Of a stretch of DNA of 64,000 nt, positions 1-64,000 are shown piece after piece; positions within the stretch are counted from its first letter, which is position 1; every line of letters begins with the position of its first letter. The DNA comes from Thuidium tamariscinum (Eukaryota > Streptophyta > Bryopsida > Hypnales > Thuidiaceae): contig OX344749.2 of NCBI GenBank assembly GCA_947034885.2, forward strand, positions 23,327,501 through 23,391,500, written 5' to 3'. The notes beneath the pieces are model-generated. The model was not told the origin of the DNA, did no database searches, and saw nothing but the letters and a program-made list of their open reading frames with translations. The position numbers and the translations under genes are program-made.

Positions 1-192
1 CTCCGTCCCGTCGGGAGTCTTGAGCGTCACCGTGTACGTCGCCATGCAGGTGACGCGGCCCTTGAGGCAGCGGCGCGACTGCAAACCGAAAGCCTTGGCG
101 ACCGACACCGAGGAAGACTTCACGGGGGTGCCCACTCTCAAAGAAGCCACGGTGGGCACAATGTTCGTGGTGGTCATCGCGGCGGCGGCCAT
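1..192 (-). CDS. Plastid [2Fe-2S] ferredoxin precursor, 5' end only
   Basis: Reading leftward from the ATG at 192, 64 codons are open and run off the window start. Residues 1-49 are rich in Ala, Thr, Ser, Val and Arg with almost no acidic residues, as in a chloroplast transit peptide. They are followed by ATYTVTLKTPDGTE (residues 51-64), the conserved first strand of plant-type photosynthetic ferredoxins, which pass electrons from photosystem I to FNR and other stromal enzymes. The four iron-sulfur cysteines lie outside the window and cannot be checked. The start is the first ATG of the frame; a second Met at residue 6 is an alternative. No intron occurs within the visible part. Family identity is confident; leaf-type versus root-type cannot be told. 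Confidence 0.9.
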   Translation of the reverse strand, partial: MAAAAMTTTNIVPTVASLRVGTPVKSSSVSVAKAFGLQSRRCLKGRVTCMATYTVTLKTPDGTE

Positions 193-530
193 GGCTGCAA
201 ATCAAAATGTGGGTTGCAAGCCAAACGACAGGAGAAGAAAAGGCGAGCGTGTGGCGCACGAGAGTGAGAAGAGAATCTGCGTTGTGAGGAATTGTTGGAT
301 GAGGGGCTATGGTGGGAGTGGAATAAAAGAGCTGCGAGGACGGTGAACTCCAGCGAGAGAAGGGTGTAGAATGTAGAGGAGGAGTGGGCCAATGGAACCG
401 GGAGTTGCCTTATCCACATATCGTCTGTTTGCGACGTCCTGTGCCGCTCACACTCCCGGACCAACTCTTCCTTCGCAAGGGACAGTTTGCAAGGGACAGG
501 TGCCCCTCCGTGTTTTCGGTCGTCCAAAAC
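193..530 (-). promoter_or_regulatory. Ferredoxin 5' leader and proximal promoter
   Basis: This stretch lies directly upstream of the ferredoxin ATG. Its base composition is less AT-rich than the DNA beyond about 530, so it probably holds the 5' untranslated region and core promoter. No TATA box or known light-responsive element was identified with confidence. Confidence 0.35.
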
Positions 531-3500
531 AAAAATTCTTCAAATTTCTTTTTAAAAAATTTAGCAGAGGATTAAGAGGGGTCCAAGGATTTGGATTTAC
601 CCTACCCAAGGGGTCAGATTAAGCAAAAGTGGCACATGTTATCTTGTGATTGGTTTACGGTGATGTAGATCCTTAATCCTAAATGTAAGCTCGTCGCTAT
701 AGGAACTAGCAAGTAATGAGTAGTAGCGACTTCAATGCAGACCCTCAACTTCAAATAGTAAAATGATATCACAAGTTGGCTCACAAAGCAGCCTTGAGAT
801 GAAATTTATTAAATGGGCAGTGTAGGTCTCATGCCATCTTTAGAGAATTTTTGGGTCCCTATAATTATTGGTTCAGTGAATGAGTGTAATTTTTGCTTAG
901 AGTCATGGTGCAAGACTTCTAGTCTATTAGGAAAAAAAAAGAATGAATGGAAAACAACTCTTCTCCATTCAATAGATTGTTCAAATATCATTCATCAACT
1001 AGAATTTAGCATCGGTGTCGTTCAAGGGTTAAGCGCTCCAACGGCATTTTCTAGATGATGAATTGAAGGCTTCCAAGTGCTATCTAAACACTCCAACTAA
1101 CTTCCCATTCATGCACGTGTGATGTTTGAATCTTGAAAAGACTTACTAACCAATTTCATAAAATAGTTGTAACTCATATTTCTATACAAAGATACAAATA
1201 TAAATGTGCAAAAATTCTAGAAAGGTTGAGGGGTTAAGGTATTAATTCTTGAAGTCTGAGTGTCTTTTTTTCATCAAAAAATACTCAAAATCGCCATTTC
1301 TATTGTGAAAAGCAATTTCTTTTTCTTTTTTGAATTCTCATATTTAATTATAGGATCTAGCACAAGCCTATAATAGAAATGTGTAGAAGAAGCTTGCAAA
1401 ACTTTGACCACATAAATTGCAATATATTTGCATTTAAAGTAAAGAAAACAAGTTGTTTTGTACCTTATTCAACAAGTTTTGTAGGCTTTGAACCTTTTTA
1501 ACTTAAAATTTTTATACTTCTGTATTTTATTTTATTTATATTAAAAATTTGAATTGAGAGTCACAGGAAAAAATTTAAAGTACAACAATCTAATTTTTCA
1601 TTTCTAAAAAAGGATTTTATATAGAAGTATCTAGGTCTAAGATAGAAGGAAAAATTAATAGTTAATAGTTTTAAGATGGATTCAAAGTACACCAATTCCA
1701 ATTGTAAGATAGTTTTAGCAAGCAATGTCAACTATGTGGAGTTTTTCTTTTTAAATTCTCAAATTGGGACCAAAAATGATTCCTATAAGTTTTTCTATTA
1801 GGGTAATGCAATGCTTAACCTATAAACTAAAAAAGTTCCATAACTTTCACATCATTAAACTTTTAGCAAGTTTGGCTTCAATTTTTGTAGTTATATCCTC
1901 TATTAATCATGATTTTTTTATAGTGATTTTTTTTCTTTTTCTTCTCTTTTAATCTACCTATTCAATCCAAGTCAGCTTTGATTAAGGTGGAAGGATGGTC
2001 TATCTTGTGGGAAGGTCAAATTTGGCATGAATTAAGGTTTGGGGGGGGGGGAGGGAGGGCAAAAAGGGAAAAATGTCATCTTGGAATTGATATAGAGTGA
2101 CATGAATCCTTGCAGGTTGCACTACATATGGAGTGTTTGTTGGTGCCATGCAACCAAGCCCCTATAACATGGGGGCTATGTAGGTCAGTTTTGTGAATAT
2201 TGATAGGACTATGTGACCTAAATTTCTAAATTCTTCTTATTTCATATATTCTGTACTTCATCTAAATTTTTTTACACTTATTTTGTGTATCCTAATTTCA
2301 TTATGAATTTGAAAAAATTTGTACAAACTATATACCCCAAACCTTCTATTTCCCCCCAAATCCTTAACCATGAACTTTTTCTTGAAAAAAACAAGCCTTT
2401 AGCTTATTTGCTCACCTACAAGGCTACAACAAAATCCTAAACCTTAAAACTTAGTGAATGTTGAAGCCTTGAATTGCAAGTGCTATCATCTAAGGTGTAT
2501 ATTGCCATCTACCTTCTAATCCACTACAATTTCATTCTTCATCCTTCAACCACTAAATTCTATATCCTAATTACTTATGTATATTCACTATATGATTTAG
2601 GTGTCGAATCATTGGATCCGCTAGCCTTAGAACCTATTTACAAAACTTTACTAGAAATACACCCAATTTACCACATAGCAAAATCACTTCTAAAAATTCT
2701 AGATTATTTTAGAAATGCTATTGTAGATATAAAAATAAAAATAAACAACATTATTATCCCCTTTATATCCTTCATTATTTATAAATACCCTAAATACATT
2801 TTGATGATCCTAATTTACTTTCAAGCCACGCCTAGAAATTAGGACCAAGGTAATTACAACACCATTTCATTTTATTGCATGTCTCCAAAGAAAAATATGG
2901 AAGTGCACCTCCAAGCATGAACCTCTCAAGACTTGACATAGAAATTCATTATCAACACTTCTGTATTGAATTTGTTTATCACGTAAGGTACAAAGTAATG
3001 AATATTCTTGAATGATTTATTCTTCAAAGACATAACGATTTTCTCAAGGGAATGTATAGGAATATTTTCAACCTTTAGCAATGTATGAAATTGTTAAATT
3101 GTGACTAAATCTTCAGAGAGAATTTCTCTAGTTTAGAATGATGAATGGATATTTGGATGAAAAAATGCACTGTCATTTACATTGTAGGTGATTCATCTAT
3201 ATCTATGGATGTATATATCTACATGACTCTCTTGAAGATCAATTTTTGTTTTGTCAAAAATAAAAATAAATTTTTTTCTATAAAGTTAATTATCATTTTC
3301 TTCTTATTTCTATCAGTAGGAAGGATTTGAAACCATCAATGGGCTTTGAGTTTTCTTGTTTATTTTAGTATTAATTGAAGTGAGTATGAGGTTGTCTACA
3401 TCCTCATTAGTACCACCATGTAGGACCACTTAAAGTTGACATTGGCCACTTGGCCGATAGGAATTTGTGGGGTGCATGTACTAGCCATCTACTATGCTTA

Positions 3501-6393
3501 AGTGTGAAAATCATGAAAATGGATTGGGAAAAAAAGGTGAGATCACGGAGATGGATTGGATAATCATGACAAGTATTTGAGTTCATTCTACAAATCTTGA
3601 CCTAATTAATGAGTTGAGAAGGCTCTTTTCTATCCAAATTTTTGTAAGGTAAAAGCATCGATAATTGATCAAAATAAGCAATTCTTGACATGATTTAGAT
3701 AGTGCGAGGTGAAGCAAATATTTTTAGAGGTGCATTGACATAAATGATGGGGATTGAAGTTCTTTTGGTAATCTTATTGCTTGAATTTAAATTACTATGG
3801 ATTTGGTAGGCAAAGAGTTTGTGGGACCTGTAGCCAATGTCTAGACTTTTCCAATTCTGATCATCTAAGAACTACTTTCCTACTCATTGCTTCCTACTTT
3901 CTTGCTCACTTATGTATCATTAACTTATTGGTCCAAACCTTAAAAAAGTACATAAACACACATTTATTTCCAATGAGAAAATCGAAACTTGTTCCAACCT
4001 TGATTGAAAATAGGGCCCATTATTGATTGTAAAATGGGGGGGAGGAATTAGGTGCCTTTACCTTATTATAAAGTAGCCCTTTCTTGAAATCAACTTTTTC
4101 CTAATGATGAATTGATTCAAAACCTTGTACAAAATTTATGGAGCAATGAATAAACATGCTAGTTACACCTTTGAAGGATAGACCACAAGTGTGTTTTTTC
4201 AACAAAATTAGATGTACTTCAACCTTTTCTTAAAGCTTAAACTAAAATTTCATGAAAACATTCATAATTTATTTATAGAACCCTATGATTTTCACGTTTG
4301 CTAGTATGTGAGTATAGAAAGTGTGAGCCTATAAGCCTAAAGTTCTATACACCTATAGTATAGGTGTTTATATTATACACACCTTGATGGTAATAGTGTA
4401 TCTATGTTCTAAACACATATATTATAGGTGTTTATATTATAGACACCTTGATGGTAATAGTGTATTTATGTTCTAAACACCTATATTATAGATGTTTATG
4501 TTATAAACACCTTCAATGAGTGTAGGATACTTACTTATACTTAGGCTCAAGGTTCATAGGCTCACACTTCTATGCTTACATACAAGCGTCGTTGACCATA
4601 AGTTGATGATATATAGGAACTCTTGGCATCACTTACTTCACCTCTAGGGACATTGTGTGGAATACAAAATGAAAATACTCAAAATTTACATCAATCTTAC
4701 AAGTAGCACTACAAGAATAAGGAGGAAGGTAAGACCAATTTATAATCAAAAATCACAAACTAGAAGGTTTGGTATATAAAAGGAAAAAATTGTGTCCAAG
4801 ATATACTTTAGTATATGACAACGGAGCCGGTTTAAAACCCTAATCCAATGGTAGATAATAGAAAACTTTAGTACCTTGCTACATCTTGGAAATGAAAGGG
4901 ATTTTTGAAATTTATATGAAATGAGATGCTTATTTATTCTGTATTCAATCAACTTAAAAGGCAAATTTTCAAGAATGTGATGATTAATTAGCATTGTAAA
5001 CTTGAAATATATTAATTGTATGCTATCAACTTATCAACTTGACTTGTTAGTGATTGATGACTTAAAAGACAAATTTTAAATAATGAAATGACCAATTAGC
5101 ATTGCAAATTTGCAACATACTATATTTATTGTATGCAACCAACTTAATCATTTAGCATTACAAACTACAAACAACATTCTAAGTAATTTTCTACTAAAGG
5201 GTTGTGTTAAAATTTTCCATAATTGGAGTAGTGTAGATTCGAGTTTATTTTCCCTCCCCCTACTTGAAAGGAGTTTTAAGTATGTACTAATTTTTGTTAA
5301 AGTAATCTTTATATGAGCTCTTAAAGGCTAATTAATCCCTGAATATTCAAACTAAAAATAAAAAGACTATAGTTTAAAATCTTTAAAAATTCACTAAAAT
5401 ATTTAAATAATTGATTATTATAAAGTACTATTTCTTCTTCTCACTAATATATTATATGGTTTTTTGAATCTCATCAATGAATAGTACTTGGATGAAGTGT
5501 ATTTTCAACCATTAATCATCTAATGGGTTGAATTAATCATCATACAAGTTGAGTATATATAGTTTAAAGTGAGAATGTTGAATTTTCTCAAAAACTATCA
5601 ATTGTTTTTTTTAAAAATTTTAAAGTATACAAACAATCTATGATGAACAAGAAAGTCTTCAAAATGAACAAGAAAGTCTTCAAATAAATATAATTTTGTT
5701 AAATAAATGAAAAATATAACCAAATTGATGAAAAATTTTGAATTCTAAAAAAAAATGGAGTGTTGAAATCTTGGTTGGCTTAACAATAATTCATTTTTCC
5801 ATCTATGTATTGAAACCTTCTAAAGTGTGTTGTAAACTATAGTTTTTCAAAGATCAAGGTAGGAATATATTAATTAATCTCAAAAAAGATTAAGAAAAGT
5901 TTTAAAGAATGTAATTACTAAGTTTTCGAGGCCAAAAAATTGTAGCTTGATTAGAATTCAAATGAAAAAAAATTCTTTAATTAAAGGTCTAAAAGTTTCT
6001 TTCCATTTCAACAAAATTGAATAACAACATAATACAGTATCACAAAGGATTGACAAACCAACCTAGTCATCTTAGTGAAGGACAATCTTGATATTTTCAA
6101 CATATTTAGATGCACTTCATCCATTTCATAATAGCTTCTATATTAAACTATGGTAAACATTCATCATCCACTAAGTGAATGATAGTTCTTTTAGGAATTA
6201 AAATTGGCAATGTTATATGTTTGAAAAAATTCTTTTGTTATGTCTAATAAAAACTAAGATAGAAACACCCAAAAGTGTCCTCCTTCCCATTCTTGTACCC
6301 TAAACTACCACTAAATATGTCCCTAGACTTTTGTTAATGTATCCTTTAAATGCTTAACTCTGATACCTTGACATATTTGAATGACACACAACA
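531..6393. other. AT-rich intergenic DNA without recognisable genes
   Basis: About 5.9 kb of strongly AT-rich sequence. Only short random-looking reading frames occur, with no conserved motif. It contains an 11-G run at 2041-2051, a palindromic element at 4294-4593 (listed separately), and homopolymer A and T tracts. No gene is seen. Confidence 0.6.
4294..4593. repeat. Small inverted-repeat element with internal tandem units
   Basis: The two ends are inverted copies of each other: 4294-4340 and 4546-4593 share AAGTGTGAGCCTAT and flanking bases. The core holds about two and a half tandem copies of a unit of roughly 75-80 bp, built on repeated short palindromes of the type TATTATAGGTGTTTATATTATA. 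The arrangement suggests a non-autonomous inverted-repeat element with internal amplification. No target duplication was found. Confidence 0.5.
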
Positions 6394-7346
6394 TTAACCC
6401 CTAAAGCCCTGAACAACGTTTTTTGAGATTATAAATTTTTGGGGCAGCTCACTACGAATGGAGTTTTTATTTTTTTTCATTGAAATTTTGATACAATGTG
6501 TGCCCGAAGAATCGCTTTAAGGACCGACAATTTTCATAACTTTTGACTTCACAGTTAAAAAGTTATGGTAGGATATGTTGTTTTCTTTACTCGGTGGGCA
6601 GCCTGGGCAGCTGAAAAAACTTCTTCATAAAAACTGTTTTTTAAGAAGTGAAATTTCAAATTGGTTCTTCAGATTTATACAGACACGGGAAGCTTTGAAT
6701 CAATCCATTCCGATCAATGAGTCAAAAGTTATGAAGATTTTGAGTTTGGGGTAGTTTGCGGCCAGTTACAAAATCTCTACAATACAAAAAAAGTTTGAAA
6801 TTCTTCATTTAATTCAATTTTTCATATTTTTGGAAAAAAATAAAAACAAAAGGTGTATATTGTTTATTACAATATTTTAACCATTGGGATTGAAAATTTT
6901 CAATTCCATGAATAAAAATGTTCACAATTTAGTATTTTGGCTCATTTTTTACTTCTTTCTATTTACTTATTTTTTCCTATATGTTGTACAATTCCAAATG
7001 GTTTGAATTTTTTTGAGGATGTAGCCAACTTGCATTGAAGTATGAATTCAAATAGTAACCACCATTTTGAATTTTTTTTCACACAAATGTGACCTTGTGA
7101 AGTGCAGCTGCCCGGATTTTTGCAGGGATAAAAAAACAATTTTTGTCAATTCAAATGCTTATATCTTGCAATCTATACGGTGGAAATTTCTGAAATTTTT
7201 TCCACTTGTTTACAAACCACCTTACTACAAGATCCTACAGTTACATGAGTCAAATTGTGTTTTAAGAAAAAAATTGCCTTTGTATTAGAAATGGCAATTT
7301 TAGAGCATTTTTGGTGAAAACATAGTCAAAAACCTTTAGGGGTTAA
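6394..7346 (+). mobile_element. TTAA-flanked non-autonomous DNA element, copy 1
   Basis: A 953-bp element that begins TTAACCCCTAAAG (6394) and ends CTTTAGGGGTTAA (7346). The 9-bp ends are perfect inverted repeats flanked by the same TTAA. The interior is AT-rich and non-coding. It is collinear with the copies at 41761-47932, 53864-54113 and 22944-24189, and inverted relative to 7699-8629 and 54806-62298. A TTAA target followed by C-rich ends resembles piggyBac-type or Kolobok-type elements, but no transposase is present, so the superfamily is open. Confidence 0.8.
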
Positions 7347-7434
7347 ATATTGATTCATTGACTATTGATTTGTTCAAATTTTAGTTTAGGATTTAGAATC
7401 CACCTATTTGAAAATTTCAATGGTCTAGGAAGTT

Positions 7435-7698
7435 GGTGCTTTGAAAATCATAGACACCAATGTGCTTTATGTCATTGTTACAACTAAAATCAAAATATAA
7501 GTAAGTTTTTAAGTTTTTAGAATAAAAAATAACTCAAAAATCCATAACTTTCCCACCATAGGTTGGAATGCCATGAAACAAAGCCCATGCACCCCTCCTT
7601 GTCAAGAGCTTTTTGGCTATACCAAGAATGCCATTGGAGGACGTATGGTTCAAGAGATCTAAGTATGACAAACAAACAAACAAAATGAACAATGTATC
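7435..7698 (+). repeat. Dispersed ~200-260 bp repeat 'R', copy split by a TTAA element
   Basis: This segment, including GGTTGGAATGCCATGAAACA near 7562, recurs at 48785-49045, 49040-49235 and 49236-49390, and its 3' part at 49800-49960. Here the repeat is interrupted by the TTAA element at 7699-8629 and resumes as GGTATAGATT just after 8629. Confidence 0.65.
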
Positions 7699-8629
7699 TT
7701 AACCCCTAAAGGACTGAGGCATTTTCTGGCTTGAAAACCACTCAAAACTGCCATCTTTGCTACTTCCTCCCAAAAAAACAAAAAGAACAATTTTATTAGA
7801 ATCTAACCATAGGATCTTGTAAATTACTTGTCTGAGATCATATGGTAAAAATTTCATGAAGTTTGGCCGTACCGATTGGAAGATATTAGCATTCAAAGTT
7901 GGAAAAAAAAGTTTTTTTGAACTCTGACTTGCAATTTCAGATGACTTTGATTGCCATTTGTTTTATTTTTTTGCACTATGGACCATGAAGTTAAAATTTA
8001 TTATGTTGAACATTTGAGTTGGGAATTAGGGAAAAAAATTTCAAAAAACTACTACTTGATTTTCATTCATTAAAAAATTGTTAAGTAGAAGTAGGTCCAA
8101 GATTGAACAAAACACTAAGTTGTTAATAACTTTAAGATGGAATTGAAAAACCATGATCCCAACGGTGAGCTTGTTCTTGCAAACATCCTAAACCCTATCA
8201 AAAAAGAAAATTTGAAAAATTTGAAAAATTGCATTCAAAAATGAATTCTGTAAGTTATTTTTTGAAGAAGGTGCTTAGATTGCCCGAAATTCAAGATTGT
8301 CTGTAACTTTCTCATTATTAGTCCAAATAAAATGAAACAAAGCTTCAGATGTAGAACAAAACAAAATCTTCAAGAAAAAAAATAAAAAATAAAAAAATAA
8401 CTTTTTTTGTGGTTTTTTTTTTCTGCCCGGCGAACTGCTTTTTGGACATAGAATGGCATAACTTTTGCTTCCAAGCACCAATTGAAATAAAAATTATATT
8501 TTTGGAAAGCTAATCTGATTTCCTATCTTCAAAAAAAGTTTCAAAAAATAATATAAAAAATTCAAGTCACACAAGCCTGCCCCAAATTCCAAGTGTCCCC
8601 CGAGGGGACTTCAGTCCTTTAGGGGTTAA
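7699..8629 (-). mobile_element. TTAA-flanked non-autonomous DNA element, copy 2
   Basis: A 931-bp element with perfect 19-bp ends including the target: TTAACCCCTAAAGGACTGA at 7699-7717, and its reverse complement ending at 8629. The interior aligns in opposite orientation to copy 1; for example, the segment around TAGGATCTTGTA lies near its left end. It is inserted in repeat R, for which an unoccupied relative exists at 49930-49952 with a single TTAA. No coding capacity. Confidence 0.85.
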
Positions 8630-8636
8630 GGTATAG

Positions 8637-9493
8637 ATTACACACCTCATCCAAAAAATCTATATTTTTGTAATATTCATGATGTTCACTTGCTAATAGT
8701 ACAAAAACATAATTTTGAGGAAGAGGTGCCTCCATCTTCGCTGAATTGCTTACAGTGACGGTTTTGGGTGTTTCGACAGTGAGCTTCTGAAATATGATTT
8801 GGTAATGTCACCCTACTTTGAATTATTCTTTTGGTTCATATAACAGTTTCATCCACCCAAAATGGAGAATGGTTTGCAAAATATCCCATTCATTATTCTT
8901 TGCAGTTGCCACTGTTACAGAATATCCCCACAAATAAAAAGACATTTTTTCTTCATTCTTCTTTTCTTTTAGGGGGAGACGACAATTTTGTTCCAGTTCC
9001 AGTTTAAGTAATTAGCAGTCATGCTCCTGCAAAACTGAATAATTGGAGATGCAGAAGTTGGGCCATGCCTTAGTCTAAACTCTTTTGCTGAGGCTTTCAG
9101 GCATAATTTCTTGCTGAGGATGTGAGGAAGCACACACAGTAATTTGTTCCTCAAAGTACGGTAGCTCTTGGTGTCAATCCGAATGCACCCTTTATTACCC
9201 TCCTGAGATGCTTGGCAATATAATAATACGCACAATTAAAGAGCTTGACAATTCCAACCATGGACAGTACATCAAACATGTGCACATAGCAATACACATA
9301 CACTTCGAAGTATTACTAAGAACATCAAATTATTCTAAATGTCTACATTTCACTAAATTAAACCTTTTGTATACATTCATGGCAGTTTTCTTGGCGGATG
9401 AGAGCAGGCAGAATCCTGCATTATGCAATTCTTCAGGACAAAGACATGAAATCGATACCTTTGATACATTCACTATATCCATGCGTCACGAGC
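8637..9493. other. Intergenic DNA and likely 3' region of the EF-hand gene
   Basis: This runs from the TTAA element to the stop codon of the minus-strand EF-hand gene. Composition rises toward the gene, so 3' untranslated sequence is likely within the last few hundred bases. No other coding signal is seen. Confidence 0.4.
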
Positions 9494-10996
9494 TCAGTCT
9501 ACTGGAACTTCCACATCCATTTTCAGGTCTGCCTTGCCCAAAACCTGGCAATATCAAACCAAAGCGTAAGCAGCCATATCAATTTCAAGTTTCCAGTGAT
9601 CACCATCCAAGTTTCCAGTGATAACCCCACAGAAGCACCTTGATCATCGTTACAGCGCATGAAGTCCTAGCAAAGGGTTACAAATGATCAAAAACAAAGT
9701 CATGCAAAAGACTAGGGTAGAGATAGACCTCCTTGAAATCTTGTAATGTCAGAGCTGAATCAACCGTGTAGCCTGACTGTTTAAGAGCCCGACTCAAAAT
9801 CGACTGCCAGGAAAAAACATCCTCTGTTAGAGAGAACATGGAAACCTATCCAAACGTTTTTTCCACATTACAACCCCATTTTAGGCCACGCTATAAACTC
9901 GTATCAAGACATAACAAAATATGTTTAAAATCTCGCACCTGACGCTGCTGGTCCGTCAGAAAATTCCCTGATAGATCCCTTAGAACTTGCAACATATCGC
10001 TACTATTTACTTTGCCATCGCCGTCCGTGTCATAAACATTGAAAATAACTGCAAGAATATTGCACCCTCGTCAAAAAAGATTAGAGTCATTTAGAAATCG
10101 AAACATATAAATAAATTCTCTGAAAACCAATTAACAACCGATCAATAACATTGCGTCGTCGAATTTCACAAACCGATTTGAAGAAACTCAAAACTCATAG
10201 TTGCTGAATCCAAAGTTGGAACGGGGCTTATCATTAAAGACTGTAGATCACATGTGAGCGATTTCTCTTTAAGTTGGATGAAAGACTCACATTTCAACTT
10301 GTCGGCTTGCGCAGCACGTGCACTGAAGGCCGAGAGTAGGCCTAGAAACTCCTTGAAATTCAATCCTTCCAACATCTTTAACAGCCTCTGCAAGAAAAGG
10401 GAATTCATAAATAGAGTTATTCAGGGCAAAAAAACAAGAGAAAGTCCATCCTGGACAGAATATGTTTGAGAGAGATCATCACGTGGTTGATTTATAAATA
10501 ATTCATCCGCACCTGGCAAAGAGGATTGACGGCAAATTCAGGCACGCTCATAAATTCATCAGCAGAGATGAAACCCTTCCCAGTACGATCCAACTGACAG
10601 AACCGCTCATACAAGGCAATTATCTCCCGTTGAGAATCTGGCACCAAGAGAGCAATGTCAGGAGTCGGGATCATCCTAAAGTCTACAAAATTCATAAAGG
10701 GACATTCTTTTGTTTAATTTACTTCACATTTTGACCAACACATCCAATGTTCTTCACTAATTCTAGCGAGATTAAAGTTAGCGCAATCTGAATAATATCG
10801 TTCACAATGTCATCAATCGAAATCAGTCATCTTATAACCTTAGATCCTTGGTCCACTAGGTATTAATTTAGTGAAACATCATCCAAAGAAAGATAGAAAG
10901 CAAGCAAGAGTATGATTTAGACTTACAAGAGTTGCTGCAATGATTCTGAAGATCCTCCAAGTCGTACTGCGAGAGGAGGGACGACGAGTTTCCCAT
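9494..10996 (-). CDS. Calcineurin-B-like EF-hand protein (plant At3g18430 type)
   Basis: Six exons join to 175 residues: 10996-10927, 10637-10513, 10387-10291, 10048-9939, 9803-9729 and 9544-9494. All have GT/AG borders and phases agree throughout; the total of 528 bases includes TGA. The N-terminus MGNSSS is a good N-myristoylation signal, so membrane association is likely. EF-hand loops visible include DRTGKGFISADE and DTDGDGKVNSSD; the second ends in Asp rather than Glu. The C-terminus is KMDVEVPVD. Length, exon structure and motifs match the plant calcineurin-B-like EF-hand family, which resembles the calcineurin regulatory subunit although plants lack a canonical calcineurin A. It is a Ca2+ sensor by family; its partner is unknown. 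The exon 2 acceptor was chosen at 10637 because it gives family length; an upstream acceptor would add about 15 residues. Confidence 0.88.
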
Positions 10997-11010
10997 CTCT
11001 ACCTAACCCT

Positions 11011-11412
11011 GCAAAAACTCAGAGCTTCGAATCGGTAATCTTAATCGCAACCTACAGAACAAAACGTGCAAACGAACGACAGAGAAGAGATCAAAGAAGC
11101 GCAAAGGAAGATCAAAAGTGCAACACAGAAGCAATTTGATCACATTCTACAGAAAACTTCCACAACGCTCGTCTCCGCAGACAAAGCATCATTCTCTGTT
11201 CCCAACTAGGTTCCAATCCCTCATGATCATCATAATCTCAATAAAATTTTATTAAAAGTAATCATTCATTAAGATGTCCGGCAACCCAAGAGAATTCGCA
11301 CCATCCTCAAAGCCCCCAAAGCACGAAAACCCTACACCACCGCAATTGGCTCGAAAACTTTCACCACAACCATAACCCTAGAAAACGTCAACATAAAGAA
11401 AAGGAATCTCAC
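11011..11412 (-). other. Probable 5' UTR intron of the EF-hand gene
   Basis: On the minus strand a good acceptor (pyrimidine tract then TTTTTGCAG) ends about 15 bases before the ATG. A donor-like CAAGTG/GTGAGATTCC lies near 11412, so an intron of about 400 bp in the leader is likely. The region upstream, 11413-11680, would hold the first leader exon and promoter; GATAAAAAG near 11670 on the minus strand could serve as a TATA element. Confidence 0.5.
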
Positions 11413-12938
11413 CACTTGGGAGAGCAGTAGTAGAACTTTGCCGATTGAGCAGAAGCAGAGAATCTCAGCTTTCAGCATCTGTCTCCTTGGAGCATCGAGA
11501 AATTAAAGAAAGCAACACCGATCCTTGAAATGTTGGAAATCAGTGAAACTCTCGAACAAGATTCAAGGCTTTCAATAAACACAAAAGAAACCTCGGTCTC
11601 AATGATTGAAGGAGTTCAGTACAGTAGCCGAATTCGATCAATCGGGACAACTGCACTCAGCCCCTTTTTATCGGTACCAGATTGCACCATTTCGAAATAA
11701 ATGCTTTTTTTCGTCAGACAAAAGTAATCTTTTTTTTGCCACAAATTTTTCAATTCTCTTTTAGATATGGATGGAGTCACCAAATTTGGATGAAAAAGTG
11801 TATGAATATGATGAAAATGTGTTTACAAGTCTAGAAGATGGATGAATGTAGAAATACAATGCTTCACCAAATTTGAAGCAATTGCCGTCTTGGCACTTTC
11901 TCAAAAAGTAAAAAAAAAGGGTTGATTGTACTATTGATGACTATAGGATAGGCTTGTCATTTCCAGGTTGGATAATTCTTGGATAATTCTCTTACAAAGC
12001 TCATAACTAGTGATCCCAAAAGTGGTTTATGGAATTTAGTGCAAATGCTACCTTCACGACAGACATGCATCAATTTTGTCTACCTTGAGACTATCTTGAA
12101 AGTGAGTAGTATAAAAAAAATAGGAAGGAAAGGATTTTGCAAGTTGTGAAGATAATTGGGAGTACTATAACACAAAACTCTTAATTATGGGCCCTTTTTT
12201 ACAATGCACTAATAGTACAAGGATTTTTTATGTAGAAATTCAACTAATTTTAGCAAATTTAGGAATTGTTGCTCGTGATACCATAGTACCAAAAATTTTA
12301 ATTGAAGTAAAATTCCATTTTTGGCGAAAAACAATTACAATAATGCGTGCAAATGTACTAGTGATCTAAAACTACTATGACTCTTTGTGCATCTTCAAAA
12401 TCAATATGTATATATACAAAAAAATGATTTCACAAATTCCACCCAAAAACACTTTGACCCATCTTCACTTTTGTGTAGGGTATCTAAATGTTGCATTCTA
12501 CGTTGAGTTGGAACTTACCTTTCACTTGCTAATAAGGAAGTACAAAATTTTGGCCAATCTAATAATAATAACTAGGCATAGTAGTAGAAGTGGTAGTTAA
12601 TTGGGGGGGGGGGGGGGAGCACACTTCTAGTTAGTACCAAAATTCAATTTCTACATTAGAGTTTGTGAGCTCCATGTCACTCAAAAAACAATCATAGGAT
12701 GACAAGACATATTTTTTGACAAAAGTTATTTAATTGTATCAACTTTGACCTTTATATAGCTTGTAGATGGCCCATAACATTATTAACCAATACTAGTAGG
12801 AACCTTTTTCCAAATTGAAGGTGACCCAATTGAAGGTAGTTAACAAATCAATGGTGTACTCTAAATTAAAATGAAAGTAACTTTGTGGTTTTTCAAAGAA
12901 GAATATAACTCCCACTAGGGGGAAGGAATGATGGTTGT

Positions 12939-13051
12939 TCTGCAATGTTATGAACTTCCAACCTATGAAGGTATCTATATTTAATTGCAAACTATTCTGC
13001 AATGTTATGAACTTCTAACCTATAAAGGTATCTATATTAAATTGCAAACTA
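12939..13051 (+). repeat. Tandem duplication, unit about 52 bp
   Basis: Two adjacent copies of a unit beginning TTCTGCAATGTTATGAACTT and ending TTGCAAACTA. They differ at only a few positions, which points to a fairly recent local duplication in non-coding DNA. Confidence 0.7.
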
Positions 13052-13709
13052 TTTCTAAAGTACCCCTTCTCATCCTTGGAATGACAAGACATATCACCAA
13101 GGTAGTAAAACAATCATCAAATTCCCAAATGAATAGGTTTTATCTCAGTTTAGACATTTCTTTGGACACTTCTACTCTATATTTTGTTATAGAAATGTTA
13201 TTCACTAAATAGGGATTTTAAGGGGATCTATACTGATCAATTGACATTTCACACCATATAAATGTCTACTTTTGTTGTACTTTTGATGTTTAGGGGTTGT
13301 ACATCATGTTCTTAACATCTACAATTTTCTATGATAAGTGCCTTTAATTTTTTGGTCCCCTTAAAATCCCTATCTAGTGTACAAATTTCATAAGACCTAT
13401 GGCTTGATTAGGTCTAATTAAAATAAAAACTTAAACCTCTAAGTACCAAGAATTTTTTGGAATATAAAATGAGATAAAAAGCATTCTAAAGCTTTGAATC
13501 TTTGCCCAAATCTCTCTAATACAAATTTGATGCCAAAAATGCCTTCTAAATGAATTTTTGACTTTGTGACCATTTTTAGACACTTGATAGTGCTAATGTT
13601 ATAGAAAAGACAAGTGAAGACTTAGAATTTAGACCTTGGCCTTGACATTCTATAGTCTCAAGTCCGACATAGATTTTTTGTATTCACCTTCTACAACTCT
13701 ACAAAGTTG

Positions 13710-13802
13710 GAATATGGCCTTGAATTAGAACTTGAAAGAATGGGAGTTGGAAACATATGGCCTTGAATTAGAACTTGAAAAATTGGGAGTTGGAAACATA
13801 AT
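13710..13802 (+). repeat. Tandem duplication, unit about 46-47 bp
   Basis: Two adjacent near-identical copies of a unit containing ATGGCCTTGAATTAGAACTT and GGGAGTTGGAAACATA. Non-coding. Confidence 0.7.
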
Positions 13803-13957
13803 GTAACACAATTCTAAAATATCATGTTTGAATTCTTCTCACACCATCATTTATTTTCAAATTGATGAAAAAGCCCCAAATCTACATTCCTTTTATCTAT
13901 CAAACTCTTCGACTCTTAGAGATTAATGAGTATTCCTACTAGTTATCCATGCCAAAT

Positions 13958-14215
13958 GTTAAATCCTGCCTTTGAAGGTGGGCCCAACAAGATAAATTTT
14001 GGATTCTCTGGGATAAAAGTTTAAAAAAAAACCCTCCTATTTTATGTCGTATCTAGGATATGTCTTAGACCCTCATGACTAATTTGGAGTCACTGATATC
14101 AAATATGAACTCAGAATTTGCAAAAGAAAATCATTTGCAAAAAATGAAAAATTCCTGCAATTTCCCCCGAGGTAAATTTACCCTGCTGGGCCCACCTTCG
14201 AAGGCAGGATTTAAC
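13958..14215 (+). mobile_element. 258-bp MITE with long terminal inverted repeats
   Basis: The ends 13958-13986 and 14187-14215 are inverted copies, starting GTTAAATCCTGCCTT and reading on through GAAGGTGGGCCCA with a single mismatch. The interior has no coding sequence. A related, internally duplicated copy lies at 63183-63686. TTAA occurs at both outer ends, so a TTAA target duplication is possible but cannot be separated from the inverted repeat. It sits 190 bp upstream of the oxidoreductase ATG. Confidence 0.8.
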
Positions 14216-14404
14216 GTCCGGCGTCATCCACATCAGTGCCGCAGAAGCAGATGTGGAAGCACCGGAAGCTCGAGTGCACATTTGGCAAGAATGATTCCCT
14301 GCACCCAGTCACAGTGTTTGCAAAGGAGGCGCCACAATTTCCCCAGGAGCTTCTTCTAGCATGGGCACAATACCATAAGTTCAAATAAGCCATGGTCTAT
14401 TGCC

Positions 14405-17264
<2,860 letters not shown>

Positions 17265-17776
17265 ATTTTCGTTACATTTTGTGATCTTTGCAGTTTTCAA
17301 TTTGAAGAACGTGCCGATAGTGTACATGATGTAAACACAAGTCTTTGAAATTGACAGTGGTGGATTTGAGAATGATACCGGGTGAGCTACGTTGGTGATT
17401 CCCTGATCTTGCTGTAAGTTTTACTGAATAGATATGCGAGCAACCTCTTTTAGATCATTGTTGCACACAATAGGGCGTGCCAGAGTTGGCTGACATCCAA
17501 GACTCAAAGAGAGCTTGAGTGCTTTGCTAAGTATTGTATTGTGCCCAATTTGGTAATCTACTTGCAAATTGCGAAGAGGGAATGTTGACGTCTGACACCC
17601 CTAATTTATGAACTTGTCAGTTGTTTCAAAGGACAAGTATGCTGAAGTAAAGCTGCAGGGACTTCATGGCTTCCTTCCAAACCTCGGCCGCATTTCATTT
17701 TCCCTGTAAATGATTAGGTAGAAGGCAGACTTCATGAGTTCAGTCGTTACAACGATTAGGGGAACTCCAGAGATTT
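17265..17776. other. 3' region of the oxidoreductase gene
   Basis: Contains the likely 3' untranslated region. Composition is less AT-rich than in distant intergenic DNA. No further gene is seen on the plus strand. Confidence 0.4.
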
Positions 17777-17997
17777 TCACTGAAGTTGCTCCTGTTTCAG
17801 AATCTCCTTAAGCAGAAGCTGTGCAACATCTGAAGTTCTGCTCGTGGTCATTCCTCCGCTATCAACACCCGCCATCAATGACTTCGGGCTCGACAAACTA
17901 TCGGTTCGTAACGTATCATGATGGCAGTATTTTATCACAAAATGAGGCCCCATAGGCTCCAACTTGAGCCAAGGGAAGACTGCTGCAGCATCAATTT
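17777..17997 (-). pseudogene. Orphan terminal exon or gene fragment
   Basis: A minus-strand open stretch of about 73 codons ends with TGA at 17777-17779 and begins after an AG acceptor near 17998. The peptide runs from IDAAVFPWLKLEPMGPHF to a C-terminus LLLKEILKQEQLQ. It has gene-like composition and lies between AT-rich repeats. No upstream exon is evident before the repeats beyond 18240, so this may be the last exon of a truncated gene. The family was not recognised. An acceptor at the GCTGCAG near 17987 is an alternative start. Confidence 0.35.
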
Positions 17998-18418
17998 CTT
18001 AGGGCGTAAGATAGCAACACGCATGACCATGAATTTGAGGGTTTTGAACATGATTTCTATTTACAGACATCCAACAAATTATTGAACCCTATTAGCAAGA
18101 GAAAAATGATTTTAATGCACTTTCAAATGTATTATTTGGACATTGTGAGTGTAAGTTGTGAATTTTTAAAGAGTTGACTATGAATGCACCTAATACCAAC
18201 ACCGAGGTTTGATATTTAAATGTAGTATGGGAGGAGGTCCAGAAACCGACCATCTAAAGGCTGGAACAGAATTTTGGGCAGGTCAAACATCTTGAAATAT
18301 TTTTCGGAGAATTTTCCTTGAAAGACAGCTTGAATAGGCATCTAACCAAAGTCGTTTCATATTTTTTGGAGCTCTCTAGAATTAGTTATCAAATTTTGAA
18401 GTTGAAAGGGCATAGGGC

Positions 18419-18528
18419 TCTAAAATGGTGCCCTAGCTAAAATGTACACTGTTAGTACACTGCTGAAGGCTATGAAAATGCAACATGTACAAGTATTGTA
18501 CATTTAAGATAGGGCACCATTTTAGAAG
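18419..18528. repeat. Short hairpin element, about 110 bp
   Basis: Inverted arms of about 30 bp face each other: 18419-18450 carries CTAAAATGGTGCCCTA and 18498-18528 carries its complement. The arms could fold into one hairpin with a ~47-base loop. It resembles a MITE remnant; no target duplication was recognised. Confidence 0.55.
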
Positions 18529-19186
18529 CCGCTCCATTCAAGAGCCTCCTCCTATACATAATTGTAATCATATCTATTCACTTCTCAAGATTTTCCAAGA
18601 TTTTTGAGGAGATGTTTATGGTTAGAGTGAGGGTTGTGGGTGTTGCTATCTTATATGAATCTCCATTTCATCACAGGCTTGTTAGAATCAATAATTTTAG
18701 TATAGCCATTTATGCACTATCCAAAAACAATGTTGTTTTTGACATTTTTTTCAATATTGATTTTGACACTAAAATGTTGGAAAAGGAGATGTCATGGAAA
18801 CTTAGAACATTTTGACATTACTTTAAAGGTGTTGAACAAGTGTAAAAAGTTTCTAATAAAGAAAGACATCAAAAAGAGTGTCGAAAATAGTGTCAATAAG
18901 AATAACAAAAAAGGGTAATTGTTTTCAGATATTCTTAACTAAATCTATAAAGATTCAAAATATATGAAAGAACTAGGATTTGACTTGTCTTCTTCTTGTC
19001 TTTCAAGGAGATTTAATTTTAAAAAATTTAGGAGTTGTACAATTATGTACAATAAGCCTTGCAACCCCATCTCTAGTTCTATGGCAAATAGTCTCATTAC
19101 ATAATATAATTGTGGTAGGTAGATTTAGATATTTGATTGAGATTTTTGGCCTTGGAGAAGCTACGTACCTTGTTGTGAGTCATTCT

Positions 19187-20510
19187 ACATTCTAGAAATA
19201 TCTCTCTTATGATATTTGGTTGATTTTGGAAACACTAAATTAAGGTTTTTATGATACAATGCTACAACTAGAAAATCTCATTCTACAAGATTACATGTAG
19301 TGGATTTCAATGAGCTTCAGAGTTGAGAAGACCAACATTATTGCATGCATGCTTCTTGTAATTGTTGCTTCCAACGTAGCCTAAAAATTTTGTGAGAAAA
19401 AATTGGTGTTTGTTTACAATATTGTATATGTGATGTTGTTAAAAGGTCCATGAGCAAACTAAAACTTTGTGAAATTTTAAGTAGTGTAAGTTAACTTTGC
19501 ATTATTAGATAGTGTTAATCTCATTGAATGGCCACCCATTTCTTTTGACCTCAATCTAATAGAAAATGTATTGAAGCAAGTCAAAGGTTAAGTGCAAAAA
19601 ACATGTATATCCATAACAAAGATCAAATGTTTACATCAATGAATTTGGCATGGGAGGATATATGTCAAGAAAGTATCTAAAAGTTAATTTCTATAATGCC
19701 AAACCAAATGGAAGTTGTAATAGCAATTCAAAGTAGTGGTGGGTCGTTGCAAGAAACACTTACCGGTTTTGGCTCAAAATGGCTCAAAATCAATGAGTCC
19801 TGTGAGTCCTATGACCCTTTGAAATAAATTTTTTTTAAATTGAAAAAAATATGGATAATTTGAAGAGCAATGAGAATATTATGTCTCTTGAAATTCAGAC
19901 CTAAGAAATTTTTTCTCTAAATGTTATAGACAATGGAAAATACAATGAAAATAGCTCTTTTTTCACTAATTTGGTAAAAATAGTAAAAAAATTCAAAAAA
20001 TGAAAATGAAAAATTAATTTTTTCTTCAAGTAAAGGTCTTTCTTTTGCAACAAATTTCATCTTTGGAAAAAATAAATTCTATTTTCTACACTTGCGCAAA
20101 GTCAGCCACTTTGACGACATGTGGAGGTTGAACAGTATAGTATTTTTTTAAAATTCTCTTCGTGGTCTTGTGTAACTTTAGGTGAGGTCCTTGCATGCCA
20201 ATTTTCAGCTCAAAATTTGCATTTTTGGGTCAAAAATAGGACTAAAACCCCCCCAAATGGCCAAGGTAGACAGCCAATTGGGGGCAGTTTAAAAATAGTA
20301 AAATAATTTTAAAAAAATTGAAAAAATTACACAATATATAAAACTTTTGTGTGCACCTTCATTCCAAATTTCAAGTTGACAAGGCAAACGATGCAAAAGT
20401 TATGAACAAAAAACTACCTGTTGGAGGTCAAGGGGACAAAAAATAGGACAAGTGTTTCTTGCAATCACCCTGGTACTTGATAGTAGTGGATGTACGACTT
20501 CATAGCAAAA
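19187..20510 (+). pseudogene. Tc1/mariner-type transposase relic, interrupted
   Basis: At 19525-19590 the plus strand reads EWPPISFDLNLIENVLKQVK, matching the Tc1/mariner signature around the second catalytic Asp (WP..S.DLNPIEN). At 19650-19740, after stops, it reads ISIMPNQMEVVIAIQSSGG, matching the typical C-terminal part of the same family. Several in-frame stops and frame changes are present, so it is dead. The relic is cut at 19740 by the 730-bp element 19741-20470. Possible earlier parts extend back toward 18600 but are too degraded to assign. Confidence 0.6.
19741..20470 (+). mobile_element. 730-bp inverted-repeat element with TGGT target duplication
   Basis: Begins GGGTCGTTGCAAGAAACACT and ends in the near-perfect reverse complement of that (ending GCAATCACCC at 20470). 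TGGT flanks both sides (19737-19740 and 20471-20474), a 4-bp target duplication. The ends match those of the foldback element at 36548-37621. The interior is AT-rich and non-coding. It sits inside the Tc1/mariner relic and is therefore younger. Confidence 0.8.
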
Positions 20511-20699
20511 GGGTTTTTAGTGAGCAAGAGAAAATATTGAATTTATATTATAATAGGTTCCTTCAATACTATAGCTTTCTTCTGATATCCTATTTGACAA
20601 TGTTTGTTAAATTTTTATTTTTATTTATGATTCTATGTTAAATGTGTATGAATGAAAATTGCAAAATACATAAAAGCTATACATAGGAAATTTTACCTA

Positions 20700-22943
20700 C
20701 ATAATGTGAATTTTTCTAACATAAAAGATATGGACAATGATGTTTCATAAATACATAAGCAGTCAAATCTTAAAAAATCATCACAAATATTTTTTAAATA
20801 ATAATTTTATAAACCAATGAATTTTTTCAATAAAGAATAGAATTTTTATTTTAGAATATTTAAATTTACTATATTCATTAATATTTCATAATTAAAGAAA
20901 TAAAATTAGTAGAATAATTTTGATAGTATATTCTTAAAATGAAATTTAAAAAGAAAAATTTGAAGGACTTCATTGTAAGGGTGCAAGACTTATTGGATGT
21001 TACCTTACAATTGCAATAAGGAAATCATTGTTACAATAACGGCAAAATATATACATCTTTCCATATAAGTTACTAAGAAAATTCCACTATCACGCATACT
21101 ATAACACACTAAGAATTCCCACTACTAACGAAGAAAGGAGGGTTTCAAATTTTTTCACTTGTATATTAGTTACCTAAAGCTACTTTGGGAGTTATGGTAG
21201 TTCACTCAAACACCCTCCAAAAGAAATATGTCTATATACTCTACTTTGCAATTCTCTTTCTGACATTGTTTTTGATATTTTCTTCAATCATTCTTTTCAC
21301 ATATCAAGTTTGATGTTATTTTGATACTAAAATGTGATTTTTTGTAGTATAGATCTTAATTATCTGAGTTGTATCTACCAGATAGATCTCAATTGTTGTA
21401 AAGATTATAAGTATTTTGCCTTTTTAGTAAAATAATTTTCTATTCGTCAATTTAATTTTAATTCTTGTACTAAATAAATAATTCCTATCTACCTTCACTA
21501 CAAGTTTTAGCTACTCAAGGTTGTTTTTGGTTACACATAATAGCCCAAACAATATACATACAATTGATAGATACTAAAATAATTTGAAAGTAATTGATTT
21601 TATTTTGAAAGATAAATTTAAGGAAAATCATAATTTTATTGAACTTGAAGGCTCTATACAATAGATTCTTCTATTAAATTTTTTATTGAAAGAACATGTT
21701 ACTTAATTTTAAATGGTGGAAGTAAACCAATGTATGAAATACCTCATTTGAATTTTATAAAATGTGCACTAAAATAGACCAAGACATAAATCATTCGATT
21801 GACTATTGAACATTTAGCACTTTTCAATTGAATGTCATTTTGACATCTAAAATTCATTGTGCTCAAAAGAATACCATTCAATAGAATTTGTAAGATTTTA
21901 TATAAGTATGTGACTATACTGTTGTTTTTTAGATATGTTTGAGGTGCATTGGTGATTCAAATTGATGGGGTATCATGTATTGTTAAATTCAATACCATAT
22001 AATTTTAAACTTTTGTTACCTCTATATACCTCAATTCATTCATTGTCTTTGTTAAATACACAAGAAAATCAAATATTGTAACCATATTTGATTTTCCTAG
22101 AGTTGAAGTAAAGAAGGTAGCCCAATGATCACTTCCAATGCAATTGTAATTCCACTTGCAACAACTACTTTTGAAACCAATTGCACTTTGTTGCTATGTA
22201 ACCCCTAACTACCCAAAGCCTTTTTTGAGCTTCTATAAATTTGCTTCAAATTCAACAAAAATCTAACATTTTAATAAGCTTTATCAATTTTTTGAAAATG
22301 TAATTGTACATCTTAGAGATCACTTAGGAAAAGAAATCACAACAATATCACTACAAATCTAAAAAGTTGGTTACAAAAAAAGATTAGGTTAAAGGGCCTA
22401 ATGTGCATTATCCCAATCAATTTGTAGCTTCTCAAAATCTACTCTAAAATTTTTTTAAATGAAAATCTAGTGTGTTTTTCTCTCCAAGATCTAGTGTATT
22501 TGGGGCTCATTTCTAAGAGCCCTAAACACTATTGTAAAGTCAAGATTGCAATGTACACCCTTGTACAAAATCTTGAATAGAAAAATCATTATCAAATATT
22601 TTTAAAATGTTTAAACTAGACATCAAAGAATTTTTTTTCAAAATATAAACGATAAAAATAGCAACTTCATTAGGTTTTATTTAATTTCAAAGTTTAGCAA
22701 AAATTAGATTTTGGTGCCTTGGGCATTTAGAGGTTAATGTAGTGAAAATTGTAAAAGGGTTTTAATTTAATGTGGAACTTGAGTTATTGAGGTTGGAATT
22801 GGATTGAAAGGTTACAATGAATGCAATTTCAATGAATACCATAGTGCAAGACAATTTCTATATCTGACAAAAATTCATTCATTATTCTAGATTGACAATT
22901 TTAATGGATACTTTTGGATAAACATTGCAACCAATTAGGGAAT
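20700..22943. other. AT-rich intergenic DNA, no gene seen
   Basis: About 2.2 kb of very AT-rich sequence with no credible coding region and no strong internal repeat recognised by eye. Confidence 0.5.
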
Positions 22944-24189
22944 GATTCCCTAAGGGACCAAGCTACATTTTTTTTATGCAACATAGCAATTTTGGACTAC
23001 TCAATACACATGGAATTTTTTTTTCTTTAAAATTTTCATACAACATGTAGATAAGGGGCTCTTTTGAGGCCCAAGAATTTTCATAGTTTTTGACTATATG
23101 GCTAAAAAGTTATTGCATGAAATGTAGTTCTTTTCTTTGGCCAAATAGTGGGCAAATTAAAAAAAGTCACTTTTTCTAGAAACAAATTGATTTCTATACC
23201 TCGGGGGGGGGGCACTATTTGAGATGTTTGAAGATCATGTGCATTCAAAACCTACAACCTCTACTTTATGTCCTAAAATTTAAAGAAAAAGAAAAGAAAA
23301 AAATATGTGTTCATTTTCCTACTTTAAAAGTTTATGTTTTGAATTATTGATATTTTTTCTTGTTAATGATAATTAGTTATAAATTTTTGAAGTAAAAATA
23401 TACACTATAAAGCTAAAAATAACTTTCACACCCCTATTTATATATTAAAAAAATGTCTAAAAAATGAATTAGCTTCTTATTGAAAGTTTATTTTTCTTGA
23501 ATATATGATGCAATAGTCCTCTAAATGTAACCTCTATAAGTATTTGAGTTCAAAAACATGTCAATTTAGTTCATTTTTCAACCTCTTCTAGAAAACATAT
23601 GATATGTTATTCAAGATGAAAGTTTTTGGCAATAGAAGCCTATAGACATTATTAAACAAAGCTCAAAATTATAGGTTGAAATTATAGTTTATGAAAAAGT
23701 ATTAGGAGGTTGTAGATGTCACTTGAACACACATTACCAATTCACCTTCTATATAGTACATCCCCCAAGTTTCTATACTTATATATGTATGAAAATCTTT
23801 TCACTTACTATTTCTTTCTTTGTATTTTGTACAATTTCAAACAATTTGAAATTTTCTAAGCATGTAGACAACTTGCCTTGAAGACTGAATCCCAAAAAGA
23901 ACTACAAACATGGACATTTTTTCTTACAAATGTGTCCTTGTAAAGTAAGCTATCTCGTGATTTGCAAGGCCCAACAAAATAATTCTGTCAATTTGAATAC
24001 TAAATCTTGCAATCCATGTGGTATAAACTTTTGAGTTTTTTTCTACATCTTTTCAAATTAAAGTTCTACAAGATCTTAAGGTTAGATGTGTCCAAAAATG
24101 TTTTTTCGCTGAGATTTGGTACTTGAACAAGAAATAGCAATTTTCAAGCATTTTTGGTGAAAAGATAGTCAAAGAACTTCAAGGATTAA
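22944..24189 (+). mobile_element. TTAA-family element, old degenerate copy
   Basis: Collinear with copy 1 at 6394-7346: the left end CCCTAAGGGACC, a shared GGCTAAAAAGTTAT-like segment near 23100, AATTTGAATAC/ATCTTGCAATCC near 23990, and a right end CTTCAAGGATTAA instead of CTTTAGGGGTTAA. Length is about 1.25 kb, so it carries extra internal sequence. The decayed ends mark it as older than the other copies. Confidence 0.65.
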
Positions 24190-24818
24190 TAAAGAAACAG
24201 TTTCAACCAAATGGATGAGAATACCAAAGCTTTCCATTGAAAACAACAATTTTAAAGCTATGTATTTTTGCTTTGTCTACTTAAATTATGTATTTTTCTC
24301 CTCAAAAAATAGGTGATCAAAATATTGGCAGAGATTTCTTTAGCATGAAAAAATTTGTGAATTCAATTAGTCTACATGTGTGCAATAATCCAAGGGATGA
24401 CAACAAGCCCTCTTAAGTTATAAGAGTTGAGCTTGTAGTCAGACCAAAATATTTGTAGAGTGGGGCGTCATCGTCCCAACGTCTAAGCTCGCACACTCTT
24501 GCCGGGAGTTGCGATCTTGCATTCAGGGTTTAGGGTTCAACACCCAGGTTCTCGGTGGAGCTCTGGGTGTTGTCGTGGTGCTCGCGCCGCAACCGTAAGG
24601 CATCATTATCACTGCATCTGCCTTTCATTGAAAATCTTTCTCTATTCCGTTTTCAAATTCGTGAAATTTTCATTCAACCGTGTCCGAAAATGTGGCGACC
24701 GCAGGAGAGAGGCGACCTGTGATGTGATGTAGGTGTTCGCCCGATGAGACGGTTGCCGGAGAGTTATTGGGCTTGCAGTTGAGAATTGAATTTCTGGTTT
24801 CTTATTAGGGTTTAAGCA

Positions 24819-26492
24819 ATGCGAGGCTTGGTTGATCGGCGTGCCATCGCCATTTTTTTGAGTAGATCTCGAGCACCAGGTGTGTATATTCAGAGGCAGT
24901 GCTTCTCAGCAGGGCGAGGCCGCGGACGCACTGATTTGGAGGGTGCTCCGATTCCTGAATTTGGAGCTGGCGGTAGCGCTGCGACCGATGGAGCTGGACA
25001 AGGGTTAGGGTTAGGGAGTTTCGGGACAGGGCGCGGACGAGGGAGAGGCAATGTGCCTCCCCCTGTTTCTACCCAGCCTCTCCCCCCTTTCAAGCCCTTC
25101 AAGTTGAGTCCCGCCGTGGTAGCTGCGGAGCCTGCTCGTGTGCCAGAGGCTGAAAAGAAAGATGTGGCAGACAGCCGTTTTGAGGATGCTGTTGAGGAGA
25201 AAGATGTGAAGCCCAGTCAGTCTCCTCTTAGTGCGTCATCCGATGATGGCGGTGATCTTTCTGAAGTTGATGGAGGTGATAGTTCTAAAGCTGGTGGAGG
25301 TGATCTTCTTTCGGAAGCTGATGATGGAGAGTCTGAAAAGCTGCTCTCTTTTAGGGGACTGCTTAACATCGTACCTCCAGGAGACGCTTCGCAAGTCGGT
25401 CCAACAAAGGTACCCTTCAATCCCTTCAATTTGCCAACAACTCCTTCTCCCAGTATCCTTGGGGGAGTTGCTGGTCGTGGTGGAGGAGTCGCTGGCCTTG
25501 GGAGAGGAGCACCTCTTCCTCGGGGTGAGGGACGAGGACGAGGAGCTCCGAGGCCATCACGTGAAGCTCCGATTGGAGCTGAGGAGACACCAGTTCGCGT
25601 GCAACTCTCGAGGGAGGAGGCAAGGGCCAGAGCAATGGCGTTGTTGGCAAAGGCAGAGGAGCAAGCATCACAGAGGAGAGCTACTCCACCACCATCACCT
25701 CCAGCTCCAGCAAGGCCTCAATTGTCAAGGGAAGAAGCAGTGGAGCGGGCCGTGGCAGTGATGCAGGAAGGTGTGGAAAGAAACCTGTCACGGGAGGAAG
25801 AGAGACGACGACGGGGAGGTGCGGTTGATAGCTTCGCAGAGGCCACGACTATGGTCGCGGACAGGTTTCGGAGGAGGGCAGCTGTGACTTCATCACAGCA
25901 ACCTCGAGGCCCGCAATCAGCAAAGGATAGGGTCAAACGTCAACCTCGGTTCTCTCAACGCCGGGACCAGGAAGAGGAACCTCAAGTTCCATTAACGCTG
26001 CGAGAGATGACACCCGAGGATGAGCAGAGACTCATCACTTTGGAAGAGGAGGAGCAGTTCAAGAGTTCTCTCCACTCCAAGTTTTTGGTGGATTTTGAGC
26101 CTGAATATGCTATGGAGTATTTCGGCATCAATCCTGACATTGATGAGTTACCTCAAAAGTCATTACAAGAGATCCTTGCCGAAGCGAAACCGTTTATGAT
26201 GATTGAAGGCATGACGGACGCGCAGTGGGACGGAGAAGTGCGGGACGTGTTGGAAAAAGCACCCCACTTGGAGAACCTTGTCAACTTGTATGCAGGACCG
26301 AACCGCCTCACAGCAAGGGAACAGGTTTCAAAACTTCAGGCCGTTGCTGACACTATGCCTGCTCATGTTGCTCCAGAAATCAAGGATTTCATGTCGCAAG
26401 CTATGCTTACCCTACAGAGCAATCCAGGCATTCGAATGAAGGAGAAGGAGCGGCTTATGAACAAATTTGTATCAGGTTTTTCCTCCTTTTGA
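24819..26492 (+). CDS. Probable mitochondrial small-subunit ribosomal protein mS35
   Basis: One open reading frame of 557 residues without introns. The first ~35 residues (MRGLVDRRAIAIFLSRSR...) look like a mitochondrial presequence. Residues ~35-380 are low-complexity, rich in Gly, Arg, Pro and Glu, with RGRG stretches and two LSREEA-type charged repeats. The conserved part is the last ~160 residues, including LTLREMTPEDEQRL, FGINPDIDELPQKSLQEI and IKDFMSQAMLTLQSNPG. This resembles the plant mitochondrial S24/S35 ribosomal protein family, judged from memory of the family's C-terminus. The protein would act in mitochondrial translation. The start is the first ATG after a TATTAGGG leader. A short additional 3' exon cannot be excluded, because the frame ends just after a GT-containing CAG/GTTTTT. 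Confidence 0.6.
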   Translation: MRGLVDRRAIAIFLSRSRAPGVYIQRQCFSAGRGRGRTDLEGAPIPEFGAGGSAATDGAGQGLGLGSFGTGRGRGRGNVPPPVSTQPLPPFKPFKLSPAVVAAEPARVPEAEKKDVADSRFEDAVEEKDVKPSQSPLSASSDDGGDLSEVDGGDSSKAGGGDLLSEADDGESEKLLSFRGLLNIVPPGDASQVGPTKVPFNPFNLPTTPSPSILGGVAGRGGGVAGLGRGAPLPRGEGRGRGAPRPSREAPIGAEETPVRVQLSREEARARAMALLAKAEEQASQRRATPPPSPPAPARPQLSREEAVERAVAVMQEGVERNLSREEERRRRGGAVDSFAEATTMVADRFRRRAAVTSSQQPRGPQSAKDRVKRQPRFSQRRDQEEEPQVPLTLREMTPEDEQRLITLEEEEQFKSSLHSKFLVDFEPEYAMEYFGINPDIDELPQKSLQEILAEAKPFMMIEGMTDAQWDGEVRDVLEKAPHLENLVNLYAGPNRLTAREQVSKLQAVADTMPAHVAPEIKDFMSQAMLTLQSNPGIRMKEKERLMNKFVSGFSSF

Positions 26493-28120
26493 TGATTTCA
26501 AGAGTACATGATAATCCGATTGGTTTTGAAGTAACGAGTGAAGAGATTCATACACTTCTCCATGACGGTGAGGTGATGCAGGTTACACGTGGCATCGAAA
26601 TAAAAGAGCCACAGAGCTGCGATTACTGTGTGATATTTGTGCTCTGTATTGGTTTATGCCCCAGCCTTGTTCCATGCAGTCTTCGTTGTTTCGTACCTGT
26701 GCTCTTCCTCCTGGACTGTCAAACTTGTTCTCATCAGTGACACATTCCAGATTAGCCAACACTCCGTTTCAAAGTTTCCAGTTTTGCGTATACATTCAAT
26801 GTGATGCCGAAGCTTTGGCTGGCTAGTCTAGATGATTACAGCACAGGTGTCATGGTGATGCATAGGTATTCTGCACAGGCTAATGTGTCACAGGAGTATC
26901 TGAACACTAGAACTAGCGTCAATGATTCTGATGACTTTAGCACAAGGGTGGGATACATCAATCATACCAAACCTGTGCTTGAGTGTCACAATAGCGATCC
27001 TCAGATCTCGATGCCCTGGCAGATCGACCTCTCCATTTTGCATTAACACTTCACAACATTTGCTTCTTATAAGAATAGAAGGTAGTCTAATACGGTAATA
27101 GGAACTTCACTCAGTTCTGGAGTCGATGTGGTTTACAAAAGAACTCATCTTAAAAGTAGTCTGTTCTAATAGTGCCCATGTTCTAAGAGTGAACATGACA
27201 CGGGTAAACTTTTATTTGCGAACTCCTTTTTCACATACGGGTGACTTTTTATTCCTCAAAGACCAGTAAGTTATGAAATTTTTTGGAGTGCACAAAACAT
27301 TTTGAGAGCTGTTGTACAATGTGACACATTGTCACAGTGTGGTAAACAGTGTGGTGAAAAGTGGCGTACCACCCAGGTCAATTAATTAGCCCCCCCACCT
27401 CTTTCAAGAAATTTACAAGCCATTGATTAAGAAAAAAACAACTGATGTTTGTAATTATCATTGATTTCTCAAAAATTCCCGAGCCACTGATTATGAAAGA
27501 TTTAATTTGAATTGTTCAGATATGGATATGGTTCAAATATGAATACATATACAAATTTAGATACAAATATGAATACAAATATAAATACATGATCATTTGT
27601 CCCATAATGTTTGTCAATAAGTTGGTTTCAAAAAATTACAAGAGGAGAGGGAGGAGGGGAGGGAAATGAAGATTTAAAAATTTAAAAATTTAAATTTTTT
27701 TTGGGTGCATAGTGATCGTGCATCCAAAAAGAATTTAAATTCTTAAATTATAAATTCTTTGGCCTGTAAAAACATGCCAAGTGTACTAAACCTAAATTAA
27801 ACTTTTTTTTTATAGAATAGATAGTTATTGCCACTTTTTGGTACTAACATTGTTCACACACAATGTAATGTACCAAAAAGTGGCACTAACTGCCAATCCA
27901 TATCCTACAATGGGGTTTTAATTTGAAGTCTTAGCACATTTACTTTGAACTAATAAAAGAAACCCCATTCAGAACCCAAAAGAAATTCGTTTCGCCACAA
28001 ATAATGGCCACGCATGCAGGTGGCGCCACGTGGTAACCCGTGGGCAGGCATCCCAAAGCAGTCCACATTTGACAGGACCAGAAATTCACCATATCCCCAG
28101 CAACTGCCCGTAGAAGTAAT
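26493..28120. other. Intergenic region between the mS35-like and PGK genes
   Basis: The first ~550 bases have gene-like composition and probably include the 3' UTR of the upstream gene. The remainder is AT-rich, with a small inverted repeat at 27822-27893. From about 27960 composition rises again toward the phosphoglycerate kinase leader, and promoter elements are expected there. No coding region is supported. Confidence 0.4.
27822..27893. repeat. Perfect-arm palindrome, about 72 bp
   Basis: The arms TGCCACTTTTTGGTAC and GTACCAAAAAGTGGCA face each other and extend into imperfect pairing (AGTTATTG / CTAACTGCC). Probably a miniature element or a hairpin. No function is assigned. Confidence 0.5.
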
Positions 28121-28226
28121 GTTTTCATCTCCAACGTCCCAATCCACTTGGTTGTGCCAGTCCATCTTCCCGAGCTCCGATCCTTTGCAGGACTTCAGCA
28201 GACCTCTGCCGTCGCCATCTTCCTAG

Positions 28227-28630
28227 GTAAGCTCGCACTACATTCCTCAGCTCGGGTCCAGGCTCGTCAGTTACAAGCTTTAGTTGGAAAGGGCAATTCA
28301 TTCCATTGAATTTCGGTTAGTGTGTGACTCTTGGACGTTTCTAATGTTGGGAATGGAATGTGGGTTGTATTGTGTGCATTCAAATCTCTGGGGTTTAGCA
28401 TTGCGATTCTCAAATTGTTATACTGGAAGAGGAAATTTGAGATTCAGGCAATTAGTGTGTCAAACAGTGAGCATTCGGAGGGTTGGACTGGTTGGATGGG
28501 TTGGAATGTGGGTAATTATGTGTCAAACCTTTGGGGACTATAATTGCGATTCTGAAAATCTGAATGAAGTATAGGGTTGGGGATTGGGGATTGGGGATTG
28601 CGGGATTGATGAGATAGCTGTGTGTTACAG
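28227..28630 (+). other. 5' UTR intron of the phosphoglycerate kinase gene
   Basis: A donor CCTAG/GTAAGCTC at 28226/28227 and an acceptor GTGTTACAG at 28630 bracket a T-rich, AT-richer stretch 27 bases before the ATG. A leader intron in this position is common in strongly expressed plant genes and may support expression. Confidence 0.6.
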
Positions 28631-28657
28631 GGAGCATTTGAAGAATTCGACTTCAGG

Positions 28658-31505
28658 ATGGAGACTCTGGCGATGGGCGCTGCCGTCGCGGCCAGTGGGT
28701 TGTCCACTAGGGCGGCCGTTCAGAGCGCGCAAGTTTCCCGAGCGGCTGCGCCGTCGGCATTCGCGGGCAAGAGCCTGCGCGTGTGTAGGTCGAGCACGCG
28801 AATTGCGTCACCGAAGGCCCGCGTGGTGCGCATCGTGGCGGAGGCGTCGAAGACGGAGCAGCTGAGCAAGACGGCGCAGCTGCCGGAGGACGATGCCCAA
28901 AGCGACGTGCAGAGGCCGGCGACGAAGGGGTCGGACGCGAAGAAGTCCATCAAGGACGTGGACGCGGCGGAGTTCAAGGGCAAGACAGTGTTCGTGAGGG
29001 CGGACTTGAACGTGCCGCTGAACGACGAGAGGAGCATCACGGACGACACGCGCATCCGCGCGTCGCTGCCGACTATCCAATACTTGACGAAGGCGGGCGC
29101 GAAGGTGGTGTTGGCGAGTCACTTGGGGCGTCCCAAGAAGGGCCCCGAGGAGAAGTTCAGCTTGAAGCCCGTAGCAGGTACCGAGTGCTCCCATGCCCTT
29201 AACTTCGGAAGTTCGTTCCTGCGGCTTGGGGCGTTGTAGGAGCTAGGAACTGAATTTAGGAGGGGTCACTAAGTAGGGTTCCGGGATCAATGGGACCGAG
29301 GATTTTATGCTGCGGAGTTGTGGGAGATTGGGCGTTCAGGAGGAGGCTTTGTTGGAATCGAGACGCCGCGTGATGGGTTAACAGCGGCGTAATTACGATA
29401 GGGTTTGCACGAGGGCGTAATTCTGTGCGAATTTGAATGTGGAATTGGGGATGCGTGTACGATGAGATTGACTTGTTAGTATCATTGATAAGGGTGAGCA
29501 CCATTGGCACGATTGGTTAACAATCTCGAAATGAGCCGAAATCTTGAACCGAGCAGTGAGAGCTTGCACGCACGGGTGGTGCAAGAGATCAGTGGTGAAT
29601 TGACTGGCGCTGTTATCTCACGAAAGTGGGGATTGTGTTGTGAATTTGCAGGGAGGCTGTCGGAGTTGCTGGGACAGACCGTGGAGCTTGCACCCGACAG
29701 CATCGGTGAGGAAGTGAAGTCGAAGATCGCCGCATTGAAGGTGAGTTTTGTGTGATGCGATGGCGACCGATTTGGGAGGAGGTGCATTTTGACACCGATT
29801 TGTGGTTCCGTTCATGTTTGTATGGTGCCCAAATAATGTACTCGAGTGCTTGTTGAGAGTGGACTTGTGTGTGTGAGATTGCAGGAAGGCGAGGTTTTAC
29901 TGTTGGAGAATGTGCGATTCTACAAGGAGGAGGAGAAGAACGACATCGAGTTTTCGAAGAAGTTGTCGCAGAACATCGACTTCTTTGTGCTGGACGCATT
30001 CGGCACGGCGCACCGGGCACACGCCTCCACTGCCGGAATCGCCGATTACGTGTCTTCGCGGTTGGCGGGTCTGTTGCTGGAGAAGGAGCTGGCGTACCTG
30101 GCGGGTGTGGTGCAGAAGCCGACGAAGCCTTTCGTGGCCATTGTGAGCAATTTCGCCCTTGTGCTTGAATGTAATGCTATAACCGTTGGTGTTGCACTGA
30201 TATGAATGGGATGGCCGTGATCGGGGGTGGGTTATTGCTTTGGGGATATGGCCGGTGCAATGACTCCCCCTGGAAATGGCGTGATTCCGTGACAGAGGAA
30301 TGGCATTTTGCAAAGGAAGCAGAGGTAGGCATTGTAATGTGGTGGTGCTATTGAGAGCAGCGGTGTGATTTGCGGTGGCTAATTTGTGAACCATTTTTTG
30401 AGAGATTCTTGCGAATATGGATTGATGTGATGTGTTTGTCTGACCGAAGTGTGGTTGCTCCGTGGCAGGTTGGAGGCAGCAAGATCTCGTCGAAGATCAC
30501 GGTGATCGAGTCGTTGATGAACGTGTGCGACAAGGTGATCTTGGGCGGCGGCATGATCTTTACGTTTTTCAAGGCTGACGGCAAGAGCGTGGGGTCTTCG
30601 CTGGTGGAGGACGACAAGATCGAGCTTGCGAGGAGCCTGGTGGAGCTTGCGAAGAAGAAGGGTGTGGAGCTCATCTTGCCGGTGGACGTGCTGGCTGCGA
30701 ACAAGTTCGCCGCGGACGCCGAAACGCAGATTGTTAGTTCGTCGGAGATTCCCGACGGTGAGGGCATTCTCAATTCAGAGCGGATGGTGTGGGCTGTTGG
30801 GAACTTATGATTCCATGGTTGTACTTGCGCCATGGACTGTGCTGCCATTCTTTTGGGGGCATGTGGAGGGATGCGTTGTGAACTCATCTGTAGGGAACTT
30901 GTGTAATGCCGGATTATCGTTTTCCTTAGAGAATGAGTGCGGTCGCGAACAGTAACTTTTCTGAGGCGCGTCATTGACATTGGGTGTTGTGCACTGTGCA
31001 CTTCAGGATGGATGGGCCTCGACATCGGTCCCGATGCTACCAAGCAGTTCCAGGAGGCTTTGAAGGACGCCAAGGTACTAATGCGTGTGCGTTGGGCATG
31101 TCGTCAGTGCTGTGTTGTTTGTTCTTAGTTTTCACGTTATGGGAGGTCGGGTTGTTCTTCTCACAAGCGGGATAATCACCCCGCACAAGCGTGATGGAGT
31201 ATTGATGTTGCTTGCATTGTCATTTGGGGTTGCAGACGGTGTTGTGGAACGGTCCCATGGGTGTGTTCGAGTTTGAGAAGTTTTCGTTGGGCACGTACTC
31301 CATTGCGAAGACGTTGGCGCAACTGACGAAGGATGGCGCCGTCACCGTGGTGGGCGGAGGCGACTCGGTGGCAGCTGTGGAGAAGGCCGGGCTGGGAGAC
31401 CAAATGAGCCACGTTTCGACTGGCGGGGGAGCCAGTTTGGAGCTTTTGGAAGGCAAGGTTTTGCCTGGAGTGGCCGCCTTGGACGATGTCCGTATCCATG
31501 CGTAG
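28658..31505 (+). CDS. PGK: Plastid phosphoglycerate kinase
   Basis: Six exons, 28658-29177, 29652-29740, 29885-30142, 30469-30757, 31007-31074 and 31236-31505, join in phase to 497 residues. All junctions are GT/AG. Residues 1-62 are Ala/Ser/Arg-rich and read as a chloroplast transit peptide; a further ~35-residue linker precedes the catalytic core. Family motifs present: VRADLNVPL (113-121), SHLGRPKG-type loop (154-162), [51 protein letters not shown] and [13 protein letters not shown]. The enzyme interconverts 1,3-bisphosphoglycerate and 3-phosphoglycerate with ATP/ADP in the Calvin-Benson cycle and plastid glycolysis. The ATG at 28658 follows the leader intron; Met6 is an alternative start. 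No lesions are seen. Confidence 0.95.
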
Positions 31506-32106
31506 AGAGCTCATTTTCTTTTACGAGTGTAGGAGTCTTAAATCACCATCTTTGTAAACATTTTCCTTTGAGATTCTGTCTCTAAACTTTGTAATCATTT
31601 TGATCCTTGTACTGTGTCCAATACTTTGTCCTTATCATGCGAGAAGCACTAATCTACCAGAGTGAAACTCTTTCGAATTGGTGCAGGTTGACATATATCT
31701 GTATTGAACCAATTTTCACAAACATAAACTGTTGTGTTAATAAGTTTGAAGGTGACATTGATTTTCCCCCACCCCACGAGTAATAGGGCAAATCAATGTA
31801 GCTTTATTCTTATCTGTGTAAAATGCAAGTGAGATTCTTGTGCTTGAAGGCTGAGACATGTGTACTAGTAGTAAGTTTGAACTCTAGAGGACTTGGAGTT
31901 GGAGATCTATCATGCTTAATAAGTTGCGGGTCAACATGGATGCAATACAAACTTTTCCCAACATACATTCCGTCACAATATATAAGTGGCGATATTAGAA
32001 AGATGGTTACTCACTGTAGGTTCAGTAACTTTACATGTTATATCATGCGGAATTTCTTTGCAACCATTTCTGTGTCCTTTGCAGTGTGTACACTCGAATT
32101 AGAGCT
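31506..32106. other. Short region between convergent PGK and receptor-kinase genes
   Basis: Holds the 3' UTRs of two genes pointing at each other. T-rich sequence just after 31540 fits the plus-strand polyadenylation zone of PGK. No gene is seen. Confidence 0.4.
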
Positions 32107-35100
32107 TCAGCGTGCATATTGCTGGACGAAGATTCGTTGGGTCTCACTATCCAAATCCTCCAAACCCATTGTCACTAGTTCAAGGTTGATGGTATGACTC
32201 TCATATTCATCGCCCAAGTGCATTTCATCTTGGACTGTCTCCGATGTCTCACCCAGCCCTAAATCATACAACCTTCGCACAACCTGATGCATCAGTGGTC
32301 TCTCTGCGCTTCTCCTCCTCGCACACCACAATGCCAACTCCACTAAGCTCAAAAGCTCGCCTTTGTCGAAAGCGTCCCTCAAATTGGGATCTGCTAAACC
32401 ATCCACTTGTTCCTCTTTCCAAGCTTCGCCAACCTACCCATCAATGCCAACTTATGCACGCATTCAGAGTCTGTAACATTCCATTCAACAGAGGCACTAA
32501 TAGATATTCACTCACTACAGTAACGTTTGTAGCAACGTTTTGCAAATGGCTGGAGCCAATAGAACGTGATTCCAAAATGGCCTTTAACATCGCTATTAAA
32601 CATTGTCCGAAGCTTTGAGCAGTGGCCTGAACATGCTGACTGAAAAACGTGGCATGTTTGCTGGTCCAAAAGGCTGCGTGTTGCTAATACTATTGCGAAG
32701 AGTGTCACGAAACCATCCAAATTCAAGTTGGAACGAAGATTCTTTCTCTAATTCCACTCCTCTCTATTCAACCGAAAATGCATCACCAGCTCTTTTCCAA
32801 AAACTCTTCAGCCCGGGGAACTTACCTTCTGAGCAATGTACATATGGGGTCGTCCTGTAAGAATCTCCATCAACACAACTCCAAATGCGTACACATCACT
32901 CTTCTCTGTTAGCATTCCTGTCTCATGATATCTGCAACCCAAGCAAAACCACCGGACTTGCTTATACCAGCATCAGGATTGTCGTATCTCATGATAGTGG
33001 GACGGCAAACATTGAATCTAATCTAGTCGGAGGGTGTCAAGGAGAGCTTTGCGCTGAACCTAGCCAAGAGATGAGAAGAAAAGGATCCGCCAAACTGCAA
33101 GTCTCACTCTGGGTCGAGGTATCCGGGAGTGCCTTTCACCAAAGTTGTGACATGAGTGGCATTTTCCTGGCTCAGTTTGGACAGCCCGAAATCCGCGACT
33201 TTGGCCACCAATTGGTCGGTGAGCAAAATGTTGGTGCTCTTCACATCGCGGTGGATGATGGGCGGAGAGCATTTATCATGCAAGTACTCCAGCCCTGCAC
33301 GTGAGCAGTTTTCAGAGACACCCACAAAGTGAAACTTGCACACCAGTGCCAACCGTGCACTAAAACCCCCAAAAAACTCTACAGTCACCCACGATGTCAA
33401 TGATGCAAACTGCAATTTACCTTCCGCAACTTGGAGCACGATGTTGGTTCTCTGTCGCCAGCTCAATGGATTCTCGGCACTGCTCTTCCCTGCGGACCAA
33501 ATGAACTCTGTCGGTCACGTAGGCAGCGAGGTTTGAATCAGTGGGCCACATGAAATTGGCTACTTTCAGTGTTGAGCTCCTCATGAGACAGGTTTGCACT
33601 CACCTTGCAATCGGTGGCGAAGATCTCCGCCACCCAAGAATTCGTAGATCAAGACCTGCTGCGTGCGAGTGCAGCTGAACCCGACCAGAGCCACCAGGTA
33701 CTTGTGATGCACCATGGACAGCAGCTCGATCTGCAAAAGCCCAATGCCCATGATCCCTTGTGTTTCAGGAAATAACAACTTCCCTAGCTTGATATGAGAC
33801 CATACTGAGCTTGATTTTTACGGAAAATGGAACTCAAGTTGATTTTTTTGGATTGAAGAATGTTCAGTGGTCCGAAATTGAGCTCCGAAACTACCTCATT
33901 GAAAAACTCCTGCTTGCTTTGATGCGAATTCGCTGACAACACTTTGGCTGCCACCTCTCGCCCGTCCGACAACTTCCCTTTGTACACGTCACCGAATCCC
34001 CCGCTCCCAATCACACTCTCGTAGTTCTTGGTTGCTTGTTTAATCTTTGCTCGCGAAAATGCGTAAGACGTCCCCCCTTTGGCCCTGAGTCGCGCCTGGA
34101 ATGCCTTCTCCGCTGGGTCAAGGAATCCTGATGCACGAAACAAGAAGACCCGTGGATATCGTTATGATACATGTGCATCCCTTCCCTTGCAAATGTACTT
34201 GATCAGGTAAGAAGTGGATGACGACGTACAAGGAAAAAGAACTGCAAATTTTTAGATTCAAGAGATCGACAGGCTTACTTTCTCGTGTGTAGAAATAACA
34301 CCCCAAGACGGTGAAGGCCAGAATTAAAACTCCACCAACGCCACCAGCTAGGACACTCATGATCAACGAAATAGACCACTTCCCTGAATGCGAGGACGGG
34401 GCAGGTGCAGGGATGGTTTTCCAAAGGACATTACTAGTGTCGTTGATGTCATTGACGCTCCAAGCTCCGTCGTCATTCCCTTTCAAAATCCAATTTACAC
34501 CAGTGTCGCCAGATCTGTTGCTGCTCCAGTAAATGGCTCTCGAATTGACGTCAAGAGTTTGAAGAGAACCATCCGGCTGGAGAGTCAACTGACACACGCT
34601 ATGGTCCGTCCTCATCGACCCAGACTCCCACAGAGTATTATTTATCTGACCCCCAAGAAGACTAATTTTGGATTGCAAATTGCAGTCCGTTCCAAGCTCC
34701 AGAGTAAACGATTCAGTCGTGGTTTGCAGTTTTTTCCCCGCGGACAGGAAGTAACCTACCGGCATGTATGGGAAATCGGCAAAGGAGCTACTTGAATTCC
34801 ATGGCGTGTAATCGGGATTTGAACTCACTTGAAAGTCCGAGTAGTTCAGTGTTGAAATAGGAGGGAACGAGTCAGAAAGTGCTTGAATGAGGTCGCCGCC
34901 CTGTCTAGGGGAGCTATTGGAGTCGTAGAAGGCCGCACTGCCATCGTCTCCAAGAAGCAGAAACGAACGGTTCCATATCCCACCGACACCCCATTGAGCC
35001 CATAGTGCATTATCAGCTGTTAGATTCCGACTGCCGTCTGTGAAATTATAGATGACGAAGTTTCCATCATATTGCATCCAGAAGGAGCAATCGGGCGTGC

Positions 35101-35341
35101 GTGCGTGGTTTGTGAAATTGGTGCCCACCAAAGGCTGAGAATGGTTATAAACTACAAGGTTGCAGTCGGGCCGCATCACTACGGAGTACTGGCCGTTTGA
35201 ACTCGTGAGGTAGTGTTTGGGCTTCACCTCAAGGTCAGAGCCCACGAGGACATTTACTGCTAATACTCCTCGAACCCATTGCAGAGTAAATGGGACAAGA
35301 ACAAGAGGCACGAGCCAGTGACTCATCGTCTTCGGACGCAT
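32107..35341 (-). CDS. Bulb-lectin-domain receptor-like kinase
   Basis: Seven exons, 35341-34279, 34127-33895, 33730-33604, 33489-33421, 33294-33108, 32931-32826 and 32433-32107, join in phase to 703 residues. A signal peptide (hydrophobic stretch ending near VRGVLA) is followed by two beta-prism lectin-like repeats with [21 protein letters not shown] and [10 protein letters not shown], many N-glycosylation sites, and one membrane helix around residues 326-350. The cytoplasmic kinase has [12 protein letters not shown] (394-405), catalytic-site Lys416, HRDVKSTN (512-519), DFG (532-534) and GTPGYLDPE (552-560), so it should be active. The RD-type catalytic loop and GTPGYLDP resemble LRK10L/WAK-like kinases. 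Ligand unknown. Met6 is an alternative start. The exon 7 acceptor at 32433 is inferred. Confidence 0.85.
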
Positions 35342-35804
35342 GCGCTCAAGTGACTGAACCCAAGTTTCTCAGGTCACAAATTTACAACTCCTGCAATATT
35401 GAACCACATCTGGACTAGACTAGATTCACAAACACAGATCGAGTCTGCACGCAAAATTAAACACTGTCAGTTTCCAAGCGATGGCCACAGCTGTTTGTTG
35501 TTTTGGGTCACCGTCGGCTACAACAGACGTTCCGAGAGCCGTGATGAGGGTGGGTCTCCTCCAAGTGGGAAGGGCTAGAAGTGGTGGTAATTTTCAAACT
35601 TGCCTTCTTTCTCAACTATCGGATGACGGAAGGTGCATCTTTTTTCATTTCAGGACAATGAAGCATGTATTGGGAGATATTAAGGGCCTCTTGCATGTAT
35701 TGGTGGGCAAGGAAATTTCGTAGGGAGTGTTACAGGGGAAAATAGTCTTTGCATTTTTATGCTGACGTGTGGGTGATGTGGGAGGGATATGGTAGTGTGC
35801 TCTT
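35342..35804. other. Upstream region of the receptor-kinase gene
   Basis: Lies between the minus-strand receptor-kinase start and the large inverted-repeat element. It has gene-like composition and probably contains the leader and promoter. No specific element was identified. Confidence 0.35.
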
Positions 35805-35823
35805 TTAAGGCCCATTCCCACCT

Positions 35824-35925
35824 GCTACTAGTAAAGACTTAGGTGCATTTATAGGGGGCATGGTTAGACAGAATGCTACTAGTAAAGACTTAGGTGCATT
35901 TATAGGGGGCGTGGTTAGACAGAAT
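35824..35925 (+). repeat. 51-bp terminal tandem duplication
   Basis: Two copies (35824-35874 and 35875-35925) start GCTACTAGTAAAGACTTAGG and differ at one position (GGGGGCATGG versus GGGGGCGTGG). The right arm of the same element has a single copy, so the duplication arose after, or during, insertion. Confidence 0.8.
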
Positions 35926-36547
35926 GTCCCTATTGAGCCTCTTTCAGGGGCAGGATGAAATGTGGGCAGATCAAGGGCTGCTCCCCATCTCTTTGAGGAT
36001 CCATCAATCTAATTCTAATTTCGGTTTACATTTGATTTTTTCAACAAAGTAGATGAGAATGCTATAGAACACAAGATTTTCAATAAGAAAATCAAAGCAA
36101 TGATATGAGTTTTGTGCAACATGTTCACTTGAGCCTCATTGCCAATCTTATGTCGAAGTGGGAGAGGAGAGAAACTCTTTATACTGGTGGAGTAGTGGTG
36201 GGTGAAACAAACCATGTGGGATATGTGATTTAGGAGAAAAAAGAGCTCCTCCATTCATGGTTGTGGAAATGCAGGAATTGTGATAAAAGTTAAATTTCAG
36301 GCCTCATTTAAACATAATAGAATATATTTTTTCAAAAAACTTCAAACTAAAAAAAGTTGGGGAATCAAATACACTTTTACTTCCGAAAATCCGTTTGAGA
36401 TTTTAATACTCCACCTAAAAGTTATGGACAAATTTCAGAGGAGGAGTTCAAAAATGTCTCCAAAAAATGTCCTTTCCACACACACCTCTAGAATTTGTCA
36501 AGAACTCTTACATGAGGCTTCAAAATCTCAAGTACATTTTAAGAGAT

Positions 36548-37621
36548 GGGTCATTGCAAGAAACACCGACCACTTTTGTAGCGCTTTGCAAAATTTGTTC
36601 TTGTCCAATGCTATAACTTTTGATTGATGAATCCAATGCCCAAACAAAAAAAACACTATTTCTAGAGTTTTTCATTGCAATCATATTCTATATTTTTCAG
36701 AATTTACAAAAAATTATTTTATATTTTTAGGGTTTGTCACACTTTCAAGTTTAGGGTTTTTTTCCACAATTGATTGGTTCAAATTAATGATTTTGGATTG
36801 AAATTTTTGTGGTATGTTTTTATAGTAGGTAGGCATGTTCCTACCAAAGGGCATCCAAAAAAACATTATTTTATGACCTCTACATTAGTGCAAATAGGCC
36901 TCCCTTGGGTGCATACTTCAGATCATTAGAAATGATTTTGAACTCATTTTTTTAGTCAAACTTCATCAATGTAAAGTCTTCTCAAATGGCCTATTTTTAG
37001 TTTTGTTCAAAATTGTCTTCCCTATTCTTTACAAATTAAAACATCAATGTATGTATTTTCTAAAACATCATCTTGGACATTGAATTCTAGTAAAGAAAAT
37101 ACATACATTGATGTTTTAATTTGTAAAAAATAGGGAAAACAATTTTGAACAAAACTAAAAATAGGCCATTTGAGAAGACTTTACATTGATGAAGTTTGAC
37201 TAAAAAAATGAGTTCAAAATCATTTCTAATGATCTGAAGTATGCACCCAAGGGAGGCCTATTTGCACTAATGTAGAGGTCATAAAATAATGTTTTTTTGG
37301 ATGCCCTTTGGTAGGGACATGCCTACCTACTATAAAAACATACCACAAAAATTTCAACCAAAAATCATTAATTTGAATCAATCAATTGTGGAAAAAAACC
37401 CTAATCTTGAAAGTGTGATAAATCAACAAAAATAATTTTTAAATATAAAATAATTTTTTGTAAATTTTGAAAAATATAAAATATGATTGCAATCAAAAAC
37501 TCTAGAAATAGTGTTTTTTTTGGTTTGGGCATTGGATTCATCAATCAAAAGTTATAGCATTGGACAAGAACAAATTTTTTTAAAGCGCTACAAAAGTGGT
37601 AGGTGTTTCTTGCAATGACCC
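36548..37621. mobile_element. 1,074-bp foldback element with AGAT target duplication
   Basis: Starts GGGTCATTGCAAGAAACACC and ends with its complement (GCAATGACCC at 37621). The two halves, 36548 to ~37061 and ~37092 to 37621, are near-perfect inverted copies with a loop of about 30 bases. AGAT lies on both sides (36544-36547, 37622-37625). The corresponding place in the right arm of the host element (near 40935) has one uninterrupted AGAT. Ends match the 730-bp element at 19741-20470. No coding sequence. Confidence 0.88.
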
Positions 37622-37909
37622 AGATAAATGTTAGCTTGTTTCTCCCACTTTTTTTAGTTCTATTTTTTTTTTGGAAGAAGCTATTATATGATGCCCAAGT
37701 AAAGTCTAAAATTCAACTTCAAACACAATTCTTGCATTTCTAGTTACATCTCAAATTCTTAAGAACTTTAAATTAATATTTCACCATTATTGAAACAACA
37801 TGACAAACACAAAGTAGACACTTAAGGTTGTCTTAACAATGTTACAAGTTATATTGAATCAATGTTGTGAATTAAAAGCATTGTGCCAATAATTTGAATA
37901 TGGTGATGT

Positions 37910-38110
37910 AGGAATACTAAATCCACAATTATTCAAAGGTATTGTAGCTACAATTTTTGATATGGTGTTGTAGAATATTGAATGAACAATTACTCAAAGT
38001 AATTGTTTCACATTTTCAATATGGTGGTGTAGAATATTGAATGAACAATTACTCAAAGTAATTGTTTCACATTTTCAATATGGTGGTGTAGAATATTGGA
38101 TCAACAATTA
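37910..38110 (+). repeat. Tandem repeat, 59-bp period
   Basis: Two perfect units starting TAGAATATTGAATGAACAAT at 37971 and 38030, followed by a partial unit at 38089 and preceded by a diverged copy from about 37910. Non-coding, inside the large inverted-repeat element. Confidence 0.75.
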
Positions 38111-38334
38111 TTCATGGTTGAATTCTTGGAAATCATCTTCTACAAGGATTTCTCAAGACTTATAAAAAAAAGTGGTCACCTCATTCCGTGCTTGTAAGGG
38201 ATTGTTCTATTTTAATCAATTCATGCTTTCAAGTTTAAATGTTTAAATTTTAATTCCAAAATGCTGTCAAATTTTAATTCTTTTGCAATAAAATAGCTCT
38301 CAAAATTGTGACAGAGAGTGCGTTGGGGTTTTAA

Positions 38335-38487
38335 CACTACAAGAAAATGGGGGTATAAATGACTTGTTCATAATGACTGCACCGACAACAATGATTGCAA
38401 AATGACTACAAAATGACTATTTTGCAGTCATTGTTGTTGGTGTAGTCATTGTGGATAAGTCATTTATACCCCCATTTTCTTGTAGTG
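38335..38487. mobile_element. 153-bp mini-CACTA element (MITE)
   Basis: Begins CACTACAAGAAAATGGGGGT and ends with the exact complement ending TTGTAGTG at 38487. CACTACAAGAAA is the usual terminus of plant CACTA (En/Spm) elements. A 3-bp TAA duplication flanks it (38332-38334 and 38488-38490), again typical. The whole element is almost a perfect hairpin. It needs a transposase encoded elsewhere. Confidence 0.9.
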
Positions 38488-39706
38488 TAATGAGGGAATA
38501 ATATCCTTTTATAATTCATACTTTTCAATTGATGTTCATAGTCTACATCAACACAACATTTGAATTTTTGAAATGATCGTGGATATCTTTTGCCAATTGT
38601 TCACCCCTTATTTATTGCAAGCACTTGATGATAGATTAATGATGATGAAAGAAACTTGTCAATATCCTAAATTCCAATTACTTGAGAATGAAAAAGGAGA
38701 CTATTTCCTCTTTCAAGCTAATTAGATTGGATTAGAATATTGTATTGTGATGTAGGTATTGATTTATTTATTTACTAGGTTTGTGTAAGGAGGGTATTGT
38801 GTACACAATAACCCTTTTTGTTTAGTAGGATGTCAAAGCATGTCAGAGCTCTTATCACATAGACATAGAGGGTATCTTACAGGAAATGAAACTTCTTATG
38901 AGAAGGTATGAAATATGTATTAATTTCAAATTTAATTGTCTATTGATGACATTATGTTAAAACAATTTTACTTTTGTTATACACTTAATCATTAGGTAAA
39001 CATGGTAAAATATTCCATTGTTGTTTCAAATAACATTAGACTAATTTTTAGTTGTCAAAACATCTTTGAAAAAGTGTAATAATGCACCAAATGTTGAAAC
39101 AAAAATAAAACAAGGGGGAAGCAAAATTTGAGGTGTAACTATGAATGGCTTCACTTTCTATAAACAAAATTGAGAAGTGTTGAATATGGTACAATGTTAG
39201 TGGTGGAGTATTATCAATTTAGACCACACCTACATGTGCGATTAATAATACGTAACATTGTACAACTTTTTTGACATTCTTTCTTTGTTTGATGTTCAAA
39301 TTTATGATTAGAAAATATTCATATTAAGCTTCTAATATCTTTAATGATTAGTATTTGTCAAATAAAATAAAAAACAGATAACTTTCAAGTACTTGAAAAG
39401 CACAATTTTATTTCATTGCTTGAATGAAAGTGTGTTGTCACTGACAAAACTTATAGACATACTTCATATATATATAAGAAATATTTACAATGGAGAGTTG
39501 AAGATAAAACCATCACTATTTTGATTTTCATTAAGCAACTATGCTAATATATGATTGAATATGCAATTGCATTGTTTGTATAAAGAAACTACCAAATTCT
39601 TGTATGATTTTAGTGGAAGTTAGTTGAGTACTCTAAAATCTCCAAAAATGCATTTTTTTACACAACATATGAATAAATTATGAATTTTTACAATACTAAA
39701 ACATTA

Positions 39707-40358
39707 CACTAAATAGGGTATTTAGTGTTGGCAACACTATTTGCAAACCATGACACTAAATATCATTTACCCTACTAAAGTAAGTAACACTAAATGTAAT
39801 TTCTAACACTAAAAGTACTCTATGGCAAATCTGAAATATGAAGAGGTTTACAATTAGTGTTAGAAGGTAAAAAGTGACATAAGAGGATTTTCATCTGGTT
39901 TACAAGATTGCGAGTTCCCAAACGCTGGGAACGCATTGGGAACTCTGGGAACGCAGTGTTGATGTGGTAGAGCGACTGCCACATCAGAAAATATTAATTA
40001 ATGTAATTAATTAATATTTTAAAAATATTTTCTTGAATTTTTTTTTAAATCATTTTCTTCATTTCTTAAACATTCTGAAAAAAAATTAAAATTAAATTTT
40101 TTTTTTTTTCAAAATTCAAAAATCCAGACCAGCAAGGATGGTCTGCAGCAATGGGAACAGTTTCTGGGAACACCCCTGAAACAGTCTTCTTCAGGGCCAA
40201 AAATCCTCAGGGCCAAAAATCCTCTTATGAGACAACATGAAGGCGGCACATTGAAGTTTAGCACTACGCTAATCATCCTAAAATTGACATTTAGTGTAGG
40301 GTCAAGTAGGGTGGTAATTACACTAAATGTAATCCAACACTAAATACCCTATTTAGTG
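39707..40358. mobile_element. 652-bp inverted-repeat element, possible TA target
   Basis: The ends CACTAAATAGGGTATTTAGT (39707) and the complement (to 40358) are perfect over at least 25 bp, and TA flanks both sides. The motif ACACTAAAT is repeated inside both ends. A diverged copy of the left end occurs near 54665-54780. The element is interrupted by another small element at 39877-40230. Confidence 0.7.
39877..40230. mobile_element. Small inverted-repeat element ACATAAGAGGATTTT, copy 1
   Basis: The left end ACATAAGAGGATTTTCA and right end AAAAATCCTCTTATGA are inverted copies. The interior contains repeated GGGAAC motifs, a TGCCACATCAGA segment and an AT-rich core. The second copy is at 40427-40709 with the same ends and internal TTGCCACATCAGATA. 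No coding sequence. Confidence 0.65.
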
Positions 40359-40426
40359 TAGTGTTCCTACAACAATATTGTACAAATTTGATAGGAATTT
40401 GTAAAGACCATCACCTTAAAAAAAGT

Positions 40427-40709
40427 ACATAAGAGGATTTTTAGCTACTCTGGAAGACCGTGAGTTATCAAGCCATGGGAACTCTCTGAACGTTGCCACA
40501 TCAGATAATCATATTTAATTAATATTTTAATATTATTTTTTGAAAAAAAATATTTTATTATTATTTTTAAAAAAATTTAATAATATTTTAATATAAAAAA
40601 ATTATTTTTTTATTTTTTTATTTTTTTATTATTATTTTATCTTACGCGTTCGCAGACAGGGGAACAGGGCTGAAACGGTCTCCTGAAGCCCTGAAAAATC
40701 CTCTTATGT
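40427..40709. mobile_element. Small inverted-repeat element ACATAAGAGGATTTTT, copy 2
   Basis: Ends ACATAAGAGGATTTTTA (40427) and AAAAATCCTCTTATGT (to 40709) are perfect inverted repeats of about 16 bp. Interior segments match copy 1: GGGAACTCT, GCCACATCAGA, an A/T-only core and GGGGAACAGGGCTGAAAC. Confidence 0.7.
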
Positions 40710-42480
40710 TACAATTGGATTTACTTACTCAAATAGAAAATTCTACACCTCTAAGATTGTATACTTTTCAACACTTTTCAATTTTGTTCATAGGAATGAA
40801 GCTGCTAATGGTTAAGCAAAAACACAAGAATTGTGTTTGGAGTTGAATTTTAGACTTTATTTGGCCATCATATAATAGCTTCTTCCAAAAAAAAATAGAA
40901 CTAAAAAAAGTAGGAGAAACAAGCTAACATTTATCTCTTAAAATGCACTTGAGATTTTGAAGCCTCATGTAAGAGTTCTTGACAAATTCTAGAGGTGTGT
41001 GTGTGGAAAGGACATTTTTTGGGGACATTTTTGAACACCTCCTCTGAAATTTGTCCATAACTTTTAGGTGGAGTATTAAAATCTCAAACGGATTTTCGGA
41101 AGTAAAAGTGTACTTGATTCCTCAACTTTTTTTAGTTTGAGTTTTTTGAAAAAATATATTCTATTATGTTTAAATGAGGCCTGAAATTTAACTTTTATCA
41201 CAATTCCTGCATTTCCACAACCATGAATGGAGGAGCTCTTTTTTCTCCTAAATCACATATCCCACATGGTTTGTTTCACCCACCACTACTCCACCAGTAT
41301 AAAGAGTTTCTCTCTTCTCCCACTTTGACATAAGATTGGCTATGAGGCTCAAGTGAACATGTTGCACAAAACCCACATCTTTGCTTTGATTTTCTTATTG
41401 AAAATCTTGTGTTCTATAGCATTTTCATCTACTTTGTTAAAAAAATCAAATGTAAACCGAAATTAGAATTAGATTGATGGGTCCTCAAAGAGATGGGGAG
41501 CAGCCCTTGATCTGCCCGCATTTCATCTTGCCCCCGAAAGAGGCTCAATAGAGACATTCTGTCTAACCATGCCCCCTATAAATGCACCTAAGTCTTTACT
41601 AGTAGCAGGTGGGAATGGGTCTTAACCGACCCTCTTTCTTCTAGGAGTCTCTAAAATGAATATGTGATGATGAGGGAATGAACTAATGATTATGTCATAA
41701 CATAATAAGATTTTATTCATAGTTCATCAGTGGATGGTTCATACTACTTGACTCATTGATTTAACCCCTAAAGGACCAACATGCCTTTTTTGGCAACATA
41801 ACTATTTCGGGCAAGTATGTGTGACTAGAGATTTACATGTTTTGGGACCAAATTTTAATAGAAGGTGTGGACAAGGAATATCTTTAAAGCCCAACAATTT
41901 TTGTGACTTTTGACTACATGGTTAAAAAGTTATCGCATGATATGTTGTTTATTTCTCAACTCAGGCAGTTTGGGCAGATCAGAAAAAATCATTTTTTTAG
42001 AAAATAAAAATTTGAAATTGGTTTTATAGATTTTTATGTACATGGAAAGCTTTGAATTATTCCATTTGGACTAATGAGCCAAAAGTTATGAAGAGTTTTA
42101 GTTTGCGGGTAGTTATAGATTTCCTACCCTAAAATAAACTTTGAAGTCCTTTATTTTACTCAATTTTTAATATTTTTGGAAAAAATAAAAACATTGGGTG
42201 CAGGTTGTTTATTACAACATTTGAACAATTGGGATTGGCAAGTTTCAATTTCACAAATAAATTTTTAACAATTTAGTATTTTGAATCATTCTCTACTTCT
42301 TTTTACTTACTATTTATTTTCTATATGTTGTCCAATTTCAAATGATTTGAAATTTTTCAAGCATGTAGCCAACTTGCCTTGGAGAATGATTTCAAAGAAG
42401 CACTACGGTAGTCGGAATTCGTTATTTTTGCACTTGGCCAAGTGCAATTGTACGACACTAACAAACATTGGTTGTTACCT

Positions 42481-42707
42481 TTTCACTACATGAAGGAATG
42501 CTGGTTTCTTTAAACAAAACAACATATCATGCCATAACTTATTGACCGTGTGGTTGAAAGTTCTGGAAATTGTTAGGCCTTGAAGCTACTCCTTGGAATC
42601 ATGTTCTGTCAGAATTTCAAAGAAAAAAAAATGAGAACTCCATTCGTAGTGAGGTACCCAAAATTGCTATGGTGCCAAAGAATGCAATGTAAGGCTTTAG
42701 GGGTTAA
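42481..42707 (-). repeat. Fragment of a TTAA-family element
   Basis: Read on the minus strand it starts TTAACCCCTAAAGCC at 42707, and about 225 bp follow that match the 5' part of copy 1, including CTCACTACGAATGGAG and CATGATATGTTGTTT. The other end is missing. It lies inside the left flank of the DUF7869 transposon. Confidence 0.7.
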
Positions 42708-44041
42708 TAGTTCTCAAAGTTTGTTTGCACTGAAGTTCATTGGTACTTCCTTTTTTTTGGCACTCACAATTGTCAGTAGTGCATCACCAACTTCTTCCTC
42801 CACAAGCATTGTTCTGGATTCATTGTCTCTTTCAACAATCCCAGTTTTTCATAAAACCAATTTATTTGAGGTTTTTTGATATGAAGTCGAATTCATTTCA
42901 AATAAGTAGCTATTATAACTAGGAATCCCTACCTTTTGTTGTTGGTACAGAATATATTGTTCACGAATATGGTGGGTAGGGAATTTATAGTTTCAATTTA
43001 TTTCCATTGTTTTGGTATTTGGTTTAAAGTTTAAAGAAGTTGTTGTTATACACTAAACACATTTGCACACGAACCCAAATTTTTTTTATCCACTTTGTAT
43101 CTAAAGGGTCGTTTATGAACATGGTGTTTTGAGAAATTGTTCTCCCTATTTATTTGATCATTTTACTATGAAGTTAATTCAGAAGTTCATTGTTTTAGAA
43201 TAAAAAGGTGTGGTTAGGAAACTAAGGAAGAAGCTTACACTTCCAATTTTTTCCCACTCTTCGAGTATATAGTGTAGAGTTTCACAATGTATTGTTTTTC
43301 AGACATTTATTTGAAACGTTCCTACATGCTCATGGTGTACAGTTGGTACTTCTGGAACACGGTGGTTCAGATTGCTTCCAAACCCAAGTAGTCTTGTATC
43401 TCTTTGTCTGGAAGATAAAGTGCACTGAACCTGAATTGTGATCTTTATTTCCTTATGTAGTCCAACTTGAATAATTTTTGAACGTTAAGTGAAGCGACTT
43501 TAAACTTTTGAAATTGATTGTGAGATCTAAATGCCAGCTTAGAAATCCTTAAGTTAAGAGCACTAAGATACTAAGAAAAGTCTTAATGAGGCTCAATAAA
43601 GTGATAATTTTTGGTTATACACTTGCTGAGAGTTTGAGACCATTATGAGTTTCAAATTTCGGTTAAAGTAGAGACTATGTGATTGTTCACGGAAAGGTAG
43701 ATACCACTATAAAGTAATTGCGAAACAAAAGAGGGTCCTTCAAAAATATAAAGAGTGAGTGGACCTTCTGGAGTTGTATTCTTGAAGGAACTTTAAGATA
43801 ATGTGTACTCTTCAATTGTTTTCAGTCAATATGAGTAAGTTTCACTGTGTTCAAATTGTAGCACTAGTTATTCAATTCATATTGAAGTCGATTTAATGAA
43901 AGAAAATTACAAGGAAGTGGAGGAAATTTTATTTTTTCCATTTGTCTTTTGGCATTTTAGTTTCTAAAGAAAGTAGAAGCATCTGATCAATTGTTTTGCA
44001 AAGGCAACATGAATATTAACATGGAATGTGTACTGTGACAG
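42708..44041 (+). other. Upstream part of the DUF7869 transposon gene
   Basis: No long frame is open here. An acceptor TACTGTGACAG ends at 44041, so one or more short 5' exons with the initiating ATG are expected in this interval, but I could not place them. Confidence 0.35.
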
Positions 44042-47000
44042 GAAGCAAGAACGATAGTTGATGGAAGGGCTTTTGGAAGTCCAGTAAGTGCACCAGTGTT
44101 AGCCACAGTGGGAGCCCCTCCAGGAAGTAGTGTTGGACAAAGAATAATAAGAACTTGTCATGCAAGACTATTTGAAGGTGGTGTGTTCCAAAGAGGTCAA
44201 GCACACGAAGCTGGAGGCGATCATACAGTGGAACTCATCTCTGAAGTAGGAATACTTGTAGCAACAGGAGTTATTGTTGAAAACATTGTTTCTGGAATGG
44301 AACTTCATCAGGTTAAGTTATGGCCTGATGAAGTAGCAGTGCGTGTAGTTACTGTACTGGATGGAACCTTATATACCGGAGAGCTAATGGGGGAGCATCT
44401 ACGTGATTGCGTGGGATTGGTGATTCGTTGGAAGAAATCAAGAGTCCGTAGTGTAAGGGAAAGAAGTCCGATCACACCAGAAAGGACAGGAGGACCAAAT
44501 TTTACGTTTTCCCCAACAACATCATCGACCTACGAGTTTGAAGAGAGCAACACTAGTCCCAGTCCTTCGGAACTCTCTTTCAACACACGTAACAGTAACA
44601 GCATTCCTCAACAGAGGTCTCCGATAACAGAAGAAGGAAGTAGTAGCAGACAATATGAAGAAGTAGTAGAGAGAGTACCGGGATCAAGAAGCCCCCGACC
44701 GTACACAATGGTAAACCGAAGGAGACGAGAGAGAGGAGCACGTGTAAGAGGAGAAACACTGAACCAGAAAGTGACATTACAAAGTGTTTTAGCAGCCAAA
44801 AGCAAAGGAGCATGTAAGAAAAATTGCTTGAGCGAAATAGATGAGAAGTACATTCTTAATCAAAGGTGCATGGCATGGGGACAAAAGTACGAACAACGGT
44901 CAACATGGATTCTACAAATGTTGAGTGCTTTTTTTATAAGAACAGAAGGACGTGCCAGGCACAAGTATGCAACAAAGTTGGATGGTTTTGATGTTTGCAA
45001 TGCATGCTACGCGGCCGCACTCGAGTACTCGCAGAGGCGATTCAAGCAATTGAAGCAATCACAACAAGTGTATGGAAGAGTGACTGCTGTACATGGAAAT
45101 ACATGTCAGTTGAGAGAAGGAGCAATAATGTCAGCAACACGGGCAAGTTTTGAAGAGTTTGTGAAGGAAGCAGGGTGCACGCAACCACACAGGCAAATAC
45201 GGAGGAGTGTTGATAACAGCATAGTGCCGCTGATTTTACTACCCATGAACACAACGAAGAAGGATGTCTTTGAGTACGTGAATGAAGAAGTGAAGAAGAT
45301 GGTGAATGGACAAACGCTGAGCTTGATTTCGTTCCGTCAGATGTGGCGTAAAGAGTTCCCACACATGCAAATTCCACCGTACTCTCGTTTCTCAAAGTGT
45401 TACCATTGTTGGGAATACAAGTGTGGAATGGAAGCTACAACAAATGTAGCAGCTCGTGAAGAGATAAAGAAGTTATACATACTACACATTCAACATCAAA
45501 TGGAAGAGAGGCATGATTATTGGTTGTTCAAGAGGTCAGCCATGATAACACCAGACTTTTTTATGTGTTTGATAGTGGACGGCATGGACCAAAATACAAC
45601 TATGGTTCCCAAGATGAGGCAATCTGTCAAGAATATTGAATCCCGATTTGTGAAAACTCACCTTTGTGGGGTTTTAGTGCATGGGATAGGATTGTATGCA
45701 GATGTGTGGATTGACGCACACCACAAGCATGACAGCAACCAAGTCATAACTACAATAATGCATGTCTTATCAGACGTGCGAAGAAGGAAGGGAAAACTTC
45801 CACCAACTTTGCGAATTCAAGCAGACAATACAACTCGTGAGAACAAGAACATATACATGTTTGCTTTATGTGCAGCTCTAGTGGGCTTGGGATTTTTCCA
45901 AGAGGTGCAATTGTCTTTTTTAATTGTCGGCCATACGCATGAAGACATTGACCAGAGGTTCAGTATCATTTCCAACACGTTGAAGAGGAAGAACATTGAT
46001 TCTATGGATGAAATGTTGGCTTTGGTAGAGCAGGGAACATCATATACAGAGGCCTTTGTTAGTGCTCGAAAGCTAGAGAATGTTCGAGATTGGAAGTCGT
46101 TTATAACACCACATCTTCTACGGGGAAGAGATCAATTGACGGGTATAACGTTTCCGCACCACATGAGGTTTTATGTGGAGAATGGAGTACCTCGTGTTCA
46201 ACACAAGCACTTTAGCAAAGATGCATGGGGACCAGCTGAGGGGCATTTGTGCTTGGATTCTGTACCAAGTACAACAAATGCACCAGGTTTTGCTGAGGTG
46301 GCAGCAGCAGACGAGAGAGAGTTAAAGGCATTGGAAGATTTTATAAAGTATAAGGAGAAATGTGTGGACAGAGGAATGGAGGTCGAAAGGAACAATGAAG
46401 TTATAAAGAAGACGAAGGACTTCATGAAGTATTTGAAAGAATTTCCCACATGGGATAGAACTCCACAATTGGACGTGCCGTTTTGGCCATCAACAAGTGC
46501 AGCAAATGAAGAAAGCGGTACTGAGTTCAATAGTGTTTCTCATGAAGGAGAGGAACCAAACATGACCGTTACAACAGTGGACTCTATTATGGCAACCATG
46601 CCAGATCCAGAAGCTCGAGGCTACTTTGGTCCACGAAAAAACAAGCCAGTACGGAAAGCGGGGACAAGAGCTCCAAGGAGAACAGGGGAACATGAAACTG
46701 GAGAGACTATAGCTGCAAGAAACATGGATGGAAGCGAAGATCCGTTTCCTATGTTCGACCCAGAGAAAGACCTAGATGTTGGACAATTTGTAGCCTTGCA
46801 TGTGGAATCCACTGAAGTAAGAGCTGGAGTGCCATTTTATATTGGGAAAGTGTTAAAATTTGGTCAACGGAAGCGAGCAACAGAGATGAAGGTTATATGG
46901 TATTGGCCAACGATGACGGCGAGAAATGGAAGAGAAGAGAGATCCATGGAAGAACGGTATACAAACTGTATGGAAAAATTGTGGAAACCTTCTGGTGAGA

Positions 47001-47227
47001 AGCACGGCTGGGTATTCAAAGAAGCAGCTATATTTTCCTGGAATGACATACCACAAAGAACAAGAATTGGATCTCTACAAGAAAATAATGTACAAGTGCA
47101 TGGAGTTCTAACAGAGAAAGAAATGAACATTCCAGCTTTTGCGAAACCTCATATGTTGGAGTACATTGCATTGCACTCGGAGCGCTTGGACAACGAACGA
47201 TTGGAGAATGATGTAGGTGGATTTTAA
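44042..47227 (+). CDS. DUF7869-like protein, candidate DDE-type transposase
   Basis: A single open exon of 1,061 codons runs from the AG acceptor at 44041 to TAA at 47225-47227; the ATG lies in an unmapped upstream exon. Numbering from codon 44096: residues 1-115 form an unrecognised globular part; 120-225 are Ser/Pro/Arg-rich; Cys pairs at 240/244, 301/304 and 435/438 suggest zinc binding. The core has LIVDGMDQN (D495), QADNTT (D577) and VGHTHEDID (H613-D619), the conserved motifs I associate with DUF7869 proteins. They are spaced like acidic catalytic residues of an RNase-H-like fold. The C-terminus (PFYIGKVL...KVIWYWP) resembles a small chromatin-reader-like domain. Terminal inverted repeats around the gene support a transposase role. 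No frameshift is seen, so it may be recently active. Confidence 0.7.
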   Translation, partial: EARTIVDGRAFGSPVSAPVLATVGAPPGSSVGQRIIRTCHARLFEGGVFQRGQAHEAGGDHTVELISEVGILVATGVIVENIVSGMELHQVKLWPDEVAVRVVTVLDGTLYTGELMGEHLRDCVGLVIRWKKSRVRSVRERSPITPERTGGPNFTFSPTTSSTYEFEESNTSPSPSELSFNTRNSNSIPQQRSPITEEGSSSRQYEEVVERVPGSRSPRPYTMVNRRRRERGARVRGETLNQKVTLQSVLAAKSKGACKKNCLSEIDEKYILNQRCMAWGQKYEQRSTWILQMLSAFFIRTEGRARHKYATKLDGFDVCNACYAAALEYSQRRFKQLKQSQQVYGRVTAVHGNTCQLREGAIMSATRASFEEFVKEAGCTQPHRQIRRSVDNSIVPLILLPMNTTKKDVFEYVNEEVKKMVNGQTLSLISFRQMWRKEFPHMQIPPYSRFSKCYHCWEYKCGMEATTNVAAREEIKKLYILHIQHQMEERHDYWLFKRSAMITPDFFMCLIVDGMDQNTTMVPKMRQSVKNIESRFVKTHLCGVLVHGIGLYADVWIDAHHKHDSNQVITTIMHVLSDVRRRKGKLPPTLRIQADNTTRENKNIYMFALCAALVGLGFFQEVQLSFLIVGHTHEDIDQRFSIISNTLKRKNIDSMDEMLALVEQGTSYTEAFVSARKLENVRDWKSFITPHLLRGRDQLTGITFPHHMRFYVENGVPRVQHKHFSKDAWGPAEGHLCLDSVPSTTNAPGFAEVAAADERELKALEDFIKYKEKCVDRGMEVERNNEVIKKTKDFMKYLKEFPTWDRTPQLDVPFWPSTSAANEESGTEFNSVSHEGEEPNMTVTTVDSIMATMPDPEARGYFGPRKNKPVRKAGTRAPRRTGEHETGETIAARNMDGSEDPFPMFDPEKDLDVGQFVALHVESTEVRAGVPFYIGKVLKFGQRKRATEMKVIWYWPTMTARNGREERSMEERYTNCMEKLWKPSGEKHGWVFKEAAIFSWNDIPQRTRIGSLQENNVQVHGVLTEKEMNIPAFAKPHMLEYIALHSERLDNERLENDVGGF

Positions 47228-48784
47228 GTTTGTAGTAACGTAAAGTAGTACATAGAAGCTTAGTATATTTGGTATATAGAGGTTTTGGTAGGATATTGAG
47301 TGAAACTTTTTTCAATATATGTAAATATAAAGTAATATGTATTTCCAAACTGAATAATTGGTGAATACTATTTCATTCAGGTTTGGAATGTATTATTGAA
47401 GTTGTGAAGTTCAATGTCCTTCTAAAAATCATCCAATGCATTTCCTTCAAAATTGTAGGCTTTAAATAAATATAAGAACAATAGTACTACACAAATTCTT
47501 TTTTTAACATTCTTAAATTTTGTGCAAACAAAAAAAAAATTGGGGGCGGGAGGCCCCCCCTTTTAGCAACAAGGTCAATTTGGCTCGTACAAGTCATAAG
47601 TGCATTTTTATAAGGCCAAGTGCAAAAATAACGAATTTAATGTTTACCATTTTGAACTCTTTTTCATGCAAATGTGAGCTTGTAAAGTGCAGCTGCCCGG
47701 ATTTTTGCAATGATAAAAAAAGGATTTTTGTAACTTCAAAGACTAATATCTTGTAATCCACACGGTAAAAATTTCTGAAATTTTTCCCTTGTCTTTGTAA
47801 ACCTGAATACTACAAGATCCTATGGTTACATTATTATAAAAATATTTTTTTTCTAAAATTTGGTACTTGTGTTAGAAATGGTAGTTTTGGAGGTTTTTGG
47901 TGAAAACATAGTCAAAGAACTTTAGGGGTTAAGAGCCATGGTGGATTCATTTCTATCTAAGTGAATAGGTGTTCATTAACTTTTTTCAAAATAAGAATTG
48001 ACGGACCAACTACCCTCTTAAATATGCTAAAAAATCTGAAATTATTAATTGACTTCAGTTTTCATTAAGTTTTAGTAAGAATCACATTTAGGAACCTTCT
48101 TTATTACTTTATGCATGTAGCAATGCTTTTTTATTGGTAATGCCATATCTTTTTTCAGACCACATGTGTGTAGTTTTTGCAAGGGCTATAAATCAATAAT
48201 AGGTATCTATTGCAAAAGTCTTTGAAATTTGTAAGTAATTCATAAATGCTCCAAAAAATATGAAACCATTTGAAATCAATTTCACATCAATTATTATTTA
48301 AGCAAAAAATAAATGAAAGTATTTTAGGGCATTTGAAATCCATCAAAAAGGCCAAAAAAGTAATCCTTAAAGTATTACTTTTTGAGCCACCTACCTTACA
48401 ATTAGAAAAGCTACACGTATTAGATTCTCTCAAGCATGCTACATCTTTACCATTGAGGTTGTTGACCAGAATTAGTGTAACTTCTCTTCCTCCTTTCTCA
48501 TTTGCCGACCCGGGCAAGATATTCAGTGAAGCCTCGTTTTTCTTATTGCTTGAACAACCACCGTTCTTGCCCACTGGACCAACAAGTATCCCTCCTTAAG
48601 CTTTTAGAAGGCCTACATGCTAGTTGATGTGGGGCCCTTTGTACACTAACTTGTCCAACTCCCTTCTCGGCTTTTTGTCCCCATGCTTGGTTGCCTCACA
48701 TCCCACTTTTTTTTGTTGTAATTTAATTTAGCCTTAAGTTTCCAAATCATGTTTTTGAGCACTCTTCTTTTTTTATTTATTTGT

Positions 48785-49390
48785 ACTAGTGTGCCTTCAT
48801 TGCCTTGTGCTATTGCTACAATCAAAATCAAAGTAAAGGTTTATTTTTTTTATTTTTTTAGAACCAAAAATAACTAAAAAACTCATCACTTTTATATCGA
48901 AGGTTGGAATGCTACAAAACAAAGCCCATGCACCCTTCCTTGTCGAGATCTTTCCGATAGTAAAATGGATGTGATTTAGAGACGTATAGTCTAAGAGATT
49001 TCAAGGCAACAAACAAACATTGTATCTTAAAGTATAAAGGATTGACTAGTGTGCCTTATGCCATTGCAATAGTCGAAATCAAAGTAAAAGTAATTTTCTA
49101 ATTTTTGAATGCATAAATTTCAACTTTGAAATCCAATAACTTTCACACTATAGGTCCAAATGCCATGAAACCAAGCCCAAGCCCCCTTCTTTGCCAAGGG
49201 CTTTGCGATGGTACCAAAATTGCAATTAGAATATAAATTAAAGTAATTTTCTATTTTTTAAAACTATAATAACCATAAAAACTTTGAAATTCAATAACTT
49301 TCTTACTATAAGTTGGAATACCATGACTCAAAGCATGTACACCCTTCCTCACTGAGTGCTTTCCAACAATACTAATATATAGCTAAAAAA
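48785..49390 (+). repeat. Cluster of dispersed repeat 'R' copies
   Basis: Three successive related units (48785-49045, 49040-49235, 49236-49390) each carry GGAATGC/ACC.ATGAAAC-like text followed by AAGCCCATGCACCC-like text. They match 7435-7698. The first contains TTAA at 49027-49030 at the exact place where copy 2 is inserted at 7699. Confidence 0.6.
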
Positions 49391-49632
49391 TAACGTACTT
49401 ATTTTCATGTAGTGGGTATCAATGAAGAGAAGGTAGTTGGTGGGCGTTTGAGCTTAACCGTCTATAAGGCAACCACCATAGGGAGAGAAAGATAAGGGTA
49501 GAGAGCTCAAGAGCAAAAGAATTGACTTGTATACAAACAACATAGTAATATATACATGATTTATGTGAGAATTTGTGGATCTTGAGCTTGGTTATGAGTT
49601 TAGTTGCATGTGTAATCTACATTTTGAATATC

Positions 49633-49801
49633 TAGTGCTACAAGGGCTGTGTAGTCAATTTGGATATTTTCAGTCAATTTGGAGTACCTGATTTGGACAT
49701 TTTTTTGTGAATTCTCTGTTAGTTCAGACATTTTTTTTTCCAATTTGGACAGAGAATGTCCAAATCAAGCACTCCAAATTGACAGTGGACCCTTGTAGTG
49801 A
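49633..49801. mobile_element. CACTA-like MITE, about 170 bp
   Basis: The right end reads ACCCTTGTAGTG and the left GTGCTACAAGGG, which are inverted copies close to the CACTACAAG terminus. The inner arms GTCAATTTGGAGTACCTGAT (49672-) and the complement (to 49783) form a hairpin. One CACTA end is mutated and no clean 3-bp duplication was found. Confidence 0.5.
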
Positions 49802-49960
49802 GCTCTCATGAGAAAAGAAGTGACCAACGAGAGTAGAAAAAGGTTCTCTCAGTATCCAAAATGCAACCAAGGGACGCGTAGGCCAAGAAATCTCAATGTG
49901 ACAAACAAAACAAAACAAAACAAAAATAAACAATTTGTGTTAAGGTATAGATGTTGTCTT
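49800..49960 (+). repeat. Repeat 'R', 3' part with unoccupied TTAA site
   Basis: Contains AACAATTTGTG then a single TTAA (49940-49943) then GGTATAGAT. This is the empty counterpart of the site at 7699, where the same flanks are separated by the 931-bp element and TTAA is present twice. Confidence 0.65.
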
Positions 49961-52900
49961 CATATTGTCAATCTAATAGCCATGAATGTTTTTTTTGCAT
50001 CAAAGAGTTTGACTTAAAATTCCATTTCAAATGCAATGAGCTAAAATCTCTTCTAAGTTCAAAACAATATCATTTAAGTACAAACAATAATTAGCTTTTT
50101 GCTTGGACCATTCAAAAAAGCCAGTACCTAGGGTATTCAAATCTTTAGTCAACTTTTTGTACTACAATTAACAAAGCAATTGTGGTGATTTAAACATGGA
50201 TTTATTGAGATTAACAATATAGAGACAAAATGCAAATGAAAGAGAGATGAAGGCGCTCAAAAACAAGATTTGGAGACTTAAGACTAAATAAAATTACAAT
50301 AGAAAGAGGCAGGACACGAGGCAACCAAGTAGGGGGACAAGAAGCTAGGAAGGAAGTAGGGCAAGGCAACTTTGGAAGGGCCCCACTACAACTTGCCATG
50401 TAAGCCCCACGAAAGCTCAACAAGGGGTACTTAACATCTCCTTGATGTCTTTGCATCTGTTGGATTTTTCAACATCAACTTAAGTAAAACAACCTATGAT
50501 ATGCAAAATGACTAGTTTTTCCTATTGGTATTGATGGAAAGTTTTTTTTCTTTAATATATAGATATGTGTGAAAAATGGGAAGAGCAATTGAAATTTTAT
50601 TTTTTCAAAAGTTATGAATTTGGTATGAATTTTTGAACTAACATGGCCCAATTGGCCCAAAATAGTCTCTTGAATACCCCCAAAGCAACAAAAAAATATA
50701 TCTATACTACCTATCTTACTCATATAAAGCAATCACAATATATTCTAATATGGTCACATTCAACAAGAAGGCATTGAATAGTCTCCTCTTGTAATGAATT
50801 TACATTGAAAAGATCAAAGTTCTTATTGCAATCACTAGTCACTTCATCACTACATTCATCAAAGACATTGATTGAGGCCACCAACTTAGTATAGTATAAA
50901 TATTATTTATTGAAAAGAATTTGTAAAAAGTTGATGCCAAATTGTAGAAAATTATTTCTTAGGTGTTTGTGCTAGATATGTGGTTAGCCTATTATAGATT
51001 GGTTTAATATGCCACTGTGACAACCATTTCTATGAAATTTATAATTGCAATAAAAGTTATAGATAAGCCCTCTTTAACCTCTTTCATATCCAATTTTCAA
51101 TCTTTTAATAAATACAGCAAATTATCAATAGCATCGTCATTTACTATGATGTGTTTTTATCAATTTTTGTATTAAATGTTTTCTTTTCAAAGATTGTTTG
51201 GCATATGAAAACAACAAAAGGATTGAATAACCAATTTTACAATTAAAATTAGTGGCAAAGTGAAGACAAAAGTAAAGTATCTTTAAACAAACAAAATTTT
51301 GTGCACACCCATTTTTTGCCAAGCATTGCCTCAATCAAACTGGCATTAATCAAGATCCAGGTGGTGTTATCCCAAATATTGATATATACAAATAATCACT
51401 TGGTTTCATAGTATAGGAGGAGGTTCAAAAATTTCTTAGGCTTTAAGAACTATTCTTATAAAAGTGCCATGAACAGTGCAGAGGAATGTGGAAATGGAAT
51501 TGATTGAAGAGAAAAAAAAAGTATGGTCTTTTGTGTATAGTTAATTTTTGAGTAGTCACGAGGTAAAATAAGTGACAAGAAAGTGTGCAAAATCAACCTT
51601 AATTGAAGTTTAATGCATAGTTAAGTGCACTTAATGGGATGTACAAAACTCTTTTTGAAAGTAGTTAGAGCATCCGCACTGCATCATAAGATATAACAGA
51701 AATTGGATATTTGGCTGGGTTGGGTGACAGTCAATACCCCACCACATGTAAGATAAGGCTCAAAACATGGTTGGGCACAATCAAATTTATTGAGCAAAAG
51801 TAGAAATGCTAAATTTTAGCTAGGGCCCAAAAGGGAGGTTGATTGCACTAGTAGAAAGCCCTGTTTTTTTGGACAAGGGCATGAACATGCGTTATGTTTA
51901 ATGAAACATCACACCTATCTATTGTGCATGTCTAGAGAAATCCGCCAAGTTCGACAAGCTAAAAACATAAGAAATTCAACTTGAACTAGGTCTGCTTTCA
52001 TGAGAACATTACCAAAAACAAGGTAAAACTTGAGACCAAACTGGCCTAAAATTACCTGACATGTCACTGCTACATGGGCACCACTTGTAAAGTGAATGCC
52101 ACGTCAGTACATTTGGGTCTACCCGTTCATGACGTGTACTCTGACGTCAACATAGTGGAGGTTTAGAATGGGCTGAACCGCTTGTTGCGCCTTACATTTT
52201 GTTGGACAATTTTTTGTTTTGGTCGATGTTTTTTTAGATACATTTGTTGTCTTACTTAACGTACATCCGATGTATTCCTTGACACCCAATATGCAATGGG
52301 TTTAAACTTTCATGCACTCTTACTTGTTTACATGACATGGGAGATGTGTCACACAACATTTTGGATGCCATGTATGAATGGAGCATTGACAAAGTGAGGT
52401 TATTTTCAACGGCAAGTGTGAGGGTGCCATGTGCTTCTCTGTGTCTCATACTTTCACATTTGCAGTGTTCTTTCTAGAATGGGAGAGTTTTCAAGACTTC
52501 AATTATGTCAACCATAACATAAAGTCATATTTATAATTAGAGCACCTTGTATTACTCTACAAAGTTTAGCACATTTCATACGATGTTTGAATTGTTTGTG
52601 AAATTCAACCGACATGCTGAATTATGGAAATATGTTCCAAATGCCGTCAAGCTTGACAGACATCAATTGGTTTCTGAGAACTAGCACATGTACATAAGGG
52701 CTTGTTTGCAGGGAGCATTTCACGGAACACCATTTGAAGCATAGAGCAGAAGTTCTTGATGATGTTGCTAACACATACAAGGGCTACCTCAAAGGTATGT
52801 CAGGATTACATGTAAGACCAAGTCACTGAAGTTTGCAACGGCGAGCACCATGTTACATTTGCACAATCTATAAGTTTATGAACTTATTCTTTTATAGAGC

Positions 52901-53863
52901 ATAACATATGTTACCTGAAACGTGCATCTCAGTTTCCAACAGTGTTTAAGTATATTGTACCACATTGCAGCTCGCAAAAATCATTGCGTGACATACCTTT
53001 TACAGCATGCCTTTGATATTTGGTTGCGTTCCTCAATTTCAACAGTATAAAGTAATACGAAGACAAGCTTTGAAGGATGTGGAACATGTTATAATGTCTA
53101 GCACTGTTATGTACAAAGTTGCCCAACAAAGTATGTATCTAGCATAGCATAAAGGGTACATGAAATATCAGGACACATTTGCTTAAAAGAAGAAGTGTCT
53201 TTCAATATATGGATTGTTCATAACATTGTCTAACATTGTGCATAGCCATGTGTTCCTATGCACGCTTCTCTGTTTTCCCTAGAGATTAATGTATGCTCGT
53301 ATATTCTGAAATGATTGGGCGAATGCTTTTTCTTACTCAAACTCAGAGAAGGTGAACTATACAATCCATTTTCATTCCAGAATGAATTGTAGCATTCTGA
53401 ATACAACACTGTTAAACAAGAAAGGCACTCGTAATCATAGTCCTTCGCTTAAGTCTTAACTAATAATTCGATTCAGAGCATCTCACTTCGATTGTGCAAA
53501 TCAATGCAAAGATTACCAAGAATGAACCTGCCTTGATCATAGCACATCATGTTGACCTCTACTGTTACCGTATAGTAGAATGCCAGCTACAAATGTGTAT
53601 TTCCTTTTCAAGACTACATGACAAGTTCACACCTTTTAGCTTTCCCTATTGAAGGTGAGCTCCGAGTATGAAGTCTTCAGTGATGGCATTCACGTTCTGG
53701 AAATGTTTGTGCTTCTGTGGTACTGCTTCATGGCGGAGTGAACATAGTCAACATACCGAAAGAGAAGAAAGAGGTACCTGCATACCGCAAGCATGGCACA
53801 GTCATCATGTAAGTCCTCATGCATGAAATGCAATGGAAAGTAGAAGAAATGGAATAGCATAAT
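49961..53863. other. AT-rich DNA without established genes
   Basis: Intergenic DNA, AT-rich to about 51650 and somewhat less so from 51650 to 53860. A possible orphan exon lies at 52714-52794 (AG acceptor, donor GTATGT; peptide EHFTEHHLKHRAEVLDDVAN), too short to assign. Nothing else gene-like was recognised. Confidence 0.4.
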
Positions 53864-54113
53864 ATGAAGTGCAGCTGCCCGGATTTTCGCAGGGATAAAA
53901 AAACAATTTTTGTCAATTCAAATGCTTTTATCTTGCAATCTACACGGTGGAAATTTCTGAAATTTTTTCCACATGTTTACAAACCACCTTACTACAAGAT
54001 CCTACGGTTACATGAGTCAAAAATGTGTTTTAAAAAAAAATTGCACTTGTATTAGGAATGGCAGTTTTGGAGCATTTTTGGTGAAAACATAGCCAAAAAC
54101 CTTTAGGGGTTAA
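53864..54113 (+). mobile_element. TTAA-family element, right-end fragment
   Basis: From GAAGTGCAGCTGCCCGGATT at 53864 to CTTTAGGGGTTAA ending at 54113, nearly identical to the last 250 bp of copy 1 (7097-7346). The left two-thirds are missing. The high identity points to a relatively recent copy that was truncated on or after insertion. Confidence 0.8.
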
Positions 54114-54805
54114 GTTACTAATTTTTGAAGGCATGCAGAGGCATTGCCTTTTTATGCCAATTGTAGGCAGCTCAGTTTTCACATTGAAATTGAACTAAAT
54201 GTGCAGTAAAGCTCCTCATGAAATCATTGGTACAAAATTCAAATATTATAATTTTATATTATTTAGAGTAGGGAGAGTAGCGAACCTATTCTTGTGTGTG
54301 CGTACCAGGGCATTTTCTTTCTTTTTGGTGCCAGATTGCACTAGAAAAAAAATTGGCTTAAAAATGGCAATAAATTGTGAAGTTTTTTGTCAGAAAATTT
54401 TATATCAATAAAAAAATCTTGGATGAAATCACCAAGTTGTGCATAAAAAAAGAATTATAAACATGTGATATGCACTAATGTGATATTTTCTATCAAATAT
54501 GTGGATGAATGTTGAAATTTGGAGCACCACTATAACATTCTATATTGCCACTTTGGCACTTCATAAAAATGAAAAAGGTTGGTGCATACCTATTTGGGCC
54601 AAGTTATAAAACTTTTGCACTTCTAAGAGTAAGCTAGAACTCAAGTGATTGAAATTCCAATACTCTAATAATAGTATTTAGTGATGGCAACACTATTTAT
54701 GAAGCACAATACTAAATGTCAACAATCCTGTTAATGTTACCTATAGTAAATGTCAATATATATCATTTGTCAACTACTGGATATAATTATTTTACAAGAT
54801 TATCT
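54114..54805. other. AT-rich spacer with a decayed inverted-repeat element end
   Basis: No gene is seen. At 54665-54780 the text TATTTAGTGATGGCAACACT matches, with substitutions, the left end of the element at 39707-40358. Confidence 0.45.
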
Positions 54806-55189
54806 TTAGACCCTTAGGTTCCTTGACTATGTTTATTCCAAAAGCAATCAAGAACTACTGTTTTTAATACCAATACCAAATATTCTTAAGAAAGCATTTT
54901 TTGAGATTTGTAACTATAGGATCTTGTAGAAAATTGGTTTGAAAACATGAAAAAAAAACTTTCAAAGTTTTTTCACTATGTAGATTGTTAGATATTAGCA
55001 TTTGAATGCTCAAAAATAATTTTTTTCACCTTGTAGAAAATAGGGTAGCAGCTCTTCAACAAGTGACAATCGGGGCTTTTTTTTTGGCTTTGTGAGGCCA
55101 ATTTGCACTGAAGCTTGGGCCCTGGCGAAAGTGCTATACAACTTTTTGTCAGAAAACACTGCTTGTTTCGTCACGTGAGCAACCTTGCA

Positions 55190-55400
55190 GGGCTGCCAGG
55201 TGCCAGGGTGGCGATGTTATGGCCTTGGGAGGAGTGTTAAATCGCCACCTTCCCTTCCCATAATCGCCACTTTCTTTTTCGTAATCGCCATAACGCGCAG
55301 TTGATCTTCGAGCTTAACTCCGGCGCTACCACTCCTCTCGCCACAGTTTCTCCCGCCGTTGCTTCATTGTCGCCACTCCCAGCTTTGATGGAAACTGTAC
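55190..55400. promoter_or_regulatory. Left subterminal CGCCA motif cluster of the hAT element
   Basis: ATCGCCA or its complement recurs at least five times here (for example ATCGCCACC, ATCGCCACT, ATCGCCATA, TGGCGAT, TCGCCACTC). A matching cluster lies at 61330-61560. hAT transposases bind short subterminal repeats, so these are candidate binding sites; that role is inferred. Confidence 0.5.
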
Positions 55401-55814
55401 CATCGCCAAGTACCTGGCTTCAGTGTAGCTAGGGTTTGCTAGGGTTTTGCGAGGTGGTGGCCACGGTTTTGCGAGGTGAAGGCGAGGGTTTTGTGAGGTG
55501 GAGGTACGGGTTTCAGCTCTGGAATTATTGTGTCAAGATCAGTCATCGCTCCTCATCGTGGTGCACCTCTATCCATTAATTTTTTGGCTGATAAATACTG
55601 TAGTTTCTTGAAATGGTGGCCCTGAAACTTTACTTCGCTTTCTTTCAAACCATGCATGTTAAATTGAAGATTGCCTTCGGTGATTATCATGACAATCAGT
55701 GCTTAGCTTTAGGTGTTGCACCATTTTTGAAATTGCACTGTATCTTTGCACTTGTCATTGGGGTTTTAGAATTGGTGTGTCGTAATTCTATTCTTGTTGT
55801 GACGTGTGTGTGAG

Positions 55815-58800
55815 ATGGAGTCTGCTGGCGAGGGGTCCGGAGACAATGTTGTGGGGAAGGCTGTGCGTGCAAAGGCTATTGCAAATGCAGTGAAGAAGAA
55901 AGATGAGAGGGCAGCTCGGGAGGCTCTTGAAGTGGCTCGCGTGGAGATGAAGAGGAAGGGGAAGGAGATTAACTTGCAAAGGGCAGAGGAGCGAAAGCGA
56001 ACGATGAAATCGTACTTCCATTCAAGTCGTGGGATTGGATCGGGGGTGCCTCTCGCTCTCGTATTGGATGGTTCGATGCCTGACGTCCCCGGAGCAGAAC
56101 CTCAGTCGGAAGAAGAATACTCCAGCGATTTCGACGGGGTTGACCGAATTGAGCACTTGACAAGCGGCTGCCGAAATTCATCACAATCTGTGGATATTGC
56201 GAAGACTCCGAGATCATCATCAGGATCCGGGGATACAATTGTCTTGAGTGCCAAATCGCCGTTAATCCATATTTCGGAGGATTCTGAAGATGTAGGTGAA
56301 GCGAAGTTGGACAAAGTTGGTGACGCATCAAAGGGGTCCGACAACTCCGATTTCGATTCTCCACCACGAAAGAGAGGCGTTGCAGTTCGGACGAGGTCTG
56401 AGTTGGAGCGATCCAAGGTCCAGAAGAGATACGATCGGCATCGAAAATTTCAAACTCTCTGGGCTACGAAGCTCCCTTGGGCTGAAGGAATCATGGCATC
56501 AGACGGCATTCTACACATGGTCAAGTGCAAAGTCTGTTCTACTGTTGATAGAAAGCCTTGCATCATGGCTCCAAAATCTGATACACTTTTCAAACATGAC
56601 GGCAAACGAATTGCGAAGAAGGATTTGCCACAGCACAAGGTCAAAGCAGGAGAGAGCTACATTGCAACTCAATGTAAGCATCGTAAAAATTTGCGGTTGT
56701 ACGTAGCAAAGCCACCGCCCACTGTGTTGGAGCAAGTGAATCATTGCACGTCGCTGGAGGCTAGAAAGAAGAAAGTGTAGTTCGCAACATTATTTCAGTT
56801 GCTTTTTCAAGGTCAACCGATGGTGGAGTTCGAGGCTAGACAAGCCTTGTACAAGTTTTTGGAGGTTCCCGATTTGCCATCAACCCACTGGTGTGACAAT
56901 TCGGGGTGGGTCATGGCAACATACATGTATAAACAGATCATGCAGGAGACACGCAGGCTAATTGGTGCTGCGAGATATTTGGCAGTCATAGTCGATGAGG
57001 TTACTGCAATGGACAATAGTAGTTTTCTGTCCGTTCATGCTTATATTGTTCAAGATTGGGTAAGGATTCCGTTGCTTATTTCCTTACAACGGGTTGAGTG
57101 TAGTCCAACAGTTGAGAATCTCACTGCTTTGATTGTGGGGTCTGTGAGAGTTGGTGCTGGACTGAATGCAGAGGGCGTAGTATACAAGTTGCTCAGCTTC
57201 GGAGCTGACGGTGCGTCTACGCTTCAAAGAACTCGAACAGGGGTTACGGTTCAAATTAAAGAGAAACATACCCCCAATGTTATCAGGGTGCATTGTATGG
57301 CACATCGTTGTAACTTGGCATTCAAGGCCTTGTCTGATCTTGCAATATTTAGTGAGATAGAGAAACTGTTGTCTGTCAGCTACGCATACTTCTGCAAGAG
57401 CCCGAAGCGATTTATTGAATTCCGCCAATTGGCCGAATTAACAGAGATGAAGGGACTCAAGATGCTTCGTAATGTACAGACAAGGTGGGTGAGTTTAATC
57501 GAGCCCTTGCGGCGCCTCCTGTCTGAATATCGCACGCTCATTTACAAAATGACGGCAGATCTTCACGAAAACAACAAAGTTGAGGTATGTTTCGGTCGAT
57601 CATCTCCAATAGTGTCTGCATGATGAAGCGTCAATCATCATTTTGACCTTAGAGTATTAAAACAAGGTTCTCATGTCTTACTTAGTAATTTATCTAATTT
57701 AGTTACAAAGTTCCAATTCACTTACGAAGTTCTGATTTCATCATTCCTGTAACATGCTGCACTTAATTGCATGTATTGTATATGTACTGATGCACTTACT
57801 AACTAGTCGTTCTTGATTGTGTGCAAGCTTGTCTCGTACTTTTGCTTGACCCGTTTACTTTGCTTGGAATGTGTGCATTGTTGCCCCTTTTAGAAGCAAT
57901 CGACACACTGATCAATTTTGCACAAAAAAGAGACGTGTACGTCTGTGACTTCGTGGCTACAGTGAATATTTGCCAAGGAGCACTACACCGCATGTACGAA
58001 GATAAAGACACAGCCTTCACCTCAGATGAGTTTTGGAGCTTCAATAATCTACTTGACTGTAGCCACCAGCAAATCCACATTAAGTGGATTACAGATTTGA
58101 ACGACAACTCTACGCTATCTTTTGTTTGTTATGGTGAGCTAATCCCTGCCGAACACAAAGGAGCTCCAGTTGACCGCAAAGTTTGGGCCGTTCTGCTAGC
58201 CAAAGTGAAGGCGGAGTGTACTAGTACGTTCTCTTCCTCTCATTTCACTGCCTCAATATTGCAAGTTTTCATGTGTGTGGGATGTTGACATTGATGTTGC
58301 AGATTGTAATTCCTTTTCTATGAAACCACTAAGTTCTTGAATAAACTTCTCACTACGTAATATATTTGATCGCAGGTGCAGCAACGATGTTGATTGGAGA
58401 ACTAGATAATCGATTCCCTGCCCAACAAGTTATGAATGCATTGGGCATTTTATATCCCCAATATTGGTGCATGCCAACTGCAGACGAGATGTTCGACAGT
58501 CACCTGCGCATTTTGATGGACACGTATGGACATGGGAAGGTTCTTGGGGAGGGTGACCACAAGCGCTTGATTCCTCCTGTGATTGATCGTGAGGCTCTCA
58601 TCACACAGCGTGCTCTCTTCAAAACATGCATGAAAAGCAATTCTCGAGCTGCTATGCTCCCCCCTTTCGACATAAATCCGTTGACGAAAGTCTGGAGAGT
58701 ACTCAACAGCAACCATAACTTGACTCAAAATTTCGGGGAGTTCGTGAAGCTTGCTGAAATTGCTGTTGTCCATGTTCTGGGTTCGGTGGAAGATGAACGC

Positions 58801-58980
58801 CTATTCTCCACCCTTGGATTTCTTAAATCGAAGCTGCGCAACAATTTGGAGGAACATATTCAAGTCGTACTAGGGATGTTCTCCCAACGTGTTTATACCT
58901 TGGAGAACTTTCCTTACCAGCAAGTTTTCGATGACTGGTTTGTGGCAGGAGGTCGAGGTAGATATTTGTCCAGCACTTAA
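55815..58980 (+). pseudogene. hAT transposase gene (zinc-finger 862-like type), broken
   Basis: The exons appear to be 55815-57584 (or to 57588), about 57828-58223, and 58376-58980. The first exon keeps one frame across an in-frame TAG at 56778-56780: coding-like sequence ends LEARKKKV and resumes FATLFQLLFQGQPMVEFEA in the same frame, so a nonsense change (plausibly CAG to TAG) is the simplest reading. N-terminal part: acidic/Ser-rich, then a Cys-containing region (KCKVCSTVD) that may be a BED-type finger. The middle part contains VIVDEVTAMDNSSF and HCMAHRCNLAFKAL, typical of hAT catalytic cores. The C-terminus VHVLGSVEDERLFSTLGFLK is the hAT dimerisation domain. The donor/acceptor phase at the first intron is uncertain. 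Confidence 0.75.
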
Positions 58981-59730
58981 TTAGTTGTAGGACTTCTGAT
59001 AGAAAAAGTGAGGGGTCATAGTACAGGTAACTACAACCTTTAGTTGGCACTAATATTTTCCTGAGTTTAGCTCTAGATGTTCATTAAGATTCATTTTGTT
59101 CTTGAATCTGATCGAGTTGTTGTCTTCGGTTATGAACTTCAATGACACGGACTAATATTATTAAGTCCAATTCACTGTTATTACTGATTGCGTTGGTATA
59201 TCAGACTCATGCAGATTAGCTTCGAAGCAGTACCGCTTACATGTGAGAAGGTTGCTCTTCTTGTTACAGACCTCTTTATATTTAATTTCAGTTTGAAGCA
59301 CTAGTGCGTCGATAGGTTTTAACATCTGTGCAGGTACATCTCATCGTCCATGGAAGCAGTGTCGTATACAGGTGATGTGATCATGATTTCCTGATCAACT
59401 TGTCCTGTGAAGTAATTGGTGATCAAGCCTTTTAAAGGTACTTTGGCTTAGAAGCTGTCACTTTTTCTTGCTTGAGTTTTACTAACTGCGCTACATGTTT
59501 ACAGATAATGAGTGCTGTTTTGAATGACTAGGATGCGCACGGTTTGTGTTGAGATTTTCAACTGAATGTGTGGACAGATTGAGATGCAAAAGGGGTGGTG
59601 AGAAAGTCTTTTTAAAATAATTGAACCTCGCTTGTTTCTGAAGAAGCGAATCTTACTGATTGATGTTCGTTGAAAGTACTTTGGTATATATTAGTCTTGT
59701 TCTCCACTCTACTGTATTTCCATTTTCCAG

Positions 59731-59960
59731 GTTGATTCTCTTATGTCAGCAGCAGCGTCTGTTGTATGCAACTCCACGAGAACTCCATGAAAGTATAACC
59801 GTAGTTTCAGTTGAAGGAACTCGAGCGACGAGTGGACTTCACGATCTAGAAAAGATATTGAACAATCTTCCGCAGCGTCGGCATGGAGCGGAATCCCGGG
59901 AAAACTGGGGGGTTGACTCATTTCGTCAACCGTGGGATCGTCAATTTGAAAAGATTTGAG
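59731..59960 (+). pseudogene. Possible captured exon inside the hAT element
   Basis: Following a TTTTCCAG acceptor, a frame of about 75 codons reads through YATPRELHESITVVSVEGTR and QRRHGAESRENWGVD to a TGA. Base composition is exon-like. The family was not recognised; it may belong with the next two fragments or be untranslated hAT sequence. Confidence 0.3.
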
Positions 59961-60120
59961 AATAGGTGCACAACATTTATAGAACAGATTCAGTGTGGTA
60001 CGTTTGAAATCCCAGAATTTTCACAGCTATGAGACCGGTTGTTTAATTCCCATATAGTTGTGAAATGCATCTTTGTTACGATTGGTTAATTTTCACGCCA
60101 GGTCCATTATATTAATTCAG

Positions 60121-60623
60121 TGCACTTAATGTGTGACCAGTTCCTCCGGGAGTACTCCTTGAAGGTTGCTGATCTCATGAGCCACAAGCACCAAGATGGA
60201 GTGCAATCGGTTGGATGGAAAGCCGATTTCAATCTGGTAGCAGATTCGGTATGTATCAACAAATCTGCTCTAAGAAAATTACTTGGCATTAACGTGACAC
60301 ACTTCTTTCAATTGCTGTATTGACCCATTTTGCTAGATTATGCACTATGCTAGACTATAATACTGAGAATCAACAAACTAAGAATTAGGAATTGTGAAAA
60401 TAATTCAACCTGCTTAACTTACCTCAAGTTCAAGTCCTTCAACTGATGGGCGTCCTAATCAGTGGCAAAAAATGTGACTCTGCAGAATATGTATGCCCAG
60501 CTCTTACCGTTGGCACTCCCAGCTCCGCCGACTGCAGCGACAGCTGGGCCATTTGATCCGTATGCAGGGTTGCCCACTTATGGTATGTTGCAGACGATTG
60601 GCAGCACATCACCAGCTTACTGA
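60121..60623 (+). pseudogene. Two captured terminal exons of an unrecognised gene
   Basis: Exon 60121-60248 (acceptor TTAATTCAG, donor GTATGTATC) encodes CDQFLREYSLKVADLMSHKH and DGVQSVGWKADFNLVADS. In phase, exon 60486-60623 encodes NMYAQLLPLALPAPPTAATA, GPFDPYAGLPTYG and a stop. The two join without a frame change, so they are probably the last exons of one host gene. I could not name the family. Both lie between the hAT transposase stop and the right hAT terminus. Confidence 0.45.
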
Positions 60624-60819
60624 AACTCATGTTTTTTCTTCATCTTATTTAGAAACGTGGTTTCTTACGTACCATCTGCCTGGCTGTTCAGATTCTCTTC
60701 TTATTCGGAATGGCTTCTTGAGGATGTTTATTCCAGACTAGCCCGACTATTGATAATCCTGAAGTGCTCTTGATTTTGTATGAACTTTGTTGTTTAACAA
60801 AAAATTTTGCTTGTCTCAG

Positions 60820-61145
60820 GAGCCAATCTTTTTGTATTTGGTGGGCCAAGATCAAGGAAGCTGTAACTGCTGTTCATCTAAAGCAGCCAATGAATTGCAG
60901 TTTGGAAGAGCTGTATTGGGTTGTGGAGGATCTTTGCCTTCACAAGATGGTAGGAAATTTGTACAGAAGATTGCAGTAGGAATGTGAAAGTCACATCTCA
61001 GCAAAGCTGAAAGATCTTTTGGGGCATTGTCTTGACGCTATGGTGTTTCTGTCTCATGTGGAAACTTGCTGGCAAGACCATTGCGACCAAATGCTTGTTA
61101 TCTGTAGCATTGCGCTCTATCTGGATCGTACCTATATATGTTATT
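60820..61145 (+). pseudogene. Cullin-4-like gene fragment with in-frame stop
   Basis: After an acceptor CTTGTCTCAG, the frame reads WAKIKEAVTAVHLKQPMNCS, LEELYWVVEDLCLHKM and GNLYRRLQ, then TAG (60977-60979), and continues in frame ECESHISAKLKDLLGH, VETCWQDHCDQMLVICSIAL and YLDRTYI. This order matches the N-terminal helical (adaptor-binding) part of plant CUL4, the scaffold of CRL4 ubiquitin ligases. Only about 107 codons are present, and they run into a short AT-rich tandem repeat (TTATTCAAAACTCTTATCTA units). It is a dead fragment carried inside the hAT element. Confidence 0.75.
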
Positions 61146-61329
61146 CAAAACTCTTATCTATGTTATTCAAAACTCTTATCTATGTTATTAACCTTTGTTA
61201 ATATCTATATCTTAAGGTATTCACTTCTCTCAAAACTTCAGTAACTTTACCATCGGAGGGTGTGGGAGGGTGCAGGTCCGAGTCTTCCAATAAAAAATAA
61301 CGTGAATGATTAACGTCATATCATGGGAA

Positions 61330-61560
61330 AACACTGATAATTTCGCCAATTGGACCCTCTTCCACCCTTCCATTTCGCCCATGAATGGAAAAATGAGTGC
61401 TGGTAGTCGCCATGGTAGCCTCCCTCCCTAAATAGTGATAGCCTAAATGAATCTGAGCACAGTAATGCATTCGCCTAAATTTGCACCGCATGTTTCGAAC
61501 CATCGCCAGCCTCGAACTTGAGACTTTACATAAACATCGCCATGCCAGCCTCTACTGCGA
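61330..61560. promoter_or_regulatory. Right subterminal CGCCA motif cluster of the hAT element
   Basis: Contains TTCGCCAAT, TTCGCCCAT, GTCGCCATG, TTCGCCTAA, ATCGCCAGC and ATCGCCATG within 230 bp of the right terminus, mirroring the left cluster. Candidate transposase-binding sites by inference. Confidence 0.5.
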
Positions 61561-62298
61561 AAAAGATATAGCCTTTTCTTTCATTTCCAAAATGTGAAAA
61601 AAAAAGCCCTGGTGACAATCATATCAAAAATGGTTCAAAATGGTTGTGCTTCTTTGGATCAAATTTTGGGACCAAGTACTTGCCTTAAAAGTTTCAAATC
61701 ATTGGAAATTGTACAATATATAGGAAAACGATAGTTAGTAGAAGGAAGTAGTAAATGATCTAAAATACAAAATTGTTAAGAATTTCTTTAAGGAATTGAA
61801 AAATGACAATTCCAATGGTTTCAATGTTTTAGTAGATAATTTACATGCCATGATTTGATTTGATTTTGAAAAATATTGAAAGTTGAGTAAAATAAAGGAC
61901 TTCAAACTTTATTTTAGAGTAGAAATTCCATAACCGTGTGCAAACAAAAACTCCTCATAACTTTTGACTCATTGATCAAAATGAAATGAATTGAAGTTTT
62001 CCACACAAATATAAATGAAGGAAATAAATTTTAAATTTTAATTTTTGAAAAAAGTTTTTTTTTCCAATCTACCTAAATAGCCCGGTTACGAATAAAAGTA
62101 ACATATTAGGCCATAACTTCCCACATAACTTTTGATGTGTATTTCCACATGTCCTAAATTTTAGTGCATTTGAAAGATGTCCCTCCTCCCCACCTTGTAT
62201 TAAAATTTAGACACAAATTATGGAAATCTCTAGTCACATATACTTGCCTAAAATTGTTATGTTGCTAAATTTAGGAAGTTAGTCCTTTAATGGGTAGT

Positions 62299-63182
62299 AT
62301 TACATATTATTTCATTAAATTGCAATGAAAAAATATAAACCTAAATATATGACTTAAAGGATTAAAAATACAACTCCTAATGCAAACTCTTTGAAATTTT
62401 GAATGGATGTGTTGAAAGTTCAAATATCACTATTATTAACATAACGCTAAATACCATTATCAGTATGTGAGTTTGAATCATGTGTGACCCCCCAATCAAT
62501 GTAAGTTTATGAATTTAGGATGAAAGTGGTCTACCTTAATTGGTTTTAGTGATTAATCCAAAGTTTAGATGGAAGGCAATCAATAAGGCTTGATTAATTA
62601 ATCACATGTATATAGACAAATTGATTTGGTAATTAATATACTTAGGTGAAGTGGAAAAATAACATCCTTTTATATGGAGTTCATTATCTTCATATTCATG
62701 CACCCAAAAATAAGTATTTCGATATAATTTATTATCAACATAATGAACCATGAAACAATTTTCAATCCCTAAAATAATACTATAGTACAAGTTAACCTTA
62801 GAAGGGTAGTAGAGATGTTTTTTGTCTTTTATATGGTCAACTACTAAGGCTTTGTATATATTAAAGAATGAATGATTTTCATTAGATTCTTTGTGTGCAA
62901 CTTTATTAATGCCATATTCCTATCATAGAATAAAGTCCAAGACATTTATGTTGGTTTTGGATTTTATGTGAGGTAGTTTTAAGAAAAAAAGGAACATTAT
63001 CCAATATATTTTAATACTTTGAGTTTTTTATGAGACCTCCGAGAGATGCTTATGCTCCCTAATGGAAAACATCGACGTTCTCCTAGAGGTCGTTCCTAAG
63101 TTGCCGCGGAATTGTCTCATGAGTTGATATGTGTTGTTGTAGATTATACACTTGGATTGAAATGAGTTCAAGATCCACAGTG
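62299..63182. other. AT-rich intergenic DNA, no gene seen
   Basis: Very AT-rich sequence with only random short frames and no recognisable element. Confidence 0.5.
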
Positions 63183-63686
63183 TTAAATCCTACTGTCAAA
63201 GGTGGGCCTAGCAATTTTAGATTCTTTGGGTAAAAGTGAAAAAAAAGCCTCCTAATTTAGGCTGTGTCTAGGGTTTGTTATAAACCTCTCAATACTAATT
63301 AGGGGTCTTTGATTGCAATTCAAAATTCAAAATTTGCAAAAAATAAAAAATTCTTGTGTTTTCCTCCGACGTAAATCCACCTGTTGGGCCCACCGCAGGA
63401 TGCTAATTTCATCCCACAAAGTGGGACCACTGGAATAAAACTCGAGTTACCTAGGATAAAAGTAAAAAAGCTCCCTAGTTTTGTGCCATGTTTTAGGGTA
63501 TGTTCAAGGCCCTCCCAAGCTAATTTGGGGTCCTTGATTTCAAATATGAATTCAGAATTTGAAAAAAAAAATTTGAAAAAGATAAAAAATTTCAACGTTT
63601 ACCCCTGGGGTAAATCCAGCCTGCTGGTCCCACTTCGTGAGACGAAGTTAGCGTCCCGCGGGCCCACCTTCGATGGTAGGATTTAA
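63183..63686 (+). mobile_element. 504-bp MITE, internally duplicated relative of 13958-14215
   Basis: The left end TTAAATCCTACTGTCAAAGG and the right end CCTTCGATGGTAGGATTTAA are imperfect inverted copies of the same family. The interior holds two successive versions of the ~260-bp core, each with a segment like CTAATT.GGGGTC.TTGATT followed by AATTTG-rich text. It looks like a head-to-tail dimer that moved, or recombined, as one unit. Both copies are followed by CGTCC.GCGT, so the true right boundary may lie a few bases further out. Confidence 0.7.
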
Positions 63687-63843
63687 CGTCCTGCGTTGAA
63701 GAGCCGGAGTCGGCAGTTCTTTTAGCGCGACTTTAAAGGTCACTGTTGCCGACTGTCGGTCTCGACTGATTTCATTGCTACGACTTATTGGGATTTGGGA
63801 GGGTTGGTGTCAAGCTAATGACGAGTCTCGGGTTTGAGGTAAC

Positions 63844-64000
63844 TTAGGGTATGTTCCCACGTGCTGTTAGTAAAATTGTAGGTGCATTTACAGGGGACGA
63901 GGTTAGATAGAATGTCCCTATTGAGCCTCTTTTGGGGGCAGGGATGGGATGCGGGCAAATCAAGGGGCTGCTCCTCACCCTTCTGAGGACCCATCAATCT
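63844..64000 (+). mobile_element. Left end of a third 5.8-kb-type element, cut by window end
   Basis: From about 63844 the sequence follows the left arm of the 35805-41625 element: GTTCCCACGTGCTGTTAGTA, GTAGGTGCATTTACAGGGG, AATGTCCCTATTGAGCCTCT, and finally CCCATCAATCT. It has only one copy of the 51-bp terminal unit. Confidence 0.75.

What the first reader, a model, noticed from the sequence alone, without database searches (positions are those of the whole stretch)
55071..61611. hAT element that carries captured host exons, including cullin-4
The 8-bp duplication GTGACAAT and CAGGG-type ends define the element exactly. Between the transposase stop and the right end lie spliced-exon-like fragments of at least two unrelated genes, one clearly cullin-4-like. 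Gene-fragment capture is well known for Mutator-like elements and Helitrons. A hAT that retains its own transposase plus several foreign exons is less usual.
Basis: partly seen in the sequence, partly recalled or inferred. Interest (0 to 1): 0.8.

Follow-up and report, generated by a model that had tools for sequence, protein, structure and literature searches.

The report
hAT transposon carrying stacked gene fragments
In what looks like a moss genome, a cut-and-paste transposon with a broken transposase gene carries pieces of a cullin, a clathrin and an RNA-binding-protein gene plus one intergenic stretch, picked up in several rounds; this kind of gene capture is known, but here sister copies let the order of the steps be read.

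Summary
55071-61611 is a hAT element flanked by the 8-bp duplication GTGACAAT; the best paralogous empty site in the same genome carries it once. Downstream of the transposase gene lie 1.8 kb of foreign DNA from four loci on four contigs: CUL4 (two pieces), single-copy DNA near an Lhcb9-like gene, the last two exons of clathrin heavy chain, and an RRM-protein gene. Introns are retained, so genomic DNA was copied, not mRNA. Two sister copies on another contig share the first layers but then carry a branching-enzyme fragment. A third relative, with its own duplication, has no cargo. The pieces nest: CUL4 first, the second segment inside CUL4's intron, then lineage-specific replacements. Divergence from donors (about 6% down to 1.3%) fits that order. 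Half of the ten junctions show 2-5 bp microhomology. Best reading: repeated template-switching repair inside the element. A well-resolved new member of a known kind. Chimeric transcripts remain untested.

The parts
55063..55070 (.). left copy of the 8-bp target-site duplication GTGACAAT
   Evidence: single copy at the best paralogous empty site
61612..61619 (.). right copy of the target-site duplication GTGACAAT
55071..55085 (+). left terminal inverted repeat CGGGGCTTTTTTTTT (one mismatch to the right end)
61597..61611 (-). right terminal inverted repeat CAGGGCTTTTTTTTT
55242..55408 (+). left subterminal cluster of TCGCCA (6 copies in this span)
   Evidence: role as transposase binding sites is inference
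61343..61542 (+). right subterminal cluster of TCGCCA (4 copies in this span)
   Evidence: role is inference
55815..57584 (+). transposase exon 1 with in-frame TAG at 56778-56780
57827..58222 (+). transposase exon 2; acceptor reads CAA just before it; 3' limit approximate
58379..58980 (+). transposase exon 3 with hAT C-terminal dimerisation motif; 5' limit approximate
   Evidence: hhalign
58981..59400 (+). element's own tail, shared with the cargo-free relative L013
59404..59480 (+). cargo 1: end of CUL4 exon 1 (..KPFK, splice donor GT at 59438) and start of intron 1, from C4:16309098-16309022 minus, 96%
59475..60018 (+). cargo 2: single-copy DNA from C9:21634979-21635335 and C9:21635587-21635791 (251 donor bases missing between), 92% and 97%
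60017..60634 (+). cargo 3: last two exons (60141-60248, 60486-60623) and intron of clathrin heavy chain, from C3:34238531-34239148, 98.7%
60630..60842 (+). cargo 4: intron and exon start of an RRM-protein gene, from C1:19889993-19890205, 94%
60841..61153 (+). cargo 1 again: part of CUL4 exon 2, from C4:16308247-16307939 minus, 94%, with an in-frame TAG
61135..61192 (+). junction filler: TATGTTATTCAAAACTCTTATC twice and begun a third time
61193..61611 (+). element's own right part, shared with L013

Best explanation
This is a hAT transposon copy whose tail, downstream of the transposase gene, has become a mosaic of host DNA. SHOWN: the element and its 8-bp target duplication; the foreign pieces and their donor loci; the nested arrangement shared in part with two sister copies; retained introns; short homologies or repeats at several junctions. 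INFERRED: after breaks inside the element (excision gaps, or breaks in a fragile AT-rich tail) the broken end was extended on unrelated chromosomal templates by a repair polymerase that switched template at 2-5 bp homologies, and later rounds hit the tract already captured. Order: (1) about 1.16 kb of CUL4 (exon 1 end to exon 2) replaced about 113 bp of tail; (2) a C9 segment was pasted into the CUL4 intron with about 3 bp lost; (3a) in the window's lineage RRM-gene and clathrin pieces replaced the middle; (3b) in the C8 lineage a branching-enzyme segment replaced the CUL4 3' half and part of the tail. Layers 1 and 2 travelled with the element (two sites with different target duplications); the branching-enzyme layer is at two sites on C8. 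The broken window copy can now move only if a relative supplies transposase. The cargo is probably not a protein gene; it could supply splice-competent exons or small RNA.
For: Cargo-free relative L013 with its own TSD covers 55077-59400 and 61193-61611. L010 covers 55073-60018 and 61341-61612 at 96%, with TSD GAGGTAAC. The C8 copies' private tract is C9 (1-153), CUL4 intron (152-329) directly downstream of the 77-bp CUL4 piece, then branching enzyme (344-1771). Microhomology read: 5, 2, 2, 2 and 3 bp at five of ten junctions, chance P 0.006, 0.17, 0.17, 0.17, 0.058. Divergence: CUL4 4.1-6.4%, RRM 5.3%, C9 2.5-3.9%, branching enzyme 2.6%, clathrin 1.3%; window-L010 split 3.4%, L009-L010 2.5%. 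The donor loci on C3, C4, C9 and C1 (9.9 kb held each) match the element only at the fragments.
Against: The other five of ten junctions lack clear microhomology: element|CUL4 has 3 unmatched bases, the C9 internal gap 0-1 shared base, CUL4|element a repeat filler, CUL4|branching enzyme 14 unassigned bases, branching enzyme|element about 33. Three of the five homologies are only 2 bp, not significant one by one. The clathrin and RRM layers occur in one copy, so they may have been filled in after landing. Dates rest on 3-37 differences per segment without a clock. The RRM piece (5.3%) looks older than the window-C8 split (3.4%), so it may have been acquired before step 3.
Confidence: 0.83

Rival explanations
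1. End-fusion capture: two neighbouring hAT copies bracketed host DNA and moved together (the model of PMC8903248).
For: Proposed for Pack-TYPE elements including hATs (section 9 of PMC8903248). A relative lies about 160 kb away on the same contig.
Against: Fragments come from unlinked loci on C4, C9, C3 and C1. The 9.9-kb donor loci match the element only at the fragments. C9 sits inside the CUL4 intron with about 3 bp lost and no terminal repeats at the seams.
Confidence: 0.06
2. The fragments were captured from mRNA (retro-capture).
For: Fungal hATs carry an intron-less histone H3 (PMC6710886, passages). CUL4 exon 2 here lacks an interruption that the second CUL4 locus has.
Against: The donor CUL4 on C4 itself lacks that interruption. 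Clathrin, RRM and branching-enzyme pieces keep intron DNA collinear.
Confidence: 0.02
3. The window-only layers (clathrin, RRM) were added by repair after this copy had landed and never moved with it (compatible with the best explanation; a rival only on timing).
For: They occur in a single copy; PMC8277862 (abstract and passages) finds that single-copy Pack-TIRs arise mostly by transposition-independent gap filling.
Against: None decisive; the RRM piece may predate the split from the C8 copies.
Confidence: 0.5
4. The tract is a functional chimeric gene kept by selection.
For: Two clathrin exons keep frame and splice signals, with one amino-acid change in 81.
Against: CUL4 exon 2 has a TAG, 11 non-synonymous against 4 synonymous codon changes, and of 16 differences 12 fall on the element side, 2 on the donor side, 2 unclear. 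The clathrin piece may simply be young (1.3%).
Confidence: 0.05

Closest known systems
Hatvine-6 hAT family of grapevine (PMC2528002; passages seen)
   Same: hAT copies share a transposase and ends while the rest varies and matches host exons and introns
   Different: No order of capture, nesting or junction analysis in the passages seen; here three cargo copies plus a cargo-free relative give the order, in a probable moss
Pack-TYPE / Pack-hAT elements of maize and rice (PMC8903248; passages and section 9 seen)
   Same: TIR elements with captured gene pieces; newer DNA more internal than older
   Different: By that pipeline any element with a transposase match is called autonomous and is not counted as Pack-TYPE; proposed mechanism is fusion of neighbouring insertions
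Pack-TIRs of animals (PMC8277862; abstract and passages seen)
   Same: Gap filling with template switching; microhomology of 1-36 bp at breakpoints
   Different: Here several unlinked donors are stacked, with a later piece inside an earlier one
Maize Ds2-22 and Ds-l4 elements (PMC3260210; passages seen)
   Same: hAT capture of genomic exon-intron DNA
   Different: Non-autonomous Ds elements; the examples seen carry one gene fragment each

Membership tests
hAT superfamily | 8-bp target-site duplication | tested here: met
hAT superfamily | short terminal inverted repeats of CAGGG type | tested here: met
   right end CAGGGC, left end CGGGGC with one mismatch; L010 has CAGGGC at both ends
hAT superfamily | transposase with C-terminal dimerisation region | tested here: met
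   Pfam scans gave no transposase family, but hhalign of 7 exon-3 sequences against 6 PF05699-matching hAT tails from the same genome gives probability 81%, E 1.2e-5 over 38 columns; 30 column-shuffled controls reach at most 0.8%
hAT superfamily | RNase H-like catalytic core with three acidic residues | tested here: inconclusive
   AlphaFold models of two exon pieces had mean pLDDT 38 and 40 and were not searched
Pack-TYPE element (packFinder definition) | host gene pieces between the TIRs | tested here: met
Pack-TYPE element (packFinder definition) | no transposase match in the element | tested here: not met
   transposase gene present though broken; definition from PMC8903248 passages
Helitron | no target-site duplication and no TIRs (recalled) | tested here: not met
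Hatvine-6-like transposase-bearing capturing hAT | shared transposase and ends with variable host-derived region among copies | tested here: met
   window and C8 copies share the ends and the 5' cargo but differ in the 3' cargo; kinship to Hatvine-6 itself not tested

The most novel reading that the evidence does not exclude
The captured tract is a repair hotspot: once foreign DNA is in, further breaks and template switches recur there, always copying donor genes in the transposase's sense direction (4 of 4 donor genes with known sense: CUL4, clathrin, RRM, branching enzyme), so the element works as a growing, splice-competent exon trap. Nothing seen excludes this, but four cases cannot establish a bias.
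Probability: 0.12. Interest if true: 0.65.

Novelty: new member of a known kind. Interest (0 to 1): 0.42.

Why it matters
How cut-and-paste transposons pick up host genes is still argued (fusion of neighbouring insertions, or repair with template switching). Here three cargo copies, a cargo-free relative, the donor loci and paralogous empty sites sit in one genome, so the sequence of captures and the seams can be read, and they favour template switching inside the element. It also suggests that screens which set aside elements with a transposase match would miss such capturing elements, and that gene capture by hATs extends to mosses.

Tried and rejected
Pfam on the ORFs and on a spliced relative gave no transposase family; PDB by sequence gave only one insignificant match, E 1.2. 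Both AlphaFold jobs were too poor to search. The tails of two relatives at roughly 70-75% DNA identity (L030, L045) were looked at by ORFs and by blastn against the L013 tail only: no gene-like cargo seen; the genome search with the L030 tail did not complete, so cargo in other relatives is not excluded. Retro-capture, Helitron and end fusion were considered and rejected as above. The C9 segment as a gene: three ORFs, no convincing Pfam match; single copy outside the elements in a search of four candidates; treated as intergenic. The species was not found (one paper search). Literature searches; none of the listed titles and abstract starts describes a moss hAT with captured genes, which is only as strong as those eight searches of an open-access library.
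Full report
Observation. The window is C1:23327501-23391500 of a 363-Mb genome in 19 contigs. The element spans 55071-61611 between two copies of GTGACAAT. The terminal repeats are 15 bp with one mismatch, the left end being CGGGGC and the right CAGGGC. I joined the flanks and searched the genome: 40 of 4817 candidates were scored, 38 of which run straight through the joining point; the remaining two are the window's own flanks. At the best one, about 54 kb away, a single GTGACAAT lies where the element is inserted; two others fetched carry one GCAACAAT each. The insertion and its edges are therefore secure. It landed in a dispersed AT-rich repeat.

Copies. A search with 55064-58980 gave 73 matches. 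Five places are close copies (88% or more): the window; C8:24.76 Mb (L010, TSD GAGGTAAC); C8:23.58 Mb (L009 with L021, interrupted by other DNA; its TSD was not determined); C1:23.55 Mb (L013, TSD CATAGAAG); and C1:40.88 Mb (L015, which stops matching at 59302, so its cargo status is unknown). Other matches are 66-76% relatives; in the parts held, L027, L028 and L040 have no stops in the aligned transposase frames.

Is it a hAT? Target duplication and ends fit. Pfam found no transposase family in the window's ORFs or in a spliced relative. A profile comparison of the last exon (7 sequences) with six PF05699-matching hAT tails from the same genome aligned the ER-FS-G...R..L core at probability 81% and E 1.2e-5, against at most 0.8% in 30 column-shuffled controls. 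I accept hAT membership. The catalytic core could not be tested: structure models were poor.

State of the transposase. The first exon has TAG at 56778-56780; the six other copies that align through it (L010, L021, L013, L027, L033, L040) have CAG or CAA, and L015 has a small deletion there. The intron-1 acceptor reads CAA where L009, L010, L027 and L040 have CAG and L015 and L033 have TAG; the older, cargo-free L013 shares the CAA. The cargo-bearing C8 copy L010 has three stops in exon 1. So the window copy is at best mobilised in trans.

Cargo. The region 59401-61192 has no match in L013, which has about 113 bp of its own sequence there. It is composed nearly end to end of: CUL4 exon 1 end and intron start (59404-59480, C4); C9 segment (59475-60018, with 251 donor bases missing inside); clathrin heavy chain end (60017-60634, C3); RRM gene (60630-60842, C1:19.89 Mb); CUL4 exon 2 (60841-61153, C4); and a repeated 22-mer filler. 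Pfam on donor-locus ORFs supports Cullin, RRM and Clathrin; the branching-enzyme donor has alpha-amylase and CBM48 domains; the C9 ORFs match nothing convincing. The names CUL4, clathrin heavy chain and branching enzyme are my readings of the translations together with those Pfam families. The C9 segment is single copy outside the three elements, about 1.5 kb from an Lhcb9-like gene on the other strand.

Nesting and order. The two C8 copies share the CUL4 5' piece, the C9 segment and its internal 251-bp gap with the window copy. Beyond 60018 they continue with more C9 DNA, then CUL4 intron that starts about 3 bp after the point where the first CUL4 piece stopped, then 1.4 kb of a branching-enzyme gene, rejoining the element at 61341. 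The C9 segment was thus pasted into an already captured CUL4 intron. In the window copy the middle was instead replaced by clathrin and RRM pieces while CUL4 exon 2 survived. Differences from donors: CUL4 3 of 73, 16 of 294, and 11 of 172 (C8 copy); RRM 11 of 208; C9 13 of 336 and 5 of 201 (13 of 348 in a C8 copy); branching enzyme 37 of 1410; clathrin 8 of 617. The window and L010 differ at 131 of 3901 sites over 55080-58980; L009 and L010 at 35 of 1400 in a rough slice of the branching-enzyme tract. Clathrin against RRM differs with Fisher P 0.002; clathrin against branching enzyme (0.07) and against the second C9 piece (0.33) do not reach significance. So clathrin is plausibly the last capture, and the RRM piece may predate the window-C8 split. 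Donor exons are constrained, which lowers their share; no clock was applied. Layers 1 and 2 sit at two sites with different target duplications, so they travelled; the two C8 copies match each other only up to the element's right end, so on that side they are not a segmental duplication.

Seams. There are ten junctions in the two cargo types. Five have, by inspection, 2 and 3 bp of shared sequence (the clathrin-RRM seam lies in a run of T, so its 2 is a minimum reading); random breakpoints reach these with P 0.006, 0.17, 0.17, 0.17 and 0.058. The other five were not simulated: element-CUL4 (3 unmatched bases), the C9 internal gap (0-1), CUL4-element (the repeated filler), CUL4-branching enzyme (14 unassigned bases, and a repeated 21-mer in L009 that is single in L010), and branching enzyme-element (about 33 unassigned bases). 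Introns are retained, donors are unlinked, and the donor loci held match the element only at the fragments. This favours copying by a template-switching repair polymerase over fusion of neighbouring insertions or capture of mRNA.

Function. CUL4 exon 2 in the element has a stop, 11 non-synonymous and 4 synonymous codon changes, and of 16 differences 12 are assigned to the element, 2 to the donor and 2 to neither, with the second CUL4 as outgroup. The clathrin piece keeps two exons, their splice signals and the stop, with one amino-acid change in 81. A CUL4 splice donor survives at 59438. A spliced chimeric transcript is possible but was not testable here.

Host. The Lhcb9-like gene scores 355 and 352 bits against PDB chains 8htu_9 and 7xqp_9; the next are LHCI chains of entry 9vfj (297 to 203 bits) and other light-harvesting proteins at 182 or less (best 60 of 634 matches shown). 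I recall the two top entries as Physcomitrium patens photosystem I with Lhcb9; the tool did not name the organism. With at least 11 contigs of 17 Mb or more (positions), a moss is likely; the species is unknown.

Place in the literature. Passages of PMC2528002 already report transposase-sharing hATs (Hatvine-6) with host exons and introns. Passages of PMC3260210, PMC8903248, PMC8277862 and PMC6710886 cover other captures and mechanisms. This is a new member of a known kind, with an unusually readable history.

Noticed in passing
window 44039-47227: 1062-aa open frame with a DUF7869 domain (Pfam E 1.3e-51), perhaps another mobile-element protein.
   Followed up: partly
window 36724-37431 within 35874-41607: A 338-nt inverted repeat with 32 nt between the arms (96%), lying inside a larger 481-nt inverted-repeat pair: a nested foldback-like structure.
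   Followed up: no
window 28613-29239: Start of a phosphoglycerate kinase gene with what looks like a plastid-targeting N-terminus.
   Followed up: no
L013 (C1:23550483-23555466): A cargo-free relative of the element lies about 160 kb from the window copy on the same contig.
   Followed up: partly
genome-wide: 150 of 714 candidate places were scored and match the standard hAT dimerisation domain, many in open frames over 1000 aa and of near-identical score: a large and perhaps recently active different hAT population.
   Followed up: no
G000 C4:16307939-16309098 and C1:39077236-39077843: Two CUL4-like loci; the C1 one has an interruption of about 310 bases, probably an intron, inside the stretch where the C4 one (the donor) has none.
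   Followed up: partly
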